A stretch of DNA of 64,000 bases from positions 498,001 through 562,000 of the forward strand of contig NC_092578.1 in assembly GCF_037975245.1 (NCBI RefSeq). The letters are read 5' to 3'. This stretch comes from Apostichopus japonicus (lineage: Eukaryota > Echinodermata > Holothuroidea > Aspidochirotida > Stichopodidae). Positions 1 to 64,000 of this stretch are shown here, piece by piece. The notes beneath the pieces are model-generated. The model had not been told where the DNA came from, made no database searches, and worked only from the letters and a program-made list of their open reading frames with translations. The position numbers and the translations under genes were made by a program. Positions within the stretch are counted from its first letter, which is position 1. Every line of letters begins with the position of its first letter.

Positions 1-850
1 TACAGAGCGGGAAGGGAGGAACAAGGCTACGAGATACGCCCCAAGTGAAAACTCCCGACACTTAGGAGGTGCACGAGTAGCGAAACCCATGGAGAACATG
101 AAAATATGTACAAATATATGAAGGTTCAAACAAGAACAACAACAACGTAATCGAACCGCCTAGTATTGGATAGGAGTTCGCGGCATACAAGATACGTTAC
201 AAGGAGAAACACTTCCGACATATGGAAGCAACGTAACTAAACATATATGCATCGAAAACTTGTAAAAGGACGAAACATGTAAATAAGGGAGAGAACCCCC
301 TAACCGCGAACCAGCGGAGGGGGGAACAAGGCTACGAGGTACACCCCAAGTCATGAGACTCAGGGAGCGCACGTAGCAACAACTGGAGGAAACATGAAAA
401 TATACAACAATATATGAAATCAAGGATACTCCCGTCTTAACATGAAAAACAACGAAACGAGCCGACTATCTCGACTAATTAGGAGATATCGGAACGTGGC
501 TACAACTACGCTACAAAAGTGAAAACCCACACTGAAAGCGTAAAAATTAACGAAGTACATGAAAGCAAACATCTTATGCTAAGTAAGAAAAGCTGAAACA
601 CATGTACATACGGAAAAACATGCCTATCCGCGTAAACAAGGCGGTATAGGCAACGCTACAAATTACGCTACAAGGGGAAAACCCACACAAAAGCGTAAGA
701 AGTAACGAAGGTACATGAAACAAGCAAAACATATAATCTTTTAAAGTAAGAAAAGCTGAAACATGTACATACGAAAATATATGCCTATCCGCGTAAACAT
801 GGCGGTATAGGCAACGAACGAAGTAGTCTCGCAGAGCTACTACCTGTTAC
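1..850. repeat. Diverged tandem array of about 160-bp units, each with a hairpin
   Basis: Recurring blocks share words such as GGCTACRA, TACGCYACAAG, GRAAAC, AGCGTA and AACATGAAAATAT, with a period of about 140-165 bp. Between blocks lie inverted repeats at 152-180 (9 bp paired), 296-323 (10 bp), 462-492 (10 bp, one bulge), 621-652 and 782-813 (11 bp, one bulge, nearly identical to each other), and a weaker one at 823-843. The stems of the first three differ in sequence from each other and from the last two, yet stay complementary. Two units also carry a second small hairpin, CTCC/GGAG at 52-68 and CTTCC/GGAAG at 212-228. The first unit is cut by the window start. No coding potential or known family was recognised. 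It could be a tandem-repeat part of a mobile element or an array of structured RNA units. Confidence 0.6.
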
Positions 851-892
851 CCTAAAAACGTTACGTAAGAAAAAACGAACGCATGGGCGAGA

Positions 893-1210
893 GTGTACAC
901 TAAAAACAGCCCCCAAAAACACCCTTCCCTACAAGAAAAGGATACTTATCAGGCTGGAAAAGATCCTTGGAAGTGCAGAAGTCCTGATAGGAAACTTCTA
1001 GAGTATAAATCCAAGGTAATCCGGGCGAATTTCGCGAAAATTTTCCTAACTCCGAAAAACACATTGAGACACTTTGTGGGTAGAAAAATGAAGGAAGGCC
1101 ATTTGGGCCAGTGAGGGTGTACAGTGTTAAAAGATTACCAGGGCATTCTAGACACGGTAGAATGCGGTGCATAGGTTGTGGGGAGACAGGTAAGTGGGTC
1201 ACTCGTAAAT
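893..1210 (+). pseudogene. Possible decayed coding remnant with Cys-rich tail
   Basis: An open stretch of 73 codons begins at 893 and stops at 1112. A second plus-strand frame (codons from about 1084) then continues open to about 1221. It gives a basic peptide containing GRPFGPVRVYSVKR and then RMRCIGCGETGKWVTRK, with one Cys-x2-Cys pair. The two frames together look like a frameshifted C-terminal end of a transposase-like protein, whose ends in several DNA-transposon families carry Cys-x2-Cys motifs. There is no catalytic motif and no clear boundary, so this is a weak call. It could simply be chance open frame beside the repeat array. Confidence 0.2.
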
Positions 1211-1219
1211 ATATAAACC

Positions 1220-2314
1220 AGTAAGTTTTATAATTTTAAGTTTCAATTGCACAGTTTTGAATTACTTGTCATAGTGTTGCTCTGTTTAATACTGTATGTG
1301 TCCTACTTAAACCACTATATCCCATCCCCCACCCCTGATCATGAATTTGTGACCCCCCAGGCAGGACTAGTATCACTTTGCGAGGAAGAAATGCTTGAGT
1401 AACACTAAAGATATTTATGAAGGATTTCCAGTCTAAAGCATCATGAAATGTTTGGTACAGGTGTTCCTTGCTTTGTAATTCAGTAATTGGTATGTTCCAT
1501 ACAAGTGTTCATTGTTATGTGTGGCAAGCAATACCAGTGGCAATCTGTTATGCACTTTGAAATACCCTTGTTTAGGTCTGTAATATTTAAACCATATCAC
1601 AAGAGACCCCTTGTACATATTTGGGCCTCTTGTAGCACATAAAGTCAAGCTTGTCTCCTGCATAAGAACCATCCCTTAACCATCGGCAGCTTCGTTACCA
1701 AGATACAGTAATATTCAGAATGCTAGAATCAATGTCACGCTTGACTTAGATAAGGCAATACAGCTTTCGTCATTTATTGATACAACCGGCTTTTGGCAAA
1801 TATGACTAAAATTAGTTTCAGACAAGTTTATATCTACAGAAAGTGTAATAGAAAAGTGCAATAAAATTAGCCATACTTGCTGTGTGTAGTACTATAGGTA
1901 TGCAGTTTTGTTTGACTACAACCCCATTACCTTTAGTATTGTTTTGTGTGATGGGAGGCACCTGATCACAAGCAAAGAATTAATGATTTGGATAAACAAT
2001 GTTAGTTATCTATATACTTTGTACCAAAGAATATCATTCATCATGAAAATATAGCTTTGAATTAGAATTTAACAATCATTTGTTACACTGAATTATAGGT
2101 CAAAGGTCATCAGTTGGCAGACAAGTAAAATATTTGATGAACATTCTCCTTTTATGGACTTCATAATTTGCACATCTTTGATTGAGAAGTGATTATTACT
2201 ACTGAATAATAAAGCTCAGTCTGAGAGGTTTGATCTGCAGTGCTTACAAGTACAGATATTCTTGTATATTTGTCTATTCATTTATTTGATGTTTATTTGT
2301 TTCTTCCATTGCAG
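1220..2314. other. Non-coding, presumably intron upstream of the WW exon
   Basis: The stretch is AT-rich with no convincing exon, repeat array or RNA gene. The exon at 2315 starts in phase 0 behind a good acceptor, so an upstream exon must exist and this is most likely intron of the RhoGAP gene. Confidence 0.4.
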
Positions 2315-2407
2315 TGGTACTCATCACTGGATATGTCTCAGGGAGACGGCAAGAGATATTACTACAGCAATGATAACCCAGACGATGTAAGATGGCAGCT
2401 CCCCGAG
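2315..2407 (+). CDS. ARHGAP exon: WW domain
   Basis: The acceptor TTCCATTGCAG precedes 2315 and the donor GAG|GTATGG follows 2407. The exon is 31 codons, phase 0 at both ends. The peptide starts WYSSLDMSQGDGKRYYYSND and ends DDVRWQLPE. It has the first Trp, the central Tyr triplet and the second Trp-x2-Pro spacing of a WW domain, a module that binds Pro-rich ligands such as PPxY. The second aromatic position is Trp in VRWQLP, as in functional WW domains. The first residue is the conserved Trp, so the WW domain starts exactly at an exon boundary. Confidence 0.8.
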
Positions 2408-2612
2408 GTATGGCCTCCTATTACAATATTAAGTCTTTATATTACTCATACTTTCATATCTCTACACATATACCATACTCTAATGTACTAAGTAATCATG
2501 CTCACTCTGAGAGTAGGGAGGATACATAGGATGGTTATGAACTGACTGTGAGGGGGATAGAAAGGAATGGTGCTTGCATATTGCCAAACCAGGCAAGTTT
2601 AGCATCCCTTAT

Positions 2613-2669
2613 CCCTGAGGTGGGTGGACAACCTGAGATGGGTGGACACCCTGAGGTGGGTGGACACCA
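2613..2669. repeat. Short tandem repeat, 19 bp x3
   Basis: Three adjacent copies of CCTGAGGTGGGTGGACA with one G/A difference. Confidence 0.8.
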
Positions 2670-2986
2670 ACCTGAACACACAAGATAACTTGATAGAGAT
2701 GAATCTCTCTTGTCTTGGAAGGTACGTTATTGGCTGATGAGAATAAGTCATGCATGTATCGGTGTTTTTGACCAAGACTAGTCTTAGGGAATGATAGTAC
2801 AAATACCTTTCATTACTGTTATTTGGCAAGGATTAAGTAATTCTTTGCTGAGGGTTAGCATTTTAGTTAGCTAATGACAGGTCACATGGTATCGATGTGT
2901 TTTATAACATCAATCCCTATATCACAAAACTACTGCACTCATACATGCTTTGATCTAACATCTATAGCACTGCTATGCTCTATCTT

Positions 2987-3590
2987 GATGAGAGCCATCA
3001 GGTAATATTCTACCACTGTCCATCATGTGATGTATTCTGTTCTAACCCCCCCCATCCCCCTCCCCCTGATGAGAGCTATAAGGTAATATTCTAACACTGT
3101 CCATCATGTGATGTATTCTGTTCTATCTCCCCACCCCCCCCCCCGAGGAGAGCCATTAGGTAATATTCTAACACTGTCCATCATGTGATGTATTCTGTTC
3201 TATCTCCCCACCCCCCCTGATGAGAGCCATCAGGTAAGATTCTAACACTGTCCTTAATGTGATGTATTCTGTTCTAACCCACCCCCTCCCCCTGATGAGA
3301 GCCATCAGGTAATATCCTAACACTGTCCATCTTGTGATGTATTTTCTTCTAACCCCCCCCATCCCCCTTCCCCTGATAAGAGCCATCAGGTAATATTCTA
3401 ACACTGTCCATAATGTGATGTATTCTGTTCTCCACCCCCCCCCCCCCTGATGAGAGCCATCAGGTAATATTCTAAATATGTCCATAATGTGATGTATTCT
3501 GTTCTAACCCCCCACCCTGATGAGAGCCATCAGGTAATATTATAACAATGTCCTTAATGTGATGTATTCTGTTCTATCCCCTCCCCCCCT
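2987..3590. repeat. C-rich minisatellite, about 75 bp x8
   Basis: Eight units each hold GAGAGCCATCAGGTAATATTC, then CACTGTCC, TGTGATGTATTCTGTTCT and a variable poly-C tract. Most units contain a 6-bp stem CTGATG-N5-CATCAG, and a donor-like CAG|GTAATA follows it. The C-tract length varies between units, as expected from slippage. Confidence 0.9.
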
Positions 3591-4280
3591 TCTTTCCATC
3601 ATAGTATCTAGGAGTGTCTTTGTTTTTAACACAAAGGTTGGTATGTTTGTATACTTGGTACCTCAAAGTGCCTTAGTTATGTTTAGAGAGGTAAGTAGAG
3701 GTGTTGGTTAACATCCTAGCAGGTGTGTTGTGGGATATTTTTCCATACCCTATCATGTCCTATGTTCCATTGGTACAAGTACGTTATCATGCATTGGTTT
3801 TTTGTGTCATTTCCTCGACCATCAGATGCGCTCACCTGGATCAAGGTTAAGCTATCCTTCCTTCTCGGTAAGGTTGAAAAAAGACACCACAAACAAATGC
3901 AAAGTACTCATCAAAATGTTGGCAATGCTGCCAGTTCACCTCAAAATATATATCTTTTAATAATTTGCTAGTCTTTCATAGTGTATAAATGGATATTGGT
4001 TTTGGGTCTATTAATTTGGTTTACTCAGCTGTAGACAGGTGTGGTCATTATTATCATCACTCACTGTCGGGGCTGCTTCACCATAAAAAAAAGATATTTA
4101 TTTACAATATTAGCTTTTGGCTTAACTTGAACAGGACCAATTATGTTAGCTGTTCAAAGTTATTTTGTAAAACATGACATATAGAAGGCCCTTTCTGATT
4201 TCTTGCCAAAGGCAAAAGAAATTTATGCCATTTATACGGTGATGGGGTGTTGGTGTGTGAGGGAGTGCATGTGTATACAC

Positions 4281-4439
4281 ATAATGAATGGTTATGAGTG
4301 CAATAGTGCAAATATTTCATGAGTTGAAAGATGGAATGTTCCATTTAACGAGGCGCAGCCGAGTTGAATTGAACAAACTACATCTTTCAACGAATGAAAT
4401 ATTTGCACTATTGCACGAATGGAAACCATTCATTATTTG
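4281..4439. mobile_element. Foldback/MITE-like inverted repeat element
   Basis: The left arm 4281-4333 and right arm 4381-4439 are imperfect reverse complements over about 55 bp; both contain GTGCAATAGTGCAAATATTTC or its complement. The loop contains AACGAGGCGCAGCCGAGTTG. No target-site duplication was clear. No coding sequence lies inside. Confidence 0.6.
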
Positions 4440-6425
4440 TTTTATAGAACACCTTCAAATTTGAATATAATTGGATGTAAAATGCACTCATGCAACAGAT
4501 TGTTTTGAACAGACATGTTTCTCTGCTCTCTTACCATTGAAAAAAGTGCTATCAAAAAAGTATAACCCATGGTTCTATTTCATAGAGTGCAATAGAGCGG
4601 ATTTTGCATGCAATCGACGAGCAATTGACCAATCAAATGGCTGGAATATAATTAGGTGTTGTATAATACCTAATAGCTTTACTTGTAAACACAATACTTA
4701 AAATAGTACATGGTAGTTCAGCTTTATACCTGATATGGATCCACTTAACCAATAATAACGATATGCTGAACTTCATACTCACAATGTGGAATCGCCTTAC
4801 AGAGTTAAGGAATGTTATAGTTGAGAAGAGATAAAAAGGTCCTCTTTCAAGATCTGAAAGACCTAGGAACTACAAACTCCAAAAGTTAAAAGATAAATTT
4901 GAGATATGCAGATCCACCTCAGTTTTTACGAAAACCCTATAGTTTTCTATGGAATTCACAGGTCATTGAAGTCAATAGAGGTCAAAGTTTAACACCTTGT
5001 CAACTGTGAAAATCTATGCAGTATTTAAACATGATATCTCCTATGAAACATTCAAGTTAGTAAGTTTTGTGGTTGGAGTTTCTTACCACACACACCTTTT
5101 ACTTCCACTGTTATGAAGCTTATAATATTTATTGGGTCAGGGGAACCATGTGCAATCAATTGTGTAATAATGTAACCATGTAAAACATAATGTGTCAATC
5201 TCCTACAGGTTATATAATACTTCTAGCAACAGCCCACATGCGAGTGTAAAACGTGGGTAATATAGTTACTTTCTGCAAAGTTTGACCTCAAAAGAAGCAT
5301 TCTAAGTTTGTCACCCAGGATGACTGCCATTAATGATTGGCATTCTAATTTTCATTCTAAGCATGGTAATTAGCAATAGAGTCTTTCTGCAAACACTACC
5401 TTAAAGTGAACCACAGTGTACCAATAAGAACAAGCAAGCTTGCCTGATAAAAATGTAAATATGTATGAATGAAATATAGCTGTATACATTTCTTGTTGTA
5501 GTTTGTTGTTGCCTTCTCTTTCACCTACTTCCTGAAAATGGAACAAAGTTTTCACTTGCTATATCAGAAGTAGTTAGTTAGCTTTATTTAAATGACTTTA
5601 CAGTACACCATTGATTTTACTTGCACTGTTATTCTGCCCTACAAGGTCTTCTGACCCTTTGCACATTTTCATGCCTCATATTTAATCAAACAATAATTTG
5701 TCTGCTTCCTTTGTACATATATTTCGTACAAAAGTACTTATCTTTGAGCTAGAACAAAAGTCAACTGCTATGAGATTTACCTGTCATGTAAAATAATCAT
5801 GAATTACTTCATTGCACCTGACCAATGCAAAATGTAGCGCTGCACATATGCTAGAATATTAGTAGGTGTTTAAGGTCTGATAAATTACTGCAAGATTTAT
5901 AAGGAATGTTGTTTCCTTTCTATATGTGAACATTTACTAAGTGAACTGATCATACACTTAGGAGCATGACTTCAAACTTCCAATACAAAGAAAACCTGTG
6001 TGGCCATATCATGGTTGTTGCACAGTTTGCTGTATGGTTACCTACTCTTGTATGAGAGATGCTATTGTATGAAACGTAGAAGCGAGCTTTTCCATCAGAC
6101 ACCAATGTTCCCTTCATATGGACGCAAACAAGAACCTCACCAACGAATGTAAATGAATGTATGCATGCCTAGTGGCCCGTTTGAACTGGATAGCTTCTGC
6201 ACTAAATTAATTTGTGAGTATTACTCACAGGTGTCAGAAAGAGTTGAGAGTTTGTAAATATGCTGTGACCTTTCTACACCTCTAAGTATACAGTAGTGTG
6301 TGCAGATAGCCTGTTTCATCTGCGGATTTGCCCAAAATATTGTTGTGCTTCCTGTATAGCAAATAAATCTTTTTTAACTCAGGAAGATGAACTCTTGCTA
6401 TATTGCTAGCTAATCATACACATAC

Positions 6426-7135
6426 ATTTAGATGAAACCAAGTGTATAAACCTAACCATGTATATTATTAAAACAAGTATAGCATCAGACCAAGTGTATT
6501 ACCTATTAACAAAGTGTAACCTAACCATGTGTATTACCAACCAAAGACATGGCCAGATCAAGTGCATTATCAAACCAAGTGCATAATCCAATCAAGTGTA
6601 TTACCTAGCTAAGTGTATTATTGAAACAAGTATAGCATCAGACCAAGTGTATTACCTATTAACAAAGTGTAACCTAACCATGTGTATTACCAACCAAAGA
6701 CATGGCCAGATCAAGTGCATTATCAAACCAAGTGCAAAATCCAATCAAGTGTATTACCTAGCTAAGTGTATTATTGAAACAAGTATAGCATCAGATCAAG
6801 TGTATTACCTATTAACAAAGTGTAACCTAACCATGTGTATTACCAACCAAAGACATGGCCAGATCAAGTGCATTATCAAACCAAGTGCAAAATCCAATCA
6901 AGTGTATTACCTAGCTAAGTGTATTATTGAAACAAGTATAGCATCAGATCAAGTGTATTACCTATTAACAAAGTGTAACCTAACCATGTGTATTACCAAC
7001 CAAAGACATGGCCAGATCAAGTGCATTATCAAACCAAGTGCATGATCCAATCAAGTGCATTACCTAACCAAGTGTATTATTGAAACAAGTATAGCATCAG
7101 ACCAAGTGTATTACCTGTTAACAAAGTTTATAACC
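6426..7135. repeat. Minisatellite, 153 bp x about 4.6
   Basis: The word AGCATCAGA recurs at 6481, 6634, 6787, 6940 and 7093, exactly 153 bp apart. Within a unit there are about seven degenerate AAGTGTATTAC sub-repeats of roughly 20 bp. Because 153 is a multiple of three, a frame stays open from 6596 to 7045, giving a 51-residue periodic peptide. There is no sign that it is a gene. Confidence 0.9.
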
Positions 7136-8644
7136 ATTAATGCCCTATCGCAGTAAATGGTTACCTTTCTACTCATGAACCAAGAATAATTCCAAGTATT
7201 TTTACTTTGTTATATAATAAATATAAATTGATATTATATAGTACCTGAATGTATCATAAATCAAGCTCTTCAATCCATAGTATTCATTGGTTAATGGTTT
7301 TAATCAACTGGGTAAAGGGAACTTCCTCCACTCCATGCCAAAATATGGCCTTTTTGCCTGATAATGCAAAAGAAATGCCTCCCAAATGAAGAGCCTTCCT
7401 GAGCGTGCACACTGTGCTGATCTGTAACCTCAGGGGATAATGTAGTAAATGATTCCTAGTTAACACGTTTACGTTTTCTGATATAATCGTTAATTATAGA
7501 CTATTAACATGTATGTATAATGCCAACAATAACACCCACTCAGTTCACAAAGTATGAAAGAAAACAAGCCAGAATACCTTTCTTAAGAAAATGAAAGTAG
7601 ATTCATAACACAAAGCTATAGGGTTGAATGTGGTTGAATGTAGTTGATGCTGTTACTTTCATAGTTTTACTGGTTATTCTTCTGCTAGTTAAACGATTTG
7701 GCTGATTGAAGCTCAAAGGTTGATTATAACTCTGATTCACAGGTAAAGAGAGAGATAGGGAGAGCACACTTTGGTTACAGTACTGAGAGTAGGTAGTGGA
7801 ATGCATGTAAGCCAGTAAAAAGAGATAGTTTAACTAAGAAGAAAAACAGGACCATCAGTCAACAACTAAAGGAAAAAATATATAAGGATTATTAAAAACG
7901 ATAGAAGTATTAGATTAGGTATTAAGTAAATAATTGTTCCAGGTGTGTAGCTGGAGCATGAGTTAATAACAAGGAAGTAAGACGAAGCTGCACCTATCAA
8001 GGTTTCATGTGCTACTAACATTTGCTTCAACTCTCGACTCTGGAGGTTCTTTTCATAATTCAGGGACAAAGCAGCTTCATTATTTGTGAAGGATCGTAGC
8101 AAACTTGTTAGTAAGCTGAGACGACTAGTGGAGTTGGAGGGTTTGAATTGGTAAAGTATGACTGTTGTTGCTTGGCATTGCTTTGCTATAAGAGTATGTT
8201 TTGTAACATTAGAATTGATATGTGAGTACAAGGATCTAAGTGAGAGGACTAATAATTCATCTTCCACTAGTATCTCGAATAGATTTCAAAACATCCTCAA
8301 GTTGAAGTTCAAATCCACAAGAGTGCGTACAAGTATTAAAAGGCAGTGATGCTAAAATATATGGGATCAAGTCTGGGTAAGGTACCTCAGGGATTATATT
8401 AGTTCCTTCTTAATCTACTAATCACTGCATCAATAAAACTTTTTACTAAGCAGTTGTTTAGGATGGCTGTGGTAATTTGAAGTAATTAATTGCTGTACAT
8501 TAGTTAAACTATGTTTCATTATCAGTGTTAAACTATGTTTCATTATCATTAACTATGTTTCATTATCAGTAATGAAGTTTCAGTTCAATCCAATTGCGTC
8601 TCTTATATTTATAAAAATGTATATAAAATGTATATTTTTAATAG

Positions 8645-8689
8645 AGTTTGGGAGATGCAGAAACAGTTTTTCATAATCAAATGGAAACT
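8645..8689 (+). CDS. ARHGAP micro-exon (45 nt, probable)
   Basis: Acceptor TTTTTAATAG and donor ACT|GTAAGT bound a 45-nt segment encoding SLGDAETVFHNQMET in phase 0-0. This matches the phases of the exons before (2407) and after (13729). It adds 15 residues to the linker after the WW domain. The fit of both splice sites and phase is the only evidence, so it may be an alternative cassette or a chance match. Confidence 0.5.
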
Positions 8690-9512
8690 GTAAGTAGTGA
8701 ATTATAACTCATTAAGTTATTAATACTCATTGACATGATGCCTTAATTATTAATAATAGTGAGCAGGTGTGTCAAAATTGCTATCTAAAATAGTCAACCA
8801 AGTGCAAACAACTGGTCATGAATGTTTTGATATAATGTATTGTGTGTATTGTAATGGCTGAATAGTGCAATATGTGTTGTATGTTTTACTATGCATTCTT
8901 TGGGTAGCAATGTACTATAGCAATATAGCATAGTACATGTAATAGCAGCAATGGCTTACATTACTGACATAGTACCTACTGTTTATACTGCTTTTAATTG
9001 CACATGTTATCTTAAATCATGATGCAGTTTGTAGGATTACATCGAGGGGGAGGGGTGGGGGAATAGAAGGGAATCCTTCCAGATATATCTATGTCACTCT
9101 TGGGAAGGTTATTTTATTGGATTTAGTCCAAGGTTGGTGTAGACACTTCATCTTGTGTGTGTACAGTAAGTCCATATGACAGATTCTGTGTATTGATAGG
9201 CCTAGCTGGAAGGAGGAGCCCCTCAAACAGACCTACTAATACTAGTACTTGCTGATTAAGATATAAATACATCAAAGGTTATGTTTATTAGGTTCTGGAA
9301 CATTCAGTATGTTAAATTACCATTGGCAAGCAGAAACCTCTACCCCTTCAATGTTTTTTTTTATCTTTTCATGTTCATTAAATATCATCAAATTCAAACT
9401 CGGTAGTCTATGGTCACACTTTACCTGTAATATATATCACAATATTGAAAAATTAGAAAAAGAATAAATAGTTTAGTCTTTTGTACTTTGCATGGTTGTC
9501 TTTGCATGCAAT

Positions 9513-10056
9513 CACCTTGCATGAAGACAGACACTATTCCATAGCAACTGCTGTAATCCAGCATAGGACTTGCATGAAGACAGACACTATTCCATAGCAA
9601 CTAATCGAGCATAGGACTTGCATGCAGACTGACACTATTCCATAGCAACACATCCAGCATAGGACTTGCATACAGACAGACACTATTCCATAGCAACACA
9701 TCCAGCATAGGACTTGCATAAAGACAGACACTATTCCATAGCAACACATCCAGCATAGGACTTGCATAAAGACAGACACTATTCCATAGCAACTGCTGTA
9801 ATCCAGCATAGGACTTGCATGAAGACAGACACTATTCCATAGCAACTAATCCAGCATAGGACTTGCATGAAGACCGACACTATTCCATAGCAACTAATCG
9901 AGCGTAGGACTTGCATGAAGACAGACACTATTCCATAGCAACTAATCCTGCATAGGACTTGCAAAAAGACAGACACTATTCCATAGCAACTTATCCAGCA
10001 TAGAACTTGCATGAAGACAGACACTATTCCATAGCAACTAATTGAGCGTAGGACAT
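9513..10056. repeat. Minisatellite, 48/53 bp x11
   Basis: Eleven copies of GACACTATTCCATAGCAAC occur at 48-bp spacing, or 53 bp when the unit carries an extra GCTGT between CAACT and AATCC. Variants include ATCGAG/ATCCAG and GCATAG/GCGTAG. Repeating minus-strand open frames across it are artefacts of the periodicity. Confidence 0.95.
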
Positions 10057-11575
10057 GAGTAAGATATCCGCAGTGCAAAATACTGAAATAGTCCTGTCTG
10101 GTGTCCCTGCGGCATTTCTAAGTATTTTCAGACCTCGCCAGAGAGTGTGTTTTCATTTGCAGGCAGTCAAGTTAGGGGGAAATTGTGTTTGTATAGGAAA
10201 ATGAAGGAATTAACCGTGAATGGACTGGGAATGTAGCTTAACGCTCCAGAGTTTGAAATGGATGGTAGGTGAACAGAATTAATATTTGAGAAAAAGGTGA
10301 GATGAAGCCATATGCAAGATAATTAATTTCATCATCATTATAGTACTCTATGAGAAGAGGATGCCAAGCTGAAGATTAAGTCTGCTTGGCAATTGGGTGA
10401 TTGAAGCATAGTTGATAAAATGTTTTGTTTGATTCTGAAGGAAACAATAATATTTAGGGTAAAGAACAATGCTTTGGTGGTGTAAGTTTTCATATCCCTC
10501 TGAATTCTTTACAGTAAAATGCAGAAAACCTGTCAGATCTTACTAATCTTAAACAGTAATAATGTATTGATTGATCATTTATTCATTCAGAGGACATTAT
10601 ACTTCAATAACATATCAGTTGTAAGTGATGTTTCTAGTAACACACAAGACACAGTGCAAAGAGAAGAATAGAGTTGCTCACACTGTATGTGATTAATCAC
10701 CCATTTCATTCCTAACAATAATTTGTAATGATTGTTGTATTCATTACAAGGTTGATGAAGGGTGCTGGGGGGTTTTGGAAAGAGTGGGAGGGGAATGGCA
10801 GGCAGATGGGTATGGGGGTGGTGAAGGGAGAAAGGATGATGAAGGAGTATGAAGTGATGTAAATTGTATTTGAAGTATAGACATGTCAGAATATGTCACT
10901 GCATTTTAAGCTCACACGGTTCGTTTCAAAATCTGCATAACTTTTTATGATAGTAAACCTAAAAACATGCAGACAAGTATATATGTGAGTTGCCTATTGA
11001 TACATTAAAGTGCATTTCCCTCTCTAGGATCTTAACGACAAACAGACACACCAAGTGAATAATTTAATCTGTTGTAGATAGAGAGATGATGTCGTTGATG
11101 AGTAAGACCGATAGATGCTAGAGGAGATTGCTTCCTGGTTTACTACAGCCATTATGATACTCCTTATGTATCTGTATATGTATGTACAGTATTAAGTACC
11201 ACACAGGGAAGTCTCATAGGCCTAGGGAAGTATCACCTCATAACATCTGTAATGATAACAAATTATTGCTAAAGGCTGCAATTCAAAAGATGCAAAGGCT
11301 GTACTGATATAATGTATACCTATATTGTGTATGAACATTGTATTCAAAGTCTAAAGTTGTTGATACGTATTTCCAATAGAAATATGTGTGGAAGAAGGCA
11401 GATTGGGAGAGGGGGTTTGGGATGGGGATTGCTTTTTAATACTTAAAAAGCAGGTGACTAGTTTGGTAATGGTGTTAAACTAACGATAAACAGATAAATT
11501 TTGTATCATTTAACATTAATTACATAATCTCTGAATTCCATATCATTTGCTATACCAATGTATAAAGATTCATCT

Positions 11576-11804
11576 CTGACATAGCGTACCCCAGACTGAC
11601 ATAGCGTACCCCAGACTGACATAGCGTACCCCAGACTGACATAGCGTACCCCAGACTGACATAGCGTACCCCAGACTGACATAGCGTACCCCAGACTGAC
11701 ATAGCGTACCCCAGACTGACATAGCGTACCCCAGACTGACATAGCGTACCCCAGACTGACATAGTGTACCCCAGACTGACATAGCGTACCCCAGACTGAC
11801 ATAG
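11576..11804. repeat. Near-perfect 20-bp minisatellite x11
   Basis: Eleven head-to-tail copies of CTGACATAGCGTACCCCAGA, plus a partial twelfth. Only one base differs (C to T at 11765). The near identity points to recent expansion or active homogenisation. Confidence 0.97.
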
Positions 11805-13728
11805 TTTTAGGTCATTAACTGTACTTTATACTAGTGTCAGTTATCATAGCTGTTGTGAGCTCTCCTTGCATAAGATGCATGTCACATACAGAGTCAGGAT
11901 AAACAGGAAAAGGGCACTAATTATGAACTAATTAGTAAATTGGTGGCTGTATATATGTAAACACAGCTATAGATATTTGTCCTGACTACCATATATGGTA
12001 AACAGCATATCATGATAATGTCTGTGTTAAAATATGACACACCTCCTCATTTCAAAACTTAGCCCACTTAGCAAACAAGGAAGTGTTCAGCTTTGAAAAG
12101 GGCTGCTTGTTTAAACACATACAGAAACACAAACAGGAAAACATAATTCTAATGTATTTAGATTTTTGAAATGTTGCCAATTTTATAGGACAGTGTGACT
12201 CCCTAAAATATCACATTCAAGTGTGGGCGGTATAAACAAAATTTAAAATTGCAGCCACAAGAAATTGGAAGAGATGGATATTAAAAACCAGAGTTTGTGC
12301 CGTATGTACTGAATACATTAATATCTTGTTACAACCTTTACAAGTATACCCCATCAGCAGAGAATAATCAAGGTACAAGCAATAACACTTGAAGTGTTAA
12401 TTATTGATAGAACTGAAAATTTCTAGTTGACATTTATGAAATTATGACAAAACTCTTCATGTGATGTGTTAACTTGGATATGATGTAAATCTGACAGTTT
12501 TGTGCAACAAAGAAGGTCGTGTAACGGAATTGCTGATATTTCTGTAAGCGGTAGTCATGGAGATCATATACCAGCATTCTTAGTGTTGCTATTGATTGGT
12601 AATGGTGTATAAACGTATTCATTACTAACACTATCCATCACATGGGATATAACCAACAACCATACCACATACTATGAATGGAAATTGTTTTGCAGTATTA
12701 AACATTTATTGTAGTTAAATACCCTGTATGTAATATGAGAATGCAAACTTCAGAAAATCTATTTACAAATATTTGCCATAACATGATGCAATGGATGGTG
12801 ATTTCATTCAATTTGAATGTCAGCCAACATGAGTAGGGTAGGTTAGTATTCATTACAACACTATAATGGCCCCTATGATACTGGATACTAGACTAGTATA
12901 CTGGATAGTGTTGTATACTAGATACTGGACAAGTATATAGTACTGTTGTCTTCTTTCTTGTCTCTACAACTTCATTTTTTATTGGACTGATGTTGATAAC
13001 TTTGAAGAATCATATTGATCTTGCCTTACATTGATCATCAAAAAGGAGGAGGGGGGGGGTGTGGGGAGTTTAAGGAATATAGGCTCTTGTGTCAGAACAC
13101 TGGCAAATGCTTTTGTGAAAGCTGACCATGTTTTGGATATGTTGATATTATTAGAAGCAGAGATTTAGTTTCTCTTCTTCTCACTGAATCCATTCTCTGC
13201 CAGTATCGTCCGTCTGTCTGAACACTCATCCGTGTGGAGGGAGCTGTATATAATGATGAGACTACCATATGGCTGGCAGATCCATCTTATTAATGAAAAT
13301 AGGCTGTATTCTTTCAATTGAAAACAGCTAAATGAAATTGATACACCTGCTTTGAAGATTATATTCAGAAATTCAACTATCACCATTGCTTGGTTTACTC
13401 ATCCATAGTAAAATTGATTGCATGTAAAACATTGAGCAGATGAAGTAGATTTGGTGTAGTACTTACCATATATGAAACTACTGTGGTATCAAAGTTACTT
13501 AACAGACGTTTGAGACTTCATAAAGCCAAAGGGAAGCTTTATTTTGTATTATTATTAATGTGTGTTAGTATTGTTTGAGTTTAAGCTCTTACCAGGCTTA
13601 CGGACAAGGAATCAAACATATTGAGTATTTTTTTCCTCTTCATATTGAGTTGTGTAGACTTGTATCTTTGAAATATCAAGTTGTGTAGTAAGTTATTCAG
13701 TTTGTGTTTTATTGACTTTTATTTTCAG

Positions 13729-13902
13729 GATCTCCCTCTCGGTCCAGGTCCGAACCGTAACGATTCAGGAAATATTCTGCATATGAAACCAAGGAGCCGA
13801 GGAATTGATTCAAACCGACCTTCATCTATGTACTCTGACCGTAGAGCCTCTAAACAAAAAGCATTTCAACGAGCATTTCCGGAGCAAAGCAATCTAGTCA
13901 TG
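13729..13902 (+). CDS. ARHGAP exon: linker
   Basis: Acceptor TTTTATTTTCAG and donor ATG|GTAACA. Phase 0-0, 58 codons. The peptide DLPLGPGPNRNDSGNILHMK is followed by a basic stretch (PRSRGIDSNRPSSMYSDRR) and ends FQRAFPEQSNLVM. There is no recognised domain. It lies between the WW and PH domains and has the Ser/Arg/Pro-rich character expected for a disordered, phosphorylatable linker. Confidence 0.75.
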
Positions 13903-14629
13903 GTAACAAACTCTATAATTTATCAGTAGTCAGTAGAAAGGATAAATAATTGATTTAGGAACTAACTTTGACTGTTCTGCTTCTTCATCTGTAGTATCTA
14001 GTAACTATCTAGTTATTGAGCCAAAGTTATAAAGTTTGATTCTTCCACTAGGAGGTAGAGTTGTGATATATACCTGTATCCTTGCATGCAGATAGGCTTG
14101 GCTTAGGTGCACCCACTGCCACAAAGTCTTATCAGACTAGGCTTAGCTGGTACAACTGTCCAATCATCTCTTAAATGTACTTCAGTCCAAACTGTGTGCT
14201 GTAGTTGCATTGCTTTGATGATGTCATTTTACAAGTGTGTTTTAGTTGTATTGGCTTAAGCTTTATATTTATTTGTAGTTGGATAGCAGTTATTATTATA
14301 TCTCTTATTCCATGTCTCCATTGGTCTCTTCTTGCTCGTCTCTGTGCACATTCCTATGCCTCCCACCTACCTTGGACTTCTCTGATCTTCACTTTTAGCA
14401 TTAATGGGTGTTGCTTTCATCCCTGTATGTATTTACCTCTGTAGTGTGTAGTGCTTTCTAAGTTATGTTCATATTTTCGTGTTTATCATGCCAAAAAGAA
14501 AATTACTTCATATTGATGAGTTCTTTAACCATCTTTGCTATTTATTATGTGCCATTGACAAACGTACATTGCAGTAGCATAGTATTAATAAAGTTGTTCA
14601 TTTTTAAGGCTTGTTTGATTGTACTGGTC

Positions 14630-15130
14630 ATTTGACTATGTTGAATGTAGTGGTCATGTGATCATATTGAATGCATTGGTCATGTGAACATGTTGAGTAT
14701 ATTGTTGATGTTGATGTGAGTATTGAGCATAGTCGTCATGTGATAGAGTTGGATATAATGGTCATGTGGCCATTTTGAATATAGTGGTCACATGACAGTG
14801 TTGAGTGTAATGGTCATGTGACCACATTGAGTGCATTGGTCATTTGACCATGTTGAGTGCATTGGTCATTTGACCATGTTGAGTGTATTGGTCATGTGAC
14901 CATGTTGAGTGCATTGGTCATGTGACCATGTTGAGTATAGTGTTGATGTGAGTATTGAGCATAGTGGTCATGTGATAGTGTTGGTTGTAATGGTCATGTG
15001 AACATTTTTGGTACTGTATAGTGGTCAAGCGACAGTGTTGAGTGTAGTGGTCACAGTGTTGTGTGTGGTAGTCATGTGACTATGTTAAGTTCAGGAATCA
15101 TGTGTTGTGTTGATTGTACTGAGGATATAG
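14630..15130. repeat. Degenerate 25-30 bp tandem repeat
   Basis: About 16 diverged copies of GGTCATGTGACCATGTTGAGTG occur. The best match each other at 14810-14935 and decay towards both ends. Each unit contains the palindromic core GGTCATGTGACC. Confidence 0.8.
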
Positions 15131-17949
15131 TGTGACAGTGTTGAGTATGGAGTTGTGTAATAGACAGACCTGAGCTGTTTGTGATTTAGTTTATGACAGC
15201 TGTTTAGTCTGTTTAGTCTGGTTGATGGTGGTATATGTAGGTTGTAAAATCAATGTATTTATATAAAGGTCTGCATACCTATATATGAGATTAGAACAAT
15301 CAGCACATCTGGTTGTTCTGAACTGATTGCAAAATATTGTTAAGAGGATTATCACATTGCTGTATTTGTAGGAAAATCAAGGAAGTTTAGTAGATAGGCA
15401 TAAAAATATATTGTTGGTGCCACAAACTACTAATTTCACTATTACTACATGAACACTCTGCCTACCTGTAAGATTAAGACTTGATGTAAGTACAATGATC
15501 CTAGCCTTCCACTACCAACTCTACAAATTACTTTAATATGAGTTCTAACTTACCCTGAAATCAATTATAATATATGAGCTTAACTGCAGCCATGATTGAA
15601 GACTATGTTTGAATATAATCTGTTATTAGGGAAACGATTGTGTGATCAAGACTATTAATATTTAAATTGAAAACAGAATAGTAAATGCCATTAATATTGT
15701 TGAATTAAAAGTATGATTCAATAATCCTTAAGAAAACATTTCTAATTTTAGATTGATTTCCAAAATAAATTTGTGCTCCAAATGAGTGGTAGTTTTTAGA
15801 TTAGAGTTTCATGGAAGACCTCAGGAATCTGTCAGCTGGATCATTGTGCCTAGTTTGAGTTTCTACGAAGAGCTACATCTGGGAAATATAGATGATTATT
15901 AGGTGTACATGTTCAGTGAGTCATCAGTCTTTGTGGATTGACATGAAATTAGCGAGTGTGCTGGCAATGACGGAGTACAATCTCAGGATCCAAGTTTGTT
16001 GCGTTCATTGACTCAGGACTTAGGTGTCGAGGTGTCTCTATCATGGAGGCTTCAGCATCCTCTTAAAGGAACATAATTGAAAGTAGATGTAAACAGTTAA
16101 TTAGAAGCAATATTTATGATGTGTACTTCACCATGGTTGCATAAATATTATGATGATCAATACAGTGGTATTTTCATAATACATGAATGACATAATTTAG
16201 AGCATGAAAACAACATGTACTATAAACAAGGAAGGCCGGTTATTGAAACAAGGATGTACCATTTCTGTTGTCCTCTTTACACATCGTGTTTGTCTGTTAG
16301 TGGGAAATTTGAGTGCATGTTTTGAAATCCTAAACGTAATATCTGATGGTATTTTAATATTTAACATTACTTCTCTAGAACAAACAACTGACCCACTGAA
16401 GTTGAAGTAGATATTGCTTCTCTATTTGTTGTAGGGGCCAGCCTATACTTGTAATAGGAGCACAGAGTGAGATGTGTATGATTTGTTGCATGTTGTGACC
16501 CAATGGATCAGAGTGTGTTTAATGGTAATTGAATCAAATTAGCAGTAGGCTAGAATTAACTAACTACCAGGCAGTTTCGATTGTCTCATCTTCTGCAATC
16601 TTTATTATTCAATAGGCTGGCAGGCGATACAGGAATAAAAACGTAAGGACACATGTCTTTTGAATTAACCACCATCCCTCACTACCATTCTTAACCCATC
16701 CAGTTGTAACTCATTAAACAGAGACCTATGTAGTAATATTACTACACCCACCAGCTTCATTCAATCTTATTTATATTCATACTCAAGGAATCTATTTGCT
16801 GACCACTTTTAAAAGGAAGACCTTTTTTTTCATAGCCCTGTGGTTTCTAAAATTTGTTATACTATAATATATTTGTATATAATACATATGATATGTAAAC
16901 TCTTCATAAATTTTGGTGAGTGGTGTTAAAGTTGTTGTCCATTTCTCTCCAACCCTCACAAATATCTTAACAATAAACTACACTATTGCAGAGGTTGGTG
17001 CATAGTCCAAGGCGAAGGCTTTCTCGTATATGCCGTCTCTTTTCTTTGTGGAAATTTCCTTCAATGGCATTTTTCAATTTACAACTTGTGCAATGTTAAA
17101 ACACTTGCCAATCTACTTTACCACAAATCCAAGTGATTTGAAAGTTCCTGTTATAAAGACTATTTGCATATATCTCAATTTGGATAGAGGGAAGCAGCTT
17201 CCAGGAGTTTTCTGCTTGTATTTTCAATTGCGCATGAAGTATTTACAAGTTCATCCAAGCTTTCAATTGAGACATTGTTGTATGTGGTATTTCACTTTGC
17301 TGTGAATTATAACAAACTTTGTGAGATTGTTAGTGAGCTGTTAATCACAGCATGTTATTTCTACTAACCAAACTCACATTATGAAATGTTGTTCCCTTAC
17401 AGCTAATATTGAGAAATTGACAATTTGATGTGGCAATTATATCTTTCAATAACTCCCTTAATGTGTGTTTTAACATAGAGAGTAGTGTGTTGTAGTGTGT
17501 ATATTTTAATATATTTTAATTTGTCTTTAAATTTCTGTGGATCATATCACTATAAACAGCATCTAATAGCCAACAGTTAACTATAGCCGTATTGTTGGAA
17601 CACAATATGATAGTACTTAATGTGTTAATATCATTCAAATCATTAATGGCATTCATGTACAGTACCTTCATATGTAAAGTCAGTTCAAAATGTGTTACAT
17701 GTAATGTACTCATGAAACAAGGACTTATTAATAAGGACTAATTAATCATTTTTTCTTAGTTTGATATTAATGCACGTAGCAGGTTTGAAGTGAAAATGGT
17801 CAATTTAATTATTTTGGGCATAATTCTGGTGCTATCTGCATCATGTTGGTAGAGTGAGATAGGTGAGTGTGACGATATATTTGTTACTTTATCTCATTTG
17901 CTTTAATGAGATATAGGTCATGTTTGTTTATGGTACATACAGTCAGACG

Positions 17950-18545
17950 CAGGGATGTAGCCAGAAATTTGAAAGGGGTGGGGGGGGGGGGTGGAGGAGC
18001 AGAATTTTACAAGGGGCACTTCTCACAAAGGGAACATTATTACACTTAAGAGCGCCATGATATACAAAGAAAATTTTTGCCCAAAATGCCTCCCACGTTG
18101 CAGGAAATAAACAGTAATGATAGTATTGTATTACGTAGGTACGGTGGCTTAATAGGGACATAGGAAAGAAAAAAGTGTCCCCAAATCTCAAAATTTTGAC
18201 ATTTAATCTCAAAATGTCAGGGAAAAAAAAGTCAAAATGTTGACTTTTAAAGTCAAACTTTTGACTTTTCATCTAAAAAATTTGATTTAAAAGGTCCAAA
18301 AATAAATCAAAAGTCAAAATTTTGATATCAAAAGTCAAAAGTTTTAGATTTGAGGACACCTTTGTCCTCCTATTAAGCCCTCGTACGTAGCACTTTCAGG
18401 GATAAGATTGAGAAGGGTTACTTAGCTTCCTTCAACCTGAAAAGAGGGCTTAAATGATATTTCCTGGCCTTACTTAAATTTTATTTTTCGGGGTACGCAA
18501 AGGGGTGGGGGGTCTCTCCCCCCCCCTCAACCAGCTGTGTCCCTG
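17950..18545. mobile_element. hAT-like non-autonomous element with another element nested in it
   Basis: The ends are inverted: CAGGGATGTAGCCAG at 17950 and, on the other strand, CAGGGACACAGCTGG ending at 18545. G-runs lie inside the left end and C-runs inside the right end. Adjacent 8-mers GTCAGACG and GTCATGTG match at 5 of 8 positions, so the target duplication is only tentative. The same CAGGG(G/A)nGTAGCCAG end occurs again at 55521. No transposase is present. Confidence 0.6.
18139..18383. mobile_element. 245-bp palindromic element flanked by TACGTAG
   Basis: Two arms of about 55 bp are imperfect reverse complements. Their outer parts are GGTGGCTTAATAGG and, reversed, GAGGGCTTAATAGG; their inner parts read CTCAAAATTTTGAC and CTAAAACTTTTGAC. 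The centre is rich in AAAGTCAAAA words. Identical 7-mers TACGTAG sit directly outside at 18132-18138 and 18384-18390. This is a non-coding MITE inserted in the hAT-like repeat. Confidence 0.7.
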
Positions 18546-19136
18546 GTCATGTGTACTGTTCATACAATCAGGTATTAGTCAGCTACATCTGCTGTGTGGT
18601 GCGATTGCTGATTTGGTCACTTTCAACCACCACTCTAAATATGCTGCTTATATGTCTGTGAGGTGCTTTAGGTTACAAATGAATATAGCAAATATGTTTC
18701 TTTGATATTAAATATATTTAAATGTGCTTTTTAATGTTTTTGTGTAATGCCTCTACTGCAACTTGCTTTAATTGGTAGCTGGTATTTCATTTCATTTGAC
18801 GGTGGTTTGATTAGTGATTAAAGGAGCTACATGTTCATCTCAAATTTATCTAAAATTAATTTTAAAGCTTGTCGAAAAGTCAGAGGGATTAATTTTCCAA
18901 GAAAGCCAAATGTAGTCATCTCAAACCAAATGACATCCCTTATCAGCTCTATTTTGGGAAAAATAATTGTCATAACTTAACAACTTACTATATAATTGTT
19001 ATCTCAGAACCTCATCTTTGTATCTTTTGACAAGTACATGGAGCTCCTTTAACTATGATATAGCTTGCTTTAACATATCATTCTGCTCTGTCTATTTTTC
19101 TCTCTGTGTGTTCAATTGTTGTTTCATGTTGTACAG

Positions 19137-19283
19137 GAAACGGTTCCAGAGTCTGACTTGATATCTCCTACTTCATCATGTTCCTCCTCTTCTTCCTCCT
19201 CGCATCCTCCTCATCCTCATATGATTGCCATCCATTCTCCTTCCTCACCCATTCTTCCATTGCCTCCTATGCCTCCTGTTCGG
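19137..19283 (+). CDS. ARHGAP exon: Ser/Pro-rich linker
   Basis: Acceptor GTTGTACAG and donor CGG|GTACGT. Phase 0-0, 49 codons. The peptide starts ETVPESDLISPTSS, runs through Cys and a seven-Ser tract, then HPPHPHMIAIHSPSS, and ends PILPLPPMPPVR. The PxPPxPP-R tail resembles an SH3-binding class II ligand. It joins in phase to the exons on both sides. Low complexity makes the call less certain than for the domain exons. Confidence 0.65.
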
Positions 19284-22200
19284 GTACGTTCTTCCTACAT
19301 TCTATTAAACTAACAATCCTTTCTCATGTTTTTGCTTTTTCCTTCATGTTATTAAAATGAGCTTTTCCACTTCTAAGAAAAAACCTGGTGACATTAATTT
19401 TTTGTACTTGAAAAGAAAAGAAAAAGAGAGATTAATTTGTAAATACACTTAGACATGTCTGTTCTGTTTTGTTTATAGCCAAATCAGGCTTAACAATATC
19501 CCAGACATTGTACTTTACAGTCTCTGTACGTTACTTGCGGATTCTTCTCAAATTTGATGTTGCCATTAGTGATGACATATGCATTACCCAAAAGAAATTG
19601 TAGGACTCTTATGAGTTAATAGTTTAATTTCTTGTAAATACTTATTAAGCACAGAGTAAGTATAAAGGATATTGTAACCAAAGTTAAAAAATTTATCTTA
19701 TGAGTTAATGACTGTACAATATGCCTTTCTGAGTTTAATGAACAAGTTTACTTTCATTTTTAACCAATTAAACAATTGAAGTATCAAGTATTGAGCTATA
19801 AAGTTACTAAACACAGTGATCTAATAATCACCTTTGTAATTTAATCCATTGCCTTGATAAACTATGTTTTTACCTGGAACAATTTGCACTTTATGTATGA
19901 TTGCTGATACCGCAAAAGCCTGACATTTCCTTTAAGGAAATGAACGTTGGCGGGCAAACATCTCAGCATCATTTCCTCACAGTATAGTTTTACTATGTTT
20001 GTTTGAATTCTAATAAGTCTAAATATAAATTATTGGAAAGGGTTTAAGTTCTCCTTCTTTCCTGGTTTTCACTTTCCATCAGGAAGAACTGTTCTTTTCT
20101 TTAAATAATTCAGAGACAATGGTGTATGACACAGAACCAGACATGAGAGCTCATCATAAATGTGTAATAATGGACTATTGTTTAGTGATGCTTATGACTA
20201 TGCAGGTTCTGTTGTGTTCTTGAAAATCAACTGCAGGTGTGACTCAAACAAGTCCTATGCACCCAGCTGAGCAAAGTATGGCCTGCAAGATTCTCCAAAC
20301 AATGCCACCTCCTCTTCCTTACCCCACCCCCACCAGCAAACATTTTATTAACTTATTTATAAAACAGATGAGTACTTGTAAATTTAAAAGCTGTATGCCT
20401 GATTGGACATTGACCTAATATTTGACATCATGGAAAGAAAAAATGTTTCACATTATGCTGAGAGAATCTGTTCCATTTATAATGACTTTACTTTCCCTAG
20501 AAATTGTAATCTTGAGATGAGAAGTTTATGATTCAGTGAAGACAATAAAGTTACATTTTGTTTTACCCGTGGGATGTAATCAGTGCTGATAGTACCATGC
20601 ACACTGTATGACTCATGCCTGTAACACAGTCATTAAACTAGTTTATGAGGCACAAGGTATTAAAGCAGAGTGTGTTAATGTTGGCAGCATTAAGAACATG
20701 TGCTGGTAGATGATCTTCATATGTGTATAGAGTATCTAAATAACATATCATGTATACCTGCCATTAGGTTCCCCTCTACTTGTTAAGTAGCAGAGTCAAA
20801 CAGGACCCCAGGGAATCAATTCATACACCAAATATTAAGAGTCTCACAAGTAGTCTAGTAGCAAGAAATTACAGGACAATAGAGTCATATGTGATGGCTA
20901 ATGTTGTTACCTATCATATGTACAGTATTAGGGAGAACTGTGAACTGCATATTGAGGTTTTAATGAATAATCAAGATGGGGGGGATGGGGGATGGGGGGA
21001 GGTAGTTCCATTCAGCTTTATCATCTTTGATATTATTCAGAAAGTTGTGAGACAACTATAAAAGAGACAACTATAAAAGAATATGCTTCATTTATTATTA
21101 GTTATTTATCCCAATTGTGGAGTTCAGACCGTCTCAGCCTTTATAGAGGGGAGAATGGTGATATAGATAAGTGCAGTAGTGATTTAGTCAACCAATGAGA
21201 ACAGAGAGAATATGAATAGTTTTGTAAAATTTATTCAAGAAAGTGCAGAAAAGTTACTTTTGTGGCATGGAATTGCCATCAACTTGTAGTTTCACAAAAT
21301 TGTTTTTATTGTGATTCTCCAGTAGTCAGAATGAATAGATTGTATAAGAACAGACTTTGCTAAATCTCATCGGTATAATTATTTCCTGTTGTGTACATAA
21401 AACCGTTTCCATCATATTTCTGCTGTTTCTGTGGGCTAGCTAACTGTTTTGTATATCTTTAATTTTTGTTTTGGAACTTGTTCTAATATTGTCTAACACT
21501 GTAAATCAATATTAGAACACCAGACCTGCCGTACCAATAAATCTTCAAAGCCTTGAGAAATTTCAGCACTATACTGGGTGTCCCAGGAAATATGAAAGGA
21601 AGGGAAAATGTTGACATTTATTCCTGGACATGAAATGTGGAGTACATTAACTAGGAACAGTATACCTACTCAAACCAATTTCAGTCATCCTGTTTAAGAG
21701 GAATGAGTCAAGTATTAGAGAACCAAACAGTCACGTTTTGACATGTTAAGTATGCAGAACAATGCAATCCCTACTAAGGCAGAGTTTCAGTTCATAAATT
21801 GTTTTCATGGTTTTGTGTATTAAAATCCAATGCCAGTGCAGTTCTCTAATATTGATTAGTTAAAGTTGATTTCAAATACCGATGTAATTTGGAAACAATT
21901 GAAAGTTTTCAAATTAGCCATTTTCAATTAGATAATACATGTACTAATATGAAAACAGATCTTGAGCCTTACATTAGATCCATTGACTGCTCTATACTCA
22001 ACTATCACAATAAATATGGGAGAGTGTCTTATTTGATCAATTTTAATATTACTCTGAGTTATACTTGGTAGATTCCCAATCACTGTTGTCCAAAGAAGTG
22101 GCCTCTTGATCTCCTTTCAGTTGTTCTAGTTGTACTGTCTGTATCCATTGATCGATGGATAGCAAAATATACCAAACTTTACTCTTTCACTTCCAATAAT

Positions 22201-22347
22201 TTATGCAAATCAATCGATTTATTGACTAAATACACATGCACAGACTGTGAATTTGAAAACACAATAATCCTTGACTGAGTTAGGAAAGTTAATGTTAAAA
22301 GTAAGCAATGTTTACAATGTTGATTGGCCCAATTGGTCAACTTAAAT

Positions 22348-23411
22348 ATATACGGCTACTGTACACTAGACTTGGATAATCTCTTATATACAGCTACTGT
22401 ACACTAGACTTGGATATTCTCTTATATACGGCTACTGTACACTAGACTTGGATATTCTCTTATATACGGCTACTGTACACTAGACTTGGATATTCTCTTA
22501 TATACGGCTACTGTACACTAGACTTGGATAATCTCTTATATACGGCTACTGTACACTAGACTTGGATATTCTCTTATATACGGCTACTGTACACTAGACT
22601 TGGATAATCTCTTATATACGGCTACTGTACACTAGACTTGGATATTCTCTTATATACGGCTACTGTACACTAGACTTGGATAATCTCTTATATACCGCTA
22701 CTGTACACTAGACTTGGATATTCTCTTATATACGGCTACTGTACACTAGACTTGGATAATCTCTTATATACGGCTACTGTACACTAGACTTGGATATTCT
22801 CTTATATACGGCTACTGTACACTAGACTTGGATAATCTCTTATATACGGCTACTGTACACTAGACTTGGATATTCTCTTATATACGGCTACTGTACACTA
22901 GACTTGGATAATCTCTTATATACGGCTACTGTACACTAGACTTGGATAATCTCTTATATACGGCTACTGTACACTAGACTTGGATATTCTCTTATATACG
23001 GCTACTGTACACTAGACTTGGATATTCTCTTATATACGGCTACTGTACACTAGACTTGGATATTCTCTTATATACGGCTACTGTACACTAGACTTGGATA
23101 TTCTCTTATATACGGCTACTGTACACTAGACTTGGATATTCTCTTATATACGGCTACTGTACACTAGACTTGGATATTCTCTTATATACGGCTACTGTAC
23201 ACTAGACTTGGATATTCTCTTATATACGGCTACTGTACACTAGACTTGGATATTCTCTTATATACGGCTACTGTACACTAGACTTGGATATTCTCTTATA
23301 TACGGCTACTGTACACTAGACTTGGATATTCTCTTATATACGGCTACTGTACACTAGACTTGGATATTCTCTTATATACGGCTACTGTACACTAGACTTG
23401 GATATTCTCTT
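22348..23411. repeat. Minisatellite, 38 bp x28
   Basis: Unit words are TATACGGCTACTGTACACTA and GACTTGGATATTCTCTTA. Copies differ almost only at one base (GGATAAT or GGATATT), plus single changes in copies 2 (CAGCT) and 10 (CCGCT). Copies 5-15 alternate A and T strictly, and the last dozen are all the T type. It ends abruptly in unique sequence at 23412. Confidence 0.97.
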
Positions 23412-24090
23412 CAAACTTTCTCCTCTTTGCCAAGGTAATCTGTGTACATCATTCTACTGCTTCTCTTTGATCAAACTTATCTTTCCTTGGAGTTTATGCC
23501 TAGTTATAGGTATACTTGCATATCACTACAGTCTTCCTCATTATTTCCATTATCCATCATTTAGCTACACTGAGAGCTCCGGTCCTCCATCTAATCAGGT
23601 CTAAATGTTATTTTATCATCCAGACTTTGTTTATGTACAGAGGTACATAGAGGTGAATATATTGCTACACCTGTGTTGATTACAGCATGACTCACAATGC
23701 ATTGACTTTGTAGTTTGGTAGATGAAATTTAAGGACAGTTGTACCTGTCACCCATGATAGCAGGAAGCAGAGATTTATACAATCTGTTAGTAATCGCTGA
23801 AAGACTAACTCTATCATTTCTGTCATTGAATAAGAATAATACAACAACAAGTTCATGTATTGGTTGAATGTCACACAGGCTTTGGCCTAGCTTGTCTGTT
23901 AACATTATATCCTAAGTTGAACCTTTCTATGATTAAGTCTGTCCATATGACTGTTACTTAACAGATCTCAATTGCAGCTAGGCAACATAGTAATGTTTTG
24001 GCAGTTTGACTTTAACAAATAACTGTCCACAAAGACTATTTTTCATTTATGAGTTGAAAAATCCAGAACAGTGAATTAACTTCCAACCTT

Positions 24091-24154
24091 AAGAATTTGA
24101 TCCGGGGTGTCCCGCTTCATATGCGGACACCCTAACCAACTACGCTATAGACGC
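24091..24154 (-). tRNA. tRNA-like sequence, probably pseudogene or SINE head
   Basis: Read on the minus strand it begins GCGTCTATAGCGTAGTTGG, which contains a good Pol III A-box, followed by GTTAGGGTGTCCGC, a central CATATGA and a paired GCGGGACACCC. It ends in GGATCAAATTC, a poor match to the B-box. The 3' acceptor strand does not pair with the 5' GCGTCTA, so a functional tRNA is unlikely. A tRNA-derived SINE fragment is the best reading. Confidence 0.4.
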
Positions 24155-25544
24155 TGATACATGTTCGTATGTATGCATTTTTGTATGTATGTATTCAAGC
24201 AAACAATTACACACAGTGACTGTATCACTTTCTTAACACATTCTCCTGTTTAGTTGAGCTCAGGTCATGTGACCTGGATACACCTAGCATTATAAGCTAC
24301 TAGTATTTCTTGCTAATAACCTTGTTGAGATAATGACATGAAGCAAACAATATATAACATAAGAAATGAGTATCATTGCCACTCATGGAGAAACAAAACA
24401 CAATCACATCAATCACAGTTTCAAAGTCCTTGTAAACAAACAAAGCCACATTAAAATTCAATGACATACTGCTTCAACCTGTGTTCATGGGCTCTGTCAT
24501 TACTCATTTACTAGGATATATGCCATGCAATCGGAAGAAGATGTCTGCTAATTATTTGCTGTATTCAAGTGGGTACTTAAAAAAAAAGTCAACATAAAAA
24601 GTCACATGACTAAAACAAAGCTTCTTCTTTCCAAACCATTATGTATGAATTGTGGTTTCCAATAGTGATTTTCTCACACCTTCTTTAATTGTTAAATGTT
24701 GTAGTGAGTGTAATATTGTAGATGACTATATATCATGTACTGACTTAAAGGTAGACAAACTCCAGTATAATTTATTACATGGTTTAATAATCACAAATCT
24801 ACTGTTGTTAGGGACTAGACCATATGTCATTGTAGATCCTGTAGATTTTAATAATCTATATTGTATGTGCAGGTTTGGTGCTCATGAATAAATACTTAAC
24901 TTATTACTTGGGATCCACATTTATGTTTATAAAATAGGCGGATCTATCTCCATTTGCCTAAATATTGTAAGTCATTAAATAATTCTTCCGTCTCCTCATC
25001 TTGTTCTATGTATTACAGCTCCTCTCTCTTCCCTCTTGCTCGTTCCACTTTCCATTCCCCTCCTTCCATCTCCTTTGTCCTCTTTTACTTGAAAACTATA
25101 CAGGAATTCCATGACTAACCATTGAGCAGTCTCCATTGCATTGCAGTAATCAACCACAGGTTACATTACCCTCCCCACTCCCCCTCCAACCCTCTCACCT
25201 ATAATCCTGACAGTTCATGTTAGAATGTCATTACATCATGTCTCCCCTATACTTTAAGTGCTAGAAGCTATTAACATGCATTATTCTACAGATAAACAGG
25301 TAACAATAAAAAGCTTTGTCAGTATGATATGTACTGCAAGAGTAATGTACTCCAAGATTACTGTACTCCAAGAGTCACTCCAAGATTAATGTATGTTGTC
25401 CAGTTCCAGAGTAGTTGACAATTCATAATCATGAATGTTAGAGACTGACTTCAGTCGGCTTGCGGCTTTGATAAGCCAATGAGGCTTCTTCGCGAGTTCC
25501 TGCTTGAAGGATCTAAAATACATGGATCTAATATACATACATGC

Positions 25545-27740
25545 ACATACATACTATATAGTGCTCTGTATGGTATGTTCTATATAGTTTACATTTTGCT
25601 CTGTATGGTATGTACTATATAGTTTACAACGTGCTCTGTATGGTATGTACTATATAGTTTACATAGTGCTCTGTATGGTATGTACTATATAGTTTACATA
25701 GTGCTCTGTATGGTATGTACTATATAGTTTACAACGTGCTCTGTATGGTATGTACTATATAGTTTACAACATGCTCTCTATGGTATGTACTATATAGTTT
25801 ACATAGTGCTCTGTATGGTATGTACTATATAGTTTACATTTTGCTCTGTATGGTATGTACTATATAGTTTACATAGTGCTCTGTATGGTATGTACTATAT
25901 AGTATACATAGTGTTCTGTATGGTATGTACTATATAGTTTACATAGTGCTCTGTATGGTATGTACTATATAGTTTACAACGTGCTCTGTATGGTATGTAC
26001 TATATAGTTTACAACGTGCTCTATATGGTATGTACTATATAGTTTACATAGTGCTCTCTATGGTATGTACTATATAGTTTACAACGTGCTCTGTATGGTA
26101 TGTACTATATAGTTTACAACGTGCTCTGTATGGTATGTACTATATAGTTTACATTTTGCTCTGTATGGTATGTACTATATAGTTTACAATGTGCTCTGTA
26201 TGGTATGTACTATATAGTTTACAACGTGCTCTGTATGGTATGTACTATATAGTTTACATTTTGCTCTGTATGGTATGTACTATATAGTTTACATAGTGCT
26301 CTGTATGGTATGTACTATATAGTTTACATTTTGCTCTGTATGGTATGTACTATATAGTTTACATTTTGCTCTGTATGGTATGTACTATATAGTTTACATA
26401 GTGCTCTGTATGGTATGTACTATATAGTATACATAGTGTTCTGTATGGTATGTACTATATAGTTTACATAGTGCTCTGTATGGTATGTACTATATAGTTT
26501 ACAACGTGCTCTGTATGGTATGTACTATATAGTTTACAACGTGCTCTATATGGTATGTACTATATAGTTTACATAGTGCTCTCTATGGTATGTACTATAT
26601 AGTTTACAACGTGCTCTGTATGGTATGTACTATATAGTTTACAACGTGCTCTGTATGGTATGTACTATATAGTTTACATTTTGCTCTGTATGGTATGTAC
26701 TATATAGTTTACAATGTGCTCTGTATGGTATGTACTATATAGTTTACAACGTGCTCTGTATGGTATGTACTATATAGTTTACATTTTGCTCTGTATGGTA
26801 TGTACTATATAGTTTACATAGTGCTCTGTATGGTATGTACTATATAGTTTACAACGTGCTCTGTATGGTATGTACTATATAGTTTACAACGTGCTCTGTA
26901 TGGTATGTACTATATAGTTTACAATGTGCTCTCTATAGTATGTACTATATAGTTTACAATGTGCTCTCTATGGTATGTACTATATAGTTTACAATGTGCT
27001 CTCTATGGTATGTACTATATAGTATACATAGTGTTCTGTATGGTATGTACTATATAGTTTACATAGTGCTCTGTATGGTATGTACTATATAGTTTACATA
27101 GTGCTCTCTATGGTATGTACTATATAGTTTACATAGTGCTCTGTATGGTATGTACTATATAGTTTACAATGTGCTCTCTATGGTATGTACTATATAGTAT
27201 ACATAGTGTTCTGTATGGTATGTACTATATAGTTTACATAGTGCTCTGTATGGTATGTACTATATAGTTTACATAGTGCTCTGTATGGTATGTACTATAT
27301 AGTTTACATAGTGCTCTCTATGGTATGTACTATATAGTTTACATAGTGCTCTCTATGGTATGTACTATATAGTTTACAATGTGCTCTCTATGGTATGTAC
27401 TATATAGTATACATAGTGTTCTGTATGGTATGTACTATATAGTTTACATAGTGCTCTGTATGGTATGTACTATATAGTTTACATAGTGCTCTCTATGGTA
27501 TGTACTATATAGTTTACATAGTGCTCTGTATGGTATGTACTATATAGTTTACATAGTGCTCTCTATGGTATGTACTATATAGTTTACATAGTGCTCTGTA
27601 TGGTATGTACTATATAGTTTACATAGTGCTCTGTATGGTATATACTATATAGTTTACAACATGCTATGTACAATATGGTATGTACTATTTAGTTAACATA
27701 GTGTTCTGTATGGTATGTACTACAGTATATAGTTTACATA
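25545..27740. repeat. Minisatellite, 35 bp x about 62, with higher-order repeats
   Basis: The unit is TGTACTATATAGTTTACA plus a variable NNGTGCTCTGTATGGTA. Variants at two or three positions (TTTT/TAGT/AACG/AATG and CTGTA/CTCTA/CTATA) label individual copies. The rare variant AGTATACATAGTGTT recurs at 25901, 26426, 27021, 27196 and 27406, spaced 525, 595, 175 and 210 bp, all multiples of 35. About 14 consecutive copies from about 25838 repeat in the same order 525 bp later. Confidence 0.97.
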
Positions 27741-27875
27741 GTATCAGTTATCATGTTTACTTCCTTCACATGATTTAATTATTCTCTTAGAATTATTCCA
27801 GTTTAATAATTATCACATGATCCTTTCCATTATTGATGAACTAATTCTTGATTTGACATTCTCCACCCTGAACAG

Positions 27876-28070
27876 AATGTATCAAGCAGGAGGTATTCAG
27901 ATTCAGTAGAAGACATCTCACCAGAGGCCATTCCTCTAGAGAAGGAAGGCATCCTTTCAAAGTTAAAACTGACAGAAAATGGCAAGAAGGTGAAGCCAAA
28001 GTGGGTTCCCTGTTACACAACCTTGATAGGATCCAAGCTCAGTTTTTACAAGGATATCAAAAATGTAGAG
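27876..28070 (+). CDS. ARHGAP exon: start of PH domain
   Basis: Acceptor CCACCCTGAACAG and donor GAG|GTAAGT. Phase 0-0, 65 codons. After an acidic stretch (RRYSDSVEDISPEAIPLEKE) the PH domain starts with GILSKLKLTENGKKVKPKW, then VPCYTTLIGSKLSFYKD. This is the beta1-beta2-beta3 pattern (K-x-G-x-L, W-x-x-x-x-x-x-L) of the ARHGAP12/15/27 PH domain. The basic residues in the beta1-beta2 loop are those that contact phosphoinositide head groups in this fold. Confidence 0.9.
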
Positions 28071-28579
28071 GTAAGTGTAGGTGATAAATGTGCTTGCAGC
28101 AAACAGATGAATTAAGATTACTAGAGGTTGAGAGGATGCAGATGGTTATCTCATACAGGGAAATAATGATTATTAACCTTCTACAATTCCTCCTTTAATT
28201 GTATCAGTTACTTATATCCTGGCAGAGGATGTGACGTTTTGTGTCTTGACTGTGTTAGGATGCGGACTGGTGATTGGTCAAAAGTTAATTGGTGGGATGA
28301 TTGATGAAGTTTGGAGATACAATCTACCAGAAGACATGATCCATGACTGTTGTGCACAAGAAACTTAATATCTGCAATTGTTTCTTTAAACTAAAAATTG
28401 TAATTAACCTCCTCACCCTCCAACCTCCCCTCCCTCCTCCATTCTGTCCAGAAACAAGAAATAAATGTGTTAGTCCTTTTAATGGTCATCATAATATTAT
28501 CACAAGTTATAGCATTTACCACAATGATTTTGAGTGGATTGAATCATGAAAAATGTCTCTAACGATGTGAAATTTTCAG

Positions 28580-28699
28580 AAGGGAAACAATGGTTCATCA
28601 CCAACTGGTCCCCCAGACTACACATTTGAACTCTATGGTGCTGAACTGAAGTGGCCAAAGAATGAGAGAGCAAAGCTTGGACGGAAATTTGCTTTTGAG
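28580..28699 (+). CDS. ARHGAP exon: PH domain, middle
   Basis: Acceptor GAAATTTTCAG and donor GAG|GTATGA. Phase 0-0, 40 codons. The peptide contains PPDYTFELYGAELKWPKNER followed by AKLGRKFAFE. It supplies the central beta strands of the PH domain, including the ELxGAxLxWPK motif typical of this RhoGAP group. Confidence 0.9.
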
Positions 28700-29028
28700 G
28701 TATGACCTCAATTCATTGGGTTTTATATTCAGTTCTGCATTTGGATTTGGGAAATTTGATGAAATAAAACCAGAAACTTCTTCCCAGTCTGAGGTGTGTC
28801 ATAGCTTGCAGTCAAATGCTGGTTTGAACACAACAGTCATTATATTAAGCAGTGTGTGAACAAAATCAATAGCTTAGCAAAAGCTTGTTGCAGCATTAGG
28901 CACAAACCATAATATACAACATAAAATAAAAATGAATAAGCATGTCAAAAACCCTTTCAATATGTTTTTCTTCATTTGTCATTTGCGTTTCTTGATAACC
29001 ATATTTACATTACATTTCAATTTTTCAG

Positions 29029-29124
29029 CTGGACCTACCAGCAAACGAGATTCTAGTACAGGGAGAGACAGAGGAGGATTGTTTACAGTGGTTCCAAGCA
29101 ATTAATAACGGTATCAGAGCATTG
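29029..29124 (+). CDS. ARHGAP exon: PH domain, C-terminal helix
   Basis: Acceptor CAATTTTTCAG and donor TTG|GTAAGT. Phase 0-0, 32 codons. LDLPANEILVQGETEEDCLQ is followed by WFQAINNGIRAL. The Trp in QWFQAI is the near-invariant Trp of the PH C-terminal helix. Confidence 0.9.
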
Positions 29125-29617
29125 GTAAGTCAAACTGAAACCAGCTCCATTCAGACAAATACTTCCTATTGCCCAAACTACTGCAGTCAGCTGGTAATTT
29201 GTGCAAATGACTGACCAAGACATTTTATTGGTGAATATTTGTAGACTTAGTCTCTGTTAGGTTTGCTTTAAAGTGTGGTAGGTGGAAACTTCCAAGCAAA
29301 TAAACTGACTTTCATCAGGTAAAGTATGTCTTATGACACCTACGTATGCAACAAAGTTACTTTACAGTTCATATTCACATCTATCTAATAATACATGTTA
29401 GGTTACAGAAGCAACTGGCTGCTTGAAACCAGATAACAGTGAAAATGAAATCATTACCGGAGTAATAGTTGATTTAGAAGTAGGTTACTACCAGCCATCA
29501 TGCCAGATAAAGTATGATGGCTGGATTGGTTACACATCACTGATTGATAATGAATGTTTATTATCTTATATTAATTTCAGTGCTTAATTGTGAACTCTTC
29601 TTTATTTCACTTTGTAG

Positions 29618-29729
29618 GGTCCAAATCAGCGTCTCTTTTCACAATCCAATAAAGGAGACATTTTCCCAGATAGTCCAGAGGGGAAGGGCAAAATACCAAA
29701 ATCACCTATCAGGGAAAATGCTGAGACAG
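29618..29729 (+). CDS. ARHGAP exon: linker after PH
   Basis: Acceptor CACTTTGTAG and donor ACAG|GTGAGT. It starts in phase 0 and ends with one base of a codon (112 nt). The reading frame gives GPNQRLFSQSNKGDIFPDSP and then EGKGKIPKSPIRENAET. It is Ser/Pro/Lys-rich without a domain. The phase change to 1 is matched by the next exon. Confidence 0.8.
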
Positions 29730-29929
29730 GTGAGTTTAGAATTGAAAGCAAAATCAAAACCCTGTTCTTGGTAAATAATAATAAATAGCAAGATTTATAT
29801 ACCTGTGTGGTTTAATGTATCTTCTTTATTTGTTTCCTGCAATGTTGACTCCATAAATATTTATTAATTGGTGTCAAGAAAACAACAGATTCGCCTTCTT
29901 ATGTTTTGATGATCTATACTATCAGCTAT

Positions 29930-30300
29930 CTCTTTATTATATGTTAGCTATCTCTATATGAAGTTAGCTATTGCTATTTTATATTAGCTATCTCTATATG
30001 ATGTTAGCTAGCTATATATTATGTTAGCTACAGTATCTATATATAATGTTAGCTATCACTATTTATATTAGCTATCTCTATTTAATATTAGCTATCTCTA
30101 TATTATGTAAGCTAGCTATATATTATGTTAGCTACAGTATCTATATATTACGTTAGCTATCTCTATTTCATATTAACTATCTCTATGTTATGTTAGCTAT
30201 CTCTATATTATCTTAGCTATCTCTATATTATCTTAGCTACAGTATCTCTATATTATGTTAGCTATCTCTATTTTATATTAGCTATCTCATCCTTTGTTAG
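29930..30300. repeat. Degenerate TTAGCTATCTCTATATTA tandem repeat
   Basis: About 17 imperfect 20-25 bp copies of GTTAGCTATCTCTATATTAT, some with a CAGTATCT insertion, lie in the intron between 29730 and 30387. Confidence 0.85.
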
Positions 30301-30387
30301 CCAGCTAATATCATCAGCAGTTTGCTTTGGAGTGAGAAACATGCATTAATTATTCTAAGTTCTATTGCTGCTCTCGACTTCCAACAG

Positions 30388-30492
30388 ACTTCTTAAAGAG
30401 TATCAGCAAATCCAAGATCAAAGACAAGCTGAAAAGTTTTATTACTAAGAGACCAAACCCCGAATATCTGAAGGAGAAAGGAATCCTGAAAG
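30388..30492 (+). CDS. ARHGAP exon: basic linker before RhoGAP
   Basis: Acceptor CTTCCAACAG and donor AAAG|GTACGT. Phase 1-1, 105 nt. The peptide is DFLKSISKSKIKDKLKSFIT followed by KRPNPEYLKEKGILK. A K-LKxFLTRRP-type motif followed by a LxEKGxxK segment directly precedes the RhoGAP domain in ARHGAP9/12/15/27, so this exon assigns the gene to that group. Confidence 0.9.
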
Positions 30493-31044
30493 GTACGTTT
30501 CATTAACACTATACGATGTCAAACTTTACAATACGTTGGGACGTTGCCATGGTGATTGTGGTGTAACTTAATAGTGATTGGTAGCTTGTGTCCACTTACA
30601 ATGTGTGTCTGGAGTTGCAGACATCCAAACATAAATTAATGCCATGTGAAATGGCACTGTTGAGTGAGTCTTCATCAGAGCAACCGGTGGAATTGAATTT
30701 GGATGATCTTTTTGATGATATTCCAAGTTGAAATTATAATTTCATATTGATTTTTTAAAACAGATGTAAACAGCTATTAATTTCTTTCAGTGTTTTTTTC
30801 AGAGTTGGAAACACTGAAACCTTTTTTCATTATGTTTTTGAGATTAAGAAAGATAGTAAATTGTATAAAATATGAATCAAAAATATACTCTTTTCTAAAT
30901 GCACAAACAGAAATAGTTTGATTAAAAGTCACCATCTTTTTGTTATGAATGTCAGTCGAGTTCCTCAATTCATACTCAGTCCTTAAAATTTCACTGTTCT
31001 ACTTTTCTCTGCTTTTCACAATGTATTATTTTTGTTCTCCTCAG

Positions 31045-31224
31045 AGGAAAATGTGTTTGGAAAAAGATTAGTGGAGCTATGTCATAAAGAAAAAAGCACA
31101 GTACCAAGTTTTATTCTTAGCTGTATCGAAGCAATTGATAACCGAGGATTAGAAGTTGATGGCATTTATCGTGTCAGCGGTAACCTGTCAATGATTCAGA
31201 AGTTACGGTTGGAGGTGGACCAGG
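31045..31224 (+). CDS. ARHGAP exon: RhoGAP domain with Arg finger
   Basis: Acceptor TTGTTCTCCTCAG and donor CAGG|GTAAGT. Phase 1-1, 180 nt. EENVFGKRLVELCHKEKSTV leads to PSFILSCIEAIDNRGLEVDG and IYRVSGNLSMIQKLRLEVDQ. The Arg of GIYRVSGN is the catalytic Arg finger that completes the GTPase active site. The last 25 nt and the donor are the first unit of a 60-bp tandem array. Continuing past the donor meets an in-frame TAG 15 nt further on, so use of a later donor copy would truncate the protein after LEVDQGKWTK. Confidence 0.93.
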
Positions 31225-32073
31225 GTAAGTGGACTAAATAGAGGTTGCAGTAATATGCTAAGTTACGGTTGGAGGTGGACCAGGGTAAGTGGATTACATA
31301 GAGGTTGCAGTAATATGTTAAGTTACGGTTGGAGGTGGACCAGGGTAAGTGGACTACATAGAGGTTGCAGTAATATGCTAAGTTACGGTTGGAGGTGGAC
31401 CAGGGTAAGTGGACTGCATAGAGGTTGCAGTAATATGCTAAGTTACGGTTGGAGGTGGACCAGGGTAAGTGGACTAAATAGAGGTTGCAGTAATATGCTA
31501 AGTTACGGTTGGAGGTGGACCAGGGTAAGTGGACTACATAGAGGTTGCAGTAATATGCTAAGTTACGGTTGGAGGTGGACCAGGGTAAGTGGACTACATA
31601 GAGGTTGCAGTAATATGCTAAGTTACGGTTGGAGGTGGACCAGGGTAAGTGGACTGCATAGAGGTTGCAGTAATATGCTAAGTTACGGTTGGAGGTGGAC
31701 CAGGGTAAGTGGACTAAATAGAGGTTGCAGTAATATGCTAAGTTACGGTTGGAGGTGGACCAGGGTAAGTGGACTACATAGAGGTTGCAGTAATATGCTA
31801 AGTTACGGTTGGAGGTGGACCAGGGTAAGTGGACTACATAGAGGTTGCAGTAATATGCTAAGTTACGGTTGGAGGTGGACCAGGGTAAGTGGACTAAATA
31901 GAGGTTGCAGTAATATGCTAAGTTACGGTTGGAGGTGGACCAGGGTAAGTGGACTACATAGAGGTTGCAGTAATATGCTAAGTTACGGTTGGAGGTGGAC
32001 CAGGGTAAGTGGACTACATAGAGGTTGCAGTAATATGCTAAGTTACGGTTGGAGGTGGACCAGGGTAAGTGGA
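31201..32073. repeat. 60-bp minisatellite x15 that duplicates an exon end and its 5' splice site
   Basis: Units start every 60 bp from 31201 to 32041. Each contains the last 24 nt of the exon (AGTTACGGTTGGAGGTGGAC, CAGG) and an intact CAGG|GTAAGTGGA donor. Then comes a variable triplet before TAGAGGTTGCAGTAATATGC. The triplets run AAA, ACA, ACA, GCA, AAA, ACA, ACA, GCA, AAA, ACA, ACA, AAA, ACA, ACA, so 240-bp and then 180-bp higher-order units are visible. In the exon's frame every full unit meets the same TAG. A 293-codon open frame here is in another frame and is not a gene. Confidence 0.97.
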
Positions 32074-32850
32074 ATTACAGTGTGGGGACAAAATTCTAAC
32101 TATGGCATTGCATGCCAAAGCAACTTCACATGTTAGTAGACATATTTGAACTTTTATTTTAATTTTTTAATTCATTATAGTAAACGCTACCCTTGAATAG
32201 AAAGCAAAACTCTCAGCAACTGTTCACCTTAATTATAAACATAGCAATTATATACAATCAGCCATTTCCTTCAAAAGCTATGTTGGTTTATTTTCAAGTT
32301 TAACATGTTCACTTGAGAGATGAAAAAGAATTGTAAAAATAGAACAACTGGAAAGGACACCTAAAGTATGCAAAGTTGTATGTAACTAACTCCTGTATTT
32401 AAATAGGGGACAAAATAATACTCTGCATGCCAAAGCATCTTCACATGTTAGAAGACATATTTTGAACCTATTCTGATATCCTATGTTAGTGGTTTATTTG
32501 GAATGTTTTATATGTAGAGAAAGGTTTCATATCTGTCTACTGTAGTGTGTATGGTACATACCTTCATTATGCTTTGTTTTGTTTCTGTCATAAAATGTCA
32601 ATACAAGAATGTCATAATAGGATATAATAAATAGGATGTAATAATATTAAGACAGTTTTCTCTTTCAATTCATTATATTATACCCTACCCTTGAATAGAA
32701 AGTGAAACTCTTAGCAACTGAAGTGTAAAAACATAAGGAATCATAGGTAATCAAGGAGGATTACTACTATGATTATCTTCATTGATATAATTGTAAAACC
32801 TATAAAATGGAGCTTTTTAAATTTTTATTCTGTATCAATCTTGCTTACAG

Positions 32851-32985
32851 AGAAACCAGTCAACCTGAACAATTCACCTTGGAGTGACATTCATGTCATC
32901 GCTGGTTCCCTCAAACTCTTTTTCCGGGAGTTGCCGGAACCTTTATTCACCTATGATGCCTATGATAGGTTCATCCAGTGTTCCA
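32851..32985 (+). CDS. ARHGAP exon: RhoGAP domain, central part
   Basis: Acceptor CAATCTTGCTTACAG and donor TCCA|GTAAGT. Phase 1-1, 135 nt. [20 protein letters not shown] is followed by [20 protein letters not shown] and FIQCS. [12 protein letters not shown] is the most conserved RhoGAP segment and carries the Lys/Arg that contact the GTPase. The last 41 nt of the exon, with its donor, are repeated downstream in a 65-bp array. Confidence 0.93.
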
Positions 32986-33430
32986 GTAAGTCCAATAACT
33001 ACCTATAACATTCACCTTTGATGCCTATGATAGGTTCATCCAATGTTCCAGTAAGTCCAATAAGTACCTATAACATTCACCTATGATGCCTATGATAGGT
33101 CCAACCAATGTTCCAGTAAGTCCAATAACTACCTATAACATTCACCTTTGATGCCTATGATAAGTTCATCCAATGTTCCATTAAGTCCAATAACTACCTA
33201 TAACATTCACCTTTGATGCCTATGATAGGTTCATCCAATGTTCCAGTAAGTCTAATAACTACCTATAACATTCACCTATGATGCCTATGATAGGTTCATC
33301 CAATGTTCCAGTAAGTCCAATAACTACCTATAACATTCACCTATGATGCCTATGATAGGTTCATCCAATGTTCCAGTAAGTCCAATAACTACCTATTACA
33401 TTCACCTATTTTGTCTATGATAGGTTCAAC
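32945..33430. repeat. 65-bp minisatellite x7 that duplicates an exon end and its 5' splice site
   Basis: The segment ATTCACCTATGATGCCTATG, ATAGGTTCATCCARTGTTCC, A|GTAAGTCC recurs with TTCCA at 32981, 33046, 33111, 33176, 33241, 33306 and 33371, exactly 65 bp apart. The fourth copy has GT changed to TT. The exonic copy has CAG where all others have CAA, a synonymous difference. Translation through the first donor hits TAA within nine codons. A decayed eighth copy ends at about 33430. Confidence 0.96.
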
Positions 33431-33639
33431 AGGCATCTTACAAACATAAATAAAGTGTCAGCAGTTCCATTAAGTACAATATTGGCAAGGAATGAAGTGT
33501 GCAGGGAGAAAGTAACAAAGGCGATGTTTGTGGGAATAGTACAAGTTAAATATATAACCTTGCTAGTAAGACTAGACATGTTCCTGTGGATCACAAATAC
33601 CCCCATCTCCCTCCCTAGTGTAACAACCATGTGTAACAC

Positions 33640-33905
33640 ACTTTACTGGTTTGTTATGATGTATGTACACGACAACGAGCTGTAACATACTGTACTGGTT
33701 AGTTATTATGTATGTACACAACGACTATAACATATTGCACTGGTAAGTTACTTTATATGTACACAATGACTATAACATATTGCATCGGTTAGTTATTATG
33801 TATGTACACAAGGACTTTAACATATTGCACTGGTTAGTTATTTTGTATGTACACAACGACTATAACATATTGCACTGGTTAGTTATTATGTATGTACATA
33901 TCAAC
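33640..33905. repeat. Minisatellite, about 52 bp x5
   Basis: Five imperfect copies of GGTTAGTTATTATGTATGTA, CACAACGACTATAACATATT, GCACT follow the 65-bp array in the same intron, with decay at both ends. Confidence 0.85.
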
Positions 33906-34156
33906 CAGTGGTAAGATACTCTGCTGGTTTGTTATATGGTATACTATATAGCATGAATACTTGTTATAGCATATTGTGTTATACTACTAGCCAAATGTGA
34001 TACAACATTATTACATGTTTTTAAGTTATTTATTGCATATTTTGATGTCTGGTTGGATAGTACAGGTGATCCTTCCAGCCGTAAGTGACAACACTCAACC
34101 AATGATACTATTTATGTATTAATTTATCAGTGATTATGTCTTCCTGTACCCAATAG

Positions 34157-34262
34157 CAAACAATGACACCAAATCTAGGATCAAGAGATTACGAGAGCTG
34201 TTACATGGGCTGCCCAAAGAACACAAGGACACAATCTACACACTCTTCGCTCACTTTCAAAG
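34157..34262 (+). CDS. ARHGAP exon: RhoGAP domain, helix region
   Basis: Acceptor TACCCAATAG and donor AAAG|GTAACC. It starts in phase 1 and ends in phase 2 (106 nt). The peptide is NNDTKSRIKRLRELLHGLPK followed by EHKDTIYTLFAHFQR. The LPxEHxxTxxxLxxHxxR pattern is the conserved helix of RhoGAP domains. Confidence 0.92.
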
Positions 34263-34714
34263 GTAACCATTTTCATTGCATATTATGACAACCAAAACTT
34301 GTCAAAAAACGTGCATAAATACTGCAATTATTCTCTAGCCATGCCATACAAGCAGCTCTTGGATGGGCCTTTGTGACAGGTCTATGACTAACTTTGGCTT
34401 TGCCTTCATTTAAGCAGGGAATTGCTCATAGTTAACCTGAATTCATTCATTTAATTCTTTGTAATTCATGTCAATTCCATCATTGCTTTTTTATTTGTGA
34501 GCTACCAAGGAATGAAGTCCATTTGGCCAGTGTCATGGTGATTGAAAGTCCTTCAGTTTTTTTTTCTTCATTAAAGCTTCAAAAGCCATGAAAAGTGTAT
34601 TTCCAGGCTAAGTAGTTGATGTTTTGCTTTCCATAGGAAAATTAAAACTTTATTTAAATTATTATAGAACTTGCATGTAAGTTAAATATTAAAAGATGTT
34701 AATTTTCTTTACAG

Positions 34715-34886
34715 AGTCATAGAACAAGGAGAAAAGAATAGAATGAAAGCCCAGAACATTGCCATTGTGTTTGGCCCAACACTCATGTGGTCCAAGAATG
34801 AGTCTTTCAACCTAGCTACCAATTTAGTTCTTCAAAATCGCCTAATAGAGCTTATCTTAACGGACCATGAACAGATATTTCGATGA
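34715..34886 (+). CDS. ARHGAP last coding exon: end of RhoGAP, stop
   Basis: Acceptor TTTTCTTTACAG, phase 2, and TGA stop at 34884-34886. VIEQGEKNRMKAQNIAIVFG is followed by PTLMWSKNESFNLATNLVLQ and NRLIELILTDHEQIFR. The N-x-AIVFGPTL motif with the conserved Asn, and the final LIELIL helix, close the RhoGAP domain right at the C-terminus, as in ARHGAP12/15/27. Confidence 0.93.
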
Positions 34887-34984
34887 TGGAAACATTCTTC
34901 ATTCCTGTGATTCAATTATAAGTTTTTCAGAGACTGGTAAAAATTATGTCAAAGACCTGAGACAGTGAATTCAGTTCATGCAAG

Positions 34985-35325
34985 GGTTATAGAGGACAGA
35001 CAAGGGTTATAGAGGACAGACAAGGGATATAGAGGACAGCCAAGGGATATAGAGGACAGACAAGGGATATAGAGGACAGACAGCACTTAGGGTGTTGCTT
35101 CGTCTTTAGACTGGACATCCGTAAATAGTGGAAGGACAACAGAGGGTGTTGCTTGTTCTCCAGGACGACATCCGTAAATAGTGGAAGGACAGCACAGAGG
35201 GTGGACATCCATAAATAGTGGAAGGACAACACAGGGGGTGTTGCTTCGTCTCCAGAAGCTCTTCCATAAATAGTGGAAGGACAGCACAGAGGGTGTTGTT
35301 TTGTCTCTAGAAGGACATCCATAAA
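34985..35325. repeat. Two adjacent minisatellites in the 3' UTR
   Basis: First come five 20-bp copies of AAGGGATATAGAGGACAGAC (34985-35085). Then come four to five 47-66 bp copies containing GACATCCATAAATAGTGGAA, GGACAGCACAGAGGGTGTTG and CTTCGTCTCCAGAA (35086-35325). Confidence 0.9.
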
Positions 35326-36466
35326 TAGTGCCTGATGTTTTACAAGTACTGTATCCATTCCTGGACATTCAAAGACAGATTTGTTGTCGTTAGAGGTGAC
35401 ATCCTCTCTCCTTGCAGACTTTGTTAGGTTTGTTTCCGGTCAGGCAGGGTTGCCTTGAAATGACAGTGTAATGTGTGTGGTTGGGTAAAGATGACAAAAT
35501 CTGCCATCATCTTTTGTAGGTATAAACTTGTAAATATTTCTTGCATGCACAATACTGATTATCTCCATGTGTAAATATTTCTTGGTACGAGCGGCTTCAT
35601 TATCTGTGGGCTCCTGGCATGTTTGCTTCTGGATATTAAGCAGTACTTCTGGCTCCCTGTTTCTGGTCGATCCTAATGTGCCTTTGACTGGTTTACATTA
35701 TCAAATTAAGGATGCAGTGTCTGTTGATCCTTTCTTGGCTTGGTGAAAACACAAGGTTATATCATAAAGATATTGCCCCCAGATAGGAAGTAATCTTTCT
35801 AACAATAACTGTTGCAATGGAAGAGAGATCTGCAGGGTGATTTCAAGTCATGAAATCTTGTTGAAAGATAAATAATGTTATCATCCACTGGCACGATCAA
35901 AGAAAATGTTAACTTTGTGAGAATATGTCAGATTGTGAATGTTTTATATACTTCTGTTATTTGTGTTTTTGTAGTCAAACATGGGAGGGGTTCTGATTGT
36001 AGAAATATTCCAACCTCATGAGCAGCTGATGGCAGTTTTTATACTTGTGTGAAAAATGTGACGAGAGAGAGAATGGAAAGATTTGTATTGATAAGAGTAT
36101 TGGTTCTAGTGTGATTGAACAGTGGAATTTATATACTTTATGTCTTCTTATTCTGTTCATGGTCTTGCAGAGATTGGGAGAAATGAATGAACTTGGATAA
36201 AAAAAAAATGGTTTATACTAAAATAGAGCAATTTTGAATGTCAAAACAAAGATTGATGAATCTACATTACAAACATCGTTTTGAATGTTTGTATCTTAAA
36301 TAAGAATGTAAGAAATCAATTGTTTCTTTTGATTCTATAGAAGACATTTGAGAAATCAGACTCATTTATGCCAGTGGAATGTGGGGAAATTTACCAAAAT
36401 TGTAACATTTGATAGGGCCAATAATGTAAACTTTGTGTGGGACTAGAATCTATTGGCAGACCAAAT

Positions 36467-36472
36467 AATAAA
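36467..36472 (+). promoter_or_regulatory. Candidate poly(A) signal, ARHGAP gene
   Basis: AATAAA is followed within 10 nt by a T/G-rich element. It is the first canonical hexamer noticed with a good downstream element after the stop. Confidence 0.35.
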
Positions 36473-36499
36473 GGCTTTGTTAGCTTTGTGAGATTTATC

Positions 36500-39400
36500 T
36501 GTAGTACACATCTTTCATTAAACTGACTGCATGATACATTTGGATGAAAGTGGTTAATGGTCAGGTAGATCTGACAATTTAAAAAATACATTTGCTGGCT
36601 GCAATATTTATGAAGTTATAAGAATGTAAAGTAACCATAAAAGAACAAACTTTAGTTGTTAAGAATAGGGAATGCAGCTGCATTTTCAAAAACATGAAAA
36701 TATAAGTCATGACCTTAAATGCATCAAACATGATCAGGTGAATTACTAAGGGTCTTAGCATAGAGTTGTATTGGTTTTTACTAAGGGTCTTAGCATGGGG
36801 TTGTATTGGCTTCTGACTCAATTGTTTGGGATATATCATCATAAGTAGCAAATTTTTCAGGCATATGTTAGTACTTTCTTTCTTTTAACTCTGGACCAAG
36901 AATGAGTCTAAAAGTAGCATCCTCTACCTCAGCAGAACTCAAATGCACACTTTGGAAAGATTTTTAATCGTTTCTAGAAGAGAGACACTCTCTCTCCCTC
37001 TCTTTGTAGCTATAGAGGATTCTGGGAATAATTTAAATTTGAAGATAATAGGGAGAGATGCTCTCCAAACAAAGCAGATCCTGAAACTTGGAAATGTTAT
37101 TTGTTATGTTTGTATTTCTGTTTTTATCTGAAAGAAGTCTTTAGGATTCTTACCTCTACATGACAGTTTTGGCATCACCTTTGTAAGGTTAATTAACCGT
37201 TTGATTGAAGCCAACCCTTGGTGTTGCAGGGTATCTTCTGTATAGTGAGACATTCCTACAGTCAGGGAATAACTTCAGCTAGTTAATTTTCCTATTGCTA
37301 AATAAGGTCCATGTCTGTATGACAAATCTACCCATGGACCCTAAGGGCTCATCCACCCTAACACCCCCCCCCCTCTTTTTCCCACCCTCCAAGACTTTCT
37401 CCCGGTCAGCTGAATTAAATGAAGAGCAAGAGAGGAAACTGTTTATATTCACTGCTTGAGAGAGTGGTCTGTTGGGAGATGATATTACAAGTTAAGCTAT
37501 GGTAAGCAATAAGATAGCTTGTTGGTGATAAATCATATTTAAGTGGCAATCATGAATTTCTATTGAATTTGTTAAAAATTATTTTCTATTTTGATATACG
37601 TAACAGTAGCACAAAATATTTGTTTAATTTTATCTTCTTTTATTTGAAGTAACTTGAATATTATTATTTCTGAAGATTCATTTGGTATATGCGATTTTCA
37701 TTTATATTTTTATATATCAGAGGAACAAGAATAATGTTTGTAGAGCTGATTATAAGATCAGTGAGCTTCCTCAGTTTTAGTTCAAGTAAATATCTGGAAC
37801 AAGTTTGATGGAGATTGTAATTTAATCTTTCAAATAATTCCTGTAGCTTGTTATGATTACTACTTTTGAAGGGAAATTTAATAAAAATTAAACCCATTTT
37901 ACTTGTAGGAAGTATGACTGAGATAGTCTTTAGTGGCTTACAAAAGAACACAAAAATGTTCTTAAAGGGGTTTGTTGGATGGGGGTTGGAGAGGGAAGGG
38001 TGTTTGGAGAGGGGAAGGAGTTCAAGCTAACGTGATCGTTGTGTTAGTGGATGATTCAAAAGAGTAACCAAGTCTATCATTCCTAATTAACAATTACATT
38101 CTGTGCAATTCTGGACCAAGATTACCTGTGTAAAACTGACCAATACTTGTTTTGTCTAAGATTCATGATAGGGGATTATATCAGCAGTCCAGCTGTGCCC
38201 CCCCCCCCCCCAAAGGTCTACCCTCAGTGACAATCTTGATTTTGTTAGAGGTAAACTATGAGTTTGCTTGGATAAGTGTCTCAACTATTTGTCATTTTCA
38301 AGGTTCTGTACTTACATGTTTGGTTTTGAACAACATATGAAAATATCTTCCACATTGTAGTATAAAGATTTGAGTGTAAAGTGAGATAAAGGATAAAAAG
38401 AAAATTGTGCCAAATTTTCATGTGTTTCTGTGTGTAGATTTGTGTTGTAGTAATTTAATATGGTACTGGTGGGTGCTGTTATATTATTCTCATATACCAG
38501 CAGAGAAACATGTTTGACTCCCTGGGTGGATTTCATCCGTTTTATATATCACCATCTAGTCCTAATCTACAACCTGAATAAGATGAAACTATGAAGGAAG
38601 GACTTATCATATTTCCGGGAAATATAAGTTGAAATTGATTTAATTTGGTTTGATGATACAGATGGTTAATATTTTTTACATGACTGAGGCTTGACATATC
38701 ACAAGTACTTCTGAAGGAAAGTCACCTAAATATAAAGCTTGGCGACTAAAAACCAAGTGTTAGTTAATAAATTAGTAGTAGCCACATAAACAGTAATATC
38801 AAACTCTTTTTGAGAATGATTGTATATCAATTTATATTTTAGGTCATGTACAAGATGTATTATTTACAAGGTCAGTTTTACAAGATCAAAAGTAAACGAT
38901 TAATTTGAATCTGACAAGGAAATGAACAAACAAACTGTTTGTAGCAGCAAAGAAATTTGAAAAGTAAAACAAAATAAGAGGGATATTAGATCTGGTGCTA
39001 TAAATGTTACAACTAATAGATGTTTTGTACATGAAGTATGGCCAAAACAGAATATTAGCTTTGTAGCCTCCTGAGTAATATGTATTTACTTAGGTTAGTT
39101 TGTAAACGAGTTTTCAATATTCATGGTGATATGGTCTGTGTTAAACATGTCATGAAAGGTTACATTACTGCTATGATGTATTTGATGTTTATTCATGTTG
39201 CTTAATTAATGCATATTCGTGATACATGGATTGCACAGATCCGTCACGCAACTTGTTCTGGTGATGCTGGTATTTTTCGTTAGTCAACTGGACTCTAAAA
39301 ATATTGTAAATCTTACGTACATAACTACAGTGAAGTCTTATAGTTGTGATAACTTGTATGTCCATTGCTAAGGCTGGGTTATTATTAAGTTTTGTGGCAG

Positions 39401-41457
39401 ACAGTGCAGGTGAACAAGCCTGTTTATACAAATGTGGAAAATAAAAATGTGTTGTTGAAAAGTACTTTAATTATATGTTTTTTATGACTTGAAAGCCATC
39501 GCAGGTGGTATAGTCAGTTGTTACTCATAAAACTATTATGATATTATTCTAGTTATAGTGGAATGGTGTTTGGGCAAATACACTGAGCGTAGGGTATGAG
39601 ATGAGATTATATGGTGATGTGTGTATTAAGGGTAGTGATTAATGTGTGTGTTGTCACATATGGTATGGCTAGTGAATATGCATGAGGGCTTATGATTATT
39701 TAAAGTAAGGGAGCAATATATTACTTATTTGTTTATTTCTAATACACAAATTTATTTCATATTTTGATAAAACCGAGTCCTTGTTTTGAAGGGTTTTTGT
39801 GTTTTGTCTCTTTCATGTTTTATACTCGTGGCTATGCTTTCATAATGACTCGAGATTGTATATTTGCATTCATGAATATTAATGAATTATTAAAGAAATA
39901 TCACCGTTGGATGGACAGAGGCCTGTAAATACATTGCTAAAGAACATCAATTATTTCTTGCTCCTTAATTTCCCGCCCCCCCCCCTCCTCTTTACGTAAC
40001 TGATTTGTTAATATCCCACACTTAATTTGCATAATGCACAAAAATTAGTGAGAATTCAAGAGGTTCTGTACTACGCCAAACTGACAGAAATAGCGGGAGC
40101 TGATTCTAGAATTACAAGCAAAGAGATAAAGAAGAGTCTGTTCAGTCGATGGTGTTTTATATTACTACAATATAATAATTTCAATATCTGAAAATCTATG
40201 CATATATGTTAAGTTAAAACACATTCTGTAATAGTTGTCATACCCAGTGGAATATTAAATTGATAAGTTTTTATTCTATTAAACATTTCAAAATTTCATT
40301 GACATTATTATTATGAAGAAATTAACCCATAAACTATTCTAAGGCTATAAATTACAGCTGGGTTTAACACTGCATTACAAACACCTTAATCCCATATATC
40401 TGACATCATTCACATTTATTAATTCTAATATATTTATTCAGTTCAGAACAGATTTGGGATGTTTAGTCCCACAACCTCCCACCAACCGTAACTTTTTAAT
40501 ATGTTGAATGTGTTCCCTCTATCTTAGAATATCGACACCATTCCATAAGAACAGAGTTGTAACAAGTCAGTTTACAATCGAGTTAAGTCATTACTAGTCC
40601 CTATTCTTTAGCCACTTGACTCACTTTTAAAAATTAGTGACTTGAGTCATGTGACTTGTTACAACACTGCCTAAGAAAACAAGTATCAACATGGCAGCAT
40701 TGGTCAAGTTTATATGAAACTTTACATCATGTTTCAGCCCAGAAAATACATCTTAAAATGGTTAATCAACAAAATAGAATGTCTGTTACCTCCCCAGCAT
40801 AAGTGTCACCAACAGATGACATTCAGCAAGTATTTAAAGAAAAAGTAATCATCAATCAACTTCTGTTGTCACAAAACTCTCTTGAATCAAAAGTGGTTCT
40901 TGAGTAGTTGTACTATTGCAAATGACATCAACAGTTATGCTACAGTTATACCTACTGAATTCCTGCTTCCCATACGATTTCTGAGCTGTGACTCATATTG
41001 TGGCTTTCCAAGGCTAGCAGCAATTAATAAAATGCTAAAGCCAAAAACTACACAATATATATACTCCCTGGTGATTGTACTGCACATTGCTAGGTTTGAC
41101 TGCAATAAGTCTGTGAAACACATCACACATACACATATACCAAAAGTTGGGGGATATCCTGGAGGCTGGAATTTAAGAGCCATAATGCTGAGGAGCACTT
41201 AAATATGGCAACAGACCACCCATTAAATTTCTAGTTTTACTTTTAAATTAACTTGCTATATGTTAACATGTCATACATACTGTACTTCATATATTTAAAA
41301 TTGTTGTGCCATTTGCAACTAAGCCACGTAAGCTCATTAGTTGACACGCTGATCATATTTTATATTGAAATCAGTGAATTATGCTAATTCTATGGAATAT
41401 TATGTATCCTAAAGGATTTGTCCCAAAATCAATAGAAATATCAAAAACATGAGTAAT
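36500..41457. other. Intergenic stretch between convergent genes
   Basis: AT-rich sequence without supported exons. C-runs occur at 37365-37374, 38198-38211 and 39973-39985. It may still include more distal ARHGAP 3' UTR. No RNA gene or transposon boundary was recognised. Confidence 0.5.
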
Positions 41458-41463
41458 TTTATT
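41458..41463 (-). promoter_or_regulatory. Poly(A) signal of the GTSE1-like gene
   Basis: TTTATT on the plus strand reads AATAAA on the minus strand, 44 nt past the TAA stop at 41507-41509. Confidence 0.55.
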
Positions 41464-41506
41464 TTCGTATGAGGGCTTTTCTGGCTCCAATCCTTGTCTG
41501 ACCATG

Positions 41507-41616
41507 TTACATCTTCTTACTCAGAATGGACCTTCCCCTGACTGTTGGCCTGCTGGGGCTGGAAAATTCTGTAACTTCAGTGATGAGGTTGTTTGTCCAT
41601 CTTAGATGCGGCCTGT
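41507..41616 (-). CDS. GTSE1-like gene, last coding exon
   Basis: On the minus strand the acceptor is TTTGTGTTTGTTTCTTCAG, and the exon runs to TAA at 41507-41509. It starts in phase 1, matching the previous exon. The peptide is DRPHLRWTNNLITEVTEFSS followed by PSRPTVRGRSILSKKM. A competing acceptor four bases downstream (ACAG|GCCGCATC) would hit an immediate stop, so the upstream one is chosen. The tail is basic and unrecognised. Confidence 0.65.
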
Positions 41617-41635
41617 CTGAAGAAACAAACACAAA

Positions 41636-41960
41636 CAATGTAAGCACTGTACATACCATATACGTACTGTACATACAATATAAGCACTACATATACAATA
41701 TAAGCACTGCACATACAATATATTCACTGTACATACAATATAATCACTGCACATACAATATAAGCACTGCACATACAAATTAAGCACTGTACATACAATA
41801 TAAGCACTGCACATACAAATTAAGCACTGCACATACAATATAAGCACTGCACATACAATATAAGCACTGCATATACAATATAAGCACTGTACATACAATT
41901 TAAGCACTGCACATTCAATATAAGCGCTGCACATACAATATAAGCACTGCACATATACTA
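41636..41960. repeat. 20-bp minisatellite x about 16 beside a 3' splice site
   Basis: About sixteen copies of ACATACAATATAAGCACTGC occur, with variants TGT/TGC and AATATA/AAATTA. On the minus strand each unit reads CTTATATTGTATGTGCAG, a T-rich run ending in GCAG. The array occupies the last intron of the GTSE1-like gene (41617-42253) and ends about 20 nt before the true acceptor. Confidence 0.93.
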
Positions 41961-42253
41961 AGCATGATGTGTAACATATGTTATATGTTAAATAGGACTG
42001 AGACAAGCCATTAAGCTACTATCTGATATAAATCTATTAACAAAATAATAGCATCTTTTTGTATAACACATTTCAATGTTAACATATTTAATATTATTAA
42101 ATAAGTAATAATATTATTAAATAAGTAATTAAACATTATCACAATTAAAATATTACAAGTCAGCAAGGCCATTTAATAGAAAAAAAAATGTCTGCACCAC
42201 TTCCCTGGTGTGTTACCAACGATGTGTAATTATATTTGCTAATGATTTCCTAC

Positions 42254-42368
42254 CTTGGTTGACATTCGGTAAAGACTCTGGAGAACTGCAAGTATAACTC
42301 TCCTCTGTTAACAACTGAGCATTCTTCCAGGTATAAAATCTGGTCAATTCATCAAAACTGTTGTCATC
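42254..42368 (-). CDS. GTSE1-like gene, third coding exon
   Basis: Minus-strand acceptor TTGTCCTCAG and donor CAAG|GTAGGA. Phase 0 to 1, 115 nt. The peptide DDNSFDELTRFYTWKNAQLL is followed by TEESYTCSSPESLPNVNQ. It is a mixed segment with a short predicted helix and a Ser-rich tail. It is unrecognised beyond fitting the gene. Confidence 0.7.
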
Positions 42369-42566
42369 CTGAGGACAAGAAATGTGGAAGGAGATTGTTA
42401 GTGCAAGCCTTTTACTATAGGTTGACTTCAATCTATAAGCATTTACTGGAGCTAGTATTATTATTTCCAAGATGGCACCCATCATGCTGCATCATGTCAG
42501 CAAAGAGAAACAAGCATTGGTACCATTGTACTCCTTAGATAACTTATCCAACTAATATGTATTTAC

Positions 42567-42686
42567 CAAGGTTTCTGTGGGTGAAGCTTCAATTCTGTTT
42601 ATTGTAGCTGCTGCAGGTCTCAATGCCTCCAAATCAGCCACATTACTCTGTAAAGCCAGTGCGTTCTCCACCCGCTGGTTAAATTG
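42567..42686 (-). CDS. GTSE1-like gene, second coding exon
   Basis: Minus-strand acceptor TTTGATTCGATAG and donor TTG|GTAAAT. Phase 0-0, 40 codons. QFNQRVENALALQSNVADLE is followed by ALRPAAATINRIEASPTETL. It continues the helical region begun at the end of the first exon, with heptad-like Leu/Ala/Val positions, which suggests a coiled coil across the exon junction. Confidence 0.7.
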
Positions 42687-43175
42687 CTATCGAATCAAAA
42701 GATTGATAAAGAAAGAAAAGAACAAACATCAAGTAATGATTGAATGAATTACTGGTTGAACTGAGAAGCAAAAGAGCAGACTTATATTCAACATGGAAAC
42801 ATGTAGAACCTCTCTTCAAGCTGGATTTAGGAGAGTCTTAATGTTGACAAACTGTGATCGACATCTGTCTGTAATAGTCTTTGTAATTTTTCTTTGACAA
42901 AAAATTGCTTTTAAAGGATAGCAACATAATTTTAGAATGTTGAAAATTTCTGATTTCTTATATTCCTTTTATGAGGATACAATTTTACACCTAGTAAACA
43001 TTGTAGCAAAATGAAATTCTAATATTCTTGATGGTACAGTTGTGATAGAAATCTATTGTTTCATTTTTTATACAACTTTATGGTGGTTAAGTTTGAACAA
43101 TTTCCCTATTTTTATTGACAATAAAAGTTCTAACAAGGTTCTTGTGATATGACTGAGATCACAAGCTTGTCTTAC

Positions 43176-44930
43176 CCTTTTGTCTTCTTGTAACAGCCTG
43201 TGTTTCATTTCATCCTTAGCTTGTTTTAATCTCATCAGCTGAGCTTTCTTCTGCTCCAGAAGTTTCCTTCGTAGTGACATAGGAGAATCCACCTCGCCAT
43301 TTGTGAAGTTACACATCTGTGGGCTGGTACCGATTGCATCAGTCCCAAGTGAACAGTTACTGTCAACGGGAGATCTGTTATGTACATTCATATTTTCAGA
43401 AGTGTGTTGTGACATCACTCTTGAGTTATCTCTCAGTGTGATTGGGCTATAACAAGGACTTGCAGTAAGCTGTCTACCTCCTGACAGTAAATTTGAACAC
43501 TCACAAAGAGCCGGTGATGAACTTGACATTCCCCTTGCTTGGATATTCAGACCAAAATCCCTCACCTCTGTAGCAGTATCTACAAGAGCATCCTCATCCT
43601 TGCAGGAAACCGCATCTATGATTTCATCACTGGCAATCTTTTGGAACTCTGGTTGTTGAAATATGATGACTGAATTTTCTTTGTTATGAATATTCAGATC
43701 TTTACTAAGAGGAGATGATTGGTTAGCTGACTCTTCAGTATTTCTAGGAGTATAACCTATAAGACTGGGAACATTTGTATGTGACTGATCGCAATTATTT
43801 AATTTACCTGCATTTGATCCAGCTTTTACTTGGGCAAAGACAGATAGCTTCGAAGGCTGTAAAGTATCAACCTTGTGTTCACTAGAAGATTGCTCATCCT
43901 TACACAATCCTGAACAATCTTGCAAACACGCATCACATTTAGTCTCATCATTGATTTCAATTCCAGACAATGTTTCCTTGGTTTGACATGGCTTTAAATT
44001 CTGTTCTTCAGATTCACATTCTATTTCTTTCACATCCTCACTTTCTACCTGTTCATTGTCAGAAATTGAATTTTGGACTTCAGTGAAAGAGAGATTTATT
44101 GAACATTCTTCATTTGGTGTACCTTCAGACAGTTTTTCAACAACATTTGAATTTCGTTCCTCACAATGTGAATCATTAATGTCAGTGACTTCTGCTTGAT
44201 TTTGCACTTTACATTGAGTATCTCTTTCCTTTTCTTCTGTTAGAATATTTCCATTTTTAACATCCTCATCACCCTTGTGCAGGATACCATCAACTTTTGA
44301 GGAAACTTTAGGTACCTTATACAATAAAGGAGATGCATGGTTGGCCAAAGGTGTGGAAATATGTTTCCGTTTGAACGGCGACCTTGTTTCACTTTCAGAT
44401 ATGCTAACAGATGAAGGACTGCGAGTGGGGGAACTCCACTCTTCCCTAGTTTTATGAATTAAATCCATCAATGCTTTGGATTTCTTCTGAAAAGGAGACT
44501 CCTTTTTCTCATTTGAATCATTTTCATTCTTGGTTAGCTCCAAAATTTTTGGAAGAGGAGAGTCCTTAGTTGGACTGTCCCCTTTTAGCTTTTTCAAGAC
44601 TTTTTGAGGTGTCTGGATATTCCCTTGACTTGGCTCTGTTACACTTGCAGCATCTGTGTCATTTTCAGTTTGATTAGTTGTTAGATTTTCAAAGCAATCT
44701 CTATCTATGACATCAGTTTCTGACATGACATCATCAAACACTTCATCGGATAAGGAGTCCTCACCTTCTTGTTCACACTGAGAAGAACTGCTTGACGATG
44801 CATTCAGGTCCTTCCTAAAAGACGGCATGAAAACTTGTGTAGCTCTTCTCAACTTTGATGCTTTCTTAGCTTCTTTGGCCAAAATAGGGCCAAAGAAGAC
44901 TTCATCGTCACTGCTGATGCTGGGATCCAT
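43176..44930 (-). CDS. GTSE1-like gene, large first coding exon (585 residues)
   Basis: The ATG at 44930-44928 lies 8 nt inside the exon, after acceptor GTTGTAATTTAG|GTAGTCTA, so an untranslated exon lies upstream. The donor is AAAAGG|GTAAGA at 43175. Reading on past the donor gives 35 more codons that are intron. Residues 8-15 are DDEVFFGP. Residues 1-60 are basic with a Ser tract, then an acidic patch (EQEGEDSLSDEVFDDVMSET). Residues about 110-200 are basic/Ser-Pro-rich with many SP/TP sites (SPTRSP, KDSPLPK), possible CDK sites, and one SxLP resembling EB1-binding SxIP motifs. Residues about 300-345 include a Cys cluster (CDACLQDCSGLC). The end RRKLLEQKKAQLMRLKQAKD is strongly helical. Confidence 0.8.
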
Positions 44931-44940
44931 TAGACTACCT

Positions 44941-46147
44941 AAATTACAACATAAGAGTAATGGGTGAGTTATGTGAGTTTATGACATTGTTAATTTGTAA
45001 ACCTACAAGACTGTTCATGCTGCCTTCCCTTAAACTGAGGTTATACTGAAATTACTCATTTTAATCATATAGCATGATTTCTTCGTGCATACTCCTAACA
45101 GTCACAGACCTTCTAAAACAGAATCTCAAAATTGTTGCCTTCTCACAGGCACTCCCAACATATTCTACACAATAATTAGCCTAGGCCCAGAAAAGAAGCT
45201 GACAGTGCCTCTTTCTCTAGATCTCATAGTCATACAATCATCATTGAACTTGAAGATAGGAAATGAATATCAACCATATTTTTCAAACAATGTTTACATA
45301 ACTATCTTTCAACTTTTTTAATAATTTATTTCTATTCTCATTTTGTTTGTTTCGCCTAGCGTGACTCAGTCACGGTATTTCGGTCATTCAACAAGCCTAA
45401 TGTCTGGGCAGAGGCTATATGACTAGTAAACCTAGAGGTACCGTAGTACTAGAGGTGTAATTAATAACAATCTAGCCTATGCCTATATAATATAAGTAGT
45501 TAGAACAACAATGTATCACAACGATTTCTACATTCTCTTCGTTAAAGGAAGCTTGAAAAGGAGTTGATTCCAAGTTAATAAACACAGTACTGACTTCGGT
45601 TAATAGTTTTTAGTAATTATTAAGTTATGCTTAGGCCTCATACTAGGCTTACTGTACGTGAAACTGCACGGTAAGTGTATGCGACTGTAACTGATACCAG
45701 TTCCACGACAATGAACATTGGCCGGTATTGGTTCGAGTTGAGAACTATTTCGTGGCTAAATTCAAACAGAAGATACTAACTAGTTCAATTGGTACCTTTA
45801 AGACGTTTCTAAACAATATTCACTGAATATTTCTTGTATTTTTTTCGAGATAAATTCTCAATTCCGCGTATACATGAAAACTTTGTTACACTGTAACAAA
45901 ATTTAAAGTACGCGGCTGTGTCTCTTGATTGGCTATCGTTTCTACTAAACAATCACAACCAATGGGAAAGCGTTATCCAAAGTCTGCACGAAGCTAATAG
46001 TAACTGCGAGGGTGCAACAGTGGCATTCGCTTTCAACTATAAGCATAAGTACAGGATACCATGCCTGCATTTTTATATTAATAACACAATTTAAAAAAAA
46101 ACCTGTTGAATCATCACCGATTTTATATTTTTCATGTCACAAAAAGA
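44941..46147 (-). promoter_or_regulatory. 5' intron and promoter region of the GTSE1-like gene
   Basis: The acceptor before 44938 implies a 5' untranslated exon in this stretch. Its exact position is not clear. At 45902-45963 there is a cluster: TTTAAA (45902-45907), ATTGG (45928-45932, which is CCAAT on the minus strand) and CCAAT (45959-45963) exactly 31 bp apart. NF-Y CCAAT boxes at about 31-33 bp spacing with a CHR (TTTGAA/TTTAAA) a few tens of bases downstream are the usual layout of G2/M gene promoters in animals. In the minus direction the order CCAAT, CCAAT, CHR is correct. This is inference from motifs. Confidence 0.4.
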
Positions 46148-46386
46148 GGTATGCTGTATAGGCCCCAAATATGCTAGATATTCAAATATGGTCACATTTG
46201 GTCAAAATTCTTAAACTGTTTTTATTACAACCTGCAAGGAAATTTTCCTAACTGGGACATTCAGTCATCTTGTGTGTTCCTTAAAAATGTCCAAGAACAA
46301 TTTGGACAGTAAATACCTCCAAGAAAGTACCTTTTGAAAACTTCTAGCAAGTATAGCGTGCTATAATTTGGGGCCTATACTGTACC
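46148..46386. mobile_element. 239-bp MITE with 23-bp terminal inverted repeats
   Basis: The left end GGTATGCTGTATAGGCCCCA, AAT and the reverse of the right end GGTACAGTATAGGCCCCAAA, T match with few differences. The interior is AT-rich and non-coding. No clear target duplication. Confidence 0.65.
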
Positions 46387-47027
46387 TTTAAGTCCGAAAC
46401 ACTATGTATGAGGCAGGCACTGAAGACTCCTGAACGAAAAAAATATAATACATGACACACAAAAACATACTCCTTTGCCCATGTATCCCACACCCCTTCC
46501 TATTATCCTACCCACGGCACTGTGCCTGCATGATGCACCTTCTTCTGTTAATGCGAAACTTTGATTACGAGACACAGAAGGACCCGGAACACAGTGCTGC
46601 CAAGTCACCCGCTTTGGGCGGGTGTCACCCGCATTTTCGGGTCGTCTCCCGCTCACCCGCCCACCTGTCCGAATCTCCCGCATTTTCCAAAAAACTCCCG
46701 CATTTTTGAAGAATCTCCCGCATTGTAGGCCCACAGAGTTTTTCATGTGAAAGTGTATCATTGCTAGCGTGAAATTCATTTCATCACACCAAAATGCGAA
46801 TTATCTCAGAACCGCCAGGATCGGAAATTACTCAAAGCCGATCGTGCTAAATATGCCCGGCTGAAAGCAACGTTACCTATACGATTCGTGAAAAATAATA
46901 CCGTTACGACACACGTGAACGCTACAGCGTCCGCAAAATTTCAGAGATTTTTTTTATTTCAAGATATTTTTTCCTCTGGAATGAAAAAAAAAATTGACAC
47001 AATACAAATATGGAGACAGTATAGATT
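46387..47027. other. Repetitive intergenic stretch with CCCGCATTTT repeats
   Basis: A GC-rich block at 46595-46725 contains several CCCGCATTTT and CACCCGC words, and resembles a dispersed repeat by its composition. Nothing codes convincingly here. The rest is AT-rich. Confidence 0.4.
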
Positions 47028-47147
47028 CAGCTTAGATGACCCGGGAAGTGATGTTTCCGGCCATCTGAGGGGCCGTAAGATCCCAAAATTTTCTTGTACG
47101 CTTCGCGCCAACTCATGGTGGCGCTCCGCTTAGATGGTGTACGTAAC
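47028..47147 (-). mobile_element. Fragment of the hAT-like repeat family
   Basis: On the minus strand it carries AAGCGGAGCGCCACCATGAG, TTGGCGCGAAGCGTACAAGA and AGATGGCCGGAAAC. The same words recur at 47668, 48005 and 55563. It has no terminal repeats left. Confidence 0.65.
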
Positions 47148-47615
47148 CAACAGCACCAGGCAATTTTCACCCGCCTAAAAAACAACTGACCTTGGCATCT
47201 CTGGGAACAGGTCATCTCCTAGGTTAGAGATGGTCACGTGGGGATTGATCACAAACAAAGGAGTTATAGTATTGAAATGAGAAATTAAAGTCAAGATGAA
47301 AGTAAAATCAAATGAAATTATAATGATGTTTGGAAGATTTTCAATATGTCTTGACAGTTTGACTAATTACATCTAACGAAGTGACTTGACTGTTAAGCAG
47401 CGTGGTTATTATAATTTTCGATAGTAACTGAGCTTTTGTCTTGATTCATGAGTTGTTTATTGTTCTTTAAGTACATTTCAAGACAGGAATAAATTACGTC
47501 GATAAAATGTTTCATTGATCATTAATTTATTGATGAAATTGATGAAATCACATAAGTAGGTCTACTTCTTTCGACATACTACATGCCATTTACTATATTA
47601 ACTGTAATTCATATG

Positions 47616-47790
47616 CAGGCGCGGCGGAACGGAAAAATTATTGGGGGGGCTAATGTGTGGAGACTATCTAAGCGGAGCGCCACCATCGGTTGGCGCGGAG
47701 CGTACAAGAAGAAAATTTTGGGTTTTTTCAAACCCCCAGATGGCCGGAAACGGCCCTTCCCGAGTGTTTTATGCTGCGAATACCTAGCCC
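47616..47790 (+). mobile_element. Fragment of the hAT-like repeat family
   Basis: It begins CAGGCGCGGCGGAACGG with a following G-run, then AAGCGGAGCGCCACCATCGG, TTGGCGCGGAGCGTACAAGA and CCAGATGGCCGGAAACGG. The right end is not found. Confidence 0.65.
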
Positions 47791-48283
47791 TAAAATATGG
47801 GTCTCAAGCCTGCAATTTCTCAGATTGCACGTAAAAGTCTGTAAAATCATTGTAATTTGTATATTCGATGGTGTTTTAAGAGAGTAGCTATTACTCGTAG
47901 TGTACTCGCAAAGACGTTTTTGAGTGTGGTAAGGGCAGTGGCGGGGCTAGGGGTATTGGTCAGGGGGGGCAAGAATGGTCTGTAGGGGCGCTTTCGACAC
48001 TATCTAAGCGGAGCGCCACCACAGGTTGGCGCGGAGCGTACAGAAAATTTTTGAGTAAAGATACTCCCTAGATTGCGGGAAATTACCCTTTCCGGGCCTT
48101 GCTAATTTGCAGATAAACGGAGAATAAAAAGGTGTCGTCGCCATTTTGTCGGAAAATTACACCAACAGAATATGACAAATGTCAATAGGTATATGAGAGC
48201 GCAATAAAATAGTCAATAATCGCGAATAAGTAAAAAGTAGTGAAAAGCTGAAAAGGGCGCCAGCAGTCCATTTGAGTCCGTCA

Positions 48284-48749
48284 GGTAGCATACGCCCATT
48301 ACAAGCCCCATTGACTTACACACTAAATCACAAAAGTAATGTGGTCTCTAAGTCTAGATAGAAGTTTTCACTAGCTTAACGCTACCCATCACCGGATAGC
48401 TGACAAGTTGGCCTTTCATGGCACCATCAATTTTCCGTACCATGACCGTGAAAATTTTTTGCTATCCGAGCCGGAAGTTTTCGTCACTTGTAAACAAACC
48501 TCTTCACTCAGTGGTAAACAAATTTCCTACGCTGCTCCTGGGAAGCCTAAAGGGGTCTAAAATTGCCTCAATTGACCCAATTTTTTCACCACATGTACTT
48601 CCATTCATGCTCTTCAACATGAAAGCCACAAAAACTAGATTGTGATTGATAACAGGTCACAAAAGATGTTCTCCTGTTGCTTTTTGGCACTTTTCCTGAA
48701 GGAGAACAATCGAGCGGATTGATATAGACTCTAATAGGAGTATGCCACC
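48284..48749. mobile_element. Element E, copy 1 (466 bp)
   Basis: The left end GGTAGCATACGCCCATTA and the reverse of the right end GGTGGCATACTCCTATTA match at 15 of 18 positions. It is flanked by GTCA on the left and TTAA on the right. It has a 75-codon open frame (48418-48645) without a recognisable motif. It is probably non-coding, a MITE moved in trans. Confidence 0.75.
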
Positions 48750-50550
48750 TTAAGTGAGAGTCGAATTTTTTTTTTTTTTCCAAAATGATACTTTTCATAG
48801 TCGTCACAATATAAACCACAACAGAATTATATGCAATTATCATTTTAGGTCCATAAAGATGTATTTTCAGAGATTTCAGTATGCACGGTGCAGTGTGTAA
48901 ATACACATATGAGCAATACTGTGTAAGCAGTAACCAGGTCTATGTCTGCAACAACACTTCCAGCCACCAATTTTGATAAGCTTGACCAATTTGGGTGCAT
49001 CTATGATTCTTGCAGGTATTATTGGTATCCCTGATCACAATCCACTTGGTCTGGCTTGCCCTACCTGCAGAAACATGATCCATAGAAGGGTCAGCGGTGA
49101 GGGCTTTTTCGTCTCTGGCTCTGAAAAGTGATGAAAACTACTTTTGTTTAGCTCAGCAGATTCCTCACAAACTGACCCACAGGACATACCCCAATGTATT
49201 CCTGAACTGTTTGGAACATGTTAAACTGATATTGCATGTCACTCCAGTGCAACTGTTAAGTTACTAAGAATAAAAGAGGAGAATTGAAGGTGTTCTTTGC
49301 CAAAACTGGATCATCGGGATTTGTAAACAACAGCCTCACTGTAACAGTATTACAGCAGTCAAAAGGAAAGCTTACTGGAATGCTATCTAGATACACTGTT
49401 CACCTCAATAGCATATCCAGTCCATTTAAAGGTTTGTGCATAGGTTGTTACAATGTATTAAAGACAGTTATAAGAGAAGAGAGGTGGAAAGGGGGGCATA
49501 TTTCATGATAAAACATTCAAATTTGTTGCTCGGCAGAGAACAACAACGTCAAATTACCTTATTCTCCATTGGTGGCAAGCACTGGTTCCTATAGTTACTA
49601 CAGTAGATCTCCCATGGAAGCATCAGGATATCTCTTTCTGCTGTCAGAGTTGTTTGGTATTTGTTGTTACCTCATCTAACCAGTTGAGTCCATTGATACC
49701 ACACCCATTCAATGTATATCGCTGTGCATGCTGAGGACTTAGCACGTCAACTTTCTCTGAAATTGACAAAACAACAGAAAACTAATGAGGAGTGAATAGG
49801 CTCAAAAACCCCTTGATGCACATTGGCAGAAGCAGAAAATGCATACCTTTGTGGATTATTTGCTAAATAAGACTCAAAACATTCTCTGTGCAAGGTATTA
49901 GCCCTCAGCAGCCACTCCACTTAGGATACAGACCTCATACAACATTGTGCTACAGCTGGTGTAGACTTGGTCTAGGATACTAACGTAGCGCCATTATGAA
50001 CCTGAGGCCTAGGCCTAAGCTAACAACATTAGGGGTATTTCATGCATTGAAACTGAGTTTTTGTCCTTAGTTAAACACCAGGTACTTCCAGCTTTAGCAA
50101 AAATAACCTTAAGTATGATTACCATGTAATTTAGGTGCCCACAGATGTCAAATTTCACTGAACTTAGTCGTTCACGTCACACACACTGCAGGCTTTTTGG
50201 TCTGATTCTGAAGGATTTTGAATTTCGTGCATTTGGCACCTACTTAGCAGATTCAAGGCAGGAATCACACTACGGAAGCTTTGGTAGGTCAAGGCTTAAT
50301 GACCCAATAGTTTATTGGGGAGGAAAACTGGTTAGAAATGCTCAGAAGGCTGTTCTAGTCTAATGTATGGACACGCACATGCTCTTTGTGGCACTTTAAG
50401 GCTGTAATACTAATTTATGCGTAAAAATCACCCAAGCGTGAAATTTTCTGACGTTTGCTTGAAAACCATTTTTACACACCATAGCAACTACTTTGATCCA
50501 AAATTGGGACTTCTAGCACTTAAAATGAAAAATTTGGCATTTTTGCTTAA
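48750..50550. other. Spacer I, copy 1 (1801 bp, TTAA to TTAA)
   Basis: It begins TTAAGTGAGAGTCG followed by a T-run and ends TTTTTGCTTAA. No transposase was recognised. A coding-like island on the minus strand (49671-49756) is listed separately. Short open frames (49284-49508, 50145-50363) are intact but unrecognised and identical in the second copy. Confidence 0.6.
49671..49756 (-). pseudogene. Exon-like island inside spacer I
   Basis: On the minus strand an acceptor CAATTTCAG and donor GAG|GTAACA bound 86 nt. They encode KVDVLSPQHAQRYTLNGCGI followed by NGLNWLDE in phase 2. The peptide has normal amino-acid composition, unlike surrounding frames, so it may be a host exon captured by the element or part of the element's own spliced gene. 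The identical copy is at 51938-52023. The protein was not recognised. Confidence 0.3.
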
Positions 50551-51016
50551 GGTAGCATACGCCCATTACAAGCCCCATTGACTTACACACTAAATCACAA
50601 AAGTAATGTGGTCTCTAAGTCTAGATAGAAGTTTTCACTAGCTTAACGCTACCCATCACCGGATAGCTGACAAGTTGGCCTTTCATGGCACCATCAATTT
50701 TCCGTACCATGACCGTGAAAATTTTTTGCTATCCGAGCCGGAAGTTTTCGTCACTTGTAAACAAACCTCTTCACTCAGTGGTAAACAAATTTCCTACGCT
50801 GCTCCTGGGAAGCCTAAAGGGGTCTAAAATTGCCTCAATTGACCCAATTTTTTCACCACATGTACTTCCATTCATGCTCTTCAACATGAAAGCCACAAAA
50901 ACTAGATTGTGATTGATAACAGGTCACAAAAGATGTTCTCCTGTTGCTTTTTGGCACTTTTCCTGAAGGAGAACAATCGAGCGGATTGATATAGACTCTA
51001 ATAGGAGTATGCCACC
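50551..51016. mobile_element. Element E, copy 2
   Basis: Appears identical to copy 1 and is flanked on both sides by TTAA (50547-50550 and 51017-51020). Confidence 0.75.
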
Positions 51017-52817
51017 TTAAGTGAGAGTCGAATTTTTTTTTTTTTTCCAAAATGATACTTTTCATAGTCGTCACAATATAAACCACAACAGAATTATATG
51101 CAATTATCATTTTAGGTCCATAAAGATGTATTTTCAGAGATTTCAGTATGCACGGTGCAGTGTGTAAATACACATATGAGCAATACTGTGTAAGCAGTAA
51201 CCAGGTCTATGTCTGCAACAACACTTCCAGCCACCAATTTTGATAAGCTTGACCAATTTGGGTGCATCTATGATTCTTGCAGGTATTATTGGTATCCCTG
51301 ATCACAATCCACTTGGTCTGGCTTGCCCTACCTGCAGAAACATGATCCATAGAAGGGTCAGCGGTGAGGGCTTTTTCGTCTCTGGCTCTGAAAAGTGATG
51401 AAAACTACTTTTGTTTAGCTCAGCAGATTCCTCACAAACTGACCCACAGGACATACCCCAATGTATTCCTGAACTGTTTGGAACATGTTAAACTGATATT
51501 GCATGTCACTCCAGTGCAACTGTTAAGTTACTAAGAATAAAAGAGGAGAATTGAAGGTGTTCTTTGCCAAAACTGGATCATCGGGATTTGTAAACAACAG
51601 CCTCACTGTAACAGTATTACAGCAGTCAAAAGGAAAGCTTACTGGAATGCTATCTAGATACACTGTTCACCTCAATAGCATATCCAGTCCATTTAAAGGT
51701 TTGTGCATAGGTTGTTACAATGTATTAAAGACAGTTATAAGAGAAGAGAGGTGGAAAGGGGGGCATATTTCATGATAAAACATTCAAATTTGTTGCTCGG
51801 CAGAGAACAACAACGTCAAATTACCTTATTCTCCATTGGTGGCAAGCACTGGTTCCTATAGTTACTACAGTAGATCTCCCATGGAAGCATCAGGATATCT
51901 CTTTCTGCTGTCAGAGTTGTTTGGTATTTGTTGTTACCTCATCTAACCAGTTGAGTCCATTGATACCACACCCATTCAATGTATATCGCTGTGCATGCTG
52001 AGGACTTAGCACGTCAACTTTCTCTGAAATTGACAAAACAACAGAAAACTAATGAGGAGTGAATAGGCTCAAAAACCCCTTGATGCACATTGGCAGAAGC
52101 AGAAAATGCATACCTTTGTGGATTATTTGCTAAATAAGACTCAAAACATTCTCTGTGCAAGGTATTAGCCCTCAGCAGCCACTCCACTTAGGATACAGAC
52201 CTCATACAACATTGTGCTACAGCTGGTGTAGACTTGGTCTAGGATACTAACGTAGCGCCATTATGAACCTGAGGCCTAGGCCTAAGCTAACAACATTAGG
52301 GGTATTTCATGCATTGAAACTGAGTTTTTGTCCTTAGTTAAACACCAGGTACTTCCAGCTTTAGCAAAAATAACCTTAAGTATGATTACCATGTAATTTA
52401 GGTGCCCACAGATGTCAAATTTCACTGAACTTAGTCGTTCACGTCACACACACTGCAGGCTTTTTGGTCTGATTCTGAAGGATTTTGAATTTCGTGCATT
52501 TGGCACCTACTTAGCAGATTCAAGGCAGGAATCACACTACGGAAGCTTTGGTAGGTCAAGGCTTAATGACCCAATAGTTTATTGGGGAGGAAAACTGGTT
52601 AGAAATGCTCAGAAGGCTGTTCTAGTCTAATGTATGGACACGCACATGCTCTTTGTGGCACTTTAAGGCTGTAATACTAATTTATGCGTAAAAATCACCC
52701 AAGCGTGAAATTTTCTGACGTTTGCTTGAAAACCATTTTTACACACCATAGCAACTACTTTGATCCAAAATTGGGACTTCTAGCACTTAAAATGAAAAAT
52801 TTGGCATTTTTGCTTAA
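51017..52817. other. Spacer I, copy 2
   Basis: An exact repeat of 48750-50550, including the exon-like island (51938-52023, minus) and the short open frames at 51551-51775 and 52412-52630. No new feature. Confidence 0.7.
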
Positions 52818-53283
52818 GGTAGCATACGCCCATTACAAGCCCCATTGACTTACACACTAAATCACAAAAGTAATGTGGTCTCTAAGTCTAGATAGAAGTT
52901 TTCACTAGCTTAACGCTACCCATCACCGGATAGCTGACAAGTTGGCCTTTCATGGCACCATCAATTTTCCGTACCATGACCGTGAAAATTTTTTGCTATC
53001 CGAGCCGGAAGTTTTCGTCACTTGTAAACAAACCTCTTCACTCAGTGGTAAACAAATTTCCTACGCTGCTCCTGGGAAGCCTAAAGGGGTCTAAAATTGC
53101 CTCAATTGACCCAATTTTTTCACCACATGTACTTCCATTCATGCTCTTCAACATGAAAGCCACAAAAACTAGATTGTGATTGATAACAGGTCACAAAAGA
53201 TGTTCTCCTGTTGCTTTTTGGCACTTTTCCTGAAGGAGAACAATCGAGCGGATTGATATAGACTCTAATAGGAGTATGCCACC
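52818..53283. mobile_element. Element E, copy 3
   Basis: Third copy. The left flank is TTAA (52814-52817) and the right flank GTCA (53284-53287). The right end GTATGCCACC is complete. Confidence 0.75.
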
Positions 53284-53484
53284 GTCAGGGGGGGGGGGGC
53301 ATCCGCCCCCTGACTGTATATATGGACGCTCCGCCACTAAGTAAGGGGATGTTGGAGAACTGGCTGAAATGAGGCAAGTCATTGGCCTAAGACGAAGTTG
53401 TGTTACGCTTACCGGTACTCACACTCACTGCTTCCACTTTTCACGGGGCGTGAAGACGCGGTTGGGGTGACAATGTGGTCTATA

Positions 53485-53705
53485 GCCAGGGGACGGGCCG
53501 AGGGTCCCCCAGCAATTACTAAAATTATTACACCTATATAGTATACGTGTGCATCGGACAGATCGACAAGTATGCATTGAAAAATGGGCAGATGCACGTT
53601 TCGGAGCCTTGGTAAATATTGGGGGGGCTTATCATGCATTTGCCCCCTCAACTTTTTCATTGGGGGGGCTGAGCCCCCCAAGCCCCCCCGGTTCCGCCGC
53701 CACTG
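53485..53705 (-). mobile_element. hAT-like repeat copy
   Basis: The right end GGTTCCGCCGCCACTG reads CAGTGGCGGCGGAACC on the minus strand, the family's terminal repeat. Next to it, G/C-runs in inverted order (GGGGGGGCTGAGCCCCCC) form a hairpin. The other end lies near TAGCCAGGGGAC at 53485 and is not sharp. Confidence 0.55.
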
Positions 53706-55236
53706 TTCATATGTATGGGAATATCTACGAAATGATTTCACTGACAGCTTTGAGTCCGCTTCCCGCAAAACAAACTTTTCATGTCAAAGATACGTTAATG
53801 GGATTGCACTCCTAGCTTAGTGTGCCGGCCTTCAGCCATTTGGCTGAGTGAGGTAACAACGGCCTTCTACACAAACCGTTTTAATTCTAACAAAAATACT
53901 ATAATATCTGTTTCATTTGCAAAAATAAAATAACTGCAGTTTTCATGTCTCCGTGTGTGGTATTGGTAGAGGCTACAGTGACAGTGATCTCGAGCTTATA
54001 CTTTATGATCCAGGCGCGGTACCACCAGATCACGCACGTGATGTAATATGCAGAACACAAACGTACAGTTACTTCACACCCCATAAAACTGTGGAAAAGT
54101 TTTATGTTAGTAGTCTTAATGTTTGAAACGCAGAGAGGTTTTCGATACATTAAGTTTACTGTGCACTCATTCAAGCCGATATATTGAAACCTTTCATGTC
54201 ATTACGTAATCATGCGGCGCTCTCTGCCTCTCTGTCTTCATTTGCATTTTATGTTAATTCTAAATACCTCACACACATGGCTCCTTAATTTTGTATAGAG
54301 AAAACTTTACATGTTATGTATACGGAAGGTATACGAATTGGTGTGCACTGAGACAGGCTGTTGTAGTTAATGTCGAGAGGAGTTACCAAAGAAATACCAA
54401 ACTTTCTCTTTTTGAAAAGTCCTATTTCATCCAATGGATGCACTCTCAACCCCAGTCCCGTGTATCATCGTGGCTGTTAGCATGATAACAAAATCTATCA
54501 ACGGTTTGTCAGGTGGGAACACGGAATTGCATGGTCAGGAATATAGGCATTTACAGTTTAAATCTGAAATCAAATATTGGGTTGTATTTTGTTGTTTTTC
54601 AGTTTCATTGAAGCTCAACAGAATCACATTTACTGCTATCTACGAAACACATTTATATTTAAGTGAGAAATGTTGCTATTCTTTTGTAAAAAACTCCAAT
54701 GCAGTTTTTGATTGTCTTGTTACTGACATCGAAGCAGAGCTGTTGATTACCACGTGTACGCTCAACATGGCGTATAGGCTATAAAGTGAGCGCCATTCCT
54801 TCTTGATGCCAAACAAAGACAGGCCAATTTAATATGACTTACATATTTATTCTAACATGTTGTCAGGAAACGGAACACAATCAAATATGTCAGGAAAAAA
54901 CTTTGTGTAGTTACTTCATTATTCTGTTAAGTGTCGATATTCTTTAACTTGATTGAGTTGCATAAATCATCACTGTTAGAATGATTCTGCTTAAAAAAAC
55001 TGACTATCAATAAAAAAAAATTAAAAAAATTGGCTGAGTAATGCATGAAGGTATCAAAGGGAAATTGGGACATTTTTGAACAAATCGTAATAACTTAATA
55101 ATAATAACTTAATATTCTTCATTGATGCTTGCAGTGTCACCAATCGTTTGGTTAAAAGTAACGGGACAAATATAGCAGCAGACAAGTTGGATCTTATCTC
55201 GAACAAATATACCCGGATATATAATGCGAGAGGAGA
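53706..55236. other. Intergenic, nothing recognised
   Basis: AT-rich sequence. A 116-codon open frame at 54434-54784 has no splice-site support or recognised motif and is not called as a gene. Confidence 0.45.
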
Positions 55237-55310
55237 AAGCAAGGGCGGCGGAAGCACTTTTAATCTGGGGGGGGGGGGGCACCGACATCAAAGGGCACTT
55301 TGCAGAAATT
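55237..55310. mobile_element. hAT-like repeat end fragment
   Basis: AAGGGCGGCGGAAGCAC followed by a 14-base G-run and GCACC resembles the left end of the family. It breaks off into unrelated sequence. Confidence 0.45.
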
Positions 55311-55520
55311 CGATTGGACTGATGCAGCCTTATATTTAGTACCCTTTATAACTCTTATTGTATTATCTTATTTGCGTATACACAGCCAAAATGAGGTGAA
55401 ATCATGCTAGTTGCTAATGTAGGAATCTTCCGAATTAGAGTTTATTTCCTGTCAATATCTTAACCAATTTTTTCCATTTGAAATTGCTTTGAGTGTGACC
55501 CACAGAACTTCATTAAAAGT

Positions 55521-55789
55521 CAGGGGCGTAGCCAGGATTTGCAAAGTTGCATGCACGACTATCTGAGCGGAGCGCCACCATCGGTTGGCGCGGAGCGTAC
55601 AAGAAATTTTTTGGTTTTACAAACCCCTCAGTTGGCTGGAAACGGCCCTTCCCGAGTGTTCATTCTGGTTGTCTGGCCTCTTGCTAACTTGAGACACCTC
55701 AATTTTTATGTAGAAAAAGGGCACATTTTTAACCTGAGGAAAAGTGGGGGGGCACGTGCCCCCTGTGCCCCCCGGTTCCGCCGCCCTTG
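55521..55789 (+). mobile_element. Complete 269-bp hAT-like MITE copy
   Basis: The left end is CAGGGGCGTAGCCAGG and the right end GGTTCCGCCGCCCTTG (CAAGGGCGGCGGAACC reversed). The interior carries GAGCGGAGCGCCACCATCGG, TTGGCGCGGAGCGTACAAGA and GGCTGGAAACGGCCCTTCCC. The adjacent 8-mers do not match, so the target duplication is lost. Confidence 0.7.
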
Positions 55790-56433
55790 GGAGAAAGGCC
55801 TCCGGTCCACCTTTCATGGAAACTAAACAATAGAGATTGATAAAAGGGAATATCCATGGGCAACGACGGGATGGCTACACGGACTTCAAAATGTATCTCG
55901 AAATGACGATAGTGTAGCAAGTGGAAAGAGCAAATACTGAACGCTGAGGCCTAGATTGAACACTTCATGTGAGTAATATCTTGTTTTTGGTACTGGGTGG
56001 GATTAACCTGGGGAATAAGCAGTATGCAGTTTCTCATAAAACAATTATTATTTTATATAGGCTATATAGCAGTATATCCGGCTTATAAATTTTAAGAATC
56101 TGATCAGTTGATGAGATTTTTAATTGATTTAATATAATTAAAGGGACATTCAAGTCGTTGAAAATGTACGTGTCAGTCATATTTGTAAGAAAATATATTC
56201 TATTTGTTGAAAACCCCATATATCAGCATCTGAAGTTGTTAATTCCTACATTTAAATATGACCATATGAATGTAATACATTTTACCAGATGAAGACAGAG
56301 GATCATATTACGGTAGGTGGTTCATCCTTGGATGTAATACTTTGGAATGTTTCTTTAGTTGTCATTGAAGTTCTCTGCATTTTGCAATATGCTGCAATAT
56401 GTTTGTAAGAATATTAATTTCCTCAGTGAATAA

Positions 56434-56685
56434 ATGAATTTTCCTAATGATGACGAGAAACAAGGCAATTTTGCCACACCAGCACTGAGAAAAATTTATC
56501 AAAATCTGAAAACGGCTCCCCATAGAGGCATGGCACAGCTTTCCATAGTAACAGAGAAGCTTCAACTTTCAAGAACTCGCAAGGCGGTGAATGAAAACAG
56601 TCTTAAAATTTCCATCATGCCATTCCAAAATGATGAAGTTGAGAATATTTGCTCCTCTCTCGTGCGAGAATACCTCAGTCGAAAG
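56434..56685 (+). CDS. MINDY4: MINDY4 exon 1 (start)
   Basis: The first ATG follows directly after an in-frame TAA (56431-56433). The donor is AAAG|GTTTGT. 84 codons, phase 0. MNFPNDDEKQGNFATPALRK opens a segment not seen in the vertebrate protein as I recall it. Then MPFQNDEVENICSSLVREYL, SRK begins the conserved region (VEEVAASLVREFLSRK in human). An internal ATG at 56617 would give the shorter vertebrate-like start, so the true start is undecided. TTTCCTCAG at 56425 could also be an acceptor of a 5' UTR intron. Confidence 0.8.
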
Positions 56686-57186
56686 GTTTGTATGTTTCGC
56701 CTCAGACATAGTAGCAAACGCGCAGTAATGTTAGGCCTAGCCGCGCCTAGGGTCTGCCTCAACGTTAAACCCAACGTATCAGGAGTAGGCCTAGGCTAGA
56801 CCAAGTAGAAACTAGCAGTAACACTAACAGTAACGTTAGCAGCTAATATTCGTGGAATAGGTTTCCAAAGATAAAACCATTGCCGGTTGTTCAACTAAAA
56901 CTTGAAATTAAGGCCTACATGGCGTCTATATGCGCGTTTTGATTTAGGCCATTCCTAGCCTAAGATTGTTAAACATTAAGGGGGCTTGTTGTAAATTTCA
57001 AATGTGTTTTTCATTGACTAGGCTATAGCCTAGGCTAGGTCTAGTATAACTAGGCCTTAGACTGACATTACTTTAGGCTTTTGGTGAAGTGTTGTTTTGT
57101 ATTTTGGGGGATAAGGTCTAGGTATCTGTCATTAATTTGAAAAGCCTCTGTACTATTTTCAAAGACAAATTATTTGTAACTTACAG

Positions 57187-57306
57187 GGATTAACTCAAAC
57201 TTTGCAGTGTATGGATGATGAAATGCCAAGGACAGAGGCAAGTCTCAACAACAGGGCGACATTAGCCCGAGAAGCAAATCTTGACAAACTGCTGAAGAAA
57301 AACAAG
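57187..57306 (+). CDS. MINDY4: MINDY4 exon 2
   Basis: Acceptor GTAACTTACAG and donor AAG|GTAGGA. Phase 0-0, 40 codons. GLTQTLQCMDDEMPRTEASL is followed by NNRATLAREANLDKLLKKNK. The MDxExPRxxxSxNNRxxL pattern is the conserved N-terminal block of MINDY4. Confidence 0.9.
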
Positions 57307-57622
57307 GTAGGAGTGTGAACATTCATGTGTTAATGTCTAAAACTTCACATTGTATTAGAATATGCAGCATGCAATTTCATCTGAATGTGTTGGTTTGTAT
57401 CATGCAAAGGAAATGTTAACAATCTGAGCAGGTGACAACTTTTGTTCTTGCCCTAGGAGATAAATATTACAAATAGCCAGCATGTGTACAAACAGCATAG
57501 AGACTCATAACATGAGATGTTCAGGATGATAGGTTAGTGTCTCCCTTCTCAAATGATGTTGCATTTAGGTTGAATTATTAGAGAATTAATTGCAGCATAA
57601 TGATTGTCTATGTTTGCTCCAG

Positions 57623-57827
57623 GAGCAAGATGTACCGCTACGTACCATGCTAGAAGTATTATTAAAACATCACAAAGACAGAATGACCAAGAAAGAAAGG
57701 GTACCATCAATCACATCGGAAGTAACAAGTACCTCATCAACTCCTCAGTCTCCACAAGACCAGGGAAGCTTGAGAAAGAGTGAAGAACGGAAAAAGAAAG
57801 CCAAAGCCAAAAAGATGGAGACCAGAG
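57623..57827 (+). CDS. MINDY4: MINDY4 exon 3
   Basis: Acceptor TTTGCTCCAG and donor AGAG|GTAGGA. Phase 0 to 1, 205 nt. EQDVPLRTMLEVLLKHHKDR completes the N-terminal helical block. A Ser/Thr-rich stretch (SITSEVTSTSSTPQSPQDQG) and a Lys-rich one (EERKKKAKAKKMETR) follow, the latter a possible nuclear localisation signal. Confidence 0.9.
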
Positions 57828-57923
57828 GTAGGAGAATTAGCTTAGCTATCAGATTGTTGTGTATGGTAGTATATTATGCTTCCCTCATCAAATCTGGCAC
57901 AGTATAATAGTTATGATTTCTTT

Positions 57924-57972
57924 GGGGATGGGGTGGCACGGGGCGGGGGGAGGCACGGGGGGAGGGGGAGGT
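57924..57972 (+). other. G-quadruplex-prone G-run cluster in a MINDY4 intron
   Basis: Seven or more runs of four to six G occur within 49 bp (GGGGATGGGG, GGGGCGGGGGG, GGGGGGAGGGGG) on the sense strand, about 100 nt after the exon 3 donor. Confidence 0.7.
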
Positions 57973-58187
57973 GTTAGATGGATGCAGGATGAGAGTTGGC
58001 TTACTTCATCAGTTCAAAGGTTTAATCAAAATGTGTTTCAAGTTCCCTTTGCAGGATGAGGAAAGGATACCAACCATACTCTTTTACTATTCAGTGATAT
58101 AGATACCTTAGAAATGAACAATTCTCCCATTTAGAAAGTATCATGCTGCCTTCTTTGTCTACAAGACTTTTCTTATTCCTTGACCAG

Positions 58188-58429
58188 GTCTTGATGGTTT
58201 ACCTCAGGAGGACACTGGGCTAACATACAAAAAAGAGGATACCATACATGTCACCATGAAAGATGAGAGTGAAGTCAAAAGAGTGGCTACCCCAATGCTA
58301 CAGCATACAGAGAGATCATCAAGCGAACATGACATCAAACCTGTACACAGTGCAGGGATGAAGAAGGCTCGTCCAGGCAGTGGGATGCGGTCCAGGGGTG
58401 TAGGGGGACCTGTCACAAGCAGCATAGAG
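58188..58429 (+). CDS. MINDY4: MINDY4 exon 4 (linker)
   Basis: Acceptor TTCCTTGACCAG and donor GAG|GTACGA. Phase 1 to 0, 242 nt. The linker peptide runs GLDGLPQEDTGLTYKKEDTI to RPGSGMRSRGVGGPVTSSIE. The Gly/Arg-rich end (RSRGVGGPVTSS) resembles a short conserved motif in vertebrate MINDY4 linkers as I recall it. No domain. Confidence 0.85.
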
Positions 58430-58854
58430 GTACGACAGAGTGCTCCTTAGTCTTGTTTGTTTTGTAGAGTTGTAGAAATTAAAATATTGGGTGCATGGAC
58501 TGGCACTGTTAATTTGGTTATAGAAGGTGGGGTAGAAGCTCTGGGAGGGGGTCTAACACATCTTTAATTGTCAACAGCAATGATTTGCAATCTCCAATTT
58601 CACAACGTATTGTGATGAGTTATAATATTTGGAGAGATAATTAAACATACATGTAAAGTGACATATATTCAGTGCTCTGGTAAGTTTATCAATCAACATT
58701 CAATGACCAAATTGTCATTAATTGTGTATTTGTTATCAGTCTCTTCTAGTTTGTCAGTATTTTGGTGGATTTGACAAATTAAACAATAGTTTTTTTATTT
58801 TGTGTTACAAGCGAGCAGTTGGTGTTGACTGATCAGGTTGACCAATTGCTTTTT

Positions 58855-59685
58855 ACCATTCGGTGTTTACCAGTAAATGTAAACCAGTAAGTGTTGACCG
58901 ATTAATGTATTCAACCAGTAAGTGTTGACCGGTAAGTGATTAAACCAGTAAGTGTCGACCGGTAAGTGTATTAAACCAGTTAGTGTTGATCGGTAAGTGA
59001 ATTAAACCCGTTAGTGTGAACAGGTAAGTTTATTAAACCAGTTCCTGTTGACTGGTTAGTGTTATTACACCAGTTAGTGTTGATCGGTAAGTGTATTAAA
59101 CCTGTTAGTGTTGACCGGTAAGTGTATAAACCAGTGAGTGTCGACCGTTTTAAACGAGTTAGTGTTGACTGGTAAGTGTATTAAACCTGTTAGTGTTGAC
59201 CGGTAAGTGTATTAAACCAGTGAGTGTCGACCAGTAACTTCCCGGTAAGTGTATTAAACCAGTTATTGTTGACCGGTAAGTGTATTAAACCTGTTAGTGT
59301 TGACCGGTAAGTGTATAAACCAGTGAGTGTTGACCGTTTTAAACGAGTTAGTGTTGACCGGTAAGTGTATTAAACCCGTTAGTTTTGACCGGTAAGTGTA
59401 TTAAACCAGTGAGTGTCGACCAGTAACTTCCTGGTAAGTGTATTAAACCAGTTATTGTTGACCGGTAAGTGTATTAAACTTGTTATTGTTGACCGGTAAG
59501 TGTATTAAACACGTTAGTGTTGACGGGTAAGTGTATTAAACCAGTTAATGTTGACCGGTAAGTGTATTAAATCAGTTAGAGTTGACCGGTAAGTGTATTA
59601 AACTAGTTAGTGTTGAACCGTTAATGTATTAAACCAGGTTAGTGTTGACCGTGTGTATTATACCAGTTAGTGTTGACGGGTCCAG
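58855..59685. repeat. 31-32 bp minisatellite x about 25 containing donor-like GGTAAGTG
   Basis: Units are variants of GACCGGTAAGTGTATTAAAC, CAGTTAGTGTT. About 19 copies keep GGTAAGTG or GGTAAGTT intact. A longer higher-order piece (with GACCGTTTTAAACGAGTTAG and CGACCAGTAACTTCC) occurs twice, near 59145 and 59335. It lies in the intron between MINDY4 exons 4 and 5. Confidence 0.93.
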
Positions 59686-59965
59686 TAGGTTTTAGGAAGT
59701 TTAGGTAACAATAAAATGTTGCTGTTGCAATAGTTGGAATGTCCAGTAATGGAGAAATCAGTATCAAACCCTGGTAATGATGTTTCTGGTTAGTTTGTGA
59801 ATAACTTGTCTTGTGGTCTTGGAATCTTAAGTTTGATAGGTTGTGTCATTTTTCATATGGTATGTTCAGTTCGCTAGTACTCAGAGTATCTATTCAGGCC
59901 TTTTCATATGGTATGTTCAGTTTGGTTCAGAGTAACTATTCAGGCCTTTTTGTTTGTTTTTACAG

Positions 59966-60363
59966 CCCAAGAAATCTTCAAAGAGGTCATCTAGAAAAAA
60001 TCCAACAGGCTATTCTGTTTCACCTCCTGAGCAATCTTCAACAATCTCTTCATCTTTGAGTTCCCCTGGCAAATCATCCGACACCACCAAAAACAAGCTG
60101 AAAGACTTTGGCTTTAGCTTCAAAGAGGCTGACAGTGATCAACAGTTGTACCTCACCGAAGAACCCGACCTTCTAAACGATGTTCGTCAAACAAAGTCAA
60201 AATCAAATCTAACAGACCAGAAATCGCTTTCATCGCTCTCAGATAAAGATGATAATGTCTATCTAAATAACTCATTAGATAGATCATCGTCTAGAAGGTC
60301 TCGTTCCAATAGTGCAAAGCAGAAAGATTTAGCTGGGTCAAAGGTCATGGCAGATGCTCACAG
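59966..60363 (+). CDS. MINDY4: MINDY4 exon 5 (Ser-rich linker)
   Basis: Acceptor TTTGTTTTTACAG and donor CACAG|GTCAGT. Phase 0 to 2, 398 nt. PKKSSKRSSRKNPTGYSVSP opens a Ser/Lys-rich region. KNKLKDFGFSFKEADSDQQL and YLTEEPDLLNDVRQTK suggest short linear motifs. SRRSRSNSAKQKDLAGSKVM closes it. It is probably disordered and phosphorylated. Confidence 0.85.
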
Positions 60364-61499
60364 GTCAGTCTTAAAATGTCAAATTAATTATATAAACATA
60401 CTGAAGTGCTCTGAAGCTTTCAAGTAAACCTGACCAATAAAAACAATATTGATCTGCTACTTCGATATATTTCAATGGAGTCAAAACAACCATTCACAAA
60501 AGCCAGACTGTGAGTACAATAGTATGAGTATGAGTACAATTACAATTGTCCTTTGTATTACTATGAAAAGGAATGTAAGGCGTACTAAATAGGTCTTGCC
60601 CTAATTTCTATAATAGATTTACAAAATGCCTCAAATATTAGTACAAATGGAGGAGCACAAGTATGAAGGTGGGGAAGCATGCAAGAAGTAACAAGTCACT
60701 ACAAGCCTGCCAATAGCTGTACCCTTTAAAATGTTGAGTTTGATCACATAATGTACTAACATTATATCACTTACTGTTAAGTAACACGTTTGATTGCTTC
60801 ATTGCAAGCAACAATCTCTACTAACTCAGAGTACACTAACAATGCTGTTGTAATCGTAGTCAAAACAGTGACAATGATCGAGTAAATCTCCAAGCCTGCA
60901 GATGTTACAGCTTCTAGTCTGCTGCCCCTAAATACAATGTATTTTCAAAGCCAGCTATTTCCTGTGATTATGTGTTATAAACTACAGGTCCAGGAAAGAC
61001 AGGTCTAGTTTATCTTCAAATATGTCAAGTTTTTCAATTTCCAATAACACCTCCTTGAGATTCACTACTGCTTAAATCATTTGAGATTTTCAAATCTTAG
61101 CTAATTTGGATGTTGGTCAAGATGTTTACCCAGAACATGGATTGTTTTATGAAGAGGTTTGCAAAAATAGATACATTTTTAAGCCAAAAGACCACTTGGC
61201 AGTGATTTTTATACTAAAAGAACAGACAGATCTTGCTCACATGTTAGCGCAAAGTAATTTAATTCCAATGTTTGTGCTGTGACAAGTCATGGCAGCACAT
61301 TCTCTGGGCAAAAGCTGTCAGCTATCATGATCTAACATAACTCAAACACTAAGTGGTAACAATTTTGATGTTTTAGACTGAAAAGGTTAGCATCGGTACG
61401 TCTGAGGTAATGGATAGTATCCTGTAACTATTGTACTTTACTATAGCATTTTTGTTTTTTCCTTGATTTATATCTGTTCTCTGTGTTTATTCCGATCAG
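60364..61499 (+). other. MINDY4 intron, nothing recognised
   Basis: AT-rich intron without repeats or exon-like islands. Confidence 0.6.
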
Positions 61500-61650
61500 A
61501 TCAACTTCACCAAAGAAAACCTTTGGTGATCTTGAGATGGATGATGTGGATGACCTAGAAGAAGACTTAGGAGAGATTCAGCTCGGCCCATCGTTCATGA
61601 AATCCATGAAATATGTTGACGCCAGACCTCTGACTCTCAAGAAGGCATCT
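61500..61650 (+). CDS. MINDY4: MINDY4 exon 6
   Basis: Acceptor TATTCCGATCAG and donor TCT|GTAAAT. Phase 2 to 0, 151 nt. STSPKKTFGDLEMDDVDDLE is followed by EDLGEIQLGPSFMKSMKYVD. The acidic stretch leads into the segment just before the catalytic domain. Confidence 0.85.
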
Positions 61651-62327
61651 GTAAATATAACATTTTAGATCCTTAAGTCTGACCAGTAATTCTGACTCAA
61701 GAAATGTATAAAATGAGAGTTATATTAACATAAGTTCATGAAGAGGTGCAAGGTATCAGTAAAAGATGATGGAGGTATCATAAACAAAATCAACAACACT
61801 GATGACTTTAAACACTTGTGACAAGTTTGGTATAGAAGAGTGATCTCCTCCTGGAATATGTGGTGGCCCTTAAAGGAACTTCTTGGTTTCAGAAATGAGA
61901 ATTTGCTTACCTTCTACGGTGGTGCTACCTCTGACAGTTATCCTCTGAATGGTAGAGTAAACTTCCTGTCTGTCTCTGGTCTTATTTGGTGACTTCTCCA
62001 GCAATATTTCAAGAAGCAGCGTATTCTGCCTTGATGGTATTGGCTAGGTCTCTCTTGAGTCTTGACCTTCTTGCTCAGAAATTGTCTTGTCTTTTTGTGG
62101 GAGAAATACTACAATGTATATATATTGAGTCAAGTCTGAATTGAAAATAGACCACAATCTTTGAAAAAGCAAAACATTTAGGCTGTATCAGATGGTTTGC
62201 TATGAATCTTTTAATATATTTAGGTTTAATATGTTTCAAATACATGTATGGATGAGTATATATCTTATGTCAGATGTGAGCTGGAATATAGTTAATGTTA
62301 ATAATATTGTATTTAATCATTTTTCAG
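61651..62327 (+). other. MINDY4 intron, nothing recognised
   Basis: AT-rich, no repeat array or exon-like island seen. Confidence 0.55.
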
Positions 62328-62444
62328 GAGCTGAAGAGTCTTATATTTGGCTCTCCTTCTGGATGTTTCAATGAGGAGTGGATGAAACAAGGGTTTCCAT
62401 TTAATGACAGACCGGACCTGGAGTTTGGAATTGTACAACACAAG
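62328..62444 (+). CDS. MINDY4: MINDY4 exon 7: start of catalytic domain
   Basis: Acceptor AATCATTTTTCAG and donor AAG|GTATGA. Phase 0-0, 39 codons. ELKSLIFGSPSGCFNEEWMK is followed by QGFPFNDRPDLEFGIVQHK. The L-x-x-LIFG-S start, CFNEEW and the FGIVQ strand mark the MINDY domain. The Gln of IVQHK is placed to form the oxyanion hole. Confidence 0.93.
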
Positions 62445-63858
62445 GTATGATATTAAACACACTGGGTTTGGTGTAATATTGTTACATAACAAATCTGCTG
62501 TGTATAGTAAGAAGGCCAATTAGCAAAATCACATATCAACCTTATTACTAAAACATCTCTTAAAGTTGAAAAGAATTCAAATATCACAGTTGGGTTTATT
62601 GATATTAGTCAGGAATGGAAAAAGGATATTAAAGTTAGTGACAAGCAATGTTAAACTTATATATGAAGGAATAATATTCCACACTGTTAGTTGTAACCCC
62701 TGGCATCTGAATATCTTGTCCCTTACTTAATATATAGTTGATTATATGTAACCTATTTTGATGGCTAAATCCTCCCTTGAATGTTTGCATAGAGGTCACA
62801 GTTCTTCTCATCGGTTATTATTTTATGAAAGTGCCACTCTATTTTAGAAATGTTATTAATTATAAAGAAAAACAAAAGACATCGTCAGTTCTTATCCCTG
62901 ATGACATCATTCACTCTGTTGTTGTCAAATGCATTGAAAAAATATGTTCTTTAATTAAAACTAAACTTTTCACTTTCATTGTGTGCAAGATGTTTATTTA
63001 TCAGTTTTATGGTGACATAAATGTTGAGAAGGAAAAGGGAAGATAAAATACAGGAGTACTGAAAATATTAACAGTTTAAAAGCAAAGTGAATCACTAACA
63101 CAGTCTTAACCCCCTCTGAATCAATCGTAACTATCACATTTTTGCAAAACATTTTTTGTTTTTTGATGTGAATTGATTTTAAGCAGTCTTTGAAGCAGCA
63201 GTTTTGATTTGGTTGTTATTTTCTAGCTATTTTACCAAATCTAAAGAGTACAACTCAAATTGAGATTGTAACAAAGCAAAGTGAAACATCCTCAAAGGAA
63301 TTTTCACCAAACAACATCAATACTTTTGAGTGTTTCCACACTGTGCTTAACAAATTTTGTTTAGACACTTCATCCTAGTAGTATTAAATACTTGCAAAAT
63401 CAAATCAGATAGTTTACTACAACTATTTACTTTGGTTTCTTCCAGATTTGCAATGAATTGTAGCTTGTCAAACTAATCAGATACTGTATATAGGTGGCAA
63501 TTATGTATTGACTGCTATAAAGAGAAAATATTTATAGTCTTGAATTTCACTGTGGAACAAAATGTTATTGATGTCGTTGTATGTTGACAAAATAGTCCAA
63601 AAGGCAACTTTGGAATGTGCTATGGAAATATTACTTGTTATTTCACTATCCACTATCTAATATTACTCAATTGATGGAATGTTTGGTAGCCCCAGATCAT
63701 TTGTGTAACCAATCAAGCTCTACTAGATCACTCATAAGTATATGACTTTACAATGCATGCTGGTCTACAGGAAGTAAAGCATACTTGTCTACAGGAAATA
63801 AAGCATTGCAGTGTCTTGATCTATGAAACCTGTGATTGTTTTGATATCTCATCTTTAG
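62445..63858 (+). other. MINDY4 intron, nothing recognised
   Basis: An AT-rich 1.4-kb intron between the two exons of the active site. An 89-codon open frame (62777-63046) has no supporting features. Confidence 0.55.
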
Positions 63859-64000
63859 GGAGGATCCTGTGGAGTGCTGGCATCTGTTCAGGCTTGCTTC
63901 TTACAAAACTTACTTTTCATGGATGATAGGATCATCTCACCTGGTGACCTCCGACCTGGAAAGAGGGAGCAAAACAAGTGTCTCGCAAAAACCCTGGCTA
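63859..64000 (+). CDS. MINDY4: MINDY4 exon 8 (cut by window end): catalytic Cys
   Basis: Acceptor CTCATCTTTAG, phase 0. GGSCGVLASVQACFLQNLLF is followed by MDDRIISPGDLRPGKREQNK and CLAKTLA, and the frame is still open at the last base. GGPCG is the usual form in the family; here the Pro is Ser, while the Cys nucleophile and following GVLA are kept. About residues 496-542 of the protein. The catalytic His and the rest of the domain lie outside the window. Confidence 0.93.

What the first reader, a model, noticed from the sequence alone, without database searches (positions are those of the whole stretch)
31201..32073. Minisatellite of 15 units, each carrying the last 24 nt of a RhoGAP exon and a perfect 5' splice site
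The array begins inside the exon, so the coding end and its CAGG|GTAAGT donor are repeated 14 more times at 60-bp spacing without a single broken donor. Only the first donor gives a full protein; every later one would add a segment with an in-frame TAG. The gene therefore faces 15 equal donors of which one is productive. It could be a splice-decoy or NMD switch whose strength scales with copy number, or a harmless expansion that relies on U1 choosing the exon-proximal site. Each unit also has GGTTGCAG upstream of the copied exon end, so 34-nt micro-exons are conceivable.
Basis: partly seen in the sequence, partly recalled or inferred. Interest (0 to 1): 0.8.

Follow-up and report, generated by a model that had tools for sequence, protein, structure and literature searches.

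The report
Splice-donor minisatellite at a RhoGAP exon
The end of one gene segment and its splicing signal are stuttered fifteen times into the following intron, which looks like one case of a recurrent, mostly tolerated stutter of the kind already described in amphioxus, and a natural test of how cells pick the right splice signal among identical copies.

Summary
The structure is real: 14.6 units of 60 bp (31200-32073) with 15 identical AGG|GTAAGT donors. The first is the true end of an ARHGAP12/15-type RhoGAP exon; using a later one adds an in-frame TAG. Corrections: the copied exon end is 25 nt, the donor is strong but not the perfect consensus, and the micro-exon acceptor is poor.

It is not unique. 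The next exon of the same gene has the same thing (32945-33428; 7 copies, 1 broken). Of 171 sampled exons of RhoGAP, kinase and myosin genes, 10 have their 3' end, and 1 its 5' start, inside such an array. A KRI1 exon carries 27 perfect CAG|GTAAGT donors in a row.

This matches "mirages": minisatellite-like duplications of exon-intron boundaries described in amphioxus genes, reported not to disturb splicing and to vary in length. I read it as a tolerated mirage with the first donor in use (inferred; no RNA available). A decoy/NMD switch is not supported: decoy donors show neither clear conservation nor decay, and tandem donor words are only 0.9-2.7 fold as common as control words. What this work adds is a sampled frequency and a donor-over-acceptor bias (10:1, small numbers).

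The parts
31045..31224 (+). RhoGAP exon A of an ARHGAP12/15-type gene; its last 25 nt are the first copy in the array
   Evidence: the acceptor could be read 2 nt further on (31047)
31200..32073 (+). 60-bp minisatellite, 14.6 units (25 nt exon end + 35 nt intron); unit variants partly arranged as repeating blocks of 3-4 units
31225..31230 (+). true 5' splice site AGG|GTAAGT (first of 15 identical donors; the others follow every 60 bp up to 32065)
31243..31250 (+). GGTTGCAG, first of 14 copies; possible but poor acceptor for 34-nt micro-exons
32851..32985 (+). RhoGAP exon B (next coding exon; joins exon A in frame through donor 1)
32945..33428 (+). second donor-spanning array, 65 bp x 7.4, starting 41 nt before the end of exon B; donor CCA|GTAAGT at 32986, 33051, 33116, 33246, 33311, 33376; the copy at 33181 reads TTAAGT
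34157..34262 (+). RhoGAP exon C (CAAAG|GTAACC donor; no array at its end in the TRF list)
34715..34886 (+). last RhoGAP exon with stop TGA
2986..3590 (+). candidate third donor-spanning array (CAG|GTAATA, about 74 bp, 8 units); the exon itself is not confirmed
   Evidence: no Pfam match for the guessed exon peptide

Best explanation
This is a 'mirage'-type minisatellite. A short stretch spanning the exon end and the start of the intron was duplicated in tandem and then expanded by ordinary repeat turnover. The exon is intact because the donor lies in the first unit, so copies 2-15 are intronic. I infer that the spliceosome nearly always uses the first donor, which has the exon directly upstream and is transcribed first, and that the other 14 donors are tolerated passengers spliced out with the intron. 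Shown: the structure, the intact reading frame through donor 1, recurrence at exon ends of other genes. Suggested by small numbers: a donor-side excess over the acceptor side. Inferred: which donor is used, and the duplication and turnover steps.
For: Donor 1 gives the RhoGAP domain in frame. The window is 14% minisatellite by the thresholds used, with 14 merged arrays in 64 kb. The same arrangement occurs at the next exon of the gene and at 8 further exon ends of other genes in the 171-exon sample. Outside that sample it occurs at a KRI1 exon with 27 consecutive perfect donors (25 overlapping triples; Kri1_C E 5e-28) and at the ends of two open frames read as exons, L031 and L034. Genes with donor-spanning arrays include matches to CDK11B, cGMP-dependent kinase 1 and KRI1, in which wholesale mis-splicing should be costly (general knowledge). 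Amphioxus mirages have the same anatomy, units of 10-160 bp, length differences between haplotypes and, by the authors' RT-PCR, undisturbed splicing (PMC3087553 and PMC3902484, passages seen). Donor words occur in tandem triples at rates near those of the same words read backwards: 6 against 7 arrays for CAGGTAAGT; 25 against 20 matches for CAGGGTAAGT; 365 triples per 27,121 single words against 452 per 40,132 for AGGTAAGT; 648 per 16,981 against 274 per 19,034 for AGGTGAGT.
Against: No RNA evidence. Work recalled from memory (not read) reports that when identical 5' splice sites compete, the intron-proximal one is often favoured, which would predict use of the last donor and a truncated protein; in PMC5585400 (passages seen) SRSF1 pushes choice towards the intron-proximal site. 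Near neutrality does not obviously explain the 10:1 donor to acceptor ratio, the denser array starts in exon ends or the 2.7-fold figure for AGGTGAGT.
Confidence: 0.8

Rival explanations
1. Copy-number-tuned decoy or NMD switch: U1 sits on donors 2-15, a fraction of transcripts takes in TAG-bearing segments and is degraded, and array length sets gene output.
For: Every later donor is identical to the true one and using donor 2 or 3 brings an in-frame TAG. GT is kept in 81 of 83 downstream copies over 13 arrays. A naive count shows fewer mismatches in donor columns (14/747) than in exon (86/996) or intron (68/1162) columns, Fisher p 9e-9.
Against: The naive count is inflated by indels and by variants that spread within arrays. 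Counting change events with a rotation test gives 10 against 17.9 expected, p = 0.051 (10 usable arrays). In-frame stops are expected in any intron. The same anatomy in unrelated genes argues against a regulator of this one gene.
Confidence: 0.07
2. 5' splice sites actively seed or favour arrays (for example through co-transcriptional structures, or because donor-side arrays survive selection better than acceptor-side ones), so that exon ends are hot spots.
For: Donor-spanning 10 against acceptor-spanning 1 of 171 sampled exons (binomial p 0.012; 9:1 p 0.021 with the paralogous pair as one; 7:1 p 0.07 when the finding's own two exons are also left out). Array starts 0.53 per kb in the last 100 nt of exons against 0.06-0.12 per kb in bins downstream.
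Against: Array coverage at the exon end (7 of 113) is not above that 100 nt into the intron (11 of 113). Array ends in the upstream flank run at 0.12-0.30 per kb, a higher background than the downstream bins. Short fragments cannot reveal arrays that start inside the intron, which biases. Genome-wide words show only 0.9-2.7 fold over control words, from matches that are not independent. Small numbers.
Confidence: 0.3
3. Chained micro-exons or alternative coding: units are spliced in as 34-nt exons or add protein segments.
For: An AG (GGTTGCAG, 14 copies) and a GT flank the copied exon end in the downstream units.
Against: Purine-rich stretch before the AG (29% pyrimidine against 65-82% at four true acceptors). 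Units added by donor choice carry TAG in the frame of the gene, and 34 nt shifts the frame.
Confidence: 0.03
4. Assembly artefact (copy number wrong or invented).
For: Tandem repeats are often misassembled (general knowledge); PMC3087553 (passage seen) says one mirage was aberrantly assembled in a genome draft.
Against: Units differ in an ordered way over 15 copies. The phenomenon recurs on several contigs with different units.
Confidence: 0.05

Closest known systems
Amphioxus 'mirages' (Adh3, troponin C, globins BflGb6/BflGb9; similar repeats in PGBD5)
   Same: Minisatellite-like tandem copies spanning an exon-intron boundary with its splice signal; units 10-160 bp; 5' or 3' boundary; normal splicing reported (PMC3087553 and PMC3902484, passages seen)
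   Different: More copies than the 3 and 6 given there for BflGb6 (15 here, 27 in KRI1); two consecutive exons of one gene are hit; a 171-exon sample gives a rate and a donor bias that I did not see in those passages. Whether this genome is a cephalochordate is not established
[quoted passage not shown] 1995, Nucleic Acids Res 23:1854)
   Same: [quoted passage not shown] the paper itself is not held)
   Different: Recalled: short 12-bp unit at an exon end, with several donors actually used; here no use is shown and the unit is 60 bp
Intron gain by tandem duplication of AG/GT proto-splice sites
   Same: Tandem duplication of a stretch that carries splice signals (PMC2891723 and PMC3087553, passages seen)
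   Different: There the duplication makes a new intron inside an exon; here it spans an existing exon-intron border and lengthens an existing intron

Membership tests
Mirage minisatellites (as described for amphioxus) | Tandem array spans an exon-intron boundary, with true exon and intron in the terminal unit | tested here: met
Mirage minisatellites (as described for amphioxus) | Unit length of about 10-160 bp | tested here: met
   60 and 65 bp here; 28 to 163 bp in the other loci
Mirage minisatellites (as described for amphioxus) | Both 5' and 3' boundaries can be duplicated in the genome | tested here: met
   10 donor-side and 1 acceptor-side (L186, 3 copies x 124 bp) of 171 sampled exons
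Mirage minisatellites (as described for amphioxus) | Regular splicing not disturbed | not testable with these tools
   no RNA data; of donors 1-3, only donor 1 keeps the frame open
Mirage minisatellites (as described for amphioxus) | Length polymorphism, somatic instability | not testable with these tools
   one assembly only
Mirage minisatellites (as described for amphioxus) | Occurs in a cephalochordate | tested here: inconclusive
   G000 is unnamed: 671.6 Mb in 35 contigs, 23 of them 18-46 Mb and together 671.1 Mb; Branchiostoma is recalled to have 19-20 chromosomes, so probably another animal
Functional alternative-donor minisatellite (IFI6 type) | More than one repeated donor used in mRNA | not testable with these tools
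   no RNA data; donors 2 and 3 bring an in-frame TAG

The most novel reading that the evidence does not exclude
Exon-end arrays are a genome-wide, donor-biased class outside amphioxus, kept because the correct donor is the first one made and is fixed before the copies appear, while acceptor-side arrays are purged. The genome would then be a large natural experiment on first-come choice among identical 5' splice sites, against the intron-proximal preference recalled from in vitro work.
Probability: 0.25. Interest if true: 0.65.

Novelty: new member of a known kind. Interest (0 to 1): 0.45.

Why it matters
How a cell picks one 5' splice site among identical neighbours is an old question, usually studied with engineered duplicates. 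Here nature offers sets of about 3 to 27 near-identical donors in ordinary genes, at perhaps several percent of exon ends. If RNA shows faithful use of the first donor, exon context or order of transcription outweighs site sequence. If not, array length becomes a natural dial of gene output. It also takes mirages from the few amphioxus genes named in the papers I saw to a sampled rate across gene families.

Tried and rejected
Donor words as array seeds, genome-wide. Exact tandem triples of CAGGTAAGT gave 6 arrays and the reversed control word gave 7, so no simple excess. Of the 6, L029 (KRI1), L031 and L034 begin at ends of open frames that I read as exons; L030, L032 and L033 could not be tied to an exon (no Pfam match for L032's open frame). 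L031 was read as VPS39 by eye; neither Pfam nor PDB sequences confirm it. L034 has no Pfam match. CAGGGTAAGT: 5 arrays, 25 matches against 20 for its control.

Conservation of decoy donors. The first count (p 9e-9) was rejected as inflated; the event-based rotation test gave p = 0.051. Both include the unconfirmed 2986 array and the three arrays from outside the sample. In L051 the last of 16 hits, at 444-bp spacing, is doubtful.

Origin of the filler in the unit: its 20-nt stretch AGAGGTTGCAGTAATATGCT has no match in the window outside the array, with up to 3 mismatches.

The array at 58880-59681 is full of GTAAGT but lies inside an intron as I read it. Pfam on one reading frame of window 1-14999 found nothing.

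Sample make-up. RhoGAP: 37 of 43 listed exons (the other 6 lie inside fetched loci and were not scored apart). Kinase: 132 listed; 30 fetched as loci, of which 22 were dropped from the count as intronless or nearly so (in these, flags one array near a match edge, L064, 129 bp past it, with a 233-bp unit); 68 more chosen mainly for short open frames. Myosin: 58 of 67; the 9 dropped have open frames of 352 aa or more. First and last exons were not weeded out, so not every one of the 171 has both a donor and an acceptor. Exon edges were judged from match edges, and donors scored with a weight matrix recalled from memory. Arrays close to an exon edge but not reaching into it were not counted: donor side L008, L013, L020; acceptor side L012, L109, L121, L169, L198. 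L121's array ends 7 nt before the match start.

Literature: nine answered searches listed no paper with mirages in title or the shown start of abstract; PMC3087553 was in the listings, its passages gave the term, and the tenth search used it.

Full report
What was checked. The array is as described. TRF reports 31200-32073, period 60, 14.6 copies, 98% matches. The 15 donors CAGGGTAAGT stand exactly 60 bp apart with no change. The columns that vary are few and lie in the intronic part of the unit. The variant types run in a partly repeating order (AAAT, TTACAT, CTACAT, CTGCAT, then blocks of 3-4 units; read), which suggests growth by duplicating several units at a time. The copied exon end is 25 nt. 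The donor is AGG|GTAAGT.

The gene. Four exons around the array join into one RhoGAP domain (E 1.2e-49), closest among solved structures to ARHGAP15 and ARHGAP12. Donor 1 leads in frame into exon B; donors 2 and 3 bring TAG at once. The micro-exon idea needs the AG of GGTTGCAG, which is preceded by 29% pyrimidine over 17 nt, against 65-82% at the four acceptors of these exons.

Not a single case. The next exon of the same gene ends in a 65-bp array of 7 copies, the fourth with a broken donor. I then sampled exons through three protein families. RhoGAP: L006, L017 and L026 carry donor-spanning arrays among 28 loci; L017 and L026 are the window's own two. Protein kinases: L051 (31 bp, about 16 copies) among 8 loci kept; then, among 77 further exons of RhoGAP and kinase genes, L081 and L082 (70 bp, CDK11B-like; two paralogous places on one contig) and L117 (42 bp, cGMP-dependent-kinase-like). 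Myosin heads: L143, L188 and L196 among 58 exons; L188 was extended and shows 5 copies with all 5 donors intact. L196 is the least regular, with some copies reading GGATAAG. In all, 10 of 171 sampled exons on the donor side and 1 of 171 on the acceptor side (L186, 3 copies of 124 bp with its acceptor). TRF alone, with thresholds and without the extensions, finds 9 and 0.

Is the donor side special? The 10:1 split has p = 0.012. Taking the CDK11 pair as one gives 9:1, p = 0.021. Leaving out the two exons that prompted the study as well gives 7:1, p = 0.07. Array starts per kb are 0.53 in the last 100 nt of exons against 0.06-0.12 in the bins downstream, but array ends in the upstream flank run at 0.12-0.30 per kb, and short fragments hide arrays that start within the intron. 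By coverage the exon end does not stand out: 7 of 113 exons at the match end against 11 of 113 a hundred bases into the intron. With an expectation of 1.5 the chance of 7 or more independent cases is 0.0009, and with 3.0 it is 0.034; those two expectations are my own estimates, from array densities of about 0.15 and 0.3 per kb over 60 nt per exon (the window itself has 14 arrays in 64 kb, 0.22 per kb). Genome-wide, exact words tell a cooler story: tandem triples per single word are 1.35% for AGGTAAGT against 1.13% for the reversed word, 3.8% against 1.4% for AGGTGAGT, 25 against 20 matches for CAGGGTAAGT, and 6 against 7 arrays for CAGGTAAGT. Matches within an array are not independent, so these are rough. 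I conclude that exon ends are not avoided by arrays and may be modestly favoured.

Do the extra donors matter? In 13 arrays GT is intact in 81 of 83 downstream copies. Donor columns seem calmer than the rest of the unit, but when changes are counted as events and the donor window is rotated around the unit, 10 events are seen and 17.9 expected, p = 0.051 (10 arrays usable). So there is no firm sign that copies are kept for use, nor that they are being destroyed as harmful. The KRI1 exon (Kri1_C; Protein KRI1) faces 27 perfect CAG|GTAAGT donors (25 overlapping triples). KRI1 is known from general knowledge as a ribosome-assembly factor, so tolerance is the simplest reading.

Comparison with what is known. 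Amphioxus Adh3, troponin C and globin genes have 'mirages', and PGBD5 similar repeats: minisatellite-like duplications of intron/exon boundaries, on either side of the intron, with units of 10-160 bp, differing between haplotypes (BflGb6) and somatically unstable (Adh3), and reported not to interfere with regular splicing (PMC3087553, PMC3902484; passages seen). This array meets the structural criteria that could be tested. Which animal this is cannot be read from the tools: 671.6 Mb in 35 contigs, 23 of them of 18-46 Mb. From memory that does not fit Branchiostoma; a sea cucumber or an acorn worm would fit, unverified. A human precedent is the IFI6 minisatellite (title only).

Verdict. A genuine, striking structure, but one case of a recurrent and already named kind. 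The best account is a tolerated mirage whose first donor does the work. What would lift it is RNA: this genome seems to hold many sets of identical donors in series, which makes the old question of donor choice directly testable.

Noticed in passing
2986-3590: About 8 units of about 74 bp, most with GAGAGCCATCAG|GTAATATT or close to it; may be a third donor-spanning array in another gene, but the exon is not confirmed.
   Followed up: partly
58880-59681: 31-bp array with some twenty GTAAGT words (many as CCGGTAAGTGT) inside an intron, not at an exon end as read.
   Followed up: partly
about 48300-53200: The same open frames recur at 48400, 50667 and 52934, a 2,267-bp spacing: a large tandem repeat of at least two to three units.
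   Followed up: no
25558-27722: 35-bp array of about 62 copies with ATGGTATGTAC, upstream of exons that look PH-like by eye.
   Followed up: no
L186 with L200: Acceptor-side array: 3 copies of 124 bp with pyrimidine tract, AG and about 69 nt of exon start of a myosin gene.
   Followed up: yes
L081 and L082: Two paralogous CDK11-like exons on contig C11 both carry the 70-bp array with 63-64 nt of exon per unit, so the array predates or was carried by the duplication.
   Followed up: partly
G000 contig C1, 2433338-2434863 and 2475062-2477975: Two arrays of AGGTAAGT mostly at about 76-78 bp spacing, 40 kb apart, outside the spacing searched for.
   Followed up: no
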